Assembly (NCBI RefSeq): GCF_027891095.1
Contig: NZ_JAQIIO010000006.1
Location: forward strand, 62,001-126,000
Length of the DNA: 64,000 nt
Origin: Aliiroseovarius salicola
GTDB lineage: Bacteria; Pseudomonadota; Alphaproteobacteria; Rhodobacterales; Rhodobacteraceae
Direction of reading: 5' to 3'
Made by a program: the position numbers and the translations under genes. Shown here piece after piece: positions 1 through 64,000 of the stretch; within the stretch, counting starts at the first letter, position 1, and each line of letters opens with the position of its first letter. A model generated the notes under the pieces. The model was not told the origin of the DNA. It made no database searches and saw only the letters and a program-made list of their open reading frames with translations.

Positions 1-1137
1 AGGTGTGCCGTTGAAGGCCAGTCCAACCGGTGCGGCGATCAAAACGGCGAGCATGGTTGGAAGAGCACCGATCAATGCGGCAGCGGTTCCGGCAACATGG
101 CCCAAGGGTTGCATTGCCAAAGCATTCAGATTTCCAAAGCTCAATCCGTTCAAGGCAAAAAGTGACGTTGACCAGATAACAAATACCCAAAGTGCCACGT
201 TGCCCTCGGGCGCAAAAACAGACCAGTAAAGCAGTGTGGCAGAGGCGAGAATGGTTTGGCTGACAAAACCGATCAATGCCAGACGACGCATTCCAAAACG
301 GATGACAAGGATCGAGTTTAAAAAACCTGAAATGGCCGACAGTAGGGTCACGAGGGCGAAATAAAGTGGAAAGGATGTGCCCGTACCCAACACATCAACA
401 AAGATCTGCTGTGCAGAGCTGAGATAGGACATCAATTGCCCAAACGCCAAAGTGATGATCATCATGTAAAGCACGGTGGTGCGGTTTGATAACACAATCC
501 CAAATGTCTCAATCATCGGTTTCAGACGCATCGATCGCCGATTTTCGGGTAGATGGGTTTCGGGTTGTCGTATCAGGAACCACAAGAGGATCACGAAAGC
601 CACCAGGACATAGGTGGTGAACATATGGCGCCAGCCAAAGCTCAGGATCACCGATTGACCGATCAGCGGTGCAACCGCCGGGACAAGGACAAAAAAGGTA
701 AAGGCCATTGAATTGACCTTGGCCATGGTCCGCCCTTCATAAAGGTCTCGCGTAAGCGCCATGGCGTTGGTCCGCGGGCCAGCTGCACCCAATCCCTGCA
801 CAAATCGCCAGAACAGGAGCGCTTCGAGAGATTGCGACCCAAAAGCAGCTGCAGCTGCAAACATGTAAAGTGCAAAACCTGATGCCATCGAGAGACGGCG
901 CCCAAATGCATCAGCAAGTGGCCCAAAAAATAACTGTCCGAGACCCGCACCTACTACAAAGGCTGTAATGACCAATTGTGCCCGGTTTACGTTGTCGGGC
1001 ACCATGTGCGATGCGATTTCGGGCAGGGCTGGAAGGATCGAGTCGATGGAAAATGCGACCATCGAAAAGAGGGCGGCCAACAGCAGGATAAATTCGGCCA
1101 TCGGCAGGGGTTTGGTGGGGGAGAATATCCCTCTCAC
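1..1137 (-). CDS. MFS drug-resistance transporter, Bcr/CflA type (3' end cut by window edge)
   Basis: Inner-membrane proton-coupled efflux pump, probably for drugs or small metabolites. The reverse frame stays open from the start to base 1, giving about 379 residues of a family that is normally near 400, so roughly 20-40 C-terminal residues lie outside the window. Hydrophobic segments alternate with short loops, and the loop GPLADAFGRR after the second helix is the MFS loop 2-3 signature. The chosen GTG start overlaps the TGA of the upstream DsbA-like gene as GTGA, which suggests translational coupling; an ATG at 1101 (MAEFILLLA) is a possible alternative. The substrate cannot be told from the sequence. 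Confidence 0.82.
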   Translation of the reverse strand, partial: MRGIFSPTKPLPMAEFILLLAALFSMVAFSIDSILPALPEIASHMVPDNVNRAQLVITAFVVGAGLGQLFFGPLADAFGRRLSMASGFALYMFAAAAAFGSQSLEALLFWRFVQGLGAAGPRTNAMALTRDLYEGRTMAKVNSMAFTFFVLVPAVAPLIGQSVILSFGWRHMFTTYVLVAFVILLWFLIRQPETHLPENRRSMRLKPMIETFGIVLSNRTTVLYMMIITLAFGQLMSYLSSAQQIFVDVLGTGTSFPLYFALVTLLSAISGFLNSILVIRFGMRRLALIGFVSQTILASATLLYWSVFAPEGNVALWVFVIWSTSLFALNGLSFGNLNALAMQPLGHVAGTAAALIGALPTMLAVLIAAPVGLAFNGTP

Positions 1138-1790
1138 GCGGTACCATCCGCAGGCTTGTCCAGCTGCTCGAGGATTTCATCGATTACTTTCATCCAAAGC
1201 TCGGCTGGCTGGGCCCCGGGGACCACATGCTGGTTGGAAATCACAAATGTCGGGACGGAATTGATGCCCTTATGGCGAGCGTCAGCGTCACGCGCTGAGA
1301 TATCATCAGCATCTGCACCGGAAGCCAACAATCGGGCAATCACATCCCTGTCCATTCCGATATCGGCACCGAGTTCGGCCAGAACACCGTGATCGCCAAT
1401 ATCCTGACCGTCGATGAAATAGGCCTTGAACAAACGATCCACCATCGCGTTCTGTTTTTCTTCAAGCGCAGCCCAATGGATCAAGCGGTGGGCGTCCAAC
1501 GAGTTGGGTGTACGCTTTATCCCTTCCAGGTTGATGGTCAATCCGGTTGCCTCAGCCTCTTTTGCAACAGGAAGATAGGCAGTGACGGCACCTTCTTTGC
1601 CACCGAACTTTGCCTCAAGATAGGCACGGCGATCCATCCCCTCTTTCGGCATATCCGGGTTCAGTTGAAACGGATGCCATTGGATTTGAAACGGATGATT
1701 GGGCCGTGCTTCAAGGGCACGTTGCAACCGGGCCTTGCCGATATAGCACCACGGGCAAATGGGGTCGGAAAAGATGTCCAGTCGGATCAT
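1134..1790 (-). CDS. DsbA family oxidoreductase, FrnE-like
   Basis: Thioredoxin-fold protein of 218 residues, the usual size for the FrnE/2-hydroxychromene-2-carboxylate isomerase-like branch of the DsbA superfamily. The active-site motif CPWC lies in FSDPICPWCYIGK near residue 13, and a cis-Pro loop (GINSVPTFVI) lies near residue 180. No signal peptide is visible, so it probably acts in the cytoplasm on thiols or as a glutathione-linked isomerase or reductase. It is followed by the efflux pump with overlapping start and stop codons. The family is clear; the substrate is unknown. Confidence 0.88.
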   Translation of the reverse strand: MIRLDIFSDPICPWCYIGKARLQRALEARPNHPFQIQWHPFQLNPDMPKEGMDRRAYLEAKFGGKEGAVTAYLPVAKEAEATGLTINLEGIKRTPNSLDAHRLIHWAALEEKQNAMVDRLFKAYFIDGQDIGDHGVLAELGADIGMDRDVIARLLASGADADDISARDADARHKGINSVPTFVISNQHVVPGAQPAELWMKVIDEILEQLDKPADGTA

Positions 1791-1901
1791 AGCGCTCTCC
1801 TGTGCACCACATCGCCTTAACGTGGTTTTGAAGTGAGGAAAAGGGAAACTGTGGAAAAGATCAATTAATGGTTGTTTTTTCTGACTGCTCGAAATGGGGG
1901 C

Positions 1902-3431
1902 TCATTTGGTTTCGAATTCTTCTCGAAGCTTCGCCCTGAGAAGTTTATTATTTGCACCTCTGGGCAATGATGCGACTGGCAAAAACAAGCGCGGGCATTT
2001 GTAATGCGCCAGATGGGCATGAGCGTGTTGCGACAGCGTCTCAACTGATACGGGATCGGTCTCGGGAACATAAAAGCAAGCGATTACCGACGCATCCGCC
2101 TTGATTGCCACTTCGGTGCAGGCGGCTTCGTGAACATCCGGGTGCAATGTGATTGCTGCTTCAACCTCGATCGGAGACACGCGAAAACCTCCGGCATTCA
2201 TGATGTCATCTGACCGTCCCTCAAATGAGATCGCACCGTCCTCTTCCATGCGCACCGTATCCCCGGTCAAAAACCAGTCACCTGAAAAACGGTTGTTCGT
2301 GGCCTCATTTGCACCCAGATATCCCAGCATGAGACCCGGGTCTGAGCGATGCACTGCCATGATCCCGCTGGATCCTCGTGGCACGATATTGCCCGCGTCA
2401 TCCAGCACAGCGATACGCCGACCGGGTTGCGGGTAACCCAATGTGCCACTGGGTGCAGGGTGGGCAGGGCACCCTGACACAAAGGTCGAGCATTCTGACA
2501 TGCCGTAGGCTTCGAAGATCATTTTCCCGGTTTGATTGTTCCATGTTTCACGCGTTGTCGCTGGGAGCTTTTCTCCTGCAGAAAGGCCGTGGCGCAGCTG
2601 TGGCATGGCAGGAAGGTCATGTTTCATCATCTGGCGATATACGCCGGGGGCGGCCGCAAATATCGTGGCGCCGTGGCGGGCGATCAAAGGGGCAAACTCT
2701 TCGGGCTTTGTGCCTACAGCCGGGATCAGCGCCGTTGCCCCAACTGTCCAGGGGTCCATCAGGCCGGTACCCAGAGTGTATGTCCAGTTGAAGGCACCTG
2801 CATGCATCAGCCGATCAGTTTCATGAAGGTCATACCACCCCTGCCACATCATCTGGCGTGCCCAGATCGCCCGATGGGCATGAACAACTGCGCGCGCTTG
2901 CCCGGAGGTGCCAGAGGTAAAGATGATATAGGCTGGGCGCTCGGGATCACCCATATGACATGATGCCGGGGGCAGGGTGGCCATGTCGTGAAGTTCATCT
3001 GCCGATATAACGCCAACTTGGCCTGTGTCGCTTGGCAGCGCAATTCCATCGGCGGCAATGATGCAACGCGGATCGACCATCGCAGACATTTTGGTGATCT
3101 CTGCTTCAGTCAGTTGCGAAGAGGTGGGAACAGGTACAAGCCCGGCATGGATTGCCGCAAGAAATGCGAGGGGGAAATCCACGGTGTTGCCCAAGCGAAG
3201 GAGCACCCGATCTCCTGGGGTCAGTCCCTTTTCTAGCAGCCCGGCGGCCACCCCTTCAACAGAACGCGCAAGCTGTGCATAGGTCCAGACCGCGTCATCC
3301 CCGTGCATTGAGACCACGGCAAGCGCGATTTTCTCTGGCTTGTCCGCTGCATGTTGCAGAACATAATCCGCCATGTTGAACGGGGTGGGGGCCGAGGGAA
3401 AAGGCGGGGTGGGGATAACTTCTGACAGCAT
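1902..3431 (-). CDS. AMP-dependent acyl-CoA synthetase/ligase (benzoate-CoA ligase-like)
   Basis: ANL-superfamily ligase of 509 residues that activates a carboxylic acid as acyl-AMP and then as the CoA thioester. The phosphate-binding motif IIFTSGTSGQARAVVHAHR is near residue 170. The adenine motif EAYGMSEC, the ribose-binding GDWFLTGD and hinge SFEGRSDDIMNAGGFRVSP follow, and the catalytic Lys region (NNKLLRAKL) is near the C-terminus. The order and size fit benzoate- or aryl-CoA ligases, but the acid used cannot be deduced. It is divergent from an XRE-cupin regulator 64 bp away, which probably controls it. No strong Shine-Dalgarno is seen at the chosen ATG; a later in-frame ATG (MADYVLQHA) is possible. 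Confidence 0.88.
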   Translation of the reverse strand: MLSEVIPTPPFPSAPTPFNMADYVLQHAADKPEKIALAVVSMHGDDAVWTYAQLARSVEGVAAGLLEKGLTPGDRVLLRLGNTVDFPLAFLAAIHAGLVPVPTSSQLTEAEITKMSAMVDPRCIIAADGIALPSDTGQVGVISADELHDMATLPPASCHMGDPERPAYIIFTSGTSGQARAVVHAHRAIWARQMMWQGWYDLHETDRLMHAGAFNWTYTLGTGLMDPWTVGATALIPAVGTKPEEFAPLIARHGATIFAAAPGVYRQMMKHDLPAMPQLRHGLSAGEKLPATTRETWNNQTGKMIFEAYGMSECSTFVSGCPAHPAPSGTLGYPQPGRRIAVLDDAGNIVPRGSSGIMAVHRSDPGLMLGYLGANEATNNRFSGDWFLTGDTVRMEEDGAISFEGRSDDIMNAGGFRVSPIEVEAAITLHPDVHEAACTEVAIKADASVIACFYVPETDPVSVETLSQHAHAHLAHYKCPRLFLPVASLPRGANNKLLRAKLREEFETK

Positions 3432-3495
3432 GGTCTACATGTGCCAATCGTTCCGCGTGGTTGCAATAGGACAAAAGGGGTGCCAATAGGAGAAT

Positions 3496-4122
3496 ATGAC
3501 GGAAAACAAGACACCCAGCCTGATCCAGCTCGCCCGCGAAAGCGGTGAAGATGTCCCCGATCCCAGCCCGTTGAACCTTGGTGAGAGGGTTCGTGAACTT
3601 CGGAAGTCCAGAGGGTGGACGTTGGAACAGGCCGCAGGACAGGCCGGATTGGCCCGCTCGACCCTTTCAAAAATCGAAAACGGTCAGATGTCGCCCACCT
3701 ATGAGGCGCTGAAGAAACTGGCTGTCGGGTTGGAAATCTCGGTACCGCAGCTGTTTACAGCGCCAAAAGCCGCACATGTGTCTGGCCGAATGACCGTAAC
3801 GAAATCGGGAGAAGGGGCAGCCCATCCCACCACGACTTATGAGCATGAGTTGTTGGGCGGTGCGCTGACCAAGAAAACAATGCTGCCATATCGCGCCCGG
3901 GTGCGCGCGCGCAGCTTTGACGAGTTTGATGGATGGGTACGCCATGACGGTGAAGAATTCCTCTACGTACTGACTGGAGCCATTCGCCTGATCACGGAAT
4001 TTTACGAGCCCGTCGACATGAAGCGCGGAGACAGCGCCTATTACGATGCGTCGATGGGGCACAATGTGATCTCGGTCAGTGAAGAGGATGCAACGATCCT
4101 TTGGGTGACATCACTGACCTGA
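3496..4122 (+). CDS. XRE family transcriptional regulator with cupin sensor domain
   Basis: Protein of 208 residues with an N-terminal helix-turn-helix (about residues 28-85, GERVRELRKSRGWTLEQAAG then ARSTLSKIENGQMSPT) and a C-terminal cupin_2 barrel (about 125-205, including GEEFLYVLTG). This architecture is typical of local regulators of small-molecule catabolism that sense a ligand in the cupin. The AGGAG ribosome-binding site sits just before the ATG. It is divergent from the acyl-CoA synthetase, its likely target. The short intergenic region has a direct repeat (GCAATAGGA and CCAATAGGA) that could be its operator. Confidence 0.9.
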   Translation: MTENKTPSLIQLARESGEDVPDPSPLNLGERVRELRKSRGWTLEQAAGQAGLARSTLSKIENGQMSPTYEALKKLAVGLEISVPQLFTAPKAAHVSGRMTVTKSGEGAAHPTTTYEHELLGGALTKKTMLPYRARVRARSFDEFDGWVRHDGEEFLYVLTGAIRLITEFYEPVDMKRGDSAYYDASMGHNVISVSEEDATILWVTSLT

Positions 4123-4236
4123 GTGGAAAGGGGCTCTGCCCCTCGGTCCCGCTTTTTGAGCGTGACTTCACCCCGAGGTATTTAAGGCAAGAAAAAAGGG
4201 GCCCGGAGAGCCAGCCCCTGACGGAAAATGTTGAAA

Positions 4237-4270
4237 GCCGCGCTGATGTGTCAGCGCGGCTTTTTCTTTT
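4237..4270. terminator. Intrinsic terminator, probably bidirectional
   Basis: A perfect 10-bp stem, GCCGCGCTGA and TCAGCGCGGC, has a TGTG loop and is followed by TTTTTCTTTT on the + strand. On the other strand the stem is followed by TTTCAACATTTT. It can end both the XRE regulator transcript and the leftward membrane-protein transcript whose stop is at 4275. Confidence 0.85.
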
Positions 4271-4274
4271 ACCT

Positions 4275-4898
4275 TCATTCTTTTCGAAGATTTCTTCGAG
4301 GGCTTCCTATCCAGCGCGGAGTGCGGGCACAGAAAACTTTGAAAGCTTGGCCATGCGTTTGTAGCAGAGCGGCTTCTTCCGAGCGGATTTGTATCTGTGC
4401 GGAACTGAAGAAAAGCAATGCCGCGATGATCCCCGGGATCGTTGGAACGGCAAAGGCAACACCAATAAGAAGCGCTGTCTGGCCCAGGAAAGTTGGATTG
4501 CGCGAGAGTGTGTAAATACCTTCACTCACCAAGTCGCCTGTGGCTTCGGCGCGCACTCCCACTCGCCATGATGCGCCCATCGCCATCTGAGCAGCAAAGG
4601 CTAACATAGCCCCTGATACGGCTATCAAGTGCCCGGGTAAGGCCAACCATTCAGGATTTGGCCTCCATAAAGGGTCGAATTCGGGCAGAGTCGGCGCAAT
4701 CGCGTAAAGTAGCGGTCCAGCAAGCGCCAACGCAAAGCTGGCGCGAAATCCGATGGCTGCCAAGCGATCCACACCACGTGCGCTTCCAAATAACCAGATG
4801 GACCGGCCAGCTGATTTGGCCGCCAAGGCCGAACCTGCAAAGAATGCAATAAGATACAGAGTAAGAACCAACAAGGTTGCGAATTGAATAACAGACAC
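4275..4898 (-). CDS. Isoprenylcysteine carboxyl methyltransferase (ICMT/PEMT)-like membrane protein
   Basis: Integral membrane protein of 207 residues with about five hydrophobic segments. The C-terminal part has the motif GIYTLSRNPTFLGQ, typical of ICMT/PEMT-like membrane methyltransferases, where the RNP and the following Glu-rich helix (RSEEAALLQTHG) bind S-adenosylmethionine and the substrate head group. Bacterial members of this group methylate unknown lipids or isoprenoids. It lies downstream of, and in the same direction as, the binding-protein gene, with an 88-bp gap that holds a weak stem-loop, so it may be transcribed separately. The exact reaction is unknown. Confidence 0.75.
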   Translation of the reverse strand: MSVIQFATLLVLTLYLIAFFAGSALAAKSAGRSIWLFGSARGVDRLAAIGFRASFALALAGPLLYAIAPTLPEFDPLWRPNPEWLALPGHLIAVSGAMLAFAAQMAMGASWRVGVRAEATGDLVSEGIYTLSRNPTFLGQTALLIGVAFAVPTIPGIIAALLFFSSAQIQIRSEEAALLQTHGQAFKVFCARTPRWIGSPRRNLRKE

Positions 4899-4986
4899 GA
4901 GTGTTTTCCTTGAGCCGAAATTTCAGGTGGTCAGGATTTCAACATTTATCAACAGGGGCTGGCCCGGTGAGGCCCCCTTTTGTTTC

Positions 4987-6804
4987 TTATTCTTCGTACC
5001 ACCAGGTTTCTGGCTGGAAGCCGAGGTAATCCCCGTACATCTGGATTTTTTCGGGGTATTTCAGCTGTTTTGAATGGGCGATATGGGACAAGTCGCTGTA
5101 GCCCAGCGGGATGACAAAGCGGCTGGCGGTCAGGACGCGGTCCAGTGCCTTGGTGGCGGCGCGGAAATCGTCCTGGCTGGTGGCGTTCAACATCGTGTCG
5201 ATCAGCCCGTCGATGGCAGCACTTTGCACGCCCATCCAGTTGCGCGACCCTTCCTGATCAGCGCTGCCGGATCCCCAGTAGAGCCTCTGTTCATTGCCGG
5301 GGGAAAGCGACAGGCCGCGCCAGTAGTAGACCATATCGAAATCAAACGCATTGGTGCGCTCTTTGTATTGCGCACTATCTACCGAAGTGACGCTTGGTGT
5401 GATCCCCATGCGTTTCAGGGCTTCGATATAGATATCGATGGTCTGACGGGTTTCGGTGGCGCCGTTTTTAAGCAGGATGTCGAAGGTGAACGCGTCGCCA
5501 TTGGTGTTTTTCATCACCCCATCCTGAACGGTCCAGCCAGCCTCTTCCATCAGCGCCATGGCGCGGCGCAAACCTTTCCGGTTGCGCTCGGTGCCATCAG
5601 AGACGGGCAGGGCGTATCCCTCCAGCGCGCCATCCGGCAGATCGTCATACTGCATGAGAAAATCGCGCACGCGACCTTCAGCCGGGGTGTCGGGGGCCAT
5701 GCCAAGGACTGAGTTGTGGAAATAGGACTGGATCCGCTTTTGCGCACCGCCGTAAAGCGACTGGTTCAGGAATTCATAGTTGAAGGCTTGGATCAGCGCG
5801 TCGCGCACACGAATATCCTGAAACACCGGGCGGCGCGTGTTCATCACATAACCCTTGATGCCGGTGGGGCGTTGGTGCGGGATATCGGACAGAACAATGT
5901 CGCCGGATTGAACGGCGGGAAAGTCAAACTGTGTTGCCCATTTACGGGCATTGGTTTCGCGGAATGTGTTGGCTTCGCCTGCCTTGAAGGCCTCGAACGT
6001 CACATCGCCGTCGCCATAATAATCAAAACGGATCTCATCCAGATTGGCCTGCCCACGCATGAAGGGCACATCCTTGCCCCAATAGTCGGGATTTCGTTTC
6101 AGCGTCAGGTAGCGACCGGGTTCAAACTCTCCGATCATATAAGGGGAAGAACCGATTGGAATGAGGTCGATGCCAGATGTGTCAAAATCGCGTCCCTCCC
6201 ATTGCGCTTTTTTTAGGATCGGGCGCATGCCAAGCAACAGGGCCAATTCACGATCTTCTGTGTTGAAGGTAAACTTTACCGAGCGCGGACCGGTCTGTTC
6301 CATACCGGCGACCTTCTTCCACGCGCCCTGATAGCGGGGGTGGCCCAGGGTGCCCACTGTTTCGTAGGACCACATCACGTCTTCGACCGTGACCGGGCTG
6401 CCGTCAGAGAATTTTGCCTCTTCCCGCAATGTGAATTCCACCCAGCTCCGGCTGTCATCGGTATCAATCGATTCGGCCAGGACGCCGTAAAGAGTGAAGG
6501 GTTCATCCCAACTGCGGCCCATCAGGCTTTCAAACAGCATGAAGCGAAGTTGCCAGGGGGCGGACCCTTTTCGAATCAAGGGGTGGATCGAGTCGTAGCT
6601 TCCCGCCTCTGCGAACACGATTTCGCCGCCCTTTGGAGCGTCTGGATTAACATGAGGAAGAGACACAAAATCCGGTGGAAGTGCTGGCTCACCATACATA
6701 GCTATGCCATGACTGGGTTCCGCATGGGTCAAGCTAACGCTTGCTCCGATTGCTGCGGCGGCAAGTATGGTGTTTCGAAAAAAATGGAAATTTATCGTTT
6801 TCAT
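4987..6804 (-). CDS. Extracellular solute-binding protein, family 5 (YejA-like oligopeptide type)
   Basis: Periplasmic binding protein of about 605 residues. The ATG at 6804 (MKTINFHFFRN) is chosen because it starts a normal signal peptide (hydrophobic ILAAAAIGASVSL, cleavage after HAE or THA) and is preceded by a GAAGGA site; an upstream in-frame start would add 23 non-signal residues. The mature part matches SBP_bac_5 proteins of the YejA group (PHVNPDAPKGGE near the N-terminus, WVEFTLREEAKFSDG near residue 125). Such proteins deliver oligopeptides or microcin-like compounds to an ABC permease. No permease or ATPase gene is adjacent, so it is an orphan here. Confidence 0.85.
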   Translation of the reverse strand: MKTINFHFFRNTILAAAAIGASVSLTHAEPSHGIAMYGEPALPPDFVSLPHVNPDAPKGGEIVFAEAGSYDSIHPLIRKGSAPWQLRFMLFESLMGRSWDEPFTLYGVLAESIDTDDSRSWVEFTLREEAKFSDGSPVTVEDVMWSYETVGTLGHPRYQGAWKKVAGMEQTGPRSVKFTFNTEDRELALLLGMRPILKKAQWEGRDFDTSGIDLIPIGSSPYMIGEFEPGRYLTLKRNPDYWGKDVPFMRGQANLDEIRFDYYGDGDVTFEAFKAGEANTFRETNARKWATQFDFPAVQSGDIVLSDIPHQRPTGIKGYVMNTRRPVFQDIRVRDALIQAFNYEFLNQSLYGGAQKRIQSYFHNSVLGMAPDTPAEGRVRDFLMQYDDLPDGALEGYALPVSDGTERNRKGLRRAMALMEEAGWTVQDGVMKNTNGDAFTFDILLKNGATETRQTIDIYIEALKRMGITPSVTSVDSAQYKERTNAFDFDMVYYWRGLSLSPGNEQRLYWGSGSADQEGSRNWMGVQSAAIDGLIDTMLNATSQDDFRAATKALDRVLTASRFVIPLGYSDLSHIAHSKQLKYPEKIQMYGDYLGFQPETWWYEE

Positions 6805-6883
6805 TTGAGCGACATTCCTTCGCGACCCTGATTGACTGAGGAAATTTCTACATGTGTCAAATAGTCTTTTCAAACTTTTAGCT

Positions 6884-6992
6884 TGGAACCCACGCTGTTA
6901 GGCGGTATAAAGTAATCACTGCTCGATAGGTTTCTTGCCTGTATGAAACCTGCCTCAATAACTTACGCCCGCCTTGTGCGGGCGTTTTTTTT
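6884..6992 (+). ncRNA. Candidate small RNA or untranslated attenuated leader
   Basis: The intergenic region between the binding-protein start and bdhA (381 bp) holds a promoter-like pair TTGGAA (6884-6889) and TATAAA (6906-6911) with 16-bp spacing. A hairpin AGGTTTC/GAAACCT (6928-6951) follows, and then a strong intrinsic terminator (6966-6992). No ORF of useful size lies between. The predicted RNA would be about 75 nt. It may be a free sRNA or a terminated leader of bdhA. The rest of the region shows nothing else clear. Confidence 0.35.
6966..6992 (+). terminator. Intrinsic terminator upstream of bdhA
   Basis: Stem CGCCCGC (6966-6972) pairs with GCGGGCG (6978-6984) around a CTTGT loop and is followed by eight T. 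No annotated + strand gene precedes it, which is why a small RNA or attenuator is proposed. Confidence 0.8.
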
Positions 6993-7185
6993 ATGGGCAT
7001 TCTGCAAGTGTGAAGCGTTTTGATTTAGAGATGCAACGAGAGAATCGGTGGGGTTGAGCCCTTGGAGTTCAACTCGCGATTCCCGCAATCTCTGCTCCGA
7101 CTTTGGTGTTTGGATGAAAAGGGCTGGTTCTGTTCATTCTTCTGTTTATGCTGCAACTGCAGAATATTTCGGGAAGGATTACAGA

Positions 7186-7971
7186 ATGGCCGTCACCACA
7201 TCGCTTGCAGGGAAAACCGCAATTGTCACCGGATCGAACTCGGGGATTGGGTTGGGGATTGCGCGTGAAATGGCGCGGGCAGGGGCGGATGTGGTGCTCA
7301 ACTCATTCACGGACAATGCCGAGGACCATGGATTGGCAAGCGGCATTGCAGAAGAGTTTGGTGTAACCGCCCGTTATATAAAAGCGGATATGTCCAAGGG
7401 CGAGGAATGCCGCGCACTGATCGAACGCGCCGGGGCGTGTGACATCCTCATCAACAACGCCGGGATCCAGCATGTTGCTCCGGTAGATGAGTTTCCAACC
7501 GAGAAATGGGATGCGATCATTGCGATCAATCTTAGTTCTGCATTTCATACTTCGGCGGCCGCCCTGCCGATGATGCGTAAGGCTGGCTGGGGGCGGATCG
7601 TGAATATCGCATCTGCGCACGGATTGACGGCTTCGCCCTATAAGTCAGCCTACATCGCCGCCAAACATGGTGTGGTTGGCCTGAGCAAGACCGTTGCTCT
7701 TGAAACAGCCGAAGAGGCCATCACCTGCAATGCCATTTGCCCAGGCTACGTTTTGACGCCGCTGGTCGAGGCCCAGATCCCCGATCAAATGAAAGCCCAT
7801 GGGATGGAACGTGATCAGGTAGTGCGTGATGTCATGTTGGCGCGCCAACCTTCGAAAGATTTTGCGACGGTAGAGCAATTGGGGGGAACAGCTGTATTCC
7901 TGTGTTCGGACGCCGCGGCACAAATAACAGGCACCAGCATTTCTGTTGATGGCGGTTGGACCGCGCTCTGA
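7186..7971 (+). CDS. bdhA: 3-hydroxybutyrate dehydrogenase (SDR family)
   Basis: NAD-dependent oxidation of D-3-hydroxybutyrate to acetoacetate, linking polyhydroxybutyrate or ketone bodies to central metabolism in the cytoplasm. The protein has 261 residues, the classical SDR size. The cofactor motif TGSNSGIGLGIA is near residue 15 and NNAG near residue 89. The catalytic Ser, Tyr and Lys lie in NIASAHGLTASPYKSAYIAAKHG near 140-160, and the C-terminal lid and VDGGWTAL end are typical of bacterial BdhA. The ATG at 7186 has GGGAAGGA seven bases upstream; the frame is open for 46 codons further 5' but that part looks non-coding. Confidence 0.9.
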   Translation: MAVTTSLAGKTAIVTGSNSGIGLGIAREMARAGADVVLNSFTDNAEDHGLASGIAEEFGVTARYIKADMSKGEECRALIERAGACDILINNAGIQHVAPVDEFPTEKWDAIIAINLSSAFHTSAAALPMMRKAGWGRIVNIASAHGLTASPYKSAYIAAKHGVVGLSKTVALETAEEAITCNAICPGYVLTPLVEAQIPDQMKAHGMERDQVVRDVMLARQPSKDFATVEQLGGTAVFLCSDAAAQITGTSISVDGGWTAL

Positions 7972-7997
7972 GCTGACCGCATCATGAACACTTTGGC

Positions 7998-8021
7998 GAG
8001 GGGCTTTCGTGCCCCTCGGTT
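7998..8021. terminator. Stem-loop between convergent bdhA and the LysE exporter
   Basis: GAGGGGC (7998-8004) and GCCCCTC (8011-8017) form a stem followed by GGTTCTTT. The T tract is short, so it is a modest terminator for bdhA. Confidence 0.55.
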
Positions 8022-8023
8022 CT

Positions 8024-8647
8024 TTACTGGATTGCGCCTGCTGACACGCCCTGGATCAAGCCTGCGGCGATGCCCCACATCACCACGCCGATGATCACAT
8101 CCAGCACCCGCCAGGATGCAGGTCGTGTCATAATTGGGGCCAGAAGGCGGGCGCCATAGCCCAGCGAAAAGAAAAAGACAAAGCTCGATAAAACCGCACC
8201 GAAGCCAAAGCTTATCCTTGCATCCCAGCTTGCGTAACTGGTCGAAATTGCTCCGATCAAACCCAATGTATCGAGATAAACATGTGGATTGAGCCATGTG
8301 AAAGCGGCTGCAATTGCGAGCGTTGCGGTGAGAGAGCGGGAATTGCCCGTCAGCTCCATCTCATAACCGCCGCGCCAAGCAGCCAGAAAACGCATCGAAC
8401 CGTAGACAATCAAAAACCCAGCCCCGGAAAGTGCCATGACGACAGGCAGCATTGGAAGTGCTGTCACCAAGGCCCCAAACCCAAGCACGCCAGCCGAGAT
8501 CAGCAGGGCATCGGAAAGGGCACAAAACAGGGATAAAGGAAACACATGTTTTCGCAGTAACCCCTGACGCAGGACAAAGGCATTTTGCGCACCGATCGCG
8601 AGGATCAGTGAAAAGCCTGTGGCAAATCCGGTGAGTGCCGCACCCAT
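8024..8647 (-). CDS. LysE/ArgO family amino-acid exporter
   Basis: Inner-membrane exporter of basic or other amino acids, 207 residues with about six hydrophobic segments. The N-terminal GFATGFSLILAIGAQNAFVL is the conserved LysE/ArgO signature. The region ATLAIAAAFTWLNPHVYLDT corresponds to the conserved WLNPHVYLDT loop of ArgO-like exporters. It follows the DUF502 gene with no gap between the stop of one and the start of the next, so the two are probably co-transcribed. No ArgP-type regulator is adjacent. Confidence 0.9.
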   Translation of the reverse strand: MGAALTGFATGFSLILAIGAQNAFVLRQGLLRKHVFPLSLFCALSDALLISAGVLGFGALVTALPMLPVVMALSGAGFLIVYGSMRFLAAWRGGYEMELTGNSRSLTATLAIAAAFTWLNPHVYLDTLGLIGAISTSYASWDARISFGFGAVLSSFVFFFSLGYGARLLAPIMTRPASWRVLDVIIGVVMWGIAAGLIQGVSAGAIQ

Positions 8648-9385
8648 TTATTTTGCCAAAATCTCAACGGGTTGCGAAGGATCTTTGGAGTTGGGGTACA
8701 CCAGACCTGCAGATATGACCAACTTGGCGCAATCTTCGACCGACATGTCCAGCTCGATCACTGAATGACGCGGGACAAACAGCAAAAAGCCCGAGGTGGG
8801 ATTTGGTGTGGTCGGCAGAAAGACAGAGATGATGTCTTCATCAACCGGAATACGCGCGTCGACCTCGCCCTTTGCTTTGGTCGATATGAACGCAATCGCC
8901 CAGATGCCTTTTCGTGGGTATTCAACAAGGCAGGCTTTGTCGAATTTGGTATCTGCGGATTGGCTGAAGACGGTTTCAGCAATTTGCTTGAGGCCATTAT
9001 AGAGCGACCGTACAACCGGCATACGATCAACAAGCCTTTCGCCCCATGCAAGGAAAGAACGGCCTATCAACCCCTTGGTGATCCACCCGACAACTACGGT
9101 GAAGATCAGGAACACCACAACGCCCAGACCGCGTACATTCACACGAATGTCTTCGCCAAACACCCATTTGAACCATTCACTGTCGCCAAACAGCCAGTCA
9201 ATCAGTGCATCCGGGTGATACCGCGCGGGGACAAAAGGAAGCACCCAGCTGTCAATCCAGCCAACGAACGTCCAGATCATCCACATGGTCACAGCGATGG
9301 GCACGACAACCACCAACCCCGCGAGGAAATTGTTGCGCAGCCCCGTGAAGAGGCGCCATTTGCTGCGATGATGGTGGTCGTCCAT
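8648..9385 (-). CDS. DUF502 family membrane protein
   Basis: Protein of 245 residues with two transmembrane segments (about 18-40 and 88-108) and a C-terminal soluble part. The run FSQSADTKFDKACLVEYPRKG and the later TTPNPTSGFLLFVPR are the conserved DUF502 blocks. DUF502 proteins occur widely in proteobacteria and plants (COV-like) with no defined biochemical role. The start MDDHHHRSKWRLF gives a short basic cytoplasmic tail. It sits between psuG and the amino-acid exporter in the same direction. Confidence 0.85.
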   Translation of the reverse strand: MDDHHHRSKWRLFTGLRNNFLAGLVVVVPIAVTMWMIWTFVGWIDSWVLPFVPARYHPDALIDWLFGDSEWFKWVFGEDIRVNVRGLGVVVFLIFTVVVGWITKGLIGRSFLAWGERLVDRMPVVRSLYNGLKQIAETVFSQSADTKFDKACLVEYPRKGIWAIAFISTKAKGEVDARIPVDEDIISVFLPTTPNPTSGFLLFVPRHSVIELDMSVEDCAKLVISAGLVYPNSKDPSQPVEILAK

Positions 9386-9454
9386 GATGTCTTCTTTGTA
9401 CTTTCCTCAGCGGAACTTATGCACTTTCCGCTTTAGGTCAATGGCAACCGTCGC

Positions 9455-10369
9455 TTAGGGGTCGAGTTTTGTAAAAGCGATCGCGATCTTGGCAGCGAGA
9501 GCTGCGTTGTTTTTGACCAGAGCAATATTGGCAGTCAAAGAACGGCCTTCGGTTGCCTTGTACATCGCGTTCAAGAGGAAGGGGGTGACCTCTTTTGCCG
9601 TGATCCGTTCAACTTCGGACTGCACAAGCGCATCTTCGATCACCGGCTGGATCTCTTCGCTCGGGATTTCAGCCTCATGTGGGATCGGATTGGCAACAAG
9701 CTGTCCGCCCGGCAAATTGAGATCCCGTCGCATCTGCCCTGCGCGGGCAATATCCTCGGCGCTGTCCAGACGCAAAGGCGAGGGCAGGCCAGAGCTGCGC
9801 GACCAGAATGCGGGGAATTCGTCCTGCCCATAGGTGATGACCGGCACGCCACGGGTCTCAAGCACTTCAAGTGTTTTTGGAATGTCGAGGATGGCTTTGG
9901 CACCTGCGGCAACAACCGTAACGGGGGTGGCAGAAAACTCTCGAAGGTCGGCCGAAATATCGAAAGTTTCTTCAGCGCCGCGATGCACCCCGCCAATGCC
10001 GCCCGTGGCAAATACTCGAATGCCAGCGAGGTTGGCGGCGATCATTGTTGCCGCGACGGTAGTTGCCCCGTAACCCCCGGTCGCCAGACAGACCGGCATG
10101 TCGGCGCGGCTGACCTTGGCGACATTTTCCGCCTGAGCCAGTTCCGTCAACTGTTCGTCATTTAACCCGATGTGCAGATTGCCATTCATGATGGCGATCG
10201 TTGCGGGTACAGCTCCACCGGCGCGAATGACATCTTCGACCTCACGGGCTGTTTCCACATTCTGAGGGAACGGCATGCCATGGGTGATGATGGTGCTCTC
10301 AAGGGCCACAACGGGGGCACCATGTGTCAAAGCGTGTGACACTTCGGACGAGTAGGTGAGGTCAAACAT
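9455..10369 (-). CDS. psuG: Pseudouridine-5'-phosphate glycosidase
   Basis: Splits pseudouridine 5'-phosphate into uracil and ribose 5-phosphate in the cytoplasm. Length 304 residues as in E. coli PsuG. Family blocks are clear: ALESTIITHGMPFPQN near residue 22, CLATGGYGATTVAATM near 94, FATGGIGGVHRG near 117 (conserved loop with the metal-site and catalytic residues), and VTPFLLNAMYKATEGRSL near 262. The ATG overlaps the TGA of the upstream psuK by one base (TGATG), so the two are translationally coupled and form a complete pseudouridine-salvage pair. Confidence 0.95.
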   Translation of the reverse strand: MFDLTYSSEVSHALTHGAPVVALESTIITHGMPFPQNVETAREVEDVIRAGGAVPATIAIMNGNLHIGLNDEQLTELAQAENVAKVSRADMPVCLATGGYGATTVAATMIAANLAGIRVFATGGIGGVHRGAEETFDISADLREFSATPVTVVAAGAKAILDIPKTLEVLETRGVPVITYGQDEFPAFWSRSSGLPSPLRLDSAEDIARAGQMRRDLNLPGGQLVANPIPHEAEIPSEEIQPVIEDALVQSEVERITAKEVTPFLLNAMYKATEGRSLTANIALVKNNAALAAKIAIAFTKLDP

Positions 10370-11256
10370 CAGACATCTTCTCCTGAGACATATTTAGCAG
10401 CGATTTTTTGAGCGGTGTCGAGGGCATCCGCAGGCGGTTTCCCCTCGCGTTCGGCGGCAATATGAGCAGCCATAAACGTGTCACCTGCGCCAGTGATGCG
10501 GCGGACTCGGATCGAGGGGCAGGGGGCGGTGATCACACCCCGGGTTTTGTGACCTTCCGCAGCAAGATTGCCTCCATCGGTGACAATAACGCGGGTTGCG
10601 CCAGCATCCAGAAGGGCATGTGCCCCCTGCACGGCCGTATCAGGCGTGGAATCGGTCAATATCCCGGCTTCTTCCCGGTTTACATATAGGGTGGCGCCTG
10701 GGTGGGACATGAGCGGACGCAGCCGTCTGGCCTTGCCGGGGCTGGCGGGGGCCACGCGCAGATCTGCAAAAGCGAAACTGGGTCGAGCGGCAATTTCTGC
10801 CAGAAGATCAACCGTCAAATTTCCGTCCAGCGCAATGATTCCGTCATAAGGCGTTTCAGCCGACCCCAACGCACCGTTTTCCAACGGTACCAATATGGCA
10901 TCCCCAGCCGCTTCGAGCGAATGGGCATCTGCCAGAGCTGCCACCAGCCCTGCCGGCCCTTCAATTGCCATGTAGCGATCAGTTGGCAAGTCCTTGGGAC
11001 GGTGGACATAATCCATCACAATTCCCATTTGTCCCGCCCGCATCATGAGTTCATCGCCCTCATGGTCCTGACCAATGGCTGTTATCAAAGCAGGTTTCAG
11101 GCCAAAGCGGGAAAAAGTCATGGCAATATTCATTGCCACACCGCCCGGCAGGCGCGTGATCCGACCCGGCTCGTCTGAGCTCAAACGCATTCCGATTGTG
11201 GTGCGCCCGATTACGTCCCAGAGAACAGATCCGACGCAAAGGATATCATGTGTCAT
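10369..11256 (-). CDS. psuK: PfkB-family carbohydrate kinase, probable pseudouridine kinase
   Basis: Ribokinase-fold protein of 295 residues that would phosphorylate pseudouridine at O5', producing the substrate of the adjacent psuG product. The first PfkB region (GRITRLPGGVAMNIAMTFSRFG, about 31-52) and the second signature ITGAGDTFMAAH (about 255-266, with the catalytic Asp in GAGD) are both intact. The role is inferred from coupling to psuG, since PfkB kinases are hard to tell apart by sequence alone. Confidence 0.88.
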   Translation of the reverse strand: MTHDILCVGSVLWDVIGRTTIGMRLSSDEPGRITRLPGGVAMNIAMTFSRFGLKPALITAIGQDHEGDELMMRAGQMGIVMDYVHRPKDLPTDRYMAIEGPAGLVAALADAHSLEAAGDAILVPLENGALGSAETPYDGIIALDGNLTVDLLAEIAARPSFAFADLRVAPASPGKARRLRPLMSHPGATLYVNREEAGILTDSTPDTAVQGAHALLDAGATRVIVTDGGNLAAEGHKTRGVITAPCPSIRVRRITGAGDTFMAAHIAAEREGKPPADALDTAQKIAAKYVSGEDV

Positions 11257-11354
11257 AGTGTTTCTTTGCCCATGTTTACATTAAAGGACAAGATGCGGCG
11301 CGCTTTCTGGCGTATTTTTTAAGATTGCTTAAAGGTCGGCGCAGAGGCATTTCG

Positions 11355-11394
11355 TAGAAAACTAGAAAACTAGAAAACTAGAAAACTAGTTTTC
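11355..11394. repeat. Four tandem TAGAAAAC octamers ending in an inverted copy
   Basis: TAGAAAAC occurs four times without change (11355-11386) and is followed by TAGTTTTC, making a perfect 14-bp palindrome GAAAACTAGTTTTC at 11381-11394. It lies in the 332-bp gene-free region between psuK and rpsB, upstream of the rpsB leader. It could be a protein-binding array or a slippage-prone repeat. Confidence 0.9.
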
Positions 11395-11498
11395 AGGAAA
11401 TCTAACGCGAAAGCAATCCAGACTGAAAGTCAGGGGTTGCCATGTTCCATTTCCCCATATATACGCGCGCCAGTTAATCCACAGGCGGAGTGCGGGCC

Positions 11499-11575
11499 TA
11501 TGGGGGAGACATCCCCATAACGTCCACCGGTTGAAGGGGTCCCCTTCGAAACGCTTCGCCGAGGTAGAAACCGGA
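11499..11575 (+). promoter_or_regulatory. Structured 5' leader of rpsB
   Basis: Two nested structures precede the rpsB start. One is TATGGGG (11499-11505) with CCCCATA (11513-11519). The other is a larger stem CCGGTT (11527-11532) with AACCGG (11569-11574) enclosing an inner GAAGGG/CCCTTC hairpin. In E. coli, S2 represses its own rpsB-tsf mRNA through leader structure, so a similar autoregulatory site is plausible here. The remaining sequence up to the tandem repeat shows no ORF. Confidence 0.45.
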
Positions 11576-11588
11576 AAAGGAAAAGAAC

Positions 11589-12371
11589 ATGGCATTGCCT
11601 GACTTCACTCTCCGTCAGCTGCTCGAAGCTGGCGTACACTTTGGCCACCAGACACAACGCTGGAACCCTCGTATGGGCCCGTTCATCTATGGTGAGCGCA
11701 ACGGGATCCACATCTTCGATCTGACCCAGACCGTTCCGCTGCTGGACGCTGCTCTGAACGCAGTCCGTGAAACCGTTGCTAAAGGCGGCCGCGTTCTGTT
11801 CGTTGGTACCAAGCGTCAGGCTTCGAAAGCCGTTGCAGACGCCGCTGAGCGTTCGGCTCAGTACTACATGAACCACCGCTGGCTCGGTGGCACGCTGACC
11901 AACTGGCAGACCGTGTCTAAATCGATCCAACGTCTGAAAGAGTTCGACGAGAAGCTGGCTGCTGGCGCAGAAGGCCTGACTAAGAAAGAACGTCTCGGCA
12001 TGGAACGCGAGCAGGCGAAACTGCAGGCGTCTCTGGGCGGCATCCGCGAAATGGGTGGTGTTCCGGATCTTCTCTTCGTCATCGACGTGAAAAAAGAAGC
12101 TCTGGCCATTGCCGAAGCCAACAAGCTGGGCATCCCGGTTGTGGCCGTGGTTGACACCAACTGCCCGCCGGAAGGTGTGGACTACATCATCCCGGGCAAT
12201 GACGACGCCGCTCGTGCGATCGCTCTCTACACCGACCTGGCAGCCCGCGCTGCTCTGGACGGCATGTCGGCCATGATGGGCGCTGCTGGCGTTGATCTGG
12301 GCGAGCTGGAAGATGGCATGACCGAAGAAGCCGTGGCTGAAGAAGCTGCTGCTGAAGGCGCTGACGCCTAA
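11589..12371 (+). CDS. rpsB: 30S ribosomal protein S2
   Basis: Small-subunit ribosomal protein of 260 residues, needed for S1 and mRNA binding. The N-terminus [20 protein letters not shown] and the blocks [21 protein letters not shown] and [13 protein letters not shown] are diagnostic for bacterial S2. The C-terminus is an acidic Ala/Glu-rich tail, common in alphaproteobacteria. A GGAAAAGGAAAAG site precedes the ATG. It is followed 128 bp later by tsf, the usual pairing. Confidence 0.98.
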
Positions 12372-12384
12372 GACACGATTAGAA

Positions 12385-12413
12385 GACGGGCAGGGCATTT
12401 ACTCCTGCCTGTC
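12385..12413 (+). other. Stem-loop between rpsB and tsf
   Basis: GACGGGCAGG (12385-12394) pairs with CCTGCCTGTC (12404-12413), with one G-U pair, but no T tract follows. It may act as an attenuator, an mRNA-processing or stability element setting the S2:EF-Ts ratio, rather than a full terminator. Confidence 0.5.
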
Positions 12414-12499
12414 TCATCGTTCGGCATCGTTCCCCGATGTCACAGAATTGATACCGGCTTGGGCTAGGCCCGGCCGAAGATCCTCAAGGAGAGTTTAAG

Positions 12500-13375
12500 A
12501 TGGCAATCACTGCTGCACTCGTAAAAGAACTGCGCGAATCCACTGGCGTTGGCATGATGGACGCGAAAAAAGCGTTGGTCGAAAATGACGGCGACATGGA
12601 AGCCGCTCAGGACTGGCTGCGCACCAAAGGTCTGGCCAAAGCCGCCAAAAAAGCTGACCGTACCGCGGCTGAAGGCCTGGTTGCTGTCGCTGTTGAAGGT
12701 GGCAAAGGTGTCGCTGTTGAAGTGAACTCGGAAACTGACTTTGTTGCCAAGAACGCGGAGTTCCAAGGCATGGTTTCGGGTATCGCAGGCGCCGCTCTGA
12801 ATGTTGCTGATCTGGACGGCTTGAACGCTGCGGATCTGGGTGGAAAATCCGTTGCCGACACCATCACCGACAAAATCGCCACCATTGGCGAAAATATGTC
12901 GCTGCGCCGTATGGCTGGTGTGGAAGGTGACGTGGTTGCGTCCTACATCCACAATGCCGCTGCTGGCGGCATGGGTAAAATTGGTGTTCTGGTGGCCCTC
13001 AAGGGCGGCGACGAAGCCTTCGGCAAGCAGGTTGCAATGCACATTGCTGCTGCAAACCCAGCTGCTCTGAACGAAGCTGATCTGGACCCGGCCGTTGTTG
13101 AAAAAGAGCGCACCATCCTGACTGATCAGGCCCGTGAAAGCGGCAAGCCCGAGAACATCATCGAAAACATGATCAAGGGCCGCATGAAGAAATTCCTCGC
13201 CGAGGTAACTCTGGTTGGTCAGAACTTTGTTCTGAACCCGGACCTGACTGTTGAGCAGGCCGCCAAAGAAGCTGGTGCCGAGATCGTTGGCTATGTCCGC
13301 ATGGAAGTTGGCGACGGTATTGAGAAAGAAGAAAGCGACTTTGCAGCAGAGGTTGCTGCTGCCGTCAAAGGCTAA
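12500..13375 (+). CDS. tsf: Translation elongation factor Ts
   Basis: Nucleotide exchange factor for EF-Tu, 291 residues. The N-terminal UBA-like domain holds [21 protein letters not shown], and the EF-Tu contact motif follows with [17 protein letters not shown] near residue 75. The rest is the core dimerisation domain. GGAGAG lies upstream of the ATG. It is part of the rpsB-tsf unit and is followed by an intrinsic terminator. Confidence 0.98.
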
Positions 13376-13414
13376 CGCTTTCTGATGGGGGCAGGGTGCT
13401 GCCCTTACATTTGG

Positions 13415-13446
13415 AAAAGGGGTCGATGTATCGGCCCCTTTTTCTT
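13415..13446 (+). terminator. Intrinsic terminator after tsf
   Basis: AAAAGGGGTCGA pairs with TCGGCCCCTTTT (one bulged G) and the T-rich run continues as TTTTTCTTTG. It ends the rpsB-tsf transcript. Confidence 0.85.
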
Positions 13447-13489
13447 TGTTGTTTGATCAACTCAGGTTTTTGATGTTCCAAAATAGAAT

Positions 13490-13613
13490 GCGGCGCCGAC
13501 GGGGAAAGTCGACGCCGCCAAGAGGGCCGCGGGACAGCGAACCATCTCATTAGGGAAAAGGTAACGCTGGTACCTAAGGGAACAATAATCCATCAGCACC
13601 AGCTTCGGTTACC
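13490..13613. other. Paired stem-loops in the tsf-luxR intergenic region
   Basis: The 395-bp gene-free gap between tsf and the LuxR gene holds two strong inverted repeats. GCGGCG-CCGAC (13490-13500) pairs with GTCG-CGCCGC (13508-13518). GGTAACGCTGGT (13560-13571) pairs with ACCAGC and GTTACC (13598-13603 and 13608-13613), with a TTCG bulge. No ORF with coding character is seen. They could end the leftward luxR transcript or belong to a structured RNA. Confidence 0.35.
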
Positions 13614-13770
13614 CGAAAGGATGAACCTGATCCGAAATCACGGAAGTCTCAACCCTAAACGTTCCAACGGCAAAAGCCACCACTCACGGAACACTAGAAG
13701 TATCACCCTCAATACAACTTTTCGAAAGTCGGGTTTTCCATACCTATAGTCAAAAAGGTTGAATTTACTT

Positions 13771-14538
13771 TCATTTTCGCTCTTGCTCAGAGGGGGCAAC
13801 AACGTAAATCTGGTTAAAGAATGATGCCTTGGCAACTGCCTGGGCAGTCGTGTCCACCGCGAGTTTTTCCCGTGCAATACGTAGGTGCTTTTCTACCGTT
13901 GCCGGAGATACTCCCATGATCACTGCAATGTCCTGAGTTGTCTTGCCATCTGAGACCCATTCAAGCGCTTCCCGCTGGCGTGCAGTTAGAGGTTGTCGTT
14001 GAGTTTCAATGGGTAATGAGATAATCTTAAGGTGAGACACATGCGCAAGCGTTTCGATCGCCGCGCCATGCTCTTTCCAAAGTTCATCCACTTCGTCCTG
14101 ACTGATATGTGCTTCAGCTGTGAGGCCAATGACACCTCGTGTACGAGACGTGGTTGACGGAAATGAAATCGTATAGCCTGCATTGATCTTCAGCTTCCGA
14201 TTGATTTTCATAACTTCCTGCTGGCGTTCACCCATAAGATGAGAATTCTCATGTACCCAGCGCCAAGAGCAGGACCCCGTATTTTGAGAGGCCCAAAGCG
14301 CCATGGGCGCATGAAAATACATCTGGCCTTCGGCGTATTCTTTCAGGTACTCGGCGGTGTGATTCGACAGGATCAGAATATCTTCCGGTGGCCCATAGTT
14401 ATTTGGGGTAAAGAACCGCGAATACCCGTAAATTATCCGGTCAAACCCAAACTCGGCAACGGTATCCCGTTGTATTTGCCAAACGGTCTGAATCGAATTG
14501 CTTTTACAGATTTCCAGTAATCGATCCATTAATTTCAT
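13771..14538 (-). CDS. LuxR family regulator with autoinducer-binding-like domain (LuxR solo)
   Basis: Protein of 255 residues with an N-terminal autoinducer-binding-type domain (about 15-165) and a C-terminal LuxR/GerE helix-turn-helix (about 185-245, LTARQREALEWVSDGKTTQDIAVIMGVSP). Aligned to TraR-type receptors, the pocket Trp57 is Tyr64, Tyr61 is kept (Tyr68), and the Asp70 that contacts the acyl-homoserine lactone amide is Ala77, while Pro71 and Trp85 are kept (Pro78, Trp92). No luxI synthase is nearby. It starts three bases after the aroQ stop and is clearly co-transcribed with it. The ligand may therefore be something other than a standard AHL. Confidence 0.9.
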   Translation of the reverse strand: MKLMDRLLEICKSNSIQTVWQIQRDTVAEFGFDRIIYGYSRFFTPNNYGPPEDILILSNHTAEYLKEYAEGQMYFHAPMALWASQNTGSCSWRWVHENSHLMGERQQEVMKINRKLKINAGYTISFPSTTSRTRGVIGLTAEAHISQDEVDELWKEHGAAIETLAHVSHLKIISLPIETQRQPLTARQREALEWVSDGKTTQDIAVIMGVSPATVEKHLRIAREKLAVDTTAQAVAKASFFNQIYVVAPSEQERK

Positions 14539-14541
14539 GGA

Positions 14542-14982
14542 TCAATCCTTGTTCAAATGCGACAGAACTGCATCAATGGCCAATGGATATCCGGCCACCC
14601 CAAATCCGCAAATCTGACCGATCGCGGCTTTGGCGAGATATGATCGATGGCGAAATTCCTCGCGAGCATGGATATTTGTGAGATGAAGTTCAACCACCTT
14701 AGCCTCGGCTGAAATGATCGCGTCCATAATAGCAATCGACGTATGGGTGTATGCTCCTGCGTTCAGGACAATGCCATCATGCACACCGCGCGCGTTATGA
14801 ATTGCGTCGATCAGTGCTCCTTCATGATTGGACTGCACGCAGACACATTCTACACCACGTGCCTGAGCGTGACGCTGACACATATCTTCAAGCTCTTCGA
14901 GCGTGGTCGTCCCGTAGATCTCTGGTTGCCGTGTCCCCAAAAGATTCAGGTTCGGCCCGTTCAGCACCAAAATTGATGACAT
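14542..14982 (-). CDS. aroQ: 3-dehydroquinate dehydratase, type II
   Basis: Converts 3-dehydroquinate to 3-dehydroshikimate in the shikimate pathway, or runs in quinate catabolism; 146 residues, the normal size for the dodecameric type II enzyme. The N-terminal LNGPNLNLLGTRQPEIYG carries the catalytic Tyr loop, NAGAYTHTSIAI carries the substrate-binding Asn, and VELHLTNIHAREEFRHRS holds the active-site His and Arg. An AAGGGA site precedes the ATG. Coupling to a LuxR regulator is unusual for a housekeeping aro gene. Confidence 0.95.
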   Translation of the reverse strand: MSSILVLNGPNLNLLGTRQPEIYGTTTLEELEDMCQRHAQARGVECVCVQSNHEGALIDAIHNARGVHDGIVLNAGAYTHTSIAIMDAIISAEAKVVELHLTNIHAREEFRHRSYLAKAAIGQICGFGVAGYPLAIDAVLSHLNKD

Positions 14983-15979
14983 TCATATATCCCTTTTTCC
15001 CTGCATCAACTTAATCAAGAAGGATCAGGAATGTCGAGAGAAACAGAGCAGAGTTTGTCTTAGTCTTAAGGACAGGCTGTTAGAAAATTTTAAATTTCAA
15101 AATTCTCGTATTGAAAAAAGTACGCAAATTATCAGGATGTTGCAGTTCATTCTGGATCCGTTATTATAACATAATACCAATTATACGTATAATGATATGT
15201 TGTGGGCTCATGTGTACAAATCCGTAAAAAATGAAACTCCAATTTTGAACCTCAATTGTCAGTGTTTTTTATAACAATAGGAAGATGGTCCACCGCCCTC
15301 TTGAGTGGCAGCTTTAAAATCAGGAAATGCGCGCCATTGGTTGAAGCAGTATGCGCCGACCAAGCAAAATAGATCTGCGCCTGTCTGCTTTTCACTTATT
15401 CCTGACTGGCACCTCCGACGCAGTGAGGTTTTGCATGTATCAGAATGCAAAGGCCAAACGGGCAATATTTAATATGTGCCTCTCAAACCGCTCTTGTGCA
15501 TTCGATGTCAGGGCTTCGCTGAACCTACACCCTGAGATCGTGTTGCTTGAAAAGCCAAATCCGTCTTCTTCTCCCAACAGCAACGACAAAACCACCGCCA
15601 TGGTTTTTCAACGCGCGATGGCGTCCAAAGGTGAGAAGTACTTCGGTCTGACCAAAACAAGCTGTTTGCCTTATCGGGTAAGATCCGGCGCCTCCACAAA
15701 TTGAAAGCAGGATTGGCAGTGTTCAATCAATCGCCGGGAATGTTTCTGGCGCATGGTAGCAACTGATATGGACCGATCATGACGGGGATGGCGATCCCCC
15801 CTGCCCTCCATGAGATAGAGCGGACACCAAGTAAAATGTCGCCGCCTGATTGGGATGGTTTCACTGTTTTAGAAGATGCTTGTCCTCGCAAAGGTATGTT
15901 GGCCATTGTAACAGACACCGTCGCTGTGATCTGAAAGTCTCGTTTCGCGTGCAGTCTCAGGCCGTAGATGCCGACATCC
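14983..15979. other. Gene-free tract of about 1 kb
   Basis: No convincing gene is found here. The part from 15050 to 15250 is AT-rich and holds a perfect palindrome ATTATACGTATAAT (15180-15193). The part from 15250 to 15970 has only short frames (up to 117 codons) that overlap on both strands, lack ribosome-binding sites and resemble no family I recognise. It could be decayed sequence left from a lost gene or insertion, plus the aroQ-luxR promoter. Confidence 0.5.
15180..15193. promoter_or_regulatory. Perfect 14-bp palindrome upstream of aroQ-luxR
   Basis: ATTATACGTATAAT is self-complementary and lies about 200 bp upstream of the aroQ start in an AT-rich tract. It could be an operator, for example for the adjacent LuxR protein, but its base content also makes chance possible. 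Confidence 0.3.
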
Positions 15980-17689
15980 TTAGCTCAGGACATTCGGGAA
16001 CCCCAGTTTCAGGCGCACGCGTGATGCTTTGAAGATAATGACAAAGACAGATACCAGCATCAACGCAAGGATCATGGATAACGGCACCGCACTCACGATC
16101 ATGACGTCGCGGATCGAGCCGACCCCGCCGACCGCCATGATTGCCCCTGCATTGGCGGCAATGACAAAGGCCCAAATGATTGAATGGAAGGGCGTTTCTC
16201 CAAGTTTGTTACCGCCCGCCCCGATCGATTTGATGGCGATGATTGCTGCCGAAGCGGAGGCCACGATCAGGGTGAGAAAAAGAAGGACGAGAACCGCTTT
16301 GAAAACAGTGGCGACGCTGGGAGAGAGCATAATGTCAACTGTTTCGTAGATGCGATAGGCATGCTCGGCAGAGAGTATGGCTCCGCCGGCGGTTCCGTCC
16401 AGTTCCAGGGTCAGAGCGGTTCCGCCGGTGCCGGCGAACCAGATGAAGCACAAAAAGGCGGGTGCGACCATTGCGCCCAGTATGAACTCGCGCAGCGTGC
16501 GCCCGCGCGAAATCCGGGCCACAAACATTCCGACGAAGGGGGCAAAGGCAATCCACCACGCCCAGTAAAAGATCGTCCAGTCGCTTTGCCAGTTCCGTTG
16601 CGCACTTGATGCCGCGGAAATCTTGGGGTCATAAACTGTTATGGCTTGGGAAGCGAAAGATTTGAGGTAGGCGATGGTGCCGTCTGCGAGAACGCCCAGC
16701 ACGCGCATTTCTCCGCCGAAGAAGACAAACATAGCGAGCACCACGAAGAACAGGATCAGGCCCAGCTGCGATACCCATTTCACGCCGCGTTCAACCCCCG
16801 AGACGATCGATGCGATGGCCACTGCGGTCGACACGACCAGTGCGGTAAAGAGCGCGATCAGGGGCGGATTGCCAGCGTTGTCGGCAAAGAACCGACTGCC
16901 CGTCAGGATCGATAGCCCGGAACATATCTGTTCAAGCCCAAGAACGATTGTCGTGGTGATGCCCGCGATCACGGCCAGAATTGAAATAACATCAATGATA
17001 TGACCGACCGGCCCTTCAAGGCGCTTGCCCAGAATGACCGCCAGCCCGGATCGCATTGTCATCGGCTGGCCGTATCTGTGGCACGCGAGCCCAAGCGCCA
17101 GACCGACGATCGTGTAGGTGGCCCAAGCTGAAAAACCGTAGTGCAGGTAGACAAACCGCATGGCCGAGGAAACCGCCCCGGCACCGCCGGGTTCCATCGT
17201 TCCTGCGAGTAAATCGGGATTGGTCTGGAAATGGGACACCGGTTCGCTGACCGCGAAGGCTAGCGTGCCGATACCGATACCCGCACAAAACATCATCGTC
17301 AGCCAGGACTGCGTGCTGTGCTCGGGCAAAACACCGTCCGGGCCAAGCCTTAGCCGTTTTGAAACAGGCAGGCAGGCGATCACGATACACGACAGCAGGA
17401 TCAGCGCCATAGAGTAGACATACCAATCGGCAAACATCGTCAGTGTAACGGATTTCAGAGCATCCAGAATTCGGGCCGATGCCTCGGGCAGCATGATAAG
17501 AAAGATGACCATGCAGACGACGAGCAGTTTGGCGAAAACCGCCACAATGGGATTAAAGCCTTCGTAGACCCCCCGCTTCACAGTATGAATTCTAAGCGGA
17601 TTGGAGATGTTCCAAAGCGGTTTACGGCCTGTAATGACAGTAGCGGATTCTGAAAGCTGTAAATCTTCCGTTTGATCGATCTGCCGCAT
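15980..17689 (-). CDS. BCCT family transporter (betaine/carnitine/choline type)
   Basis: Inner-membrane secondary transporter for a quaternary-ammonium compound such as glycine betaine, choline or carnitine, or for DMSP in marine bacteria. About 569 residues with twelve hydrophobic segments. The BCCT signature DWTIFYWAWWIAFAPFVGMF, the aromatic substrate box, is near residue 355. The ATG at 17689 (MRQIDQTED) is chosen for its GAGAGGGG site; a GTG at 17770 would add 27 residues. A perfect CRP-type palindrome lies 136 bp upstream (17825-17840), next to the CRP-family gene, suggesting direct control. The C-terminal cytoplasmic tail is short. Confidence 0.9.
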   Translation of the reverse strand: MRQIDQTEDLQLSESATVITGRKPLWNISNPLRIHTVKRGVYEGFNPIVAVFAKLLVVCMVIFLIMLPEASARILDALKSVTLTMFADWYVYSMALILLSCIVIACLPVSKRLRLGPDGVLPEHSTQSWLTMMFCAGIGIGTLAFAVSEPVSHFQTNPDLLAGTMEPGGAGAVSSAMRFVYLHYGFSAWATYTIVGLALGLACHRYGQPMTMRSGLAVILGKRLEGPVGHIIDVISILAVIAGITTTIVLGLEQICSGLSILTGSRFFADNAGNPPLIALFTALVVSTAVAIASIVSGVERGVKWVSQLGLILFFVVLAMFVFFGGEMRVLGVLADGTIAYLKSFASQAITVYDPKISAASSAQRNWQSDWTIFYWAWWIAFAPFVGMFVARISRGRTLREFILGAMVAPAFLCFIWFAGTGGTALTLELDGTAGGAILSAEHAYRIYETVDIMLSPSVATVFKAVLVLLFLTLIVASASAAIIAIKSIGAGGNKLGETPFHSIIWAFVIAANAGAIMAVGGVGSIRDVMIVSAVPLSMILALMLVSVFVIIFKASRVRLKLGFPNVLS

Positions 17690-17824
17690 GTCAGGCCCCT
17701 CTCGTAGGCTGCGAACCGGTCCCAACGTGCCTCGGAGCAAGCCCGTCTGTGCATCACACATCCATGTCACGCTGACCGGTTCACCGGTTTTGTCCTAAGG
17801 TCGGAAATTTATGGGGGGTGCGTA

Positions 17825-17840
17825 TGTGAACTGCGTCACA
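17825..17840. promoter_or_regulatory. Perfect CRP-type palindrome upstream of the BCCT gene
   Basis: TGTGA-ACTGCG-TCACA matches the CRP consensus TGTGA-N6-TCACA in all ten defined bases. With the flanking TA it matches the site at 28663-28680 at 16 of 18 positions. It lies between the CRP-family gene stop and the BCCT start. Confidence 0.7.
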
Positions 17841-17858
17841 TTCGCGCGCGATCAAAGC

Positions 17859-18542
17859 TCAGAGCTGATCAAAAGACGCTATGTCCGAAAGCGCTTTATG
17901 GTCGAGGATAGTCAGATTTCCACGCCCAACTTCGACAATTCCAAGGTTCTTCCATTCAGCAAGCTTTTTCGAAACGGCTTCGCGCGTTGCCCCGACATGA
18001 TCGGCAAGAGCACTTTGGGATACGGAGATACGCCCGTTACGGTCTGAGACCTGCCCGGCAAGAAAAAGCAGACGCCGGGCGAGGCGGACCTCAAGTGGAT
18101 GAAATGCGTGATTTTCAAGCTGCATGCTGATCCAGCGGACGCGCCTGATCAAAAGCCCTAGCAATTCCAGTGCAAGATCCGGATTGTCCGAAAACTCGGC
18201 AAGTAGCCTCTGGCGGCCAACCTGCAACAGGTTGCTATCCTCCAGCGCGGTGACCGTGGCACTGCGTCGGCCGCCATCAAAAAGGGCGATTTCACCAAAT
18301 ATATCGCCGCTTTTCAGGACGTTCAGCGTCAGTTTGCGACCGTCATCCGAGAGGCTGCTGATTTCCAGCGACCCGCTTTTCAGCAGGTAGATGGAATCGC
18401 CTTCGTCGCCCTGCTGAAAGAGGTCCTGTCCGCGAGACACCACAGACACGGTCGACAAGGCGTGCAGCGCATCCGCCAGCGCATCCGTTTGCCCTGCCTC
18501 GCTCTCGACCTGAAAATTTCCACTCTTGCTGTTCATCGCCAT
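17859..18542 (-). CDS. Crp/Fnr family transcriptional regulator (CRP-like)
   Basis: Protein of 227 residues with an N-terminal cyclic-nucleotide-binding barrel and a C-terminal winged helix-turn-helix. The phosphate-binding cassette FGEIALFDGGRRSATVTA keeps the Glu, Arg and Ser that bind cAMP in CRP. There is no cysteine, so it is not an FNR-type iron-sulfur sensor. The recognition helix GATREAVSKKLAEW keeps the Arg-Glu pair that in CRP reads TGTGA (CRP has SRETVGR). It is the last gene of the leftward set that starts with the metallophosphoesterase, and it faces a TGTGA-N6-TCACA site. It probably responds to the product of the nearby cyclase. Confidence 0.9.
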   Translation of the reverse strand: MAMNSKSGNFQVESEAGQTDALADALHALSTVSVVSRGQDLFQQGDEGDSIYLLKSGSLEISSLSDDGRKLTLNVLKSGDIFGEIALFDGGRRSATVTALEDSNLLQVGRQRLLAEFSDNPDLALELLGLLIRRVRWISMQLENHAFHPLEVRLARRLLFLAGQVSDRNGRISVSQSALADHVGATREAVSKKLAEWKNLGIVEVGRGNLTILDHKALSDIASFDQL

Positions 18543-18585
18543 AGGTTAACGAATAGGGCAAATCGTTGTTCGAAGAAACGCTTCT

Positions 18586-19281
18586 TTAACCAGCACTTAG
18601 CTGTTTCGTCACTTCAATGAGTTTTTTATGGGTATCGCGCGCAAGGCTTGCCTCGAGATTTGTCCTGATGTCGGGGTTTCTGCGGCACAACTCCTTGAGG
18701 GTGCCGGTCTCAATCGCAAACAGGCGGATCGGGCTGATCGCCTGCAAGGTTGCACTTGCGGGACCGCCAGAAAAACAGGTCAGTTCTCCGATGAAATTCG
18801 GCGCGGCCATTTCCCTGATCTGGGAGCCGCCTGCGCTGACCTGCACTTTTCCATCGGCCAGATAGTATAAAAATCCGATTTCCTGCCCCTGTGTGGTGAT
18901 CGCTTCGCCCGCAGGCTTGTCGAACCAGATCCCGGCATTCAGCAACTGACGTGCCTCCAGAACGGGAAATTCGCTCAGACCGAGCTCGACCAGCGCACGC
19001 TCTTCCGGGGAAAATCGGACGCGCCGGGACAAGATGAAAAACCGCGTGATGCCAAAAATGCTGATCGTGATCCAGCTGATCTGGATGATCGCGGACCACA
19101 GGTTGAAATTCATCACCAGCGACAGCAGCACCAGCGCAGCGGCCATGAGGTTGAGACAGGCATAGGTATACCCGGCCCCCTGAATATACCCCAACTGCAG
19201 CGCGGCGTAGGAGCCGAGATAGAAGGCAACCCCCAGAAAACCCGCAATCTCGTAGACTTGCTGCGAAAACAGCCCTTCCAT
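18586..19281 (-). CDS. CBU_0592-like membrane domain fused to a cyclic-nucleotide-binding domain
   Basis: Protein of 231 residues. The first 80 hold three hydrophobic segments (about 10-30, 36-56, 62-84) whose sequence, including LNLMAAALVLLSLVMNFNLW, resembles the small CBU_0592-type membrane domain. Residues about 105-220 form a cyclic-nucleotide-binding barrel (FLYYLADGKVQV, then NFIGELTCFSGGPASATLQA). In the phosphate cassette the usual Arg before Ser-Ala-Thr is Ala, so ligand affinity may be weak or altered. Three membrane segments followed by this domain recall animal Popeye proteins in layout only. It lies between the GMC-hydrolase gene (31 bp) and the CRP gene (43 bp). Confidence 0.75.
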   Translation of the reverse strand: MEGLFSQQVYEIAGFLGVAFYLGSYAALQLGYIQGAGYTYACLNLMAAALVLLSLVMNFNLWSAIIQISWITISIFGITRFFILSRRVRFSPEERALVELGLSEFPVLEARQLLNAGIWFDKPAGEAITTQGQEIGFLYYLADGKVQVSAGGSQIREMAAPNFIGELTCFSGGPASATLQAISPIRLFAIETGTLKELCRRNPDIRTNLEASLARDTHKKLIEVTKQLSAG

Positions 19282-19312
19282 ATCGGTTCGCTCCGTGATT
19301 TTCGGAAGAATG

Positions 19313-22300
19313 TTAACCTTTGTCGGCCTGAGTTGCAGGGTATTTGTTTAGCTCATGAATGATGGCAGGGAAGATATCTTTATAGGCCCTCTTTCCGATG
19401 AAAGTATCCATATGTCCGTAATCGGCAAACACCTGACGAGAATAGTTCTCATAGTCCGGATTTTCCGTACGAAGCCATTCATAGGTGTGCAGTGATGTAT
19501 CGGGCGTAAATTCCAGATTGAGCGCCCCGGCAATAAAGTGGATCGGCACACGCAACCTTTCAGGATACTTTATATAGATATCCTCGCCACTTGCGCTGAC
19601 CGCATATCCCTTCCGGGTTATCAGAGCGATTTGCTCAAAGGGTGTGGTCCCGATTTCCCCGAATACAGTCTGGATCGCATCATGGGTTGCCTCATTCAGG
19701 TTTTGGTGCAGGTAGGATGGCCCGTAGATGCCGAAAATCCGGTGACAGGTCGGGCTGTAACAGGGTGTACCATTAGGGAACGGCGCCCCCCAGAGCATGA
19801 CATTCAACGCCTGGTCTTCATTGGAAGTACCGCAGTTGGGGTCAACGACCGATGTCGCGTTGATCGTTTTCATGCCCTCGAACAGCTTCGCGGTATCTGG
19901 CCCGATCACGCTGTCCAGAACGGGGTAGAGAGACTTCGGCACACCGTTTACGATCCAGGACGCCATCTTGGTGTCGGCCTTCAGCTTGTTGAACCAATTG
20001 GTAACCGGGTGAACTGTCAGTTGCGAAGACACAATCGACCGGATCTTGCTGGCATCAAGCTTGCCTGACAGAAGCGCCATCAGCATGCTCATTGATCCGA
20101 CGCAGTGTACCACCGTCTGGACCTGCTTGGCGCCGGTGGCCTTGAGCACATAGTCGACCGCGGCGGGCCAATCCTCTTGCGCGATGTCATCGACGTTGAA
20201 CGGCTGCTGGTTGGTTTTACCCAGCGCAGGGCTGGCGCGATAATCGAATAGCCAGACGTCATACCCCTCTTTACACAGGGATTCGACGATGTTTTCCTCC
20301 ATGGTTTCCATAACGTAGGATTGCGCGACAACGCCAAATCCGGGCGCCAGGATCACCGGGCACTTGGCCGGGCCCTTGTTCTGCGCCGATCCGTTATAAC
20401 GCACCATCTGCAGGTCAAACCCCGGTGCCGCTTTGAACGGGTGCCATTCTGAAATGACCTCTGGCAGGTTGCGCAATGACGCCCCTGAAACCGCCGGAAG
20501 CGGAGTAATCTTGTCGCGGGACGGGAAATTGTAGAGATAAGCCAGCATCCCGCCATAGGTACGGAAAATCAGTTCACCGAAGAACGCAGCGAACTTCAGC
20601 TGATAGTAATACTGCGTGTACTCCGCGGCAGCCTTTAACCTTTCCTTGTTATCTGTGATCGGCTCTACAGGATTGAGCGCCATATCAACGACGCTGAGAA
20701 TGATCTGGCGCCGAATGTCCGGCTTCTTCAGATCTTCGTTCAGAATGCCATACCGGATGCCGCCGTAACCCAGTGGCTCTGGTACACAATCGAGCATGAG
20801 CTTGGTAAATACATTTTTGCCGTCATATTTATCCAGCTTTGGATCGAACTCCGAAGTCAACGTCGCCAGTTGCGCCAGAAAATCCTGCATCCCAAGCGTA
20901 ATCACGCCACGCGCGACCGGGCCATTCGCATCGCTGATATCAACCGCCAAGGTCGTCAGATCCGTCCACCAGTTCGAGCCATCACGCCTGTGAAGCGTCT
21001 TGACCCCTTTGAAACCAAATCCTGTGGTGGCGCCGTCAGGCAGCATGTCGCAGGTATAGATCATCTGCCATGTTTCCACATCGGCCTTGTCAAGTTTCAA
21101 CAGTTTGAACGTGCCGTTGCTGATCGTGTAAGTGACTCCTTTCCATTCGATTGTACCGCCAAGTTGGGCCAGATGTTTCGGGCAGGCCGTCAGCACCTCG
21201 ATATCCTTCGTTGCTACCTTGAAATGAGCGACCAACTTTTCATTCTGTGCTTGGCCTCGTTTTGCAGCAATCTTGTAGGGATCGGAAAGGATACCCGTGC
21301 CATCGTTGGTAGCCGCGCTTACATGGCCCGTCATGGTTTCGTCGAATTTCAGGTCTGGTGCGAAATTGCCAAGTTGACGCTGCAACACCACGACCAGCTC
21401 GGCGTAATCTCCCGGATTGTCGCCTGCGGCTTCCAGCACCGGGTCCAGAACACCCAGTATCTCTACAATTGCAGGCGCAATGTCCTTGGAAAGTTCATAT
21501 GAATGCTTCAGGTAGTGTTCAAACGGTCCCAGGTAGTCTCCATAGCCAAGATCAAACTTGTCATTCACTTCCTTGGCAAAATTATAGATCTGTTCGGCAG
21601 CGTCAGACGTTTTTTCATCCTTTATCTTCTGCTGTAGATCAGTCAGCCAGATCTTGGCCTCGGCAAGTCCTTTGACCGCCAGATTCCAGCCGTCAAAAGA
21701 TGTCTGACCGGGAACCGGTTTTTTCACCGGCTGGTTCACCGCACTGTGCGCGACGTGTTTTTGACCCAGCCGTTTAATGAGGTTTTCCATCGCCCGTTCG
21801 GTCACCGCCGAAATGGTCAATAGAGGGTTCAGGCCTAGCGACGTGGGCATCACCGAGCCGTCACAAACATAGAACCCCTGGTAGACCTCGCTGCTGTCAT
21901 CCGGGTTGCCAGTGAAGACACGGCATTCGTGGTCGACCACCCCCCGCGTCGCATCGTCCCCCATGATACAGCCGCCAACAGGATGCACGGTAATCAGCTG
22001 GTGCCCGAAATTTTCGTGCCAAAGCGGATTGGCCAGGTAATTACCCCAGATCGCATCAGAAGCGTTATGCAGCAATTTGTTGTCACGGTTATAGGGAAAC
22101 TCGGTCCCGACACCGGGCCAGTTGACCTCGACCGTTTGGTGATCGGTGTTCCAATCAATGGTCCCGCCAGAGCTGTCATGCGACATCAGTAGAAACGACT
22201 GCGTGCGGCTCATGGCACCGGTATAGGCCAGCGTTGACAGGCCGCTGCCCGATAGGATTGCCGTTCCCAGATCCTGCGCGTCTTCGAGGCGCAACTGCGC

Positions 22301-23689
22301 GTCGGGGAAACGTGTCATCTGACCGTGCAGCGCCTCTTGCATTAAGAAGATCGCCGGATAGACCAGAGACAGGGCTCCGGGCGCGACGCCTTCCTCGATT
22401 ACAGCAGCGCGTTCGACGGGTTCATCCTCACCCATTCCAACCTTGATGACGCCGGTAATGCAGGGGCCGGGTCGCAGGATCGAGTTTTCACCTTTTTCTG
22501 CCGGGGACAGCGGATAGTTTGCCCCGGCACCGACCCCCCAGATCGGCTCTCTTTCGTTGCCCGCCGCGCGGGCTTCGGGGCTCCAGTTGGCATCAAACGC
22601 AAAGCCAAGAACGTCTCCATTCCCGGAAAAACGTGTACCCAGTTTGTCCGACAGGAAAGTTACGTCCGGGTTGTTTTCGCGCAGCTTATTGCGGCTTCGC
22701 AGAAGGATTTCCGTCGACCCAAGTGTTCCTGCGCCCAGTACCACCGTTTTCGCGGTCAGGGTCGTTGATCCGCCCGCAGTGGAAAGGTCCTCGATATGCA
22801 CATTCCAAGAACCGCCCTTTTCGACCGGCGGTGACAAATGAGTTACCTGAGCCTCAGTCACCAGGATCGCGTGGAATGAACGTGCGTAAGGCAGATAGTT
22901 CATCAACGTGGTGTTCTTTGCGCCATAGTTGCAACCGGCACAGCAATCCCCGCACATCGTGCAGGCAACCTGTTCGACACCTGCTGCATTCGGCCCGTCC
23001 TTGAAGGTGACATTGATATCCGGCCGGTGAAAAGGTTGCTGCAACGCGTCTGCCGATACTTTCAGCGCCTGCAACTTGTTTGGATTGAAGTCTTCCGGCA
23101 AAGGCGTGGCGCCCAACATCTTACGGGCGCTGGCATAATATTTAGCCAGAATATTTGGATACTTATCTTGGTCCTTATCCTTGTTCCTGTCACCCTCCTC
23201 GCATTTCTGCCGGAATTCCTTGGGCCAGTAATATTCGCCATCTGCCGTGGTTTGCCAAAAGGTCTTGGGGTCGGTTTCCAGTGACACATTTGCATTGATC
23301 AGCGACGTGCCGCCCAGACCGCAGCCGACGATCACGTTCATGTCTTTGTTGATCCGGATATCGAGCATGCCGTTGGGGTTGGGCGCGTTATCACCGCCAA
23401 TGGCAGATTTCAGCTTGCCGCTTTCAGCTGTTGTCACCTGCGTCTCGCGGATCGCCGATTTCAGGTCGGTCGGATAGTGGCCGGGCAATATTTCTCGCCC
23501 GCGCTCCAGCAAGCAGACCTTCTGCCCGGCTTCTGCCAGACGTGCAGCGGCGATCGCGCCGCCATAGCCAGAGCCGACGACAATCACGTCGATTTCGGTC
23601 GAGTCCCATTGCTTGTCATGCACGCGTTCTTCGCGTGTTTTTTCAAGATCACTCAAAGCGATCGAAATTCTCTGGAACGTCAAAGTCAT
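19313..23689 (-). CDS. Giant GMC oxidoreductase (cholesterol-oxidase-like) fused to an alpha/beta hydrolase
   Basis: Protein of 1458 residues with no signal peptide. Residues about 30-650 are a GMC flavoenzyme: FAD motif VVGSGYGGAIAAARLAEAG (about 37-55), GCGLGGTSLINANVS (about 122), and the active-site HPVGGC and GLNPLLTIS near 590-640. A Cys cluster C243, C246, C249, C253 (CX2CX2CX3C) has ferredoxin-like spacing. A middle region (about 660-1080) has no known fold to me. Residues about 1100-1450 form an alpha/beta hydrolase with Cys1196 in VHCVGSM at the nucleophile elbow and His1426 in DYGHMDTF. Known relatives oxidise sterols or other hydrophobic alcohols. It starts by ATGA overlap after the metallophosphoesterase gene. 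Confidence 0.85.
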   Translation of the reverse strand: MTLTFQRISIALSDLEKTREERVHDKQWDSTEIDVIVVGSGYGGAIAAARLAEAGQKVCLLERGREILPGHYPTDLKSAIRETQVTTAESGKLKSAIGGDNAPNPNGMLDIRINKDMNVIVGCGLGGTSLINANVSLETDPKTFWQTTADGEYYWPKEFRQKCEEGDRNKDKDQDKYPNILAKYYASARKMLGATPLPEDFNPNKLQALKVSADALQQPFHRPDINVTFKDGPNAAGVEQVACTMCGDCCAGCNYGAKNTTLMNYLPYARSFHAILVTEAQVTHLSPPVEKGGSWNVHIEDLSTAGGSTTLTAKTVVLGAGTLGSTEILLRSRNKLRENNPDVTFLSDKLGTRFSGNGDVLGFAFDANWSPEARAAGNEREPIWGVGAGANYPLSPAEKGENSILRPGPCITGVIKVGMGEDEPVERAAVIEEGVAPGALSLVYPAIFLMQEALHGQMTRFPDAQLRLEDAQDLGTAILSGSGLSTLAYTGAMSRTQSFLLMSHDSSGGTIDWNTDHQTVEVNWPGVGTEFPYNRDNKLLHNASDAIWGNYLANPLWHENFGHQLITVHPVGGCIMGDDATRGVVDHECRVFTGNPDDSSEVYQGFYVCDGSVMPTSLGLNPLLTISAVTERAMENLIKRLGQKHVAHSAVNQPVKKPVPGQTSFDGWNLAVKGLAEAKIWLTDLQQKIKDEKTSDAAEQIYNFAKEVNDKFDLGYGDYLGPFEHYLKHSYELSKDIAPAIVEILGVLDPVLEAAGDNPGDYAELVVVLQRQLGNFAPDLKFDETMTGHVSAATNDGTGILSDPYKIAAKRGQAQNEKLVAHFKVATKDIEVLTACPKHLAQLGGTIEWKGVTYTISNGTFKLLKLDKADVETWQMIYTCDMLPDGATTGFGFKGVKTLHRRDGSNWWTDLTTLAVDISDANGPVARGVITLGMQDFLAQLATLTSEFDPKLDKYDGKNVFTKLMLDCVPEPLGYGGIRYGILNEDLKKPDIRRQIILSVVDMALNPVEPITDNKERLKAAAEYTQYYYQLKFAAFFGELIFRTYGGMLAYLYNFPSRDKITPLPAVSGASLRNLPEVISEWHPFKAAPGFDLQMVRYNGSAQNKGPAKCPVILAPGFGVVAQSYVMETMEENIVESLCKEGYDVWLFDYRASPALGKTNQQPFNVDDIAQEDWPAAVDYVLKATGAKQVQTVVHCVGSMSMLMALLSGKLDASKIRSIVSSQLTVHPVTNWFNKLKADTKMASWIVNGVPKSLYPVLDSVIGPDTAKLFEGMKTINATSVVDPNCGTSNEDQALNVMLWGAPFPNGTPCYSPTCHRIFGIYGPSYLHQNLNEATHDAIQTVFGEIGTTPFEQIALITRKGYAVSASGEDIYIKYPERLRVPIHFIAGALNLEFTPDTSLHTYEWLRTENPDYENYSRQVFADYGHMDTFIGKRAYKDIFPAIIHELNKYPATQADKG

Positions 23690-25224
23690 ACCAAGCCCCC
23701 CGTTTTCTTTGCGTCTGCATCGGCTTTCCGGGCCATTTCAAGGATGAGATCCTGCCGCGCGCCGTAGGCCCGCGCCGCCGCAACCGAAAACTTGTTCCAG
23801 CAGGGTCTGTTTTCTGCCGGGGCTTCGAAGAATTCGCGCAGAGTCTGGAGCAGATTGTTGTCTTTTTCCGGCGTCGGATCCGTGGATGAAACGGCACCTT
23901 TGCCAAGATATTTGATATCGTGCGCATTGTTCAGATCGACATTCACCGGCGGCTCGAACAATCGCAACGAGGCGGTGTTCAATTGATCGTCAACAAAGAC
24001 AACAGAGGCTCCCTCGACCGTGCTCATCAAGCTTGTATCAAGGATCCAACCGCCGGTGTTATAGATCGACACCGGGTCATCAAATCCTTCGACAACCAAC
24101 TGATCTTCAAAGGGTTTATGGGTGTGACCAAAGACAACTGTTGTGCTGATTGGCATCCCGCCATGTCCATCGCCCGATCCGCCACCAGGGTTTGAAACAG
24201 GCAGACGCGAATGCAACTCTTCCCGCATCTGCTTTAGAACAGCACTGGAAATATAGTTTCTCAGACCTTCGATCGATGAAGCGGATAAATGCTGGGTATA
24301 ATCATAGCGTTCCAGCTGCGAAAACTTGCCCACAATCGCATCCATGAAACCGGCTGTGATCATATCAAGACCGCCGGACACCGCTGGTGTATTGGGCAGG
24401 TTCAGGTTCTTGATCAGCCATTTCTTGAGAACCTGAGCCAACCTCAGGGTGAACTCGTCAGAGGCCCCGCCAGTCAGCAACAGCTGATATGCGATTGAGA
24501 CATCCTTGCCCAGAAGCCCGGAATCTCCGATCGTGGACCAACCAAAATCAATCCACGTCCCGTTATACTTTTCCAGTTCTTCGCAAGACAGATCATCTTC
24601 TTTTAGCCCGCTTAGCACACCCAAAAGATCGCTCATCATCCGGTACATCGACTCGATGAAATGACCATGGTGGAAGACAATGGCACGATTTTCATCCTGC
24701 GACTGAATTCCGAAATTCGGATAATAAAGTGGCACGCGCACGGGCGTATCGAGCCCGGACAGAAGTTCTTCAAGCTTGCGAGACCGGGGGACATCGGACG
24801 CCGATGCAAAGGCGGGCGTCACATGCGAAAACCCCTTTTGCGAAAACTGCGGACTGTCAAATCTGGCTTCCGTCCACAAAGAGTGGTCGTGGTTGCCGGG
24901 GATGAAAGGCATGGATGTCGAAAAGCTGCCGGTTTCGTACAGCGGTGTCAGAAAGCCCTTCAACGCATTGAAGGTGCGATCCGGCGGCGACAGCGACAGA
25001 TCCAGCCCGTCCCCGAGCAGAACCAGATCCGGCTTGCGGATCGTGGTTTGGTTGATGTGGCCGAGAAGCTCACACATTGCTGCGGCAAAGGTCTCTTCTA
25101 TCGATGCGGTCGGTTTCCCGTTATGGAGGGGTGGTGTTTCATCCGTTGTCACCAGACTGGTCAGCGCGCCGGCATGCAGATCCGATATGCATACATGTGT
25201 GATAATCGGCTTAGTATCAGTCAT
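23686..25224 (-). CDS. Calcineurin-like metallophosphoesterase
   Basis: Protein of about 512 residues with all the dinuclear-metal motifs in order: CISDLHAG (D, H), LLGDGLDL (GD), IPGNHDHS (GNHD), VFHHGHF (H) and VFGHTHKP (GHTH). Relatives hydrolyse phosphomonoesters, cyclic nucleotides or nucleic acids. The ATG at 25224 (MTDTKPIITHV) has a GGGGGAGAG site; an upstream start adds 13 residues. It is the first gene of the leftward set and overlaps the GMC gene start as ATGA. It lies next to the cyclase, so it could remove cyclic nucleotide, but no specificity-determining feature proves this. Confidence 0.85.
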   Translation of the reverse strand: MTDTKPIITHVCISDLHAGALTSLVTTDETPPLHNGKPTASIEETFAAAMCELLGHINQTTIRKPDLVLLGDGLDLSLSPPDRTFNALKGFLTPLYETGSFSTSMPFIPGNHDHSLWTEARFDSPQFSQKGFSHVTPAFASASDVPRSRKLEELLSGLDTPVRVPLYYPNFGIQSQDENRAIVFHHGHFIESMYRMMSDLLGVLSGLKEDDLSCEELEKYNGTWIDFGWSTIGDSGLLGKDVSIAYQLLLTGGASDEFTLRLAQVLKKWLIKNLNLPNTPAVSGGLDMITAGFMDAIVGKFSQLERYDYTQHLSASSIEGLRNYISSAVLKQMREELHSRLPVSNPGGGSGDGHGGMPISTTVVFGHTHKPFEDQLVVEGFDDPVSIYNTGGWILDTSLMSTVEGASVVFVDDQLNTASLRLFEPPVNVDLNNAHDIKYLGKGAVSSTDPTPEKDNNLLQTLREFFEAPAENRPCWNKFSVAAARAYGARQDLILEMARKADADAKKTGGLV

Positions 25225-25361
25225 TTGCTCTCCCCCGGATAATAGTTCGTTTTTTTTACTCACCTAACCGGATCGGAGGGAAATACGTATCCAGTGCCCC
25301 TCGTTTCCTTACTAATTGGTAAAGAATTTCCTCACAATTTTCATGATTTTGAATTACAATC

Positions 25362-25377
25362 AGTAATCCAGATCACA
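25362..25377. promoter_or_regulatory. Degenerate CRP-like site in the cyclase/phosphoesterase divergent promoter
   Basis: AGTAA-TCCAGA-TCACA has one perfect half-site (TCACA) and one half that matches three of five bases. It lies in the region from which both the leftward operon and the cyclase gene are read, so it would be a natural place for feedback by the CRP-type regulator. Confidence 0.3.
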
Positions 25378-25446
25378 CGATGAATTTTTTTGCTGCTCAC
25401 AACCACAAGCAGACAAGCATTCGGAATAAATAACAAGGGAAACAAT

Positions 25447-28400
25447 TTGCGCTCACCGAATTTGAACACCATCGACGCAGATGCAAATCCCGGGCAAAAG
25501 CGATGGGCCGCGGTTCTGTTTGCTGATCTGGAGAACTTCACCGCCATTTCTGAACAGGCCGGACCCGAGAAAACCTATGAGTTGATCACAAGCATCGTTC
25601 AGTCCTCCTGGCGGCTGGTCGAAAAATATCAGGGCAGCCCGATCGAATATGCCGGAGACAGCATTCTTGCAGCCTTTGGGGCGCCGATCGCCGTCGAAAA
25701 TGCATCTCTGAACGCTTGTCTCGCTGCGCTGGCGCTGCAGGCGGAAATGGCTGGGCGTGCAGAGGAATTTCAACGGCAATTTGGTGCCAAGCCGAAGTTT
25801 CGGATCGGGATTGCCGGTGGCGTTATTGTCATTGGTACATTTGGTCTGGAGGCCAAGATGGATCTCAGCCTTGTCGGGGAAACCGTTAATCGAGCCTCGC
25901 GGATACAGAATTCTGCGAAAGCGGGCGAAATCCTCTGTTCCCAGTCGATCTGTGACCAGGTCAAAGGTCATGTTTCCATGACCCACCTTGGGCCGATAAA
26001 GCTTAAGGGTTTGTCAGGAGAGAATGAGATCTTCAGGCTCAATGGTCCAAAATCCAACATCTCGGAATTTGAAGGCCGGCTAGAGCGTGGCAGTAAAATG
26101 TTTGTCGGCCGCGAGGACGAGTTGGAAACCTTGTCCCGCTGGATTAACGCGTCTCCTGACACCGCCGGCATTATCCAGCTCCACGGCCCCGCAGGTATCG
26201 GCAAGTCCCGACTTTTATTCGAAGCGCTGAACCAGGGTCCCCACACAAAACGACGGATCCTGACGGCGCACTGCAACCGCGACATTTCGACAAAGTCGCT
26301 TGCTGCCTTCATCCCCCTGCTGCATAGCGCAATCGGCTGGAAACCGGATGATACGCGCGACAAACTTGAAACCGGCCTAAGCCGCCTGCTGGGACCCGGT
26401 GACCAAGGTGCCGAGCCACTGAGCGAGCTGCTTCTGAATTCTGACGATTGGAGTAAAAACGCCGATCACGATACAGCGGTCCATGTCCGCGCGGCGATTG
26501 TTAAGGCATTGTCCAATATCTGCTCGGACCCAGGAAACCTGGTGATCATAGAAGATGCTCACTGGATCGATCCGGTCAGCGCGGACATCTTGCGCAAACT
26601 GGCAGAGACCCGAAACGGAAACGTAAAGTTTTTGTTCAGCCGCCGCAGTGATCACACCATTGGCCGGATTAAAGATGTTGGCATTCACGACATCGCGCTG
26701 AAGCCATTGCTGCCTGCCAATATCAGCGAGATCATCATCGACCTCCTGGGGGTCGTTGCAATCCCCTACCCCCTGCTTGATTTTGTTACCTCGACAACCG
26801 AGGGCAATTCTCTTTTTGTCGAAGAAACCATCCGCTATCTGATCAGCTCCAATCAGGTCGTCGTCGAGAACGGCACCGTCTCATTCAAGCCCGACGCCAA
26901 ATTGCAATCCACTTCGGGCAACCTGCAGCACCTTATCCTGAGCCGGTTCGATGCTTTGGATGCCTCGACAAAAGATGTCCTGCTGATTGCCGCAACCAAG
27001 GGTCGCAGATTTTCCGAGGACTTTATCTCGCAATGCGTGAAAGACCCTTCGGCGACGGAAAAGGCGATAGCGCGCGCAGCGACCGCGGGTCTGATCGAGC
27101 CGGATGGAGACGATGTATCTGGACATTGGCGATTTGCTCATGCCCTCATTGCCAATGCGATCAGCCAAAGCGTTCTTGCCCGACACCGTGCGCAGTTGCA
27201 TGCGACCGTGGCAAGCGGGCTGGAAATCGACGAGGCGTCAGCCGCGACCTTTACCGAAGAGTTATCCTATCACCATGATCAGGCAGGAAATGCGGCCAAG
27301 GCGGTCTATTACCTATCGAAATCAGCGGAAAAGGCGCTTGCGATCTATTCCATCGTTCAGGCCGACGAAGCGCTGGAGCGCGCCTTTGACCTCATCGGGG
27401 AAAACCCGAATGTCGTAGGTAACACCCAATTCGCGGAAATGCTTGAACTTTGGGCGCGCACGCTGAATATCTTTGGCGATTTCAAGAAACTGAACATTAT
27501 CGTCGAGAAGTATCTGCCGCGCCTGTCCGCGACAAGCGCGAGCAAGCAGCGGGCAATCTGCCTGACGCTGCAAGCCATTTCGCGCACTCACGCTGGCGAA
27601 CGGACATATGCCATAAACCTGATCGAGCAAGCCGTGAAAATCTCAGAGGAAATCGGTGATCCGCACTCATTGGCCTGGGCAAAAGCCGCGATGCTGCGCG
27701 TTTATGTCGAAGCGGGCGTTGCAACGCTCGACGAAACAAAGGCGCTGTACGACGATATCCGTGCTTCTTTTGCGGAATTCAAAGACCCATCCCTGACCCA
27801 GATGGCGATCTATTCAATGTCGGCTGCCTATCGGGAAAGCGGCCAGCTCAGGCAGTCAGAGCGCCTTATCGATGAGATCGAGAACTACGGCCGCAAACAC
27901 GGGGATACCCGCGCCCTGGGCATGGCGGGTTGGGCGCGAGCCATTAACAAGTGGTTGGCTGAAGACATAGAAGCCATGGCCGCCGCCGCCGATCAGGCAA
28001 TGCAATACAGCCTTCCGGACACCGGCGACTGGAGGGTAGGCGCAATTAGCGAACTTGCGGTGGATCTCATGCAGAACAGCGGTTCGGAACGCGTGGATGA
28101 ATTCCTTATTTACAAGGAAAATGCGCTGCATAGCGAAGACATGAGCCTATATCTGGCCTGTGGCTTTCAGTATTGCGTGCATTCAATGCGACGTGGCCGG
28201 GTGCGCATTGCGTGGAACGAATTGCAAAGTCTGGAAGAGGCAGCAGTGCGGGTTGGAACATCAGAGCAAAAGACCCAGATCAGCCTGCTTAAAGCGCGGT
28301 TGTTGATCGCACTTGCGGGCCTGGAAAAAAGCACCGCTGAGCGCCCCAAAATGGCTCTGGCAGATATCATCAGGGCGATCACCCTAAAGATCGGCGCTGT

Positions 28401-28626
28401 CAACAAGGCAAATCTGGTGTTGCATGACCTGTCGGATAGATATCCCTTCAAAACCGGTCTGATCGCCGCACATATCCAATTCGGTTTTGGCCTGATCGCC
28501 AAGTCCCAACGCCAGCAGAAACTGGCAAAAGAACATTTCCGAGCGAGTCATGACCTGTTTTCAGAAGAAGGGCTAACCCGTCGCGCGGAACAATCTTTGG
28601 ACTTGCTGCAAGGCATCGACACGTAA
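25447..28626 (+). CDS. Class III nucleotide cyclase with AAA ATPase and TPR-like region
   Basis: Protein of about 1059 residues. A class III cyclase domain fills about 15-190: metal-binding Asp27 (LFADLENFT) and Asp71 (YAGDSI), and transition-state Asn148 and Arg152 (VNRASR). The substrate-specifying positions are Glu67 and Ser141, where adenylate cyclases usually have Lys and Asp or Thr; Glu is typical of guanylate cyclases. An AAA/STAND ATPase follows (Walker A GPAGIGKS, Walker B VIIEDAHW), then about 450 residues of helical TPR-like repeats. No membrane segment is seen. A TTG at 25447 is chosen because AAGGGA precedes it; a TTG at 25390 would add 19 residues. It is divergent from the phosphoesterase operon. 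Confidence 0.87.
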   Translation: MRSPNLNTIDADANPGQKRWAAVLFADLENFTAISEQAGPEKTYELITSIVQSSWRLVEKYQGSPIEYAGDSILAAFGAPIAVENASLNACLAALALQAEMAGRAEEFQRQFGAKPKFRIGIAGGVIVIGTFGLEAKMDLSLVGETVNRASRIQNSAKAGEILCSQSICDQVKGHVSMTHLGPIKLKGLSGENEIFRLNGPKSNISEFEGRLERGSKMFVGREDELETLSRWINASPDTAGIIQLHGPAGIGKSRLLFEALNQGPHTKRRILTAHCNRDISTKSLAAFIPLLHSAIGWKPDDTRDKLETGLSRLLGPGDQGAEPLSELLLNSDDWSKNADHDTAVHVRAAIVKALSNICSDPGNLVIIEDAHWIDPVSADILRKLAETRNGNVKFLFSRRSDHTIGRIKDVGIHDIALKPLLPANISEIIIDLLGVVAIPYPLLDFVTSTTEGNSLFVEETIRYLISSNQVVVENGTVSFKPDAKLQSTSGNLQHLILSRFDALDASTKDVLLIAATKGRRFSEDFISQCVKDPSATEKAIARAATAGLIEPDGDDVSGHWRFAHALIANAISQSVLARHRAQLHATVASGLEIDEASAATFTEELSYHHDQAGNAAKAVYYLSKSAEKALAIYSIVQADEALERAFDLIGENPNVVGNTQFAEMLELWARTLNIFGDFKKLNIIVEKYLPRLSATSASKQRAICLTLQAISRTHAGERTYAINLIEQAVKISEEIGDPHSLAWAKAAMLRVYVEAGVATLDETKALYDDIRASFAEFKDPSLTQMAIYSMSAAYRESGQLRQSERLIDEIENYGRKHGDTRALGMAGWARAINKWLAEDIEAMAAAADQAMQYSLPDTGDWRVGAISELAVDLMQNSGSERVDEFLIYKENALHSEDMSLYLACGFQYCVHSMRRGRVRIAWNELQSLEEAAVRVGTSEQKTQISLLKARLLIALAGLEKSTAERPKMALADIIRAITLKIGAVNKANLVLHDLSDRYPFKTGLIAAHIQFGFGLIAKSQRQQKLAKEHFRASHDLFSEEGLTRRAEQSLDLLQGIDT

Positions 28627-28664
28627 GCATTACGCCCCCCCCTTCATTTAAAATCAGCCAGCTA

Positions 28665-28680
28665 TGTGAACCGCTTCACA
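28665..28680. promoter_or_regulatory. Perfect CRP-type palindrome upstream of the PACE gene
   Basis: TGTGA-ACCGCT-TCACA matches all ten defined CRP consensus bases and lies 94 bp before the PACE gene start, downstream of the cyclase stop. It is nearly identical to the site at 17825-17840. Confidence 0.7.
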
Positions 28681-28773
28681 GAACATCAAGTGATTTCAAT
28701 TCAAGACTTGGGTACGGCACGACGCCTGGGCCTTAAACCCAGCCCGTAGTGCTTGCCTGGGGAGGATGACCAG

Positions 28774-29217
28774 ATGGCTTTGAGATCACGAAAAGAACGC
28801 ATCGTCCAGACAATTAGTTTCGAGCTGGGTGGGCTGATGATTGCAGCACCACTGTATGCGTCAATATTTAATACCTCCTCAGGCCATTCACTCTCTCTTT
28901 TGTTGTGTATTTCTGCGGTGGTGCTCGCCTGGGCGCCCCTGCACAACACGTTTTTCGACAAATTTGATCTCTACGTCTTTCACCGATTGGCCAGCGACCG
29001 CCCGCACAGGTGGCGGGTGCTCCACGCGATTTCTCTGGAACTGTCGTCAATCACCTTGACCTTTCCCGTCGTCATGCTGATCAGCGGGCATGGTGCCTGG
29101 GGCGCCTTGGCTGTCAATGTCGGGCTTACGCTTTTCTACACTGCGTATGGTTATCTGTTTCACCTTATGTTCGACAAGGTGCGCCCGGTGCAATCGGGCA
29201 CGTTGCTTTCCGAGTAA
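28774..29217 (+). CDS. PACE family efflux transporter
   Basis: Small inner-membrane protein of 147 residues with four hydrophobic segments arranged as two bacterial transmembrane pairs. The family motifs are visible: RIVQTISFELGGL at the N-terminus of the first pair, WAPLHNTFFDKFD between, VLHAISLELSS at the second pair and YGYLFHLMFDKVRPV at the end. PACE proteins (AceI type) export chlorhexidine, acriflavine or short diamines by proton antiport. The ATG at 28774 has a GGGGAGGA site. A CRP-type operator 94 bp upstream may tie it to the neighbouring cyclic-nucleotide genes. Confidence 0.9.
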   Translation: MALRSRKERIVQTISFELGGLMIAAPLYASIFNTSSGHSLSLLLCISAVVLAWAPLHNTFFDKFDLYVFHRLASDRPHRWRVLHAISLELSSITLTFPVVMLISGHGAWGALAVNVGLTLFYTAYGYLFHLMFDKVRPVQSGTLLSE

Positions 29218-29565
29218 CCACTGCGCTGTAGTCGGTTGCGACATTCGCTTATCTGAAGATGATTGGTGATCGCGTCTCATGAGTGATCTGCGATCTAAAA
29301 CGGAAATCGGGGACCAGCCACCAAATTAAGACAGCTAAAGGCAGCTCTGGGCCATTCACGCGCGCCACGCCGGTTTAAATGAAGGTCCAGAAAAACTGTT
29401 CAGCGCTCTCTCGGCTGCTTTGCTGTAAACGTTCCCTATTAGTCGCCCCAAATCTGTTCTTCAGTTTCATTAAACAAGTGCTTGGCCCGCTGAATTTATT
29501 GAATTCTGAATCTCAAATTTTGCTGATTTCCACAGGATGAGAAGCATCCAACTCATGTTCAACTT
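29218..29565. other. Gene-free gap between convergent PACE and phoB genes
   Basis: No coding frame, strong stem-loop or recognisable RNA is seen in these 348 bases. The part next to phoB is AT-rich. Confidence 0.5.
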
Positions 29566-30255
29566 TTATCCCAATGCGTATCCCGTCCCTCTGACGGTTC
29601 TCAGAGGATCATCTCCACCAAGTTTGCACAACGCCTTGCGCAATCGGCCAACATGCACATCGACTGTTCGTGTATCGACATAGATTTCTCTTCCCCACAC
29701 ACGATCCAGCAGTTGTTCGCGGCTCCAGACACGACCCGGTTTTTCCATAAAGGTCGAAAGAAGGCGGAATTCGGTTGGGCCAAGTTTGATCGGAACACCA
29801 GCTCGGGTTACGCGATGGCTTTCCCCGTCCAGCACAATGTCTTCAAATTCAAGCAATGCTCCGACCGACGCCGGGCGTGTGCGTCGTAATTGTGTGCGGA
29901 TGCGAGCCATCAGCTCTGACACGGAGAACGGTTTGACCACATAATCATCCGCTCCCGTTTCCAGTCCACGCACGCGATCAAGTTCCTCAGAGCGCGCCGA
30001 CAACATGATGACAGGAATTGAGCGGGTTTCCTTACGTGTCTTGATCTGTCGACAGATTTCAATGCCCGAGACACCAGGCAACATCCAATCAAGCAAAATT
30101 AGGTCAGGCATGATTTCATCGACCATGATCAATGCGTCATCGCCATTTTCGGCAATCGCCACCTCATACCCTTCTGACGCGAGATTATAGCGCAACACCT
30201 CCCGCTGCGCCGGTTCATCTTCTACCAGTAGCACACAGGGTTTATGGGCACCCAT
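29566..30255 (-). CDS. phoB: Phosphate regulon response regulator PhoB
   Basis: OmpR-family regulator of 229 residues that binds Pho boxes when phosphorylated by PhoR. The receiver domain (about 5-120) has the acidic pocket VEDE, the phospho-acceptor Asp in LILLDWMLPG and Lys in DDYVVKPFS. The winged-helix domain (about 135-228) ends with TVDVHVGRLRKAL and VRGTGYALG. The ATG at 30255 (MGAHKPCVLLVEDE) has GGAG in the end of phoU; a longer frame would run into phoU. It is the last gene of the phosphate operon. Confidence 0.93.
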   Translation of the reverse strand: MGAHKPCVLLVEDEPAQREVLRYNLASEGYEVAIAENGDDALIMVDEIMPDLILLDWMLPGVSGIEICRQIKTRKETRSIPVIMLSARSEELDRVRGLETGADDYVVKPFSVSELMARIRTQLRRTRPASVGALLEFEDIVLDGESHRVTRAGVPIKLGPTEFRLLSTFMEKPGRVWSREQLLDRVWGREIYVDTRTVDVHVGRLRKALCKLGGDDPLRTVRGTGYALG

Positions 30256-30259
30256 GATC

Positions 30260-30976
30260 TCAGACTCCGCTTGTCGGGAGTTCGTAGTTAACGGCGTTGC
30301 CCTTTGGTCGGGCTTCATCTGGCAACTCTCCGGTCACAAGATAGATCACCTGATCCGCGATCGTGGTCACATGATCCCCCATGCGTTCGATATTTTTGGC
30401 GATGAAATGCAGATGCATGCATGAAGAGATATTCCGTGGATCTTCCATCATGAAGGTCAGGAACTCACGGAACAACGCGTTGTACATCTGGTCAACTTCA
30501 ATGTCGCGATGACGTACATCTTGCGCCAGTTCTTCATCACGGCGAATATAGGCATCCAGCACGTCAGACAGCATAAGTTGCACTTCTTTGGACATGCGGC
30601 TGATGGCACCCGATGCGCCATCAATTGGTTGCATATGAACCAAAACCGAGGTGCGTTTGGCCATGTTTTTGGCATAGTCCCCAACCCGTTCAAGGTTTGC
30701 CGCAATCCGCATGACGGTCAGCACGGTTCGAAGATCAGATGCAATCGGTTGGCGCAGGGCCAGCAACCGCGCACATTCTTCTTGAATGAGCGTGTCCATC
30801 GCATCGATCTGCTTGTCGCCGCGCCGGACCTGTTCTGCCAGCTCTTCATCGCGCTGTTTCAGCGATTTGGCACCCTGGCGAATGGCTTCTTCTACCAGCC
30901 CGCCCATTTTCATCACATGAGCCTGGATTTCTTCCAGATCGCGGTCAAAAGCGGATGCAATATGTTGGTCATTCAT
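30260..30976 (-). CDS. phoU: Phosphate signalling protein PhoU
   Basis: Cytoplasmic all-helical protein of 238 residues with two repeated three-helix PhoU domains (first with RVGDYAKNMAKR near residue 96, second with NIERMGDHVTTIADQ near 200). These motifs bind metal clusters and contact PstB and PhoR, keeping the Pho response off at high phosphate. It lies between pstB (17-bp gap) and phoB (4-bp gap) in one direction. Confidence 0.95.
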   Translation of the reverse strand: MNDQHIASAFDRDLEEIQAHVMKMGGLVEEAIRQGAKSLKQRDEELAEQVRRGDKQIDAMDTLIQEECARLLALRQPIASDLRTVLTVMRIAANLERVGDYAKNMAKRTSVLVHMQPIDGASGAISRMSKEVQLMLSDVLDAYIRRDEELAQDVRHRDIEVDQMYNALFREFLTFMMEDPRNISSCMHLHFIAKNIERMGDHVTTIADQVIYLVTGELPDEARPKGNAVNYELPTSGV

Positions 30977-30993
30977 GTTCTTGTCCCCTGCCC

Positions 30994-31791
30994 TTAACCG
31001 ATCCGGCCCGTGATGTAAGCTTCTGTGCGGCTGTCTTCGGGATTGGTGAAAATCTTAGTTGTGTCATCATATTCTACCAGGTTGCCCATGTGGAAGAACG
31101 CAGTTTTCTGGCTGACGCGAGCGGCCTGTTGCATCGAGTGGGTCACGATCACCACGGCAAATTTCTCGCGCAACTCGTCGATCAGCTCTTCGACTTGCGC
31201 GGTGGCAATCGGGTCAAGCGCCGAGCAAGGTTCATCCATCAAGAGAACTTCCGGTTCGGTTGCGACCGCGCGGGCAATGCACAGGCGCTGTTGCTGACCA
31301 CCAGACAATCCGGTGCCCGGGGCGTGCAGACGGTCTTTTACCTCGTCCCAGATCGCCCCACGACGCAGAGATTTTTCAACGATCTCATCGAGTTCCGCCT
31401 TATTGCGAGCAAGGCCGTGGATGCGAGGACCATAGGCGATATTGTCATAGATCGATTTCGGGAACGGGTTTGGTTTCTGAAACACCATGCCCACTTTCGC
31501 ACGAAGCTGCACCGGGTCGACCCGCTTATCATAGATGTCTTCGCCATCCAGCAAAATATCTCCTTGGACCCGACAAATGTCGATCGTGTCATTCATCCGG
31601 TTCAGGCAGCGCAGAAAGGTCGATTTCCCGCAACCCGACGGCCCGATAAAGGAGGTCACGGTCTTGTCCTGGATCTCGACATTCACGTCTTTGATCGCAT
31701 GGGTGTCGCCATAATGGACCTGCACGTTCTTGGCAGAGATCTTATTGGTTTGCATGTCCACGGTTCTTTCGATTTTCGTCATGTCGTTCAT
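30994..31791 (-). CDS. pstB: Phosphate ABC transporter ATP-binding protein PstB
   Basis: ATPase subunit of the high-affinity phosphate importer, 265 residues. Walker A is GPSGCGKST, the Q-loop is [15 protein letters not shown], the ABC signature is [14 protein letters not shown], Walker B is [13 protein letters not shown] and the switch His is in [13 protein letters not shown]. The ATG at 31791 ([10 protein letters not shown]) has GAGG upstream and leaves a 17-bp gap after pstA; a longer frame would overlap pstA by about 130 bases. Confidence 0.96.
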
Positions 31792-31808
31792 ATGTGTGGT
31801 CCTCAGGC

Positions 31809-33170
31809 TTACCAGCGGCGCTCGAACCGGCGGCGCAGGAGGATTGCGATGATATTCATGGTCATCAGGAAAAGAAGCAAGATGATGATCCCGCCCCAGG
31901 CGCGTTCGTAATAGGCGGGGTCGGCGCGTTTTGCCCATTCATAGATCTGTGCAGGCATGGCCGAATTTGGGCTGAGGAAGCCGTCAATCAACCCTTCTGG
32001 CGGGTTTGAGGCGATATATCCCACCATACCGATCAGAAGCAGCGGCGCGGTTTCACCAAGTGCCTGCGCAAGACCAATGATCGTACCGGTCAGGATGCCG
32101 GGCATGGCCAGCGGCAGCACGTGATGGAAGACGGTTTGCATCTTGGATGCGCCAACGCCCAAGGCGGCTTCGCGGATCGATGGCGGGACAGCCTTGAGTG
32201 ACGCGCGGGTCGAGATGATGATGGTTGGCAGGGTCATCAATGTGAGTACCAGACCACCCACCAGAGGAGCGGATTGCGGCAGATGGGCGAACTGAATGAA
32301 GACAGCCAGACCGAGGATACCAAAGACAATCGAAGGCACCGCGGCGAGGTTCGAGATGTTCACCTCAATGAGATCGGTGAACCAGTTCTGCTTGGCGAAC
32401 TCTTCCAGATAGATCGACGCGGCCACACCGATTGGCAGCGCAGCGGTCAGCACCACCAGCATCATGTAGAAGCTGCCCAGCATCGACACTCCGATGCCCG
32501 CCTGTTCCGGGCGGCTTTCTGAGGCGTCCGCGCCGGTGATGAAGCTGAGGTTGAAACCTTTGTTTACCACACCGGTTTCGCGCATCTGGTCAACCATATC
32601 CAGATGCACAGGTGTGAGGTTCTTGTCGCGCGCCAGGCTTTCACGGCTCACACGGCCCTTGAGGTATCCATCCACGCGGGATGAGGCCAGGAGTTTGAAT
32701 TCAACAGTGTCGCCAATGCGATCCGGGTTGGCGACCACAAATTCACGGATCTGCGCGGCGGCACCCGAGGACAGCAGCTTGCGCAGGTCCTTACCTTTTG
32801 AGAACGGGTTTTCTATCCCGCCTTCTTCGAGCGCACGTTTGATTGCGGTGTCGATCAGCGGGTTATACCCAAATGTTGTGACCTTCTTGATCTTCTCAAT
32901 GTCTCGGGTGCCAGATTTGTCCAGTTTTGCCTCAAGCAACTCAACTTGCAGCGTCAGTTTGGTCTGCTGGAACGCACCGACCCCTTTGAACAGGATTGAG
33001 CTGATCAAAAGCACCAGAAACACCAGGCCAATCGCAATTGCTGTGATCCCGTAAATACGGAACCGTTTCTCAGCCGCGTTGCGCTGTTTGGTGTGCGCAT
33101 CTTGCGTCAGAAGCGAGCTTTTAGCGTGCGGAGTGGCTTCGGGCACGCCGTTTGCGGTCATGTCGGTCAT
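31809..33170 (-). CDS. pstA: Phosphate ABC transporter permease PstA (long form with DUF3333-type N-terminus)
   Basis: Permease subunit of 453 residues. The first membrane helix (about 38-62) is followed by a periplasmic domain of some 150 residues, the extra N-terminal part seen in alphaproteobacterial PstA, and then the permease core. The EAA loop lies near residue 335 ([29 protein letters not shown], key residues EAA and G). It overlaps pstC by four bases (ATGA) and precedes pstB. Confidence 0.94.
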
Positions 33171-34633
33171 TCGTATTGCTCCCGATATTTGCGCACAATC
33201 AAGAGTGCCAGCACATTGAGGCCGAGGGTGAGAATAAAGAGCGTCATGCCAAGAGCGAAAGCGACCAGCGCCTCGGGGGACGCAAAATCGGCGTCGCCGG
33301 TCAGCTGCGACACGATCTTGGCGGTCACGGTGGTCATGGCTTCAAACGGGTTCATCGACAGCCGTGCTGCGGCCCCTGCCCCCATCACCACAATCATGGT
33401 TTCGCCAATGGCGCGACTGGCAGCTAGAAGGATGGCGCCGACGATGCCCGGAAGCGCCGCGGGCAGCACCACTTGGCGTACGGTTTCCGATTGGGTTGCG
33501 CCCAAACCATATGATCCGTCCCGCATCGCCTGCGGCACCGCGTTTATGATGTCATCGGACAGAGAGGATACGAACGGAATGAGCATGATGCCCATCACAA
33601 GGCCCGCCGTCATCACCGAGCGTGCACCCTGCATCCAATTCAGCCCCTCCGCACCGAACACGTCTACCAGCATCGGACCAACGATAGTCAGGGCAAACAG
33701 ACCGTACACAATGGTCGGGATCCCGGCGAGCACTTCAAGCAGAGGCTTGGCCACCGCCCGGGTCTTGGCCCCGGCATATTCCGACAGGTACACCGCCGCA
33801 AAAAGACCGACTGGGACGGCCACAGCCAGCGCAACAATCGAGATATATATTGTGCCCCAGAGAAGCGGCAGGATGCCCAGATGCTCGGAGCCACCTCGCC
33901 CTTCAGGCGACCATGTCAGACCAAACAGAAAGTCCCCCATTGGGAACATCCCAAAGAAACTGACCGTGTTGAAAATTAGCGACAAGACAATGCCCAGTGT
34001 AGTCAGGATTGCAATCGAGGCTGCCCCGATCAATACCATCTGAACACCCCGTTCCACGAGATTACGTGCCCGCAGGTCGGCATGGGTTTTGAAAAACGCG
34101 GCCAGAAAACCAGCACCAGCAATAACCAGAACAACCACCGTCATAATCCAATTGCCGGTGAGGGTTTTTTCACGGAACTTAAGCGCCGCTGAAAGCACGT
34201 CTTCGCTTACATCCGATCCAAGGGCAACGCCAACAGTACCCAGCAGAGCGCGAATGTCGGTGTTGCTGGTAGAGAGCGTTTTCAAAGCCGCGTGTTCCAG
34301 CGCTCCTTGCGCAATCGCAGCATCCAAACCGTTCGCAACGCGACCCACATCGCTCATGATCAGGTTCAAACCACCTGCGTCATCGTAGGAACCGGCCGGG
34401 ATCATTGCGGAAACCGCTCCATTGACCATCAGCGGTTGGATAACAACCCACAAGACCAGAACCAGCACTGCCGGCACGAAGGCCAGCATTGAGACGTTGA
34501 ACCCGTAATAATTGGGCAGCGAGTGCAGGCGCCGCCGGTCACCCTGGACCGACCTGAGCGCCCTGCCCCGACCTATGACAAACCCAAGGGCGGCCAGCGT
34601 CAAGATTGTCAGGAGGAGAAAGGAAGCGGACAT
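33167..34633 (-). CDS. pstC: Phosphate ABC transporter permease PstC
   Basis: Permease subunit of 488 residues with the extended N-terminal region typical of alphaproteobacteria. The N-terminal helix, the LHSLPNYYGFNVSMLAF segment and a periplasmic stretch are followed by the permease core. The EAA-type loop near residue 385 has SYGLGATQSETVRQVVLPAALPG with conserved G. It follows pstS after a 97-bp gap with a stem-loop and overlaps pstA. Confidence 0.93.
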   Translation of the reverse strand: MSASFLLLTILTLAALGFVIGRGRALRSVQGDRRRLHSLPNYYGFNVSMLAFVPAVLVLVLWVVIQPLMVNGAVSAMIPAGSYDDAGGLNLIMSDVGRVANGLDAAIAQGALEHAALKTLSTSNTDIRALLGTVGVALGSDVSEDVLSAALKFREKTLTGNWIMTVVVLVIAGAGFLAAFFKTHADLRARNLVERGVQMVLIGAASIAILTTLGIVLSLIFNTVSFFGMFPMGDFLFGLTWSPEGRGGSEHLGILPLLWGTIYISIVALAVAVPVGLFAAVYLSEYAGAKTRAVAKPLLEVLAGIPTIVYGLFALTIVGPMLVDVFGAEGLNWMQGARSVMTAGLVMGIMLIPFVSSLSDDIINAVPQAMRDGSYGLGATQSETVRQVVLPAALPGIVGAILLAASRAIGETMIVVMGAGAAARLSMNPFEAMTTVTAKIVSQLTGDADFASPEALVAFALGMTLFILTLGLNVLALLIVRKYREQYE

Positions 34634-34690
34634 GTTGGATATCTTATTCAGCAGAGGCGGATCTTTCCCCGATCCGTATGGGGAGTGGCG

Positions 34691-34708
34691 GCGCGGAGAG
34701 TTCCGCGC
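34691..34708. other. Stem-loop between pstS and pstC
   Basis: GCGCGGA (34691-34697) and TCCGCGC (34702-34708) form a perfect stem with a GAGT loop and no T tract. Such structures after binding-protein genes commonly protect the upstream mRNA or limit read-through, giving more PstS than permease. Confidence 0.5.
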
Positions 34709-34730
34709 AGCCGGATCTTTTCAGGACCAA

Positions 34731-35768
34731 TCAGTTGGTCAGGGCTGTTTCGTTCGCCACAGCTTCTTGAGTTGCGGCAAGTTCAGGATCAGCGACCAGG
34801 CCATATTCCGACAGCGGACCGTCGGGGCCGGCAATCTCTTCTGCCACAAAGAACTCAGCGAATTCTTTCAGACCCGGGATCACTCCGATATGGGCCTTCT
34901 TGATGTAGAAGTAGAGCGGGCGCGATACAGGGTATTCGCCGGTTGCAATCGTGTCGGTGGACGGGGTCACACCCGACATGGTCGCGACTTGCAGCGTGTC
35001 GGTGTTGTTTTCGTAAAACGCCAGACCAAAGATGCCGATGCCGTCTTTGTTGGCGTCGATCGAGGCGAGAGTTTCGGTGTAGTCGCCATCGATATCCACC
35101 GATTTGCCATCGGTACGCACCTTGTAGCATTCCTTTGCGGCGGCTTTCTTGTCACCGCCATTGGCTGCCATGAAGGCATCAAAGGCTCCGGTGGCTTTAC
35201 AGCCAGCTTCCATCACCTTCACTTCAAACACTTCGCGGGTGCCGTGTTTGGTACCCGGAATAAAGGCGGCGATGTCAACGGCTGGCAATTCGGCGTTGAA
35301 TTCGTTCCAGCTGTTGTAGCTGTTGTCGACCAGCTTGCCGTCAACCATCACCTGAGCACTCAGTGCGTTGTAGATGTCTGCGGGTTCAAAAGTCGAGAAA
35401 TCCGGACCGGTGAGCTGCGAGGCAAACACGATGCCGTCATAACCGATCCGCACTTCGATGATGTCGTTCACACCAGCTTCGGCGCATTTGGCGATCTCTT
35501 TGTCTTTGATCTTGCGCGAGGCGTTGGCGATGTCGATGGTGTTTTCACCCACACCTTCACAGAACCGTTTCAGGCCCGCCGAGGAACCGCCTGATTCAAC
35601 GACCGGAGTCGGGAAATCGAAGTTTTCACCGAAGGCTTCGGCTACAATCGAAGCGTAGGGCAGTACCGTAGACGAACCCGCAATCTGTACTTGATCACGA
35701 GCTGTTGCGACGGTTGCAGTTGCGGCCGTCATGGCCAAGGCGGAAGCGGTCAGCTTAACGAAAGACAT
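34731..35768 (-). CDS. pstS: Periplasmic phosphate-binding protein PstS
   Basis: High-affinity phosphate receptor of the Pst importer, 345 residues. The signal peptide MSFVKLTASALAMTAATATVATA is cleaved before RDQ. The motif IAGSSTVLPYASIVAEAF near residue 30 binds phosphate, as does VVESGGSSAGLKRFCEG near 58. GTKHGTREVFEVKVM near 165 completes the site. The variant resembles the SphX/PstS group used in marine bacteria. It is preceded by a Pho box and followed by pstC. Confidence 0.94.
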   Translation of the reverse strand: MSFVKLTASALAMTAATATVATARDQVQIAGSSTVLPYASIVAEAFGENFDFPTPVVESGGSSAGLKRFCEGVGENTIDIANASRKIKDKEIAKCAEAGVNDIIEVRIGYDGIVFASQLTGPDFSTFEPADIYNALSAQVMVDGKLVDNSYNSWNEFNAELPAVDIAAFIPGTKHGTREVFEVKVMEAGCKATGAFDAFMAANGGDKKAAAKECYKVRTDGKSVDIDGDYTETLASIDANKDGIGIFGLAFYENNTDTLQVATMSGVTPSTDTIATGEYPVSRPLYFYIKKAHIGVIPGLKEFAEFFVAEEIAGPDGPLSEYGLVADPELAATQEAVANETALTN

Positions 35769-35843
35769 TGTCTTCTCCTGTTTACATCATGCCACCCGAT
35801 CAGGTGACTTGGCGCCGTGCTAAGGTGCTTGGACAAAGCTTTT

Positions 35844-35872
35844 GTGACGCTTGTGTAACAGGAGTATGACAG
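35844..35872 (-). promoter_or_regulatory. Pho box upstream of pstS
   Basis: On the reverse strand CTGTCAT, CTGTTAC and GCGTCAC repeat at 11-bp steps with ACTC and ACAA spacers, matching the tandem PhoB-binding repeat. It lies 76-104 bp before the pstS start. A further partial repeat (CTGTCAT at 35956-35962) lies closer to phoR. Confidence 0.85.
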
Positions 35873-36037
35873 TCGAAAATATTGCACGAATTCTGACGCT
35901 TAAGATCAAGAGGGCGCTGTCTGAAATCGGAGTTTGTGGGTGTGAATGATGAATTATGACAGTGAGATTAAGGAATCACTCAGAGTAATTGATATTTTCG
36001 TCATATTGGGTCGTCACGCGTAACTTGAACCGCAGAT

Positions 36038-37066
36038 CTATGTTTTTACAGGAAGGCAGACCGTAAACCGACTTCCCCTCCCCTGTTCACTTTCAATCCG
36101 CAGACGTCCGCGATGGCGATTGACCACATGTTTTACAATCGCCAGCCCCAGGCCCGTACCGCCAACTTCACGAGATCGGTGTCCGTCGACACGGTAAAAC
36201 CGTTCGGTCAATCGCCCGATATGATGGGCGGCAATTCCATCCCCTTGGTCTTCAATGGTGACGCATATCGCAGGTCCTCGAATGCCACGGCGGCTTTTGT
36301 GCCGATTAACCAAGACCGACACCTTGCCCGAGATTTTCCCGTATTTGATCGCATTTTCGAGAAGATTGGTGAAAACCTGAATAAGTTGGTCCCGGTCCCC
36401 CGGGACCTTAAATGGCAGGTCGTCCGAATAGTGAATTTCAAAATCGACATCCTGAGCGCGAATAACCCCCGACAATCCATTCTCGACAGTGTTCAGAATC
36501 TCGGCGATCTCGAGTGGGTCCGTGGGGCGCATACGCTCCATATCCTCCACCCTGCTCAGTGACAGCAGGTCGGAAACAAGCCGGTTCATTCTGCCCGCTT
36601 CTTGTTCCATGATGTCGAGAAAGCGGTCCCGTGCTTCTGCGTCATCGCGGGCCGGGCCACGAAGAGTTTCGATGAATCCAGATAGTGCAGTAAGTGGTGT
36701 ACGCAACTCGTGGCTTACATTGGCCACGAAATCCGACCGCATCTGCCCGGCTTCTTCTTTGTGGGTCTTATCGATGAAACTGATCACGGCACAGCCGTCA
36801 GATCTTGGAATCACATGGGCTTCATAGATCACATCGCGACTTGCCTCGGTGGTCAAATATCGAACCGGAGACAAGGTTTCACCTTCCAAAGCATGACCAA
36901 TCCGGGCAAGCAGATCTGGCTGTCTCAGTACGGCCGCATAAAGCCTGCCCACGGTTCGTTCCCCAAACAGATCCAACGCTGATCCGTTCATTCCTGTGAT
37001 CTGTCCGGAGGGTGAAATTACCATTACAGGTACCGGAACCGGGTCATATGTGTCACTCGGGTCCAT
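36038..37066 (-). CDS. phoR: Phosphate regulon sensor histidine kinase PhoR, without membrane segments
   Basis: Histidine kinase of 342 residues that would phosphorylate PhoB. A PAS domain (about 8-105) is followed by the phospho-acceptor region FVANVSHELRTPLTALSGF with His119 and the ATPase domain (N-box NLLENAIKYG, G1 IEDQGDGIAAHH, G2 GGTGLGLAIVKHV). No hydrophobic segment is present, and an in-frame stop codon nine codons before the ATG excludes an upstream extension. AAGGA precedes the start. Most PhoR proteins have N-terminal membrane helices, so this is a soluble form. It is separated from pstS by 269 bp with the Pho box. Confidence 0.88.
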   Translation of the reverse strand: MDPSDTYDPVPVPVMVISPSGQITGMNGSALDLFGERTVGRLYAAVLRQPDLLARIGHALEGETLSPVRYLTTEASRDVIYEAHVIPRSDGCAVISFIDKTHKEEAGQMRSDFVANVSHELRTPLTALSGFIETLRGPARDDAEARDRFLDIMEQEAGRMNRLVSDLLSLSRVEDMERMRPTDPLEIAEILNTVENGLSGVIRAQDVDFEIHYSDDLPFKVPGDRDQLIQVFTNLLENAIKYGKISGKVSVLVNRHKSRRGIRGPAICVTIEDQGDGIAAHHIGRLTERFYRVDGHRSREVGGTGLGLAIVKHVVNRHRGRLRIESEQGRGSRFTVCLPVKT

Positions 37067-37292
37067 TTGGGATCCTTCACAAGCTTTGTATCAGGTTCAA
37101 GTTTCTGCGCGTGTTACTTCAATCTGTAAAGGGTGAACCAGGCGAAGACACACGACAAGTTTACTCGTTGATGTTGAATTGCTTGCGAAATCACGCCATC
37201 TATAATTGACGAAGCGTTGGGGATTGGCAAAATTGGTTCCGCGATTAATGCAATAATTAGGCGGGCTTAAATGCCAAATCCAAGATGGACAT

Positions 37293-37637
37293 GTGATATC
37301 GATGAATAAACTTATGAGTGCCACGGTCATACTGGCCGTTGGGGATGTTGTACCGGATACGGATCGAACGACTAAATTCCCCGAAAGTGAGAAAATTCAG
37401 TATTTGAAAATTTCTGACATTAACGCCGAAGTTTTGAGGTGGCGCCGCCCGCTCATGATTATCTCGCCGCTCATGTGCAACAGTTTCGACAGTCTTGAAC
37501 TGGCGGTGAAATTGCAGGAGCTTGGATATACAGGCAAGTTCAGAGTGCTGGCGCCGAACGTTGCAAATCCCAACATGATCCTTAAGGAAATCGCGTCACA
37601 AGCGCCATCCATAGATATTGAAATCATGAGTTCGTAA
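37293..37637 (+). CDS. Small hypothetical protein, receiver-like
   Basis: Protein of up to 114 residues, from a GTG at 37293, or 111 from the ATG at 37302. It alternates hydrophobic strands and helices (ATVILAVGD, PLMIISPLM, LAVKLQELGYTGKFRVLAP), which resembles the alpha/beta fold of a response-regulator receiver, but the acidic phosphorylation pocket is not evident. The family is unknown to me. It is divergent from phoR and stands alone. Confidence 0.6.
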   Translation: MISMNKLMSATVILAVGDVVPDTDRTTKFPESEKIQYLKISDINAEVLRWRRPLMIISPLMCNSFDSLELAVKLQELGYTGKFRVLAPNVANPNMILKEIASQAPSIDIEIMSS

Positions 37638-37721
37638 CTGGATGAAAGCATTCTTACTCACTGATTTTGCCGATCGATTGATGATGTCCCATTCCTGATG
37701 TTTTCCGACCTCTGTTTGTTC

Positions 37722-38825
37722 TCAATAAATCAGATCATGGTCGTCTCCACCTTGTGCCGCATAATGACGTTCAAGATACTTCAGAGCGACCCGCAGCATG
37801 AATTTCCCTGATCTTGCAGGCATTTTCAGCTCGGCCTCCATACGCTCCATCCCCTTTTCAAGGCAGCAGACGCCGTATGCCATCTCAGCCAACTCAGGGC
37901 CAAGCGCATTCAGGGCATCCACGATTCTTTGCCTTGCGTCGATCATGCGGTCTGCCCGCGATCCAGATCTTTTTGGCGTGTTGCGAAGGCCGGACATGAC
38001 ACCTGACCATCCCGAATTCTGAGAGGTTTCTAATTGTGACAGAGCGAAATCACGCTGAAAACGATCTGCGGCTTCGATAAGCCGATTATTGAGATAAGGC
38101 TGTCCGGCAGAACGGCTTCTGGCCAGAACGCGGATTGGGGTTTCTGAACCTGAGCTTCGCCTTCCTGTATTATTTGCTTTTTTGTGTGCAGATGAAGATG
38201 ATTTGCCAAGAAAACTCTGAGAGGTCTCCGAAAAACCAACGGCCCTTCCTTCAGCTTTCGCCATCATTCGGTTCAACGCAACGCGACCTGACGGCGTAAT
38301 CCGATAGCGGGACACTGCCCCAGATGACGTGCCTGATATCCACTCGCGCAGCGCCAGGATCTCCGCGACTTCACGAGGCGCTTTGCACAGTTGAGCCGGG
38401 GTGTCACCGTCGCGCATGTCCAAAACGACTGCGGTGTCGACGCCTTTGGTGATCGCCAAAAGCGTGCTGTCCTTCATCAGATTGCGCAATACCCGAGTGG
38501 CGTGTTTTGAGATGACATCGTTTTCAGATCCCAGATCTATTGGATCGGAAGCATCTCCTTTCCAGCTCAGCGAATCTTCTTTTTGATCACACCATGACCG
38601 GGCGACCTGGGTGAGTAGATTATCCACCAACGGATCGTCACGCCGTCCCTCAGTTTTTTGAACCTGACGGAGTACCGTTGATGCATGCACCCCCTTTTGA
38701 CGTGCTAAAGCGCGAATGGTTTCCCCCCGCTCGGTGTGCTCCAGATACAGTTTCACCGCAGCTGGCAACCAAGGAATTATATCACCGGTACAAATCTCTA
38801 GTTGTTTCGAGTTCGAAAACCCCAT
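37722..38825 (-). CDS. DUF6456 domain protein with N-terminal helix-turn-helix
   Basis: Protein of 367 residues. The N-terminal 60 residues include a predicted helix-turn-helix (RGETIRALARQKGVHASTVLRQVQ). The C-terminal part (about 255-355), with YLNNRLIEAADRFQRDF and the stretch AYGVCCLEKGMERMEAELKM, matches the DUF6456 family common in Rhodobacterales. The middle is Ser/Arg-rich and likely flexible. It is probably a DNA-binding regulator; the target is unknown. It is divergent from the DUF6477 gene, a pairing I associate with Rhodobacterales. Confidence 0.75.
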   Translation of the reverse strand: MGFSNSKQLEICTGDIIPWLPAAVKLYLEHTERGETIRALARQKGVHASTVLRQVQKTEGRRDDPLVDNLLTQVARSWCDQKEDSLSWKGDASDPIDLGSENDVISKHATRVLRNLMKDSTLLAITKGVDTAVVLDMRDGDTPAQLCKAPREVAEILALREWISGTSSGAVSRYRITPSGRVALNRMMAKAEGRAVGFSETSQSFLGKSSSSAHKKANNTGRRSSGSETPIRVLARSRSAGQPYLNNRLIEAADRFQRDFALSQLETSQNSGWSGVMSGLRNTPKRSGSRADRMIDARQRIVDALNALGPELAEMAYGVCCLEKGMERMEAELKMPARSGKFMLRVALKYLERHYAAQGGDDHDLIY

Positions 38826-39075
38826 CCATGTCCCCCTTCGAAGCAGAACGTATTCTTAACGCAGTCTACTATGGTTGACGCTCTACCAGTGGTTGCACAT
38901 CCTGTTTTTCACCAGCTAGCATGCGATTGGTTACTGAAATATTAATTGTTCAGTGTGTCACCCAGTTTTGTTGCCAAATATGAAACAATTGTTAAAACAA
39001 GCGCGCGCTGCAATTTGTTGCGCAACACTCCTATAGGTTGTGTTTTCTTGACGCCAATCGAGGAAAGGAAATCAC

Positions 39076-39369
39076 ATGACCGATGCGCTTGACCTGCTTA
39101 AAAACCTACATCGCCCGCGGCTTCTTATTCGTGCTGCGCGTTTTGGTTTGGTGGACTATAATCGAGACAGAGATCTGAAAAGGCTCATGAAATCGTCTTC
39201 AACTCCTGCCCCCGCACGCGCCGTTGATCGCTTGGTTGAACAAGAGGCTCGGCTAGAAGAACATCGACAGGCTGGGGATGCAGGCTATTCGGTTGCGCGC
39301 CATGTGGATGTTCTTATCGCACTTATGGCAGAAGCCCGGCTTTTACCTCGAACAATTAATCGGGTCTGA
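39076..39369 (+). CDS. DUF6477 family protein
   Basis: Small basic protein of 97 residues with the family's start, ALDLLKNLHRPRLLIRAARFG, and an internal EEHRQAGDAGYSVARHVDVL. No function is known. AGGAAAGGAAAT precedes the ATG. It is divergent from the DUF6456 gene and convergent with the MttB-like gene, from which it is separated by a stem-loop. Confidence 0.75.
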   Translation: MTDALDLLKNLHRPRLLIRAARFGLVDYNRDRDLKRLMKSSSTPAPARAVDRLVEQEARLEEHRQAGDAGYSVARHVDVLIALMAEARLLPRTINRV

Positions 39370-39385
39370 AGCTAGACAATAGAAA

Positions 39386-39407
39386 AAGGGGGCCGTTAAG
39401 CCCCCTT
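39386..39407. terminator. Terminator between DUF6477 and the MttB-like gene
   Basis: AAGGGGGC (39386-39393) and GCCCCCTT (39400-39407) form an 8-bp stem. On the reverse strand it is followed by TTTTTCT, so it serves the MttB-like gene best; the + side has few T. Confidence 0.7.
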
Positions 39408-39442
39408 ACCTAGTTATTCATCACTTGGAACAGGTTTGAACC

Positions 39443-40987
39443 TTACGAAAACGCATCCGGCATGGATGCTTTTTTCTCAGCAACATACGAAGTCAGAGCT
39501 TCGTGAATGCCGGCATCCATGGATGGTTTTTGATAGTCCGACAGCATTTTCTGCACTTTTTCGGCAGCCAGTTGATAGGTGTCTTTGCCACCTTCCTCTT
39601 CCCAGGTTTCAAACGGCTTGTAGTCCAGTACGTCTGAACGCCAGAATGCCGATTGGAAATTCGCCTGAGTGTGTGCGCAGCCCAGATAGTGACCGCCAGG
39701 GCCAACTTCACGGATTGCATCCATGGCCTGTGCATTTTTATCATGCGCGACACCAGAGGCGATCCCGTGCAGCACACCAAGCTGATCTGCGTCCATTACG
39801 AACTTCTCAAAGCTCGACACCAGACCGCCTTCCAGCCAGCCACAGGAATGCAGCATGAAGTTCACACCCGCAAGAAGGCCTGCATTCAAAGAGTTAGCGG
39901 TTTCATAAGCAGCCTGTGCGTCAGGCAGTTTCGATCCGTTGAACGAGCCTGCCGAACGATAGGGCAGACCCAGGCGGCGGAACAGCTGACCACAGCCATA
40001 AGTAATTTTAGCGGCTTCCGGCGTTCCGAATGTTGGTGCACCCGAATTCATGTCGATCGACGACACAAAAGTCCCGGCAATCACCGGAGCCCCTTTCCGG
40101 ATCAGCTGTGAATAGGCCACACCGGCCATCACTTCGGCCAGAACCTGCGTCAGCGTACCGGTCACCGAAACAGGCGCCATGGCGCCGCCGACGATGAAGG
40201 GCGAAATGATCGCAGCCTGGTTGTTCTCTGCAAAGACTTCCAGCGCGCCCATCATCACATCATCAAACTGCATGGGCGAGTTGATGTTGATCAGAGAGGT
40301 GGTCACGGTGTTTTGCTGAACGAAGTCTTTTCCGAACAGAATGCCACACATATCCACGGTGTCCTGCGCCCGTTCTGGTGCGGTCACGGATCCCATGAAC
40401 GGTTTGTCGGACAATTCCATATGCGCCATCAGCATGTCGAGGTGACGCTTGTTCACCGGCACATCGGTCGGCTCACAGACGGTACCACCTGAATGGTGTA
40501 GCCATTTCGACATATAGCCGAGTTTCACGAACTTCTCGAAATCTGCCATGGTGGCGTAACGGCGACCACCATCAATGTCGCGCACAAAAGGAGGACCATA
40601 GACCGGGGCCAGAACCAGATTGTTGCCACCGATGACAACGCTGCGTTCCGGGTTGCGGGCGTGTTGAGTGAACTGGCTTGGCGCGGTTTTGCACAACTCG
40701 CGGGCCAGACCTCGCGGAATGCGCACGCGCTCTCCGTCGACATCAGCACCAGCTTCTTTCCAGCGCGCCAGTGCCGCTGGGTTCTCAACAAAGTTTACGC
40801 CGATTTCTTCCAGAACGGTCTCAGCGTTATATTCAATGATTTCGATCGCTTCATCATTCAAAATCTCGAGATTCGGAATGTTGCGTTCGATGTACTTCGC
40901 CGTTTCAAACGACACTGCGTTGCGTTCTGCGCGGCGGGCAGCACCCCCGCCACCACGACCCCGTCTGCGTGCGCGAGCCTCGGTCAT
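39443..40987 (-). CDS. Trimethylamine methyltransferase (MttB) family protein, non-pyrrolysine type
   Basis: TIM-barrel methyltransferase of 514 residues, full length for the MttB superfamily with no in-frame TAG, so it belongs to the branch without pyrrolysine. Members of this branch demethylate glycine betaine, proline betaine or carnitine and pass the methyl group to a corrinoid protein. Family blocks are LAPVYGPPFVRDIDGGRRYA near residue 125 and GGHYLGCAHTQANFQSAFW near 430. An Arg/Gly-rich start (ARARRRGRGGGGAARRAER) is unusual. GGAGGAAATGAC precedes the ATG. No corrinoid-protein or methyltransferase partner lies beside it. Confidence 0.85.
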   Translation of the reverse strand: MTEARARRRGRGGGGAARRAERNAVSFETAKYIERNIPNLEILNDEAIEIIEYNAETVLEEIGVNFVENPAALARWKEAGADVDGERVRIPRGLARELCKTAPSQFTQHARNPERSVVIGGNNLVLAPVYGPPFVRDIDGGRRYATMADFEKFVKLGYMSKWLHHSGGTVCEPTDVPVNKRHLDMLMAHMELSDKPFMGSVTAPERAQDTVDMCGILFGKDFVQQNTVTTSLININSPMQFDDVMMGALEVFAENNQAAIISPFIVGGAMAPVSVTGTLTQVLAEVMAGVAYSQLIRKGAPVIAGTFVSSIDMNSGAPTFGTPEAAKITYGCGQLFRRLGLPYRSAGSFNGSKLPDAQAAYETANSLNAGLLAGVNFMLHSCGWLEGGLVSSFEKFVMDADQLGVLHGIASGVAHDKNAQAMDAIREVGPGGHYLGCAHTQANFQSAFWRSDVLDYKPFETWEEEGGKDTYQLAAEKVQKMLSDYQKPSMDAGIHEALTSYVAEKKASMPDAFS

Positions 40988-41196
40988 GTCATTTCCTCCG
41001 ATATGTCGGTCAATCCTGTTTTAATCGGGTTTACACCGGCAAACTGGTCAAATCCCGACCGAAACGGCGCGTAGGGGGCAAAAACGACATGCTGTCGGAT
41101 TGGAGTCATGAAAATTCTGGTCTGAATATGAATGAATTTTGCACAGGTTCACGCGAGGGACTTGCGAAAAACCGCCCTCTGTCCTAATGGCATTGC

Positions 41197-42756
41197 ATGA
41201 CAGATCAGAGCCACGACCGCCTTCTTATTATCGACTTCGGCAGCCAGGTTACGCAGCTTATTGCGCGCCGCCTGCGCGAGCTGAATGTCTATTGCGAAAT
41301 TCACCCCTATCAGAAAGTCACGATGGAGTTTGTGCGCGAGATGGCGCCCAAGGCCGTGATCTTCTCGGGCGGGCCCGATAGTGTGACCCGAGAAGGGTCG
41401 CCGCGTGCGCCGCAAGAGATATTTGATTATGGCGTTCCAATCCTGGGCATCTGCTATGGTCAGCAGGTAATGATGCACCAGCTTGGCGGTAAGGTGGAGA
41501 GCGGTCATGGCACCGCAGAATTTGGCCGTGCTTATGTGACAGAAACTCAGAAACTGGACCTGCTTGAGGGCTGGTATCAGGATGGGGATGAACAAGTTTG
41601 GATGAGCCACGGCGACCACGTATCGGAAATCGCTCCTGGTTTTGAAGTCTTTGGTACATCCCCCAACGCGCCTTTCGCGATCACCGCTGACAAGGACCAC
41701 CATTTCTATGCGGTGCAGTTCCACCCCGAAGTGCACCACACGCCGAACGGTGCAAAGCTTTATGAGCAATTTGTAAAGCTCGCAGGTTTCAAAGGCGACT
41801 GGACCATGGGCGCCTATCGCGAGGAAATGATCCGCAAGATCCGCGAACAGGTGGGCGACAAGAATGTCATTTGTGGCCTGTCTGGTGGTGTTGATTCATC
41901 CGTTGCGGCAATTCTGATCCACGAAGCAATTGGGGATCAGCTGACCTGCGTGTTTGTCGACCACGGTCTTCTGCGCAAGAACGAGGCCGAAGAAGTCATC
42001 GGCATGTTCCGCGACAATTACAACATTCAGCTGATCCACGCCGATGAATCGGATTTGTTCCTGGGCGAGTTGGATGGGCAGTCGGATCCGGAAACCAAGC
42101 GTAAGATTATCGGAAAGCTGTTCATCGACGTGTTCCAGAAACATGCCGACACAATTGACGGTGCCGAATTCCTCGCGCAAGGAACGCTTTACCCGGATGT
42201 GATCGAATCGGTCTCTTTCTCGGGTGGCCCTTCGGTAACCATCAAATCTCACCATAATGTGGGCGGTTTGCCAGAAAAGATGGGGCTGAAACTGGTTGAA
42301 CCGCTGCGTGAGCTGTTCAAAGACGAAGTCCGCGCCTTGGGTCGCGAACTTGGTCTGCCGCAAAGCTTCATTGGGCGTCATCCCTTCCCGGGGCCGGGTC
42401 TTGCCATTCGCTGTCCGGGTGAGATCACCCGCGAGAAGCTTGAGATCCTTCGTGAAGCTGATGCGGTCTATATCGACCAGATCCGCAAACACGGCCTTTA
42501 TGACGAAATCTGGCAGGCCTTTGTGGCAATCCTTCCAGTTCGCACTGTGGGCGTAATGGGCGATGGTCGTACCTACGATTATGCCTGTGCCATGCGCGCG
42601 GTAACGTCTGTGGATGGTATGACCGCAGATTACTACCCGTTCACTCATGAGTTCCTTGGCGAAACGGCCACGCGGATCATCAACGAGGTAAAGGGCATCA
42701 ACCGCTGCACTTACGACATTACCTCGAAACCTCCGGGAACCATTGAGTGGGAATGA
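41197..42756 (+). CDS. guaA: GMP synthase (glutamine-hydrolysing)
   Basis: Converts XMP, ATP and glutamine to GMP. The 519-residue protein has the glutamine amidotransferase domain at the N-terminus (catalytic Cys in LGICYGQQ near residue 88, His and Glu in QFHPEV near 175), the PP-loop ATPase [10 protein letters not shown] near 230, and the C-terminal dimerisation domain ending in KPPGTIEWE. No clear Shine-Dalgarno is seen before the ATG. It is transcribed away from the MttB-like gene and followed by a terminator. Confidence 0.97.
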
Positions 42757-42786
42757 TCTGAATTCACCCTCATTCACACCAGATTG

Positions 42787-42813
42787 CGCCGCCCTACGTA
42801 ACGGGCGGCGTTT
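42787..42813 (+). terminator. Intrinsic terminator after guaA
   Basis: CGCCGCCC (42787-42794) and GGGCGGCG (42803-42810) form the stem, with loop TACGTAAC, followed by TTTAAAATTG. The T tract is short. Confidence 0.65.
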
Positions 42814-42859
42814 AAAATTGTCGCTCGATTTTTGATCTGGCAATTGTTAGCCCTGTGTC

Positions 42860-43153
42860 ATGACACAATATTTAGAAATCGTACTGACGGGCTATATTGA
42901 TGTGCCTGAGGACCGGTTGACCGCCGTTTCAGCAGCGCTCCCTGCCCATATTTCCCTGACCCTCGCCGAACCCGGCTGCCTGTCTTTTGAGGTGCTCCCT
43001 GATCCAGATGTTCCTGGCCGGTTCAATGTTTCAGAACGATTTGCCAATCGCGCAGATTTTGATGCCCATCAATCGCGCATGAAATCATCACCTTGGGCAG
43101 ACGTCACCAAGGGCATTCAGCGGCACTATCAGGTGTCCGAGATCGCAAAATGA
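42860..43153 (+). CDS. Antibiotic biosynthesis monooxygenase (ABM) domain protein
   Basis: Single-domain protein of 97 residues with the ferredoxin-like ABM fold (LEIVLTGYIDVPE at the start, CLSFEVLPDPDVPGRFNVSERFANRADFDAHQ with the conserved Asp-rich turn and His). Relatives are quinol monooxygenases or stress proteins of unknown role. Its stop overlaps the start of the EamA transporter (ATGA), so the two are co-translated. Confidence 0.8.
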   Translation: MTQYLEIVLTGYIDVPEDRLTAVSAALPAHISLTLAEPGCLSFEVLPDPDVPGRFNVSERFANRADFDAHQSRMKSSPWADVTKGIQRHYQVSEIAK

Positions 43154-43998
43154 CGTCAACCACCCGGGCCGCAATCTGGATGAGCGGTTCGATCCTGTCT
43201 TTCACAGCAATGGCGATAGCGGGACGCGCCGTTAGTTCAGAACATGATACGTTCGAAACCATGCTGTTTCGATCGATTGTCGGTTTCGGCATTGTATTTT
43301 TCTATGCCCTGTCTACGGGGCACTTGCGTGATATTGGCCTGCACCGCCTCGGATATCACGCCCTGCGAAACCTTGCCCATTTCACGGGGCAAAACCTATG
43401 GTTCTACGCGCTGGCGGTGATCCCGATGGCCCAAGTGTTCGCGCTAGAATTCACCTCACCTCTCTGGGTGATCGTTCTCGCGCCGTTTCTGCTCGGAGAA
43501 AAAATATCGCGGCAAAGATTGATTGCGGCCTCAATTGGGTTTCTTGGAATACTGTTGATAGCGCGACCGGAAACAGGGGGAGTGTCGGCAGGGATGATTG
43601 CTGGTGCGACGGCAGCAATCGCATTTGCACTGACCGCGATCATGACACGTAAACTGACGCAGGACACTACGACGCTTACTATCCTGTTTTGGCTGACCGG
43701 CATGCAACTTTTATTTGGGTTGATCAGCGCAGGATGGGATTTTGATATTTCGCTGCCCGAGATCGCCAATATTCCTTGGTTTGTGTTGATCGGTTGTACA
43801 GGTTTGCTCGCCCATCTTTGCCTGACCAATGCCTTGTCACTTGCGCCCGCAAGCAAGGTGATCCCTATCGATTTCACCAGATTGCCGCTGATCGCACTCA
43901 TTGGAGCTGTGTTTTACAATGAACCAATTACTGCAGGATTGATCTTTGGTGCAGCGTTAATTTTCGCTGGAAATATCCTCAATTTGAGGGGAAATTAG
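43150..43998 (+). CDS. EamA/DMT family transporter
   Basis: Inner-membrane drug/metabolite transporter of 282 residues with ten hydrophobic segments in two EamA repeats (first ending near LLIARPETGG, second near LIFAGNILNL). The ATG at 43150 (MTSTTRAAIWM) overlaps the ABM stop; an upstream frame would add 19 residues inside the ABM gene. The substrate is unknown; such proteins often export amino acids or their derivatives. Confidence 0.88.
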   Translation: MTSTTRAAIWMSGSILSFTAMAIAGRAVSSEHDTFETMLFRSIVGFGIVFFYALSTGHLRDIGLHRLGYHALRNLAHFTGQNLWFYALAVIPMAQVFALEFTSPLWVIVLAPFLLGEKISRQRLIAASIGFLGILLIARPETGGVSAGMIAGATAAIAFALTAIMTRKLTQDTTTLTILFWLTGMQLLFGLISAGWDFDISLPEIANIPWFVLIGCTGLLAHLCLTNALSLAPASKVIPIDFTRLPLIALIGAVFYNEPITAGLIFGAALIFAGNILNLRGN

Positions 43999-44120
43999 AC
44001 TGCTTTACGCTTCGTAAATCGGGGCGATTTTGCAAGTAAAACAGCTAAAATGGGTGCAGTGTTGCAACTTACCCGAGGTAATAATTGACCTTGTACTTGT
44101 CACCCTCCTAGGGTTTTGCA

Positions 44121-44207
44121 ATGACAAAATCAAAGATGGGCTTTTTCTCGCTTATGGGTAATTCCAGCCGTGAGAAAGTAGTAGCAGTTCTCAGGGAGGA
44201 AATATGA
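44121..44207 (+). other. Possible 28-residue leader ORF before the FadL-type gene
   Basis: ATG at 44121 opens a frame of 28 codons whose TGA overlaps the downstream ATG (ATGA at 44204). The peptide (MTKSKMGFFSLMGNSSREKV then VAVLREEI) is basic then acidic. No clear Shine-Dalgarno precedes it. It could be a leader peptide for translational coupling, or chance. Confidence 0.25.
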
Positions 44208-45283
44208 AGGGAATTTCGCTTACGGCCGCAACAGTTGCATTGACTGCAACAACTGCGATGGCCGGTGGTATCGATCGCTCGGGTCAGGACATCTCGATCC
44301 TGTTTGAAGACGGGAATCACGTGAAAATGGGATTTGCTTCGGTAAATCCTGATGTGCCAGGTGCAGGTGGGGCGTTTGCTACCCAATCTGCCATTAGCTT
44401 CAATTCGCTTTCATTTGCGGTTAAGAAGCAGTTCACTGAAAAGCTGGGCTTTGCCTTGATCGTGGACGAACCATATGGTGCAGACATTCGGTATGTTGAT
44501 GGGCCGCTTGCCGCTTTGGGAGCACCTCTTCCGGGACTGGATATCAATGGGCGCGCGCTGGTTGGCAGCAAAGCTGTTACCGCACTCGGCCGTTATGAGT
44601 TTGGAAATGGGTTCAGCCTGCACGGTGGCGCCCGTATGCAGAAGGTTGACGGCCAAATTCTGGCTGGAGCCGGTCTTCTCGATGCGAGCAGCAAGTGGGA
44701 TGTCGGTTACACCGGTGGTGCTGCCTATGAAATTCCAGATATCGCTCTTCGCGTTGCTCTGACCTACAATTCGGCGATCACGCATGATCTTACCGGCACC
44801 CACTCCAATCAACCTTATGGGCTGACCGCCGCAGATCCGGCTACGGGCAGCGTTCGCATTCCCGAAAGCATCAATCTGGACTTCCAAACCGGCATTGCAG
44901 CAAATACGCTTTTGTTCGGTAAAATTCGCCACGTGAAGTGGGAAGGTACCACTTTGACCTCGACCAAAGGTGGTGCCGACACTGATTGGGTGGAGTTCAC
45001 AGAAGATTCCACCACGTTCGAACTGGGTCTTGGACGTAAGTTGAACGACAACTGGTCGGTCGCTGCGACCATCGGGTATGAAAAAGGTTCTGATACCGGT
45101 ACGACTTTCCTTGCTCCTACAGGCACCAGCACGTCGTTCGGACTTGGTGCAAGCTATACTCAGGATGCCTACAAAATTTCTGCTGGGCTGAAATACATCA
45201 ATTTCGACCAGAAAACTGTGAATGGTGTTCCGTTTGAAGGCGACGCACTTGCTGGCGGGATGTCAATTGACTTTATGTTCTGA
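44204..45283 (+). CDS. FadL/OmpP1-type outer-membrane transport protein
   Basis: Outer-membrane beta-barrel of 359 residues with a signal peptide (MKGISLTAATVALTATTAMA, cleaved before GG) and a terminal Phe, as required for barrel assembly. Amphipathic strands run through the whole protein. The FadL family imports long-chain fatty acids or other hydrophobic compounds; the sequence is closest to the OmpP1/TodX branch. AGGGAGGAAAT is the ribosome-binding site. It is followed by a strong terminator. Confidence 0.82.
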   Translation: MKGISLTAATVALTATTAMAGGIDRSGQDISILFEDGNHVKMGFASVNPDVPGAGGAFATQSAISFNSLSFAVKKQFTEKLGFALIVDEPYGADIRYVDGPLAALGAPLPGLDINGRALVGSKAVTALGRYEFGNGFSLHGGARMQKVDGQILAGAGLLDASSKWDVGYTGGAAYEIPDIALRVALTYNSAITHDLTGTHSNQPYGLTAADPATGSVRIPESINLDFQTGIAANTLLFGKIRHVKWEGTTLTSTKGGADTDWVEFTEDSTTFELGLGRKLNDNWSVAATIGYEKGSDTGTTFLAPTGTSTSFGLGASYTQDAYKISAGLKYINFDQKTVNGVPFEGDALAGGMSIDFMF

Positions 45284-45307
45284 TCTCGTCTGACCAATGT
45301 CTGGAAA

Positions 45308-45335
45308 GCCCCGCTCTTTTGCGGGGCTTTTTTTT
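45308..45335 (+). terminator. Intrinsic terminator after the FadL-type gene
   Basis: GCCCCGC (45308-45314) and GCGGGGC (45321-45327) with loop TCTTTT are followed by eight T. Confidence 0.88.
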
Positions 45336-45434
45336 GTGGTTTAGATACGACGCTATTGAAGCAGAACATCAACAGATGATTTGACCCAAGCAGATATCCC
45401 CCTTACGAAAGTCAAAAAGGTAAGGATGACAGGC

Positions 45435-46295
45435 ATGCTCTACAAGACGGCACAGGATTGGCATTCCGCCCCGAATAAACGGGTGCTGTTTTTTGGCATG
45501 TCCGGGCTTGGAAAAACCTATCTGTCCAATATGTTGCGTGATCAAGGTGATTGGTTTCACTATTCGATCGATTACCGGATCGGCACGCGTTATATGGGCG
45601 AGTTCATCACGGACAACTTCAAGGCAGAGGCCATGAAAGTGCCTTTCCTGCGAGAGCTCCTGTTGTCTGACAGCATTCGGATCTCATCAAAGATCACATT
45701 CGATAATCTCAGCCCGGTAGCAACCTATCTTGGAAAACCGGGAAACCACGCGATGGGCGGCCTTCCCTACGGTGAGTATTGTCGTCGCCAGGAACAATTT
45801 AAGCAGTCCGAGATATCAGCCCTTCTGGATACCGAACGTTTCATCGACCGAGCCAAACGGATCTATGGCTATCCGCATTTCATATGTGACACCGGAGGGT
45901 CGATTTGCGAATGGATTAACCCCGCGCTTGGTCTGGAAGATCCTATTTTGGGTGCTCTGCACCACGATTCCCTGCTGGTTTGGCTGCGTGGGGATGAACG
46001 TCATACACAAAAGCTGGTCCGCCGGTTTGATCGCGCTCCGAAACCGATGGCTTACCAACCGGAATTTCTGGCGCAGGCATGGGCAGATTATTTGTCTGAA
46101 TTCAATAAGAAAGAGGGTGATGTTGATCCAGATGACTTCATCCGTTGGACCTATGCCCAAGCGTTGGCCCACCGTCAGCCGCTATATGAAAAGATGGCGC
46201 GATTTGGCGTTACACTTTGTGCTGATGAGGTATCACAGATCAAATCCCCCGAGGATTTTGATCGAATGATCGGCGCCGCGATCGACGCGGCATAA
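45435..46295 (+). CDS. P-loop ATPase of unknown role
   Basis: Protein of about 286 residues. A Walker A motif FFGMSGLGKTYLSNML lies near residue 22, and HFICDTGGSICEW near 150 may be the Walker B side. Nothing else identifies the family, though kinase-like P-loop proteins of this type occur upstream of metA in related bacteria. The ATG at 45435 is preferred because AAGGA is spaced eight bases before it; ATG at 45426 and TTG at 45381 are alternatives. Confidence 0.7.
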   Translation: MLYKTAQDWHSAPNKRVLFFGMSGLGKTYLSNMLRDQGDWFHYSIDYRIGTRYMGEFITDNFKAEAMKVPFLRELLLSDSIRISSKITFDNLSPVATYLGKPGNHAMGGLPYGEYCRRQEQFKQSEISALLDTERFIDRAKRIYGYPHFICDTGGSICEWINPALGLEDPILGALHHDSLLVWLRGDERHTQKLVRRFDRAPKPMAYQPEFLAQAWADYLSEFNKKEGDVDPDDFIRWTYAQALAHRQPLYEKMARFGVTLCADEVSQIKSPEDFDRMIGAAIDAA

Positions 46296-46382
46296 ACAAC
46301 AAAGCTGGCGCCAGGGTTGCCTCTTGACCCTAACGCGAACTTTCCCATCTTAATGCCTTGATATAGAAACCAGGAGCAAGAC

Positions 46383-47321
46383 ATGCCCATCAAGATCCCT
46401 GCCACCCTTCCGGCCTTCGACGTGCTGAACGATGAGGGTGTGATGGTCATGTCCGACGATCAGGCGGCCAAACAGGATATCAGGCCGATGCGGATTGCAC
46501 TGCTCAATTTGATGCCGAAGAAAATCGAGACGGAAACTCAGTTCGCCCGATTGATTGGCGCGCATCCCCTGCAGATCGAACTCACGCTGCTGCGCCCGTC
46601 CGAACATATTTCGAAAAACACATCCGAGGCCCACATCGGCGCGTTTTATCAGCCTTGGGAAGAAGTTCGGGACCAGAAATTTGACGGGTTGATCATCACC
46701 GGGGCACCGATTGAACACCTGCCCTTTGAGGATGTGACCTATTGGAACGAGATCAGTCAGATCTTCGATTGGACCCAAACCAATGTGCATTCGACCTTTG
46801 GTGTGTGCTGGGGGGGCATGGCGATGATTTATCATTTCCATGGCGTTAAGAAACACATTCTCGACGCCAAGGCTTTTGGCTGTTTCCCGCAAAAGAATTT
46901 GGCGCCGGCGTCACCGTATCTGCGCGGCTTTTCAGACAGTTGCGTAGTTCCTGTTAGCCGTTGGACAGAGATGAAACAGGATGAGGTAGATTCGGCCAGC
47001 GGATTGAAAACCCTGCTTGGTTCAGATGAGACCGGTCCCTGTCTGATCGAGGATAAGGAGCACCGGGCGCTCTATATCTTTAACCACTTCGAATATGATG
47101 ATCTGACCCTCAAGGGAGAATACGACCGAGATATCGCCAAAGGCGCACCGATCAATGTTCCGATGAATTACTATCCAGATGATGATCCCACGCGGATGCC
47201 TGAAAACAGGTGGCGCAGTCACGCCCACCTTCTCTACGCAAACTGGATCTCGGAAATGTATCTGACTACCCCGTTCGACATGTCCGAGATTGGGCAAGCC
47301 GTGAAGGACCGCCGCGCATAA
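46383..47321 (+). CDS. metAA: Homoserine O-acetyltransferase, MetA type
   Basis: Transfers an acyl group to homoserine, the first committed step of methionine synthesis. The 312-residue protein has the nucleophile Cys142 in FGVCWGGMA and a downstream His/Glu pair in NHFEYDD. Residue 111 is Glu ([15 protein letters not shown]). In the MetA family, Glu here goes with acetyl-CoA and Gly with succinyl-CoA, so the acetyl donor is inferred. AGGAG precedes the ATG. I looked for a SAM-II riboswitch in the 87-bp upstream gap and did not find its pseudoknot motif. Confidence 0.93.
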
Positions 47322-47343
47322 ACCAACTGTTAATCGCATTTAC

Positions 47344-47364
47344 ATGGGGGCGCCCTGCCCCCAT
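47344..47364. other. Stem-loop between metA and ppk2
   Basis: ATGGGGGC (47344-47351) and GCCCCCAT (47357-47364) make a strong stem with a GCCCT loop but no T tract. It may partly end the metA transcript. Confidence 0.4.
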
Positions 47365-47391
47365 AATGGCGTGAAATCAGGAGGTTGCCTT

Positions 47392-48288
47392 ATGTCCCCA
47401 TCGCCAAGCGCTTTGCCCTTTGATGGTGCCATTTCCAAGTTTTTTGCCGAGGCCACTCCTGAGGATGTACGGACGGCAATCAATGGGAACGGGAAGAAAG
47501 ACATTCTTGAAACCGATTATCCATACGAAGCGCGGATGGACCGCAAGGAATACGAAGCGGAACTTGAGGCGCTGCAAATGGAGCTCGTCAAGCTTCAGGC
47601 AGATGTCAAAGAAACCGGGAAACGCGTTGTGGTGGTCTTCGAAGGTCGCGACGCAGCGGGCAAAGGCGGTACAATCAAACGGTTTCGCGAAAACCTGAAC
47701 CCCCGTGTGGCCAAAACCGTGGCGTTGTCCAAACCCAGTGAACGGGAACAGGGTGAATGGTATTTCCAGCGCTATATCAAACATTTACCAACAGCAGGTG
47801 AAATCACTTTGTTTGACCGCAGTTGGTATAACCGTGGAGTCGTCGAAAAAGTATTCGACTTTTGCACCGATCCCCAACGCGATGCGTTTTTCCGTCAACT
47901 GCCTGAATTTGAAGACATGATTGCCGACGAAGGTATTCACTTTGTGAAACTCTGGCTCAATGTTGGGCGCGCCGAGCAGCTGCGCCGTTTCCTGGCCCGT
48001 GAAAAAGATCCGTTGAAGCAATGGAAGCTGAGTTGGATTGACGTAGAAGGTCTTAATCGTTGGGACGCCTATACCTCAGCGATCGACGAAACCTTCAAAA
48101 AAACCCATCGTGATTTGACACCCTGGACCGTTATCCGGTCTGACGACAAACGGCGTGCACGATTGTCTGCCTTGAGATCGGTGTTGCAAGGCATTGAATA
48201 TGCCGGAAAAGATAAAAATGTCGCTTGCGCACCCGATGCCAAGATCTGCGGAGGTCCCGAGATCTGGACCGGGAGCAACAATGCCTAA
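47392..48288 (+). CDS. ppk2: Polyphosphate kinase 2
   Basis: Uses polyphosphate to phosphorylate nucleoside diphosphates (class I PPK2) or runs in reverse. The 298-residue protein has Walker [14 protein letters not shown] (about 82-94), the lid region and Walker [13 protein letters not shown] near 145. The single-domain length fits class I. The ATG at 47392 has AGGAGG; an upstream frame adds 16 residues. The downstream tetR starts within its last codons. The phosphate regulon lies about 10 kb away, but no Pho box is seen here. Confidence 0.92.
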
Positions 48289-48898
48289 ACGCGGCTATCA
48301 TCACGGCAATTTACGTCAAGCTTTGGTCGAAGCTGCGCTGTCTCTGATCGAAGAGAAAGGTCCAACCGGCTTTACACTGTCCGAGGCGGCGAAGCAGGCA
48401 GGTGTCACCCCGGCCGCCGTCTATCGACATTTCAAAGGGCGTGAGGATCTGATCGCCGAGGCCGCCCGTCAGGGCTATGAAATCTTTGCGGATCTGATGG
48501 AATTTGCCTACGCCAAAGGGCAGCCGTCCGCCTTGGCCAGTTTTGAGGCCACAGGCCGGGCTTATCTGGCCTTCGCCCGAAAATACCCCGGCCACTATAT
48601 CTCGATGTTTGAAAGCGGTGTTTCTGTGAACCGTTCACCCGAACTTGCAATGGTGGCCAATCGCGCCATGGGGGTGTTGGAGCAGGCCGCTAGTACTTTG
48701 GCGGAAAATATCCCACCGGAAAAGCGCCCTCCCGCGAAAATGGTCAGCGCGCATATCTGGGCAATGAGCCACGGTGTGGTCGAATTGTTCGGACGTGGCA
48801 GCCCGGGCCAGAAAAGCCCCTTTCCTCCGGAAGATCTGCTTGAATCCGGAATTGGCGTCTACCTTCGCGGCCTTGGTCTGATCAAGCCAGACAGCTGA
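48281..48898 (+). CDS. TetR family transcriptional regulator
   Basis: Protein of 205 residues with an N-terminal TetR helix-turn-helix ([27 protein letters not shown], about 32-56) and a helical ligand domain. The ATG at 48281 overlaps the end of ppk2 by eight bases and has a GGGAG site, so it is translationally coupled to ppk2. The ligand and targets are unknown; an unusual partner for a polyphosphate kinase. Confidence 0.88.
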
Positions 48899-48958
48899 CC
48901 GCGTATCTTTTCTCGCTGACAGCGTTTTTCTTCTTCTGGCCAGAAGTATCCCGGGGGT

Positions 48959-48977
48959 CTGGGGGCGGCGCCCCCAG
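48959..48977. terminator. Stem-loop between convergent tetR and sufS
   Basis: CTGGGGGC and GCCCCCAG form an 8-bp stem with loop GGC. It has no clear T tract on either side, so its terminator activity is uncertain. Next to it (48928-48956) is one copy of a degenerate intergenic repeat. Confidence 0.5.
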
Positions 48978-48986
48978 CTTGCCGTC

Positions 48987-50207
48987 TTACGCCAACAGCT
49001 TGTGGCACAGCTCCAGCCCGTCGATCAGTGTGTCCACCTCGTCGCGCGTATTATAAAGCCCAAAGGACGCACGTGCTGTGGCAGCCACACCCAGATGTTC
49101 CATCAGTGGCTTGGCGCAATGGTGGCCTGCGCGGATGGCAATTCCTTTTTTGTCGAGGATGGTCGACATGTCATGGGCATGGGCAGCCCCGTCCATGGTC
49201 AGCGAGAAGATTGCAGCCTTGCCAGGCGCGCTGCCCTGCACATTTACCCAGTTCAGCCCAGACAGGCGTTCCTGCGCGTACGCCGCCAGATCTGCCTCAT
49301 GGGCGGCGACATTCTCCATGCCCAGCTCCATCAGGTATTCCAGTGCTGCCCCCAGGCCGATGGTCTGCACAATCCCCGGCGTGCCAGCCTCAAACTTCAG
49401 AGGCATCCCGGCGTATGTCACAGTTTCCTTGCTCACCTCGTCGATCATATCGCCACCGCCCATGAAAGGCTGCATTTCGGCAGCACGTTCGCGGTGGACG
49501 TAGATCGCGCCTGAGGCTGATGGCCCATAGAGCTTGTGTCCGGTGATCACATAGAAATCACAACCAATGTCCTGAACGTCCACCGGCATATGCACCGCGC
49601 CTTGCGATCCATCGACAAGGACAGGAACGCCCTTATTGCGGGCGCCTTCGCAGATCGCCTTTACATCCACCACGGTGCCAAGAACGTTGGAACACTGGGT
49701 GATGGCAATCAGTCGGGTTTTGTCTGTGATCGTATCGAGTACTTTCTGCGGATCCAGGGAACCGTCGAGTTCGGGATCCACCCATTTCAACACCACCCCA
49801 AGACGCTCGCGCAGGAAATGCCAGGGCACGATATTGGCGTGATGCTCCATGGTCGAAAGGATGATCTCATCGCCGGCCTGCATACGTGGTGCAGCCCATG
49901 AATAAGAGACCATGTTGATCCCCTCGGTAGTTCCAGAATTGAAGATGATTTCATCTTCATGTTTGGCATTCAAAAACTTCTGCACAATCGCACGCACGGC
50001 TTCGTAACGTTCGGTGGACAGGTTTGACAAATAGTGCAAGCCGCGGTGAACGTTGGAATATTCCTCGGCATAGCCGCGCGTGATGGCATCGATCACGACC
50101 TGAGGCTTTTGCGCCGATGCCCCATTGTCCAGATAGGTCAGAGGTTTTCCATTCACCTCGCGGGAGAGGATCGGAAAGTCATTTCGGATCTTGTTGATAT
50201 CATACAT
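48987..50207 (-). CDS. sufS: Cysteine desulfurase SufS
   Basis: Type II PLP-dependent desulfurase that takes sulfur from cysteine for Fe-S assembly. The 406 residues match E. coli SufS length. The PLP Lys lies in VITGHKLYGPSASG and the catalytic Cys in IRAGHHCAKPLMEHLGV near residue 360. The ATG at 50207 (MYDINKIRNDFP) has GGAG seven bases before it; an ATG at 50213 overlaps the upstream stop as ATGA. It is the last gene of the SUF operon in this window, and no sufE or sufA follows. Confidence 0.95.
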   Translation of the reverse strand: MYDINKIRNDFPILSREVNGKPLTYLDNGASAQKPQVVIDAITRGYAEEYSNVHRGLHYLSNLSTERYEAVRAIVQKFLNAKHEDEIIFNSGTTEGINMVSYSWAAPRMQAGDEIILSTMEHHANIVPWHFLRERLGVVLKWVDPELDGSLDPQKVLDTITDKTRLIAITQCSNVLGTVVDVKAICEGARNKGVPVLVDGSQGAVHMPVDVQDIGCDFYVITGHKLYGPSASGAIYVHRERAAEMQPFMGGGDMIDEVSKETVTYAGMPLKFEAGTPGIVQTIGLGAALEYLMELGMENVAAHEADLAAYAQERLSGLNWVNVQGSAPGKAAIFSLTMDGAAHAHDMSTILDKKGIAIRAGHHCAKPLMEHLGVAATARASFGLYNTRDEVDTLIDGLELCHKLLA

Positions 50208-50209
50208 GA

Positions 50210-50803
50210 TCATACTCCGATCTGCGGTGGCTGCACGCCCATGAGGGCCAATAGGAACGACAAGGCCAGTATTGCCAATACCAAAGTTGTGGTGATCGCG
50301 GCAAAGACCAGACCGGCAGATTTGAACCCATGGCATTCAGCAATAAAATGGCTGAGAATCCAGAAGAAGAGCACAGAGCTCATTACCATGAGAATGCCGG
50401 CCAGAGTCGGGGCAAACAGCGACAGGACCAAGGAGGCCACCTGAAGTGTCAGAAGGACAAATTCAAGCCAGATTGCCACGGTAATGGCATCATCGATACT
50501 GCCCTGCCCGCCTGCCAGCCGCCCCAACAGATAGATCAGAAATATTCCGATTATCACAAACAGGGCTTCGAATACGCCAAGTGCGATCGGGCTGGCCAGT
50601 ACCGGGCCAAACTGTTCGGCGCGGACCGGATAGATTACATGGGTGATCACACCGAGAATTGTCGCCGCAACAAGCAACAGCCACAGGGTCAGCCAACGGG
50701 CATTTCGGCTTACAGGAAGGTCAAACAATTCCCGAGCGACCTTGCGCGGTTCGGGGATTGTTTGCACAATCATGCCAAAGAGATAACCGGGTTCTAACTT
50801 CAT
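50210..50803 (-). CDS. Yip1 family membrane protein
   Basis: Protein of 197 residues with about five hydrophobic segments and the Yip1 core (LGRLAGGQGSIDDAITVAIWLEF, conserved GG and acidic pair). Function in bacteria is unknown. The ATG at 50803 overlaps the stop of the next upstream Yip1-type gene (ATGA), and its own stop overlaps the sufS start region. It lies inside the SUF operon. Confidence 0.75.
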   Translation of the reverse strand: MKLEPGYLFGMIVQTIPEPRKVARELFDLPVSRNARWLTLWLLLVAATILGVITHVIYPVRAEQFGPVLASPIALGVFEALFVIIGIFLIYLLGRLAGGQGSIDDAITVAIWLEFVLLTLQVASLVLSLFAPTLAGILMVMSSVLFFWILSHFIAECHGFKSAGLVFAAITTTLVLAILALSFLLALMGVQPPQIGV

Positions 50804-51285
50804 GCGCGTGGCCACTCAGCTTGGCGAAAATTAATGGTCCAGAAGGTCACAAACGCGAGCAGTGCCAGCATTCCGGTGATTTGCATCTGGACCCCCTGGC
50901 CAATGAAACCTGCCACCAAACCCCAAAGAAGCCAGAGAGGCGTGGCGCAGAGCAATGACCAGAAAAGGGCAAACCTCGCGGAAAAGGAAGAACCGCTCCC
51001 GCCAAGCAGACGCGCTATGAAATGGCTGACCGACCCAAGTGCGTAAAGCACCAAAGGCATGATAAATACCCAAGCCAAAAGAACTGATCCAAGGAGCATG
51101 TTGAGCTCTTGACCAGTTTCATGTGCGATCCGAGCCTGCACGGGCATCTGCGAAATGAACACCAGAACGCAGGCAGACATCAGCACCGCGATGGCCCGAT
51201 CTTCCCGCACTTCGGTGCCCAAACGGCGCTTGAACACCTCACGCGGGGCGCGATAGCTTCTCAGCACATCCTGCATGACCGACAT
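50800..51285 (-). CDS. Second Yip1-like membrane protein
   Basis: Protein of 161 residues with four hydrophobic segments; the part IARLLGGSGSSFSARFALFWSLL resembles the Yip1 motif of its neighbour. The first 40 residues (VLRSYRAPREVFKRRLG) are cytoplasmic and basic. It follows sufD by 31 bp and overlaps the second Yip1 gene. The two adjacent genes look like an ancient duplication. Confidence 0.72.
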   Translation of the reverse strand: MSVMQDVLRSYRAPREVFKRRLGTEVREDRAIAVLMSACVLVFISQMPVQARIAHETGQELNMLLGSVLLAWVFIMPLVLYALGSVSHFIARLLGGSGSSFSARFALFWSLLCATPLWLLWGLVAGFIGQGVQMQITGMLALLAFVTFWTINFRQAEWPRA

Positions 51286-51316
51286 CGTCCGGCCCTTTCC
51301 TGCTCAGATCACCAGA

Positions 51317-52606
51317 TCAGCTACGGTGCCGTTCCAGCCAAGCTTCCAGCTTTGAAACGATATCTTCGACAATCGCTTCATTTTCGATTTCATCAATCGC
51401 GTCCGCAAGGAAAGCCAAGACAAGCAGGTCTGTTGCGATCTTCTCGGGCACTCCGCGTGAACGCAGATAAAACATCGCCTCTTCATCGATCGCCCCTGAG
51501 GTCGATCCGTGGGAACAGGCCACATCATCGGCATAGATCTCAAGCTCGGGTTTGGCAAGGAACTGACTGTCATCATCCAGAAGAAGCGATTGCGATTTTT
51601 GATAGCCATCGGTCTTTTGGGCATCGGGTTTCACCAGGATCTTGCCTTGGAATACCCCGGTGGCACCGTTTTTCAGCACCTTCTTGAACACCTGACGGCT
51701 TTCGCAATTCACAGCGTCATGGGTGATGAACACCGTGTCGTCGTGATGGAAAACACCGTCATTGCCATCGCCGAGCGCGGCACCTGCAATATGGGCGATT
51801 GCGTCGTCGCCGAGAATTTCGATCACGCATTCGTTGCGGGTGAGCTTTCCGTTGACCGACATGGTAAAGCTTTTGAACATGCTTTCGGTCTGAAGACGCG
51901 CATACATATGGGTCGCCAATTGGCGCTCATGGTCACGCCCTTGCGCGCGCACATGATGGAATTCGGCTTTGCTGGCCACGTCCACTTCAGTCACCATCGA
52001 CAAACGCGATGCGGCGGTGCCGTTTTCCAGAAGCGTCAGTTTTGACCCTTCTTCAAGCTTGATGACATTGTGTAGAACCGCATCCGAACTATCTGATTTG
52101 TGTTGATAAATCAGGCTGACGGGACGCTCTACGCGACCGGTTACCCTGATCACAACACCATCATTGGCCATTGCTGAATTGTGGGCCGCGAGCGGACGGG
52201 GAACAGGGTTATGACCGCTTGCTTCAAGCACGCCGTAGACCTGACTGGCCCAGTGAATGTCTTTTGCAGCTGCCTCCGACAGGCGTTCGATCTCAAACTT
52301 CTCGCCTGCAAGATCATCGGATGCGGCAGCGTCAAAGACACCGTCTACGAATACGATCTTCAACCGGTCAATTGCGTCAAAAACCGGAGCTTCGCCCTCA
52401 TAGTCGAACACAGCCGCATGGGCCGCTGTATCTGCAAGCAACGCCTCTGGACGGGTCCATTTCCAATATTCATCACGACGCTTGGGAAGACCCATTTTCG
52501 TAAGACGTGCGGCAGCCTCTTCACGGGCTTTTGCGGCCCACGCCCCGGATGCCGGTCGATTTTCGACCGAGATCAAGCCGCTTTCCTGTTTTACAGCCAC
52601 GCTCAT
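51317..52606 (-). CDS. sufD: Fe-S assembly protein SufD
   Basis: Scaffold component of the SufBC2D complex, 429 residues with the right-handed parallel beta-helix core. The C-terminal region contains YADDVACSHGSTSGAIDEEAMFYLRSRG, with the conserved His of SufD and the SufC-contact helices. It overlaps the end of sufC (ATGA) and runs leftward. Confidence 0.94.
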   Translation of the reverse strand: MSVAVKQESGLISVENRPASGAWAAKAREEAAARLTKMGLPKRRDEYWKWTRPEALLADTAAHAAVFDYEGEAPVFDAIDRLKIVFVDGVFDAAASDDLAGEKFEIERLSEAAAKDIHWASQVYGVLEASGHNPVPRPLAAHNSAMANDGVVIRVTGRVERPVSLIYQHKSDSSDAVLHNVIKLEEGSKLTLLENGTAASRLSMVTEVDVASKAEFHHVRAQGRDHERQLATHMYARLQTESMFKSFTMSVNGKLTRNECVIEILGDDAIAHIAGAALGDGNDGVFHHDDTVFITHDAVNCESRQVFKKVLKNGATGVFQGKILVKPDAQKTDGYQKSQSLLLDDDSQFLAKPELEIYADDVACSHGSTSGAIDEEAMFYLRSRGVPEKIATDLLVLAFLADAIDEIENEAIVEDIVSKLEAWLERHRS

Positions 52607-53361
52607 GCGTCCAGCTCCGCAAGGATATCGGCATAGCCGTTGTTTTCGACTTCAAGCGCCAGTTCTGGTCCACCTGATTTCACGATGCGACCACGCGCCA
52701 TGATATGCACCACATCCGGTTTGATGTGATCGAGCAGACGCTGATAGTGGGTGATCACAAGGAATGCACGTCCTTCGTCACGCAGTGCGTTTACGCCTTC
52801 GGACACCAATTTCATCGCGTCCACATCGAGCCCCGAGTCGGTCTCGTCGAGAATGCACATTTTTGGCTCGAGCATCGCCATCTGAAGGATTTCGTTACGC
52901 TTTTTTTCGCCGCCCGAGAAGCCCACGTTCACAGGACGTTTCAGCATATCGGCGTCGATTTTCAGATCCTTGGCTTTGGCTCGGATGAACTTCAGAAATT
53001 CCGCAGCCGACATTTCCTCTTCTCCGCGTGCCTTACGCTGTGCGTTTACTGCGGTGCGCAGGAAGGTCATATTGCCAACTCCCGGGATCTCTACCGGGTA
53101 TTGGAACGCCAGGAAAAGCCCCGCGGCCGCGCGTTCTTCAGGTTCGAGCTCCAAGAGATCTTCATCCTCAAGCATCGCCTCGCCGCCGGTCACTTCGTAA
53201 CCATCGCGCCCCGACAGTACATATGACAAGGTCGATTTACCCGACCCGTTCGGGCCCATGATCGCATGCACTTTCCCGGCGGGTACTTCCAGGTCCACAC
53301 CTTTGAGGATCTGCTTGTCCTCTTCTTCAAGTTTAACTTGCAAGTTTTTGATTTTCAGCAT
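52603..53361 (-). CDS. sufC: Fe-S assembly ATPase SufC
   Basis: ABC-type ATPase of the SufBC2D scaffold complex, 252 residues. Walker A is GPNGSGKSTLSYVL, the ABC signature is VGFSGGEKKRNEILQ and Walker B is CILDETDSGLDVDA, all characteristic of SufC. It precedes and overlaps sufD. Confidence 0.97.
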   Translation of the reverse strand: MLKIKNLQVKLEEEDKQILKGVDLEVPAGKVHAIMGPNGSGKSTLSYVLSGRDGYEVTGGEAMLEDEDLLELEPEERAAAGLFLAFQYPVEIPGVGNMTFLRTAVNAQRKARGEEEMSAAEFLKFIRAKAKDLKIDADMLKRPVNVGFSGGEKKRNEILQMAMLEPKMCILDETDSGLDVDAMKLVSEGVNALRDEGRAFLVITHYQRLLDHIKPDVVHIMARGRIVKSGGPELALEVENNGYADILAELDA

Positions 53362-53371
53362 CTTTACGTCC

Positions 53372-53476
53372 TTACGAAACAGTGACAGCCGTGCCCGAGG
53401 CCGACACCATCAGCATGTTGTTGATCACTTCATAGTCGAGGTCCACGCCTCTGACCGTGTTTTTACACCAGGGCAT
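53372..53476 (-). pseudogene. C-terminal remnant of a YbjQ/UPF0145-type protein in the SUF operon
   Basis: A frame of only 34 codons starts at ATG 53476, overlapping the stop of the preceding gene (TGATG), and ends at TAA. Its sequence [20 protein letters not shown] is the C-terminal block of YbjQ heavy-metal-binding-domain proteins, whose normal length is about 100-110 residues. The N-terminal two-thirds is missing. It is either a decayed gene or a short independent peptide. It sits between the small membrane protein and sufC. Confidence 0.6.
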
Positions 53477-53676
53477 CAGTGCCACCGGCTCATCAGTTTG
53501 AGCGCACCGCGCCCGGCAGCCCAGCCAAGGAAGATCCCCAACGGGATCCATATCATCGGATTCATCAGCGCCTTGGGATTGAGGTTTATGACGACAACCG
53601 CAATCAGCCCGCCGATTGCCGGGAAAGCAAAGGGGATAGCACTTTCAATTCCGTCACGCAGATTGCTCATTGTCAC
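53476..53676 (-). CDS. Small membrane protein between sufB and sufC
   Basis: Protein of 66 residues with two hydrophobic segments (about 14-32 and 40-56, ending [12 protein letters not shown]). No family is recognised. It starts 18 bp after the sufB stop, in the same direction, and is followed by the YbjQ remnant, so it is part of the operon. Confidence 0.6.
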
Positions 53677-53694
53677 ACCTCATATATGGCAGGA

Positions 53695-55218
53695 TCAGCC
53701 CACCGAGCCTTCCAGAGAAATCGCTACAAGCTGTTGCGCTTCCATGGCAAATTCCATCGGCAGGGCTTGAAGAACTTCCTTGGCGAACCCGTTCACAATC
53801 AGCGCCACGGCCTCTTCCTCGTCCATACCGCGTTGACGGCAATAGAACATTTGTTCCTCATCTACCTTAGAAGTGGTTGCCTCATGCTCGACACGTGACG
53901 AGTTGTTCTTGACCTCAATGTAAGGCACCGTATGTGCCCCGCACTGATCCCCGATCAGAAGGCTGTCACATTGTGTGTAGTTGCGCGAGTTCTTCGCTTT
54001 CGGGTGCATCGACACCAGACCACGATAGGTGTTCTGTGCCTTGCCCGCCGAGATGCCCTTGGACACGATGCGCGATTTGCTGTCACGGCCAAGGTGAACC
54101 ATCTTCGTACCGGTATCGGCCTGCTGATAGTTGTTGGTGATCGCAATCGAATAGAACTCGCCCTGGCTTTCGGCCCCACGCAGGATGCAGGACGGATATT
54201 TCCAGGTCACGGCGGAACCGGTTTCCACCTGGGTCCACATCACTTTTGACCGATCACCACGGCAATCGGCGCGTTTGGTCACGAAGTTATAGATACCGCC
54301 CTTGCCCTCTTCATCACCGGGGAACCAGTTCTGAACGGTCGAGTATTTTACTTCGGCGTCTTCTTCGATAATGATTTCCACCACTGCGGCGTGCAGCTGT
54401 GCGGTGTCGCGTTGCGGCGCGGTGCAGCCTTCGAGGTAGCTTACGTACGAGCCTTTGTCGGCGATGATCAGCGTGCGTTCAAATTGGCCGGTGTTTTCCG
54501 CGTTGATGCGGAAATAGGTCGACAATTCCATCGGGCAGCGGGTGTTCGGTGGGATGTAGACAAAGGACCCGTCCGAGAACACCGCCGAGTTCAGCGTTGC
54601 ATAGTAGTTGTCGGTGACGGGCACCACGGTTCCGAGGTACTTCTTAACCAGTTCGGGATGTTCGCGGATCGCTTCTGAGATCGAGCAGAAAATCACGCCG
54701 GCTTTCTTCAGTTCAGCTTGGAAGGTCGTGCCAACCGAGACGGAGTCAAACACCGCATCCACAGCCACTTTGCGGCCCTCGGCGGGCATATCCTCGGCCC
54801 CCTCAACACCAGCCAGGATCATCTGTTCTTTCAGAGGAATGCCAAGTTTTTGATAGGTTTCCAGCAGCTTGGGATCAACGTCCTCCAGCGATTTGGGTTT
54901 TTCTTCCATCGATTTCGGACGGGCATAGTAATACTGATCCTGAAAATCGATTTCCGGGTAGTTCAACAGAGCCCAGCTGGGTTCATCCATTTTTTCCCAA
55001 CGCTGAAACGCGGCAAGGCGCCATTCGGTCATCCATTCCGGTTCGTCGTTCTTGTCAGAAATCAGGCGCACGATATCGGGGTTTACGCCCTTCGGAGCGT
55101 ATTCCATCTCAATCTCGGTTTCCCAACCGTATTTGTATTTTCCGGCAAGCGATTTCACCGCCTCAACGGTTTCTTCCTCTACGCCATCCTTGACGTTCAG
55201 TTCATCCAAACCGGCCAT
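53695..55218 (-). CDS. sufB: Fe-S assembly protein SufB
   Basis: Scaffold component where Fe-S clusters form, 507 residues. Conserved blocks are [40 protein letters not shown] and the C-terminal [20 protein letters not shown] with the Cys used for sulfur transfer and the conserved His. It follows the cysteine desulfurase gene by 18 bp. Confidence 0.97.
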
Positions 55219-55236
55219 CTCACCCTTTCAATCCGC

Positions 55237-56280
55237 TCACCCGTTGCGGGCGCGAAATTTTCCATATTCCCGACCCCAGGCATTGGCAAACGCCAGGATC
55301 TCTTCCTCACTCGTTTCGGGGCCAAGCGACACGCGTATTGCGCACCCCGCAAGCCCCTCTTCATAGCCCATCGCCTTCAACACAGCGCTGGATTTAACCT
55401 TCCCCGAGGAACAGGCAGAGCCTGCCGAAATGGCAAAGCCTGCCAGATCCATCACCATCACCTGCGTCTCACCTTTCCAGCCCGGAGTGATGAAACAGGA
55501 GGTGTTAGGAAGCCTGTTCGCGTCTTTCCCGACAAAAATAGTATCTTTTGCCGATTCCGCAATGGTATTTTCTAGAATCTTTCTAAGTTCTGCGACACGC
55601 TCGCAAACGCCGGATTCAATATCTTTCTGCGCAGCTCTAGCGGCCGCAGCAAATCCCGCAATGCCGATAATGTTCTCGGTTCCGGAACGGCGGCCCATCT
55701 CTTGACCACCCCCTTTGATCTGAGCCGCCACATCAGTGCCACGCTTGACGATCAATGCGCCAATTCCTTTGGGGCCACCCAGTTTATGAGCAGAAACGAT
55801 TGCCATATCTGCCCCGCACCAGTTGAACGCAAATGGAATTTTTCCGAAGGCCTGTGTCGCATCGGTTAGCCGCAGACCGTCCGGCAGGGTCTGGATAATC
55901 CCGGTTTCTGAATTTGCCAGTTGCAGTGCAGAATGCGACGGGTCAGGAACGGTCACCTTGCCATTTGCATCAACCACCAGATCCTCAGCGCACCATGATC
56001 TTACGGCATCATGTTCCACGCCCGAACAGTGTATCCCCCGCCCGTTCAAAGCCAGAGCCGCAGCCTCGGTAGCAGACGAGGTGAAAATAATGTCGGCCCC
56101 TTCCGCCCCCAAACAGGACGCCAGATCCTTGCGGGCGCGTTCCATTAACCCTTTTGTAGCGCGCCCTTCAGCGTGAACGGAAGACGGATTTCCCACAAGA
56201 CCCATCGCACGGATCATTGCCTCACGTGCTTCAGGGCGCAGAGGAGTCGTCGCGTTCCAATCCAAGTATGCACGTTTCAT
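55237..56280 (-). CDS. Cysteine desulfurase, IscS/NifS type
   Basis: PLP-dependent desulfurase of 347 residues, shorter than E. coli IscS (404). The N-terminal YLDWNATTPLRPEA, the PLP Lys in VSAHKLGGPKGIGAL and the active-site Cys in SAGSACSSGKVK are all present. The ATG at 56280 has GAGA upstream. It lies between iscR and sufB, as usual in Rhodobacterales, and duplicates the sulfur-donor role of sufS at the other end of the operon. Confidence 0.93.
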   Translation of the reverse strand: MKRAYLDWNATTPLRPEAREAMIRAMGLVGNPSSVHAEGRATKGLMERARKDLASCLGAEGADIIFTSSATEAAALALNGRGIHCSGVEHDAVRSWCAEDLVVDANGKVTVPDPSHSALQLANSETGIIQTLPDGLRLTDATQAFGKIPFAFNWCGADMAIVSAHKLGGPKGIGALIVKRGTDVAAQIKGGGQEMGRRSGTENIIGIAGFAAAARAAQKDIESGVCERVAELRKILENTIAESAKDTIFVGKDANRLPNTSCFITPGWKGETQVMVMDLAGFAISAGSACSSGKVKSSAVLKAMGYEEGLAGCAIRVSLGPETSEEEILAFANAWGREYGKFRARNG

Positions 56281-56340
56281 GACGTTCTCTTTCATAGAGG
56301 TCTTTAATGTCCGTCTGTCCCGGTTTCAGATAATCGGGGC

Positions 56341-56802
56341 TTAATCTTCATCCACAACTGAGAACAAAGTTGGGACGGCCGGACATGGGGTCAGCTCGTT
56401 TTTCACAACATCCGACAGGCGGGTTTGGTGCAGGAACACGTAAACATGTGCTGACAACCCTTCCCACAGCCTGTTGGTCATCGATTGGGCGCGGGATCCT
56501 GATTGAGCGCCGGAGGCACCTGCCCCCTTATGCATCGCCGACACGGTTTCATCGACGGCAGACAGAATTTCGGAGACACGAATTTCGCTGGCAGATCGAG
56601 CAAGCCGGTAGCCGCCGCCGGGTCCACGGACACTTTCAACAAGCTCGGCCCGACGCAGTTTTACAAAGAGCTGTTCCAGATACGGGAGTGAGATATCTTG
56701 CCGCTTTGACAGATCGGTCAGCGACAAGAGCTCTCCTTCTGGCATCATAGCCAGATCAGCCAATGCCACCATTGCGTATCGCCCTTTGGTCGAGAGTTTC
56801 AT
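56341..56802 (-). CDS. iscR: Rrf2 family regulator IscR, single-cysteine type
   Basis: Winged-helix regulator of 153 residues at the head of the SUF operon. The N-terminus MKLSTKGRYAMVALADLA and the DNA-reading VRGPGGGYRLAR are typical. The three Cys that ligate the [2Fe-2S] cluster in E. coli IscR are absent: the loop at 92-106 is Gly/Ala/Ser (GAGASGAQSGSRAQS). The only Cys is Cys140 near the C-terminus. A single-Cys IscR is known from Rhodobacter sphaeroides, so this is the Rhodobacterales type. It likely represses the operon when iron and Fe-S are sufficient. Confidence 0.93.
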   Translation of the reverse strand: MKLSTKGRYAMVALADLAMMPEGELLSLTDLSKRQDISLPYLEQLFVKLRRAELVESVRGPGGGYRLARSASEIRVSEILSAVDETVSAMHKGAGASGAQSGSRAQSMTNRLWEGLSAHVYVFLHQTRLSDVVKNELTPCPAVPTLFSVVDED

Positions 56803-56977
56803 CCCTGCCCCCGTCAATTGGTGCCAAAAACATTGACCTTGCCCGCATGGACCACTAGGTCACTAAAGACGTGCATGCTCAGGGAATTGCGCCCAAAGTA
56901 TGCCCACACCGTATTATGGCGCTTACCAAGACCCGTCAAGAATAGCCGGGGGTGAGCGGACAGGAGAGAGCAAAAGA

Positions 56978-57631
56978 ATGCCCGAAGTGATTTTTCCCGG
57001 CCCCGAAGGCCGGCTAGAAGGCCGCTATCACCCACAAAAAGAAAAAGACGCCCCAATTGCCATCGTGCTGCATCCGCACCCGCAATTCGGCGGAACGATG
57101 AATAACAAAGTGGTCTATAACCTGCATTATGCCTTCCACAAAATGGGCTTCAACGTGCTGCGCTTTAACTTCCGTGGAGTTGGGCGGTCACAAGGTGAAT
57201 ATGATCAGGGTGTGGGCGAGTTGTCGGATGCGGCGTCGGCGCTGGATTACCTGCAATCGATGAACCCTAATGCAAAACATTGTTGGGTCGCAGGATTCTC
57301 GTTCGGTGCCTGGATCGGAATGCAACTTTTGATGCGCCGCCCGGAAATCACTGGTTTTATCTCGGTCTCGCCACCGGCAAACATGTATGACTTCAGCTTT
57401 CTGGCGCCCTGCCCCAGTTCTGGCTTGATCATTAACGGAACCAATGACCGTGTCGCCCCTCCTGCGGATACACATACGCTGGTAGACAAGCTGCACGAGC
57501 AAAAAGGGATCACAATCACGCATACTGAAATCGAGGGGTCCGGCCACTTCTTCGAAGAGCCGCATATGGACACAATGATTAATTGCGTCGATGAATATGT
57601 GCGCCGTCGCCTGACCGAGAACACTCGGTAA
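56978..57631 (+). CDS. Alpha/beta hydrolase
   Basis: Single-domain hydrolase of 217 residues. The oxyanion loop VLHPHPQFGGTMNN is near residue 32, the nucleophile Ser lies in VAGFSFGAW near 106, the acid in IINGTNDRVAPP and the His in EGSGHFFEE near 195. The start ATG at 56978 has AGGAGAG. It is divergent from iscR. The substrate is unknown; related short enzymes have been called serine esterases or dienelactone-hydrolase-like. Confidence 0.85.
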   Translation: MPEVIFPGPEGRLEGRYHPQKEKDAPIAIVLHPHPQFGGTMNNKVVYNLHYAFHKMGFNVLRFNFRGVGRSQGEYDQGVGELSDAASALDYLQSMNPNAKHCWVAGFSFGAWIGMQLLMRRPEITGFISVSPPANMYDFSFLAPCPSSGLIINGTNDRVAPPADTHTLVDKLHEQKGITITHTEIEGSGHFFEEPHMDTMINCVDEYVRRRLTENTR

Positions 57632-57652
57632 CATACGCAAAGGGTCAATCAC

Positions 57653-57886
57653 ATGGATTTTCTCGAACAGGTTGCAGACGGACTGGCACAAGAAGTTCTA
57701 AAGGTTGTCGACGCCACAGGCGATGAAGATGTGATCACGCGGATCAAGAAAGAGGTCGGTACCTCCTCCACAACCTTGGAAGAGGCTTTCATGACGGCCA
57801 TCCGTGTCCGCCGAGCTGAAAAACGCGGGCGGGCACTGTTAAAAGAGATCGCAAAATCGGCAGCCACAAACGCGCCGATCACGTAG
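57653..57886 (+). CDS. Small hypothetical protein
   Basis: Protein of 77 residues, mostly helical, rich in charged residues (EVLKVVDATGDEDVITRIKKE). No family is recognised. It follows the hydrolase by 21 bp in the same direction, so it is probably co-transcribed, and it is closed by a terminator. Confidence 0.6.
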   Translation: MDFLEQVADGLAQEVLKVVDATGDEDVITRIKKEVGTSSTTLEEAFMTAIRVRRAEKRGRALLKEIAKSAATNAPIT

Positions 57887-57920
57887 ATCTGACAACACAC
57901 TGGAAAATTTATAATTATCT

Positions 57921-57953
57921 CCCCGCAAGCAACAATCTTGCGGGGATTTTTTT
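57921..57953 (+). terminator. Intrinsic terminator
   Basis: CCCCGCAAG (57921-57929) and CTTGCGGGG (57937-57945) form a 9-bp stem followed by ATTTTTTT. It ends the hydrolase-hypothetical transcript. Confidence 0.9.
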
Positions 57954-58265
57954 ACTGTTTCTATATTGCACTGATTCTCATTTTGAGCCTTCGAGGTGCA
58001 ATTCCAACGGCAAATGAGGCTGATTTTAACGTTACTCAAATCGGGCGAGGTCTTTTGCCTTTCAATTAATAGAAAAAATAAATCAAAAGATTTATTGATT
58101 AGCATCAATAGTGGCTGAAATTAATCTAATGATAGGCGTTTTCTGGGCAATTTTATGGCAAAATAAAGGCAGCGATTGATAGCTCGGTTTCTTGAATTTT
58201 GGTTTCAGGAACTTCTCCACTTAGATCGCTGAAATTTTAGTGAAACAACTTTTAAGGGGGAGAAC
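57954..58265. other. AT-rich promoter region of the Gly/Ser repeat protein
   Basis: No gene is present. This 312-base tract is far more AT-rich than its surroundings and holds an inverted repeat AATAAATC/GATTTATT (58077-58096, loop AAAA). AAGGGGGAG before 58266 is the ribosome-binding site of the next gene. The low GC could mean silencing or horizontal origin. Confidence 0.5.
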
Positions 58266-59096
58266 ATGCTTAGAGGTAAGACAACATTAGCCAGCTTGAT
58301 TACAGCTGGCGCAGTGGTATTGGGCTCTGCCCAGGCCAGTTCAGCAGCCGAATGTAACTATCGAACTGCACAAGAAACTCTGGATCCAGATGTGCTTTGC
58401 GCATGCGATGTGGTTACAACGCAGATGCTGCGTTATATCCAGCGCCACGATGAATTTCTGAATGTTCTTGAACGAACCAGCGCTCAGTGTCCGGCCTTTG
58501 CCGAAGCACTAAGTTCGCTACCTACGGCGACCATTCCTGGTCAAGCTGATGTAGATCGTCTCCGCGAAGATCGACAAGATCGCGGTCGTGGAGGTCGCAA
58601 TTCTGGCTCCACCGACAGCGGCTCCAGCGATGATGACCCTGCCGATGATACAACTAGTGGTTCGAGCGATGTCGGTAGTGGTACTGTCGATATTGGTGGT
58701 GGTAGCACCGGAGGCGGCAGCACTGGCGGGTCCAGCGGTGGCAGCACCGGCGGCAGCAGCACTGGCGGTTCCAGCGGTGGCAGCACCGGCGGCAGCAGCA
58801 CTGGCGGTTCCAGCGGTGGCAGCACCGGTGGCAGCAGCACTGGCGGTTCCAGCGGCGGTAGCACTGGTGGCAGCAGCACTGGCGGTTCCAGCGGCGGTAG
58901 CACCGGTGGCAGCAGCACTGGCGGTTCCAGCGGTGGTAGCACCGGCGGCGGCAGCACTGGTGGTGGCAGCAATGGCGGTGGCAAGCCTGACTGCACAGGT
59001 AACGGAAACTCGACCTGTACAGCCGGTGGCTCTGGCAGCTCAAATGGCCAGGGTAGTAGCGGTCAAGATGGCAACCAAGGCAAGAAGAACCGCTAA
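58266..59096 (+). CDS. Secreted protein with a Gly/Ser/Thr tandem-repeat tail
   Basis: Protein of 276 residues. A signal peptide (cleaved near SSA-AEC, residue 28) is followed by a folded part (about 29-100) with Cys30, a CAC pair near residue 49 and Cys77. A charged RQDRGRGGR stretch and a low-complexity part then lead to a repeat of 13 residues (GGSTGGSSTGGSS) present in five near-perfect copies and one imperfect copy (58737-58970). The C-terminus has two more Cys and ends in NQGKKNR. No family is recognised. It looks like an exported protein with a long flexible tail. Confidence 0.8.
   Translation: MLRGKTTLASLITAGAVVLGSAQASSAAECNYRTAQETLDPDVLCACDVVTTQMLRYIQRHDEFLNVLERTSAQCPAFAEALSSLPTATIPGQADVDRLREDRQDRGRGGRNSGSTDSGSSDDDPADDTTSGSSDVGSGTVDIGGGSTGGGSTGGSSGGSTGGSSTGGSSGGSTGGSSTGGSSGGSTGGSSTGGSSGGSTGGSSTGGSSGGSTGGSSTGGSSGGSTGGGSTGGGSNGGGKPDCTGNGNSTCTAGGSGSSNGQGSSGQDGNQGKKNR
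58737..58970 (+). repeat. 39-bp tandem repeat within the Gly/Ser exoprotein
   Basis: Six adjacent units of 39 bp; the first five start at 58737, 58776, 58815, 58854 and 58893 and differ only at a few third positions, while the sixth (58932-58970) is more changed. A 39-bp period keeps the reading frame, so copy number can vary by slippage or recombination without frameshift. Confidence 0.95.
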
Positions 59097-59140
59097 TAGT
59101 ATCCGGACGGATATTGGCCATTTTGCTGTAAGTAATGAAA

Positions 59141-59176
59141 AACGGGCGCACTTGATGAGTGCGCCCGTTCTCTTTT
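59141..59176. terminator. Bidirectional terminator between convergent genes
   Basis: AACGGGCGCACT (59141-59152) and AGTGCGCCCGTT (59158-59169) form a 12-bp stem with loop TGATG, followed by CTCTTTT on the + strand and TTTTCATTACTT on the other. Confidence 0.85.
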
Positions 59177-59193
59177 GTCGAATTGGTGGTCTG

Positions 59194-59808
59194 TTATCCG
59201 CCTGAGAATACATTTACCCAGTGAGCTGGATTATTTGGGTCCTGCATCCGAAGGAACAAATAGCGTGTATCCTTCCATGTTTTGATCCTATTGGTCACAT
59301 TATCCAAAATTAGATCACCCTGCGCAGAGCGATACACCAAAACCGCATGCGAGTTTCGCTTCCGATCGAGAACAGTTGCAATCAACAATCGTTGTGGGGA
59401 AATCCCCCGGCCGATCAGAGCGTGTTTTTTAGCCAGAACGTAATCTTCACAATCTCCACCTCGCCTTGTCGGCATGGCCCATCGTTCTTTTACACCATAC
59501 TGCCGACTGTCTTCGATGGGTTTTGTCGTCCTGTTAACATATGAATTGATTTTCGACACAAGCTGCATTTCTCCGGGAATTGCAGCCTGTTTCCGCGACG
59601 ATGAACACGCCCATTGATAGGTCTTGCAAAGCGCACGCGCACCGGGTGGCGCCGAGACCTGTCCTTTATTTGGAACGAAATAGCTCCCTGCCGCGTATGC
59701 TGTGCCTGAGCTCAGTAAAGTAGAGGCTCCTGCAATGACGATGGTCGCAGCTCTAAGCGCACTGATTGCGCCCTTTTTGCCCTTCGGCATCTCATTCTGT
59801 TTCATCAC
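59194..59808 (-). CDS. Transglutaminase-like cysteine proteinase (BTLCP family)
   Basis: Periplasmic protein of 204 residues with an N-terminal signal or anchor segment (ALRAATIVIAGASTLLSSGTAYA). The catalytic triad is intact: Cys in RRGGDCEDYVLAKK near residue 119, His in RNSHAVLVY near 154 and Asp in GDLILDNVTNR near 168. BTLCP proteases of the LapG type cut adhesins or other periplasmic proteins, but no LapD-like partner is adjacent. It is convergent with the Gly/Ser repeat protein, a possible secreted substrate, but this is speculation. Confidence 0.88.
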   Translation of the reverse strand: MMKQNEMPKGKKGAISALRAATIVIAGASTLLSSGTAYAAGSYFVPNKGQVSAPPGARALCKTYQWACSSSRKQAAIPGEMQLVSKINSYVNRTTKPIEDSRQYGVKERWAMPTRRGGDCEDYVLAKKHALIGRGISPQRLLIATVLDRKRNSHAVLVYRSAQGDLILDNVTNRIKTWKDTRYLFLRMQDPNNPAHWVNVFSGG

Positions 59809-60028
59809 ATCCTGCTCCTAGCCTTGCACCTCATATTCAAATGACTTCGCTGACAAAGAGATTTCGTCTTGTCGAATACACTTCGCCAAGAGTTAAGATG
59901 GAGTATAAATTTGACCAAAGATGGGCCTGTATGCGGTTTCATTGCCGCATTTTCTTGACTCAAGCTACTGTCGTGTTTTTTGAGCGCGGAAAACCGCCGA
60001 TCTCCTTATTTTACTGGAGATTTGCAAT

Positions 60029-61507
60029 TCACAGTTTGTAGATCGCTGAGAATTTGTCCTCGAGGTAATCTAAAAGCGGTTCCACAGTAATTGGCATTCC
60101 AGTGGCATGTTCGATTGTCTCTTCAGGTTCTCGTAACCCTCCGAATGACTGCAATTTGTCGCGCAGCCATCCGGTCGCATGGGTCGCCTTCCCCGCAGCG
60201 AGCTTCTCATCCAGTTTAGGTAAATCCGTCCTCATCGCCTCGTAAAGGCAACCGGCATAGATATTGCCCAATGAGTAGGTTGGGAAATATCCAAACAATC
60301 CGACTGACCAGTGCACATCCTGCAATACGCCATTTGAGGCCCTATCCACTTCGTACCCGAAATCTGCAAGGAAACGTGCATTCCAAGCATCTTCCAGATC
60401 CACCACCTCAAGTTGCCCACCGATCAAACGGCGTTCAAGATCAAATCTCAGCATGACATGCAGGTTGTATTGTGCCTCATCTGCTTCAGTCCGAATAAAC
60501 CCTTTGTTGATCCGGTTTACAGTTCGATAAAATTCATCAGATGTGCTGGCTGGGGCTTTGCCAAATGTTTTTTCCATTTGTTCATAAAGGTAGCCACTAA
60601 ATGCCCGTGACCGTCCCAATTGATTTTCGTAAATCCGAGACTGGCTTTCATGCACCCCCATCGAAACGCCGGATCCCAAGGGCGTAAAAAGATGTGCATC
60701 GTCGATGTTCAGCTCATAACAGGCATGACCAACTTCGTGAATCGTGGAATAGATGCAATTGAAAGGATCGTTTGCGGCAGTGCGGGTTGTTATGCGTACA
60801 TCTTGCCCGGACCCTGATGAGAAAGGATGAACCGCTTTGTCCAACCGACCGTGATGAAAGTCATAACCGAATTTCTTCGCCAGCTTTCGGGCCAGTTTCA
60901 TTTGCTTTTTGGCTGAGTACGTCCCGCTCATTGGTTCGGGCTGATATGCGGATCCCAAAGCTGCGTCGCGCAGTGCCACAAGACGCGGTCGCATTGCATC
61001 AAAAAGGTGCTGGATGTCATCACCAGAGGTGCCCGGCTCATATTCTTCGAGCAGGGCATCATAGAGATCACCACCATCAGCAAGCGCTGCTGCGCGTTCT
61101 CGTTCAAGCCTTACGACCTCTTCAAGAACGGGCTGAAAGCTTTTGAAATCATTGTTTGAACGTGCTTCTGCCCAGTGAGACTGGGCTTTTGATGTAACGC
61201 GGGCTATTTCGGCGGCCAGCGCCTCTGGCACGCGAGAGAGCCGGGTGAAATCGCGACGGATGTGGCGCAGATTGGCTCGCTCAACGTCGTTCAATTCGCC
61301 CTCACTGATCGCAGAAAGCCACTCGCCAATGCGCGGATCTGTCTTGCGTTGATGCAGGATCTTTTCCAACGTTGCCATCTCTTCAGCACGCTGGTCTCCT
61401 GCGCCATCCGGCATTACGGTTTCCTGATCCCAGCCTTGACGGCCAGCAACCTCTCCTAAGGCCCTCGTATCGCGCTGGAAGGCCATCAATTCATTAAAAG
61501 ATGTCAT
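60029..61507 (-). CDS. Metallocarboxypeptidase, M32 family (TaqCP type)
   Basis: Cytoplasmic zinc carboxypeptidase of 492 residues, the usual M32 size. The zinc motif HEVGH lies in STIHEVGHACYELN near residue 240, followed by the third ligand Glu in GVHESQSRIYENQLGRS near 270. The further conserved NINKGFIRTEADEAQYNLHV near 335 is diagnostic. The preceding gene, ctaA, ends one base before it and is read in the same direction, so they form an operon. Confidence 0.93.
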   Translation of the reverse strand: MTSFNELMAFQRDTRALGEVAGRQGWDQETVMPDGAGDQRAEEMATLEKILHQRKTDPRIGEWLSAISEGELNDVERANLRHIRRDFTRLSRVPEALAAEIARVTSKAQSHWAEARSNNDFKSFQPVLEEVVRLERERAAALADGGDLYDALLEEYEPGTSGDDIQHLFDAMRPRLVALRDAALGSAYQPEPMSGTYSAKKQMKLARKLAKKFGYDFHHGRLDKAVHPFSSGSGQDVRITTRTAANDPFNCIYSTIHEVGHACYELNIDDAHLFTPLGSGVSMGVHESQSRIYENQLGRSRAFSGYLYEQMEKTFGKAPASTSDEFYRTVNRINKGFIRTEADEAQYNLHVMLRFDLERRLIGGQLEVVDLEDAWNARFLADFGYEVDRASNGVLQDVHWSVGLFGYFPTYSLGNIYAGCLYEAMRTDLPKLDEKLAAGKATHATGWLRDKLQSFGGLREPEETIEHATGMPITVEPLLDYLEDKFSAIYKL

Positions 61508-61508
61508 A

Positions 61509-62651
61509 TCAACCTCTTACAGATTGTTCTGTAGGATACCCCGAAAGAAAACGGGCGTTCAGAGCGAGGACAAAAACCAGAATTGCTCCGATCTGGTGGG
61601 TGATCGCGACATGCAGCGGGGCGGCCTGAAGCACGGTGGCAATACCCAAGACGGCCTGGGCCAATACCATGACCGTAACCAGTGAAAATGCCATGCGGGT
61701 ATTTGCATTAGGTGAGCGACGGGACGCGCGCCATATCACAATTGCGAAAATCACCAATACATAGCCCACCATCCGGTGCATGAATTGAACAAGCCCAGCG
61801 TTTTCAAAGAAATTCCGCCACATGGGCGATATGTCAAATGCGTCTGGCGGGAAAAACTGATCCCCCATCCAAGGCCAGTCAACAAAGCTGCGCCCGGCAT
61901 CAATCCCAGCGACAAGAGCTCCAAGAAGGATTTGCAGGAATGCCAAATGCAAGAGCCCGGTGGACATACCCCACAATTTGGTTTCCCGTGCGCGACGGGC
62001 AGTCATCATCGCGGCCGCATCGCGACCAAGTGACAATATATACCAGGTGATCAGGCCGAGAATGACAAAGGCCAATCCCAAGTGTGTGGCCAGTCGATAG
62101 GAGGCAACGTCTACCATGTCACCGGACAGGCCAGAAGAAACCATCCACCAGCCAATGAACCCCTGCAACCCTCCAAGCGCACCAAGACCAATCAGACGGC
62201 CGGTCCAGCCCGTGGGGATGGATTTTGTCAGTAACAACACCAAGAACCCGACCGCCCATACTAGACCAATGAAGCGACCCAGTTGGCGATGCCCCCACTC
62301 CCACCAATAGATTTCTTTGAATGCGGCCAGATCCATATGACTGTTTTGCAGCTTAAATTCTGGAATCTGTTGATATTTCTCGAATTCCACCAGCCATGCG
62401 GCCTCATTCAGCGGGGGAAGTGCGCCGGTGATCGGAGCCCATTCGGTAATGGAAAGGCCGGAGTCGGTAAGACGTGTCAGCCCGCCAACAACGACCATCG
62501 CAGCAACCAAAACAAACAGTATCGCCAACCAGATCCGCACCCATCGCCGATTGCCACCCCCGGCCCCACCGCGATTAATGCCGCCGGTTTTTGCGACCGG
62601 CTTTGCACCCTCTTCACTTACTTCTTCAAAGATGCTGCGGGGCTTGGACAT
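61509..62651 (-). CDS. ctaA: Heme A synthase (CtaA/COX15)
   Basis: Inner-membrane enzyme that oxidises the C8 methyl of heme O to make heme A for cytochrome oxidase; 380 residues with eight membrane helices in two four-helix repeats. The heme-binding His residues lie in WWEWGHRQLGRFIGL and HLGLAF in the first half and QFMHRMVGYVLVIF and VAITHQIGAILVF in the second half. GGLTRLTDSGLSITEW is the conserved loop of the family. The N-terminal 35 residues are cytoplasmic. Confidence 0.95.
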   Translation of the reverse strand: MSKPRSIFEEVSEEGAKPVAKTGGINRGGAGGGNRRWVRIWLAILFVLVAAMVVVGGLTRLTDSGLSITEWAPITGALPPLNEAAWLVEFEKYQQIPEFKLQNSHMDLAAFKEIYWWEWGHRQLGRFIGLVWAVGFLVLLLTKSIPTGWTGRLIGLGALGGLQGFIGWWMVSSGLSGDMVDVASYRLATHLGLAFVILGLITWYILSLGRDAAAMMTARRARETKLWGMSTGLLHLAFLQILLGALVAGIDAGRSFVDWPWMGDQFFPPDAFDISPMWRNFFENAGLVQFMHRMVGYVLVIFAIVIWRASRRSPNANTRMAFSLVTVMVLAQAVLGIATVLQAAPLHVAITHQIGAILVFVLALNARFLSGYPTEQSVRG

Positions 62652-62885
62652 GCTGGGCTACTCCTCTGGCTGGCCGCAAAATTTGCGCGAGTTTCCTTTA
62701 TGTAGGCGCGAAAGCCAAGAGCGAAAGCGCGCGTTTCGAGCGCTCTTGATCCACAAGACGAACTCAGATGAAAAACAGCCTAATTCACGCGTGAAATGGC
62801 CCCTTTTGGTTGCCCCTGCTAACCCCCCAATGATATAGAAGGTCAATCAAGATATTGTGTGAAACGCACCAGAACGGCGGACAAC

Positions 62886-64000
62886 GTGAGCGATACTCCC
62901 GATACCCCTGAAAACACAGGCGAAACACCCCCCGAGCGTCCGGTATATGACGGGCCGCAGATCTCAATCGAAGAGGAGATGAAGAACTCCTATCTCGATT
63001 ATGCGATGTCGGTCATTGTCAGCCGCGCGATCCCTGATCTGCGCGATGGTCTGAAACCGGTACATCGGCGCATTCTCTATGCAATGCACGAGACAAATAA
63101 CGGCCATGATAAGCCCTATCGCAAGTCTGCCCGCCCGGTAGGTGATACGATGGGTAAGTACCACCCGCACGGCGACAGCGCGATCTATGACGCGCTTGTG
63201 CGTATGGCGCAGCCATTCTCGATGTCACTGCCTTTGCTGGATGGTCAAGGCAACTTCGGCTCGATGGATGGTGATAACCCGGCGGCGATGCGTTACACCG
63301 AAGTTCGGATGGACAAACCGTCTGCTTCTCTGCTGGCCGATATCGAAAAAGACACGGTTGATTTTACCGACAACTATGATGGCAAAGACCTGGAACCCAC
63401 TGTTCTTCCGGCACGTTTCCCAAATATGCTGGTCAATGGCGCAGGCGGTATTGCGGTTGGTATGGCCACCAATATCCCGCCCCACAATTTGGGTGAGGTG
63501 ATTGACGGTACGCTCGCGCTGATTGAGGACCCAGATCTGAGCTCTGAAGGATTGATGGAATACATCCCGGGTCCAGATTTCCCAACCGGGGGAATCATGC
63601 TGGGCCGCGCAGGGGCGCGCAAAGCCTATCTTGAAGGACGCGGATCGGTGATTGTGCGGGCGAAGTCTCGCATCGAAGAGATCAGGAAAGATCGCTACGC
63701 CATTGTTCTGGATGAGATTCCCTATCAGGTGAACAAGGCAACCCTGATTGAGCGGATCGCCGAAGGTGTGCGTGACAAGAAGCTGGAAGGCATCTCGTCG
63801 GTTCAGGATGAATCGGACCGCATTGGTGTGCGGGTTGTGGTCGAGCTGAAACGCGACGCCACCCCCGAAGTGGTGCTGAACCAACTGTTCCGCTACACCC
63901 AGATGCAAACCAGCTTTGGCTGTAACATGCTTGCGCTGAATGGTGGTCGCCCAGAGCAGCTGACCCTGCGAGATTTCCTCAGCCATTTCATCACCTTCCG
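62886..64000 (+). CDS. gyrA: DNA gyrase subunit A (3' end beyond window)
   Basis: Type II topoisomerase subunit that cuts and rejoins DNA; the first 371 residues are visible. The winged-helix region with the catalytic Tyr137 (AAMRYTEV) and the quinolone-resistance region [14 protein letters not shown] keep Ser98 and Asp102 (E. coli Ser83 and Asp87), the quinolone-sensitive form. A GTG start at 62886 is chosen; a GTG at 62859 is in frame, and neither has a strong ribosome-binding site. It is divergent from ctaA. Confidence 0.95.

Follow-up and report, generated by a model that had tools for sequence, protein, structure and literature searches.

A conserved phosphoesterase and GMC oxidoreductase/hydrolase island with a STAND-type cyclase regulator in Aliiroseovarius salicola

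In a 64,000-nucleotide stretch of DNA (the window) from Aliiroseovarius salicola, a member of the Rhodobacteraceae, genes for a class III nucleotidyl cyclase, a metallophosphoesterase (MPE), a CRP-family regulator, a membrane protein with a cyclic-nucleotide-binding domain (CNBD) and a giant GMC oxidoreductase/hydrolase fusion lie next to one another, with a transporter gene at either end. Do these genes form one system, and what would such a system do? The island is real and conserved, and its constant core is the phosphoesterase together with the GMC/hydrolase.

Layout of the island in the window

All seven island ORFs, and the domains originally predicted for them, were confirmed by ORF coordinates and domain search of the window. 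The MPE gene (23686..25263, minus strand; 525 aa) is the first of an operon and, from the coordinates, shares 4 bp with the GMC gene (19313..23689, minus strand; 1458 aa). Next come the genes for the membrane protein (18586..19281, minus strand; 231 aa), the CRP regulator (17859..18542, minus strand; 227 aa) and a BCCT transporter (15980..17770, minus strand; 596 aa), after gaps of 31, 43 and 88 bp respectively. The cyclase gene (25390..28626, plus strand; 1078 aa) is divergent from the MPE operon, with 126 bp between them. Thus, the predicted operon of phosphoesterase, GMC, membrane-sensor and CRP genes opposite the cyclase is consistent with the overlap, the short gaps and the divergent cyclase gene. 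A stretch of approximately 14540..29565, between a LuxR-type and a PhoB-type gene, is missing from a genome of the same genus (G879); it also covers aroQ and a 117-aa ORF. Neither Rfam families nor tRNA genes were detected when the window was scanned for them.

The two flanking transporters, both identified by domain search, are accessory. Among 88 GMC-bearing or island loci searched, the BCCT gene was shared only with a pair of loci on one Alterinioella contig, and the gene for the PACE-family efflux transporter (28753..29217, plus strand; 154 aa) was found at none. The BCCT proteins of L036 and L052 are 62–64% identical to that of the window. Export or import of the substrate by these transporters, as first suggested, is therefore not supported.

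The enzyme core and its recurrence

The core GMC fusion, delimited by domain search and profiles, has a GMC part resembling cholesterol oxidase, followed by a middle domain and an alpha-beta hydrolase of acid-lipase/PHA-synthase-like type. By profile, the N-terminal part is nearest to cholesterol oxidase and the C-terminal part to acid/gastric lipase. The closest solved sequences and folds are those of cholesterol oxidase for the former and lysosomal acid lipase and gastric lipase for the latter. Against the cholesterol oxidase model NF058674, the fusion scored 144 bits with a curated cut-off of 850, and thus is not a member. Unlike cholesterol oxidase and lysosomal acid lipase, the two parts are fused here, the nucleophile position is occupied by Cys rather than Ser, and a four-Cys motif is present. 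Cys1196, His1426 and CxxCGDCxxGC occur in all 39 sequences compared (the window, 20 other long-type and 18 of 62 short-type proteins). A Ser nucleophile is defining for the acid/gastric lipases, and the Cys in 39/39 sets the C-terminal part apart from that family. Short-type GMC/alpha-beta hydrolases (about 1140 aa) are found in many phyla and share domain order and catalytic residues with the long type (18 compared), whereas their loci mostly lack MPE, cyclase and CNBD neighbours. A search of open-licence PubMed Central returned no description of the enzyme pair or of the MPE family.

Long-type loci other than the window carried an MPE in 19/20 cases, a class III cyclase in 16/20 (the copy at L062 being degenerate) and a CNBD protein in 10/20; the corresponding figures for short-type loci were 4/62 (one weak), 2/62 and 0/62, counts that are not independent, as loci share descent, and that rest on MPE and cyclase models trained on some of the loci counted and on a CNBD model built from Rhodobacteraceae sequences, whose sensitivity may drop in other phyla. 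The association of MPE, cyclase and CNBD with the long GMC exceeds chance. The same gene set thus recurs in other genomes as anticipated, with cyclase, phosphoesterase and GMC/hydrolase as the recurrent set and CNBD proteins alongside. Gene order and strand differ among these loci, and the type of signalling partner also varies: the cyclase of the Bacteroidota locus L079 is of the 7TMR-DISM kind, and at L119 a 7TMR-DISM kinase follows GMC and MPE.

The MPE family predicts the enzyme pair. It was found in 8 of 295 Rhodobacteraceae genomes, seven of which are exactly those with a long GMC (7/295, MPE present in 7/7). Two further genome sets gave 1/385 and 1/398, in each case the genome studied here (E<=1e-20 throughout). 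Because the family is so rare, its interpretation as a generic phosphoesterase was rejected. A plasmid collection gave a single match (1/72,556 records, E<=1e-3), which adjoins a long GMC in Variovorax.

What the MPE does is central to the original prediction, in which one cyclic nucleotide is made by the cyclase, sensed by the CRP and the membrane protein and broken down by the MPE, with the GMC/hydrolase and the transporters as output. The recurrence of the gene set at other loci agrees with such a loop. The MPE scored 20.9 bits against Pfam Metallophos, just below the cut-off of 21.5; its metal-ligand residues D28, H30, D85, N124, H125, H199, H201, H380 and H382 are invariant in 14 aligned sequences, and it carries the motif D-Xn-GD-Xn-GNH[E/D]-Xn-H-Xn-GHXH given for class III cyclic-nucleotide phosphodiesterases in PMC4222275. 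Also, genome G228 keeps MPE and cyclase without the GMC, which favours an MPE-cyclase link. Against the loop, the MPE stays with the GMC at L056, L126, L112 (a 9.5-kb contig) and L119, where cyclase was not detected, and at L062 beside a degenerate one; its structure model is nearest to LpxH (TMt 0.56), with Rv0805 only at rank 41. In Sinorhizobium meliloti, the comparable SpdA is described as acting on 2',3'-cyclic nucleotides and as lacking detectable 3',5'-cAMP activity (PMC4222275). A role for the MPE in the metabolic pathway is thus more probable than one as the phosphodiesterase that acts on the signal, and the full loop is quite unlikely.

The regulator and the cyclic-nucleotide receptors

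The 1078-aa regulator combines, by Pfam, a class III cyclase (Guanylate_cyc) with a STAND-type AAA_16 ATPase. Pfam recognized no TPR in the window protein; the TPR assignment of its C-terminal part comes from related proteins, L137 and L126 among them. The class III metal and transition-state residues D46, D90, N167 and R171 are intact in the window. Both metal Asp residues are present in 17/18 cyclase sequences that cover the stretch, L062 lacking both, and the Asn of the transition-state pair is missing in L061 and L062. The regulator probably makes a cyclic nucleotide. It departs from class III adenylyl cyclases at Glu86, which occupies the ATP-type Lys position three residues before the GD glycine; among the 18 sequences, only L138 has that Lys. 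Glu86 aligns with a Glu of 2w01 and with a Lys of 3r5g and 6fht. The 2w01 entry is named adenylate cyclase, and we take it to be the guanylyl cyclase Cya2. The base-selecting pair also varies among the cyclases (Glu/Ser, Glu/Asn, Thr/Asn and a charge-swapped Asp/Lys).

In the Rhodobacteraceae, a cyclase forms the output of the STAND-type regulator; two betaproteobacterial loci have an OmpR-type DNA-binding domain in its place. Trans_reg_C is combined with AAA at L126 and L062, and the cyclase remnant at L062 is the one without metal Asp. The replacement of the cyclase output by a DNA-binding domain in related islands suggests a dedicated control circuit for a fatty or steroid-like substrate. 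The TOMM kinase/cyclase model (TIGR03903) aligns with the cyclase-ATPase stretch (residues 87–651), although its score of 179 bits falls short of the 706-bit cut-off, and a kinase domain was not found in the window protein.

On the receiving side, the CRP regulator has cNMP_binding and HTH_Crp_2 domains, and its cassette Arg is kept, in line with the predicted intact cassette. It presumably also keeps the cAMP-type Ser; with Glu at the ATP-type Lys position of the cyclase, the two proteins may work with different nucleotides. The membrane protein (a CBU_0592 N-terminal part joined to a cyclic-nucleotide-binding fold by domain search) has PASAT where CRPs carry R, as has L052, which makes cyclic-nucleotide binding by this protein doubtful. 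The predicted fold is present, but without the phosphate-binding Arg the protein is at most a putative sensor. The family is shared with L052 and L048; the Arg is also lost in L048a and L050a and kept in L048b and L050b. The Popeye domain PF04831 had no match in the window protein, and the L050 protein reached 25.0 bits with a cut-off of 28.1.

A non-canonical cyclase beside a membrane CNBD protein could also be a Pycsar-like defence system. The best PADLOC matches were PycC for the cyclase (61 bits) and PycTIR for the membrane protein (43 bits), and the base-selecting residues of the cyclase are unusual. These matches, however, are confined to the cyclase and CNBD stretches, the pattern expected of shared superfamilies; TIR was not found in the island proteins, the constant partners resemble metabolic enzymes, and the would-be effector lacks the Arg. 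Defence is thus very improbable.

Two perfect predicted CRP-type sites (TGTGA-N6-TCACA) lie in intergenic positions of the island: one at 17825..17840, 18 bp beyond the 3' end of crp and preceding the BCCT gene, and one at 28665..28680, upstream of the PACE gene. Predicted sites before both flanking transporter genes count in favour of the original interpretation. Only seven perfect sites occur in the 3.58-Mb genome, and a reversed-pattern control gave none. In the MPE/cyclase divergent promoter, the best CRP-like site has two mismatches, a chance level (25 found versus 28.2 expected); it was dropped, and CRP control of the enzyme operon is not supported.

The CRP subfamily of the window was matched in 50 of 295 genomes (genera), the island in 7. 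At 12 loci examined from these 50 genomes, each had one site with 0–1 mismatch, 5–240 bp 3' of crp in 11/12. In the other clade of island CRPs, only L061 has such a site near crp; those of L054, L057, L058 and L037 lie away from crp, and none occurs within the L053 and L055 loci. Only two other CRP islands have a perfect site: L061, 12 bp 3' of its crp gene, and L037, at a distance of 3 kb. A single clade of island CRPs was rejected, the 11-row group having support of only 45/0; two of its rows (L048 and L050) are membrane CNBD proteins without HTH.

The island had been called self-contained, a description that is not supported. The genome has one other class III cyclase and seven other CNBD places, and both the CRP family and the membrane-protein family occur widely where the island is absent. 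In island genome G146, the copy of the CRP subfamily is carried by a separate contig, next to a further class III cyclase (L190). Of the 20 other long-type loci, 10 show no CNBD neighbour, so that the effector is not always local. The MPE, GMC and cyclase might be one system beside which an unrelated module of CRP, membrane CNBD protein and BCCT transporter has settled. The commonness of both CNBD families fits this, as does the close relationship of the window and Alterinioella CRPs (about 50%), membrane proteins (57%) and BCCT transporters (62–64%), whose GMCs are not sisters. However, nine CRP genes, counting that of the window and belonging to two clades, adjoin the trio or each other next to it, as do membrane CNBD genes at four loci. 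CNBD genes were not found at any of the 62 short-type loci or at the long-type L056, L126 and L062, where the cyclase is absent or degenerate, and the second CRP site precedes the PACE gene, beyond the far side of the cyclase. On this evidence, such an unrelated module is rather unlikely.

A proposed metabolic island with its own control

The explanation that we moderately favour is a conserved metabolic-plus-control island, in which an MPE and GMC/hydrolase pathway is accompanied by a STAND regulator with cyclase or DNA-binding output. The STAND/TPR part would sense the substrate or a linked cue. In betaproteobacteria, the regulator would itself act on transcription. Its Rhodobacteraceae counterpart would produce a cyclic nucleotide, and CNBD proteins from neighbouring genes (CRP in most, membrane CNBD in some) may convert this signal into a response. 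The two perfect sites ahead of the BCCT and PACE genes would be where the CRP of the window acts. The enzyme pair may free a bulky hydrophobic alcohol from an ester and oxidize it, and the MPE may remove or hydrolyse a phosphate group within the same pathway.

Parts of this arrangement have precedents. In the alphaproteobacterium Rhodospirillum centenum, a cyclic nucleotide reportedly acts via the CRP-type regulator CgrA. The available part of the account of this cGMP system (PMC4681086) describes a developmental regulon and names no enzyme island. Xanthomonas XC_0250/XC_0249 has a class III cyclase joined to a TPR-containing part and an adjoining CNBD receptor gene; the cyclase product is cGMP, the receptor, unlike that of the island, is CNBD-GGDEF, and the enzyme pair is not named in the portion available (PMC3770947). 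It had been proposed that no described system has this set. The alphaproteobacterial cyaD1-clr-spdA locus of S. meliloti does bring together genes for an adenylate cyclase, a CRP-like regulator and a phosphodiesterase of class III type, but the GMC/hydrolase is not named in what was available of its description (PMC4222275). The Clr box reads TGTTN8AACA, or a looser version of it (PMC5498481), versus TGTGA-N6-TCACA in the island.

A further, speculative and rather unlikely possibility is that one family of STAND-type ATPase sensors is dedicated to one oxidase-hydrolase pathway and that, in its evolution, the output has shifted between binding DNA directly and synthesizing a cyclic nucleotide. 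With the base-selecting pair drifting, islands may then differ in the cyclic nucleotide that they employ, each having a local receptor to match. If the island works as explained above, a bacterial cyclic nucleotide would be tied to one metabolic island, and lineages with the same kind of sensor would offer a natural comparison, a second messenger serving one of them and DNA binding the other.

Gene content and distribution of the island

The window corresponds to positions 62001–126000 of contig C29 in a 3.58-Mb genome. The original prediction named seven genes, and all seven were found with their stated domains confirmed. On the minus strand, genes encoding a metallophosphoesterase (MPE; 23686–25263, 525 aa), a GMC/hydrolase fusion (19313–23689, 1458 aa), a membrane protein with a cyclic-nucleotide-binding domain (CNBD; 18586–19281), a CRP-type regulator (17859–18542) and a BCCT transporter lie in a row. 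The first two overlap by 4 bp, and the gaps that follow are 31, 43 and 88 bp. Divergent to the MPE gene is a class III nucleotidyl cyclase gene with a STAND-type AAA_16 region (25390–28626, plus strand, 1078 aa), after which a PACE transporter gene is found. The island is genuine, conserved and sporadically distributed, and the predicted gene set was right.

Rhodobacteraceae is used here in the wide sense, including Paracoccaceae and Roseobacteraceae, from which the closest relatives of the window GMC came among the matches listed. In a family-level sample of 295 genomes from 295 genera, 153 matched the GMC at E ≤ 0.001. Seven of them, including the window's own genome, carry the long fusion either whole or in large part (G000, G146, G063, G202, G208, G079 and G160, the last on a short contig); the remaining matches were weak (best 1.6e-8). 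The MPE profile identified eight genomes, namely these seven and G228. The latter carries MPE with a divergent cyclase-AAA gene, has no GMC at that locus and is also absent from the GMC matches of the 295-genome search (E ≤ 0.001). Among 385 class-level and 398 phylum-level genomes, MPE had no match beyond the own genome, and the sole match in 72,556 plasmid records adjoins a long GMC in Variovorax.

Genome contigs were also scanned with a GMC alignment, and the best 80 of 265 confirmed loci were used. One set of three profiles (MPE, cyclase and CNBD) was run on 20 loci of the long type (L046–L063, L037 and L126) and 62 with a short GMC/hydrolase of about 1140 aa (L064–L125). L048, L052, L059 and L060 are apparently the same contigs as L035, L036, L033 and L034, and each was counted once. 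MPE, cyclase and CNBD were detected at 19, 16 and 10 of the 20 long-type loci, whereas the short-type loci, within the best 80 of 265, gave 4, 2 and 0 of 62. One of the four MPE-positive short-type loci, L103, matched weakly (E 2e-4), yet its MPE adjoins the GMC. The only long-type locus without MPE, L049, begins at a contig end. Cyclase was undetected at four of the 20: L049 (6.4 kb), L058 (9.2 kb), L056 and L126. The own genome (3.58 Mb) has nine CNBD places, or about 5% per 20 kb by a Poisson estimate; the resulting chance of CNBD at 10 of 20 loci, 9e-9, is a guide only, as the loci share ancestry.

In the genus-mate G879, the flanking LuxR-type and PhoB-type genes lie close together with a 90-aa ORF in between, and a search for MPE gave no match. 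The stretch at 14.54–29.56 kb was therefore probably acquired or lost as one unit. This stretch, absent from the genus-mate, also contains a type II dehydroquinase gene, aroQ (14542–14982, minus strand). Elsewhere, Shimia abyssi encodes, one gene from its cyclase gene, a protein with a RoxA-like cytochrome c domain, presumably kin to rubber oxygenase (L046:2299–4272, minus strand). In an uncultured Rhodobacteraceae, two related ORFs adjoin the CRP and GMC genes (L058:5702–8922, plus strand); one of them matches Clostridium P-47, which we take to be kin to lipid-binding TULIP proteins.

The conserved enzyme pair

The N-terminal part of the GMC/hydrolase best matched cholesterol oxidase (E 3e-36), and the C-terminal part matched lysosomal acid lipase, gastric lipase and PHA synthase. 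A predicted model of residues 775–1458 (mean pLDDT 87.9) also matched gastric lipase (TMt 0.71). The CxxCGDCxxGC motif, the GMC His and Asn, the nucleophile-elbow Cys and the terminal His are kept in all 39 GMC/hydrolases compared; the four-Cys motif is reminiscent of GMC dehydrogenases with an Fe-S cluster, FAD-glucose dehydrogenase being one example. The predicted MPE model (mean pLDDT 78.1) best matched LpxH (TMt 0.56), followed by SMPDL3 and purple acid phosphatase, with Rv0805 at rank 41. A lipid-type phosphoester is favoured as its putative substrate. A short-type GMC/hydrolase is also encoded on a Rhizobium leguminosarum plasmid (L127:5914–9276), near PhaE and CoA-transferase genes.

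Predicted nucleotide specificity and the likely CRP-type operator

Two residue positions of class III cyclases serve in base selection. At the ATP-cyclase Lys position the window has Glu and other loci have Glu, Asp, Ser, Thr, Asn, Gln or Gly, with Lys in L138 only; L054, L055 and L037 combine Asp there with Lys at the second position. Aligned with solved cyclases, the window Glu corresponds to Glu of 2w01, which we take to be the guanylyl cyclase Cya2, and to Lys of 3r5g and 6fht. The window CRP carries GEIALFDGGRRSATV, with Ser at what is presumably the adenine-recognising position (E. coli numbering). According to PMC11224242, CRP recognises cAMP through Ser, XC_0249 recognises cGMP through Glu, and PycTIR recognises cUMP through Asn. 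Asn occurs at this position in L057. Because the cyclase has Glu rather than the ATP-type Lys and CRP has the cAMP-type Ser, the two proteins may use different nucleotides.

The window membrane CNBD protein lacks the phosphate-binding Arg, and its family had matches in 29 of 295 genera (E ≤ 1e-15). CRP and BCCT genes of the window type stand beside it only in the window and Alterinioella, among 20 loci examined. At another long-type locus (L048:2215–4443, minus strand), the gene for a SulP-type permease with STAS and CNBD domains lies near that of the cyclase, with another CNBD gene on either side. The closed signalling loop originally predicted is supported only in part.

Perfect TGTGA-N6-TCACA sites number two in the 64-kb window, at 17825 before BCCT and at 28665 before PACE, and seven in the own genome (control, 0). 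The other five lie within called ORFs: PurK, a TPP enzyme, TauE, ThiF (L149, the gene's last 21 bases) and a 216-aa ORF of no family that may not be a gene (L152). In Alterinioella, TGTGAACCACATCACG precedes the BCCT gene and is the sole site with 0–1 mismatch in the 22-kb locus. The window CRP subfamily occurs in 50 genomes (E ≤ 1e-30), and loci were retrieved from 12, the window and Alterinioella among them. Each of the 12 (L186–L197) has one 0–1 mismatch site, perfect in eight; its position is conserved at 5–240 bp 3' of crp in 11, and in L188 it is 889 bp away. The motif is thus the likely operator of this subfamily, as judged from sequence. Subfamily and site are found in genomes beyond the island, which shows that CRP is not special to it. 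At L037, a gene upstream of the island CRP (5733–8186, plus strand) encodes a caspase (Peptidase_C14) that also has a Sel1 repeat, and a perfect site at 5213 precedes a neighbour of this gene.

Variation of the third gene

A GMC tree was built by a quick method with a midpoint root. The GMCs of 17 Rhodobacteraceae loci, with the window included and L049 left out, formed a single group (SH-aLRT 100), and beta- and gammaproteobacterial GMCs fell on the short-type side. At L053 (14166–17267, plus strand), the cyclase gene appears as two ORFs of 305 and 711 aa, separated by a stop.

In Variovorax (L126), the GMC adjoins a 976-aa protein with Trans_reg_C, AAA and TPR domains. The corresponding 1792-aa protein of Aquincola (L062) has Trans_reg_C, AAA_16 and a weak cyclase remnant without either metal Asp. 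Two Bacteroidota loci differ in what comes after GMC-MPE: a 7TMR-DISM cyclase at L079, and a 7TMR-DISM histidine kinase at L119. CNBD neighbours were looked for at L056, L126 and L062, and none was found. This variation in output, together with the CNBD result, suggests that the GMC-MPE pair is the payload and that the third gene is a controller of interchangeable type.
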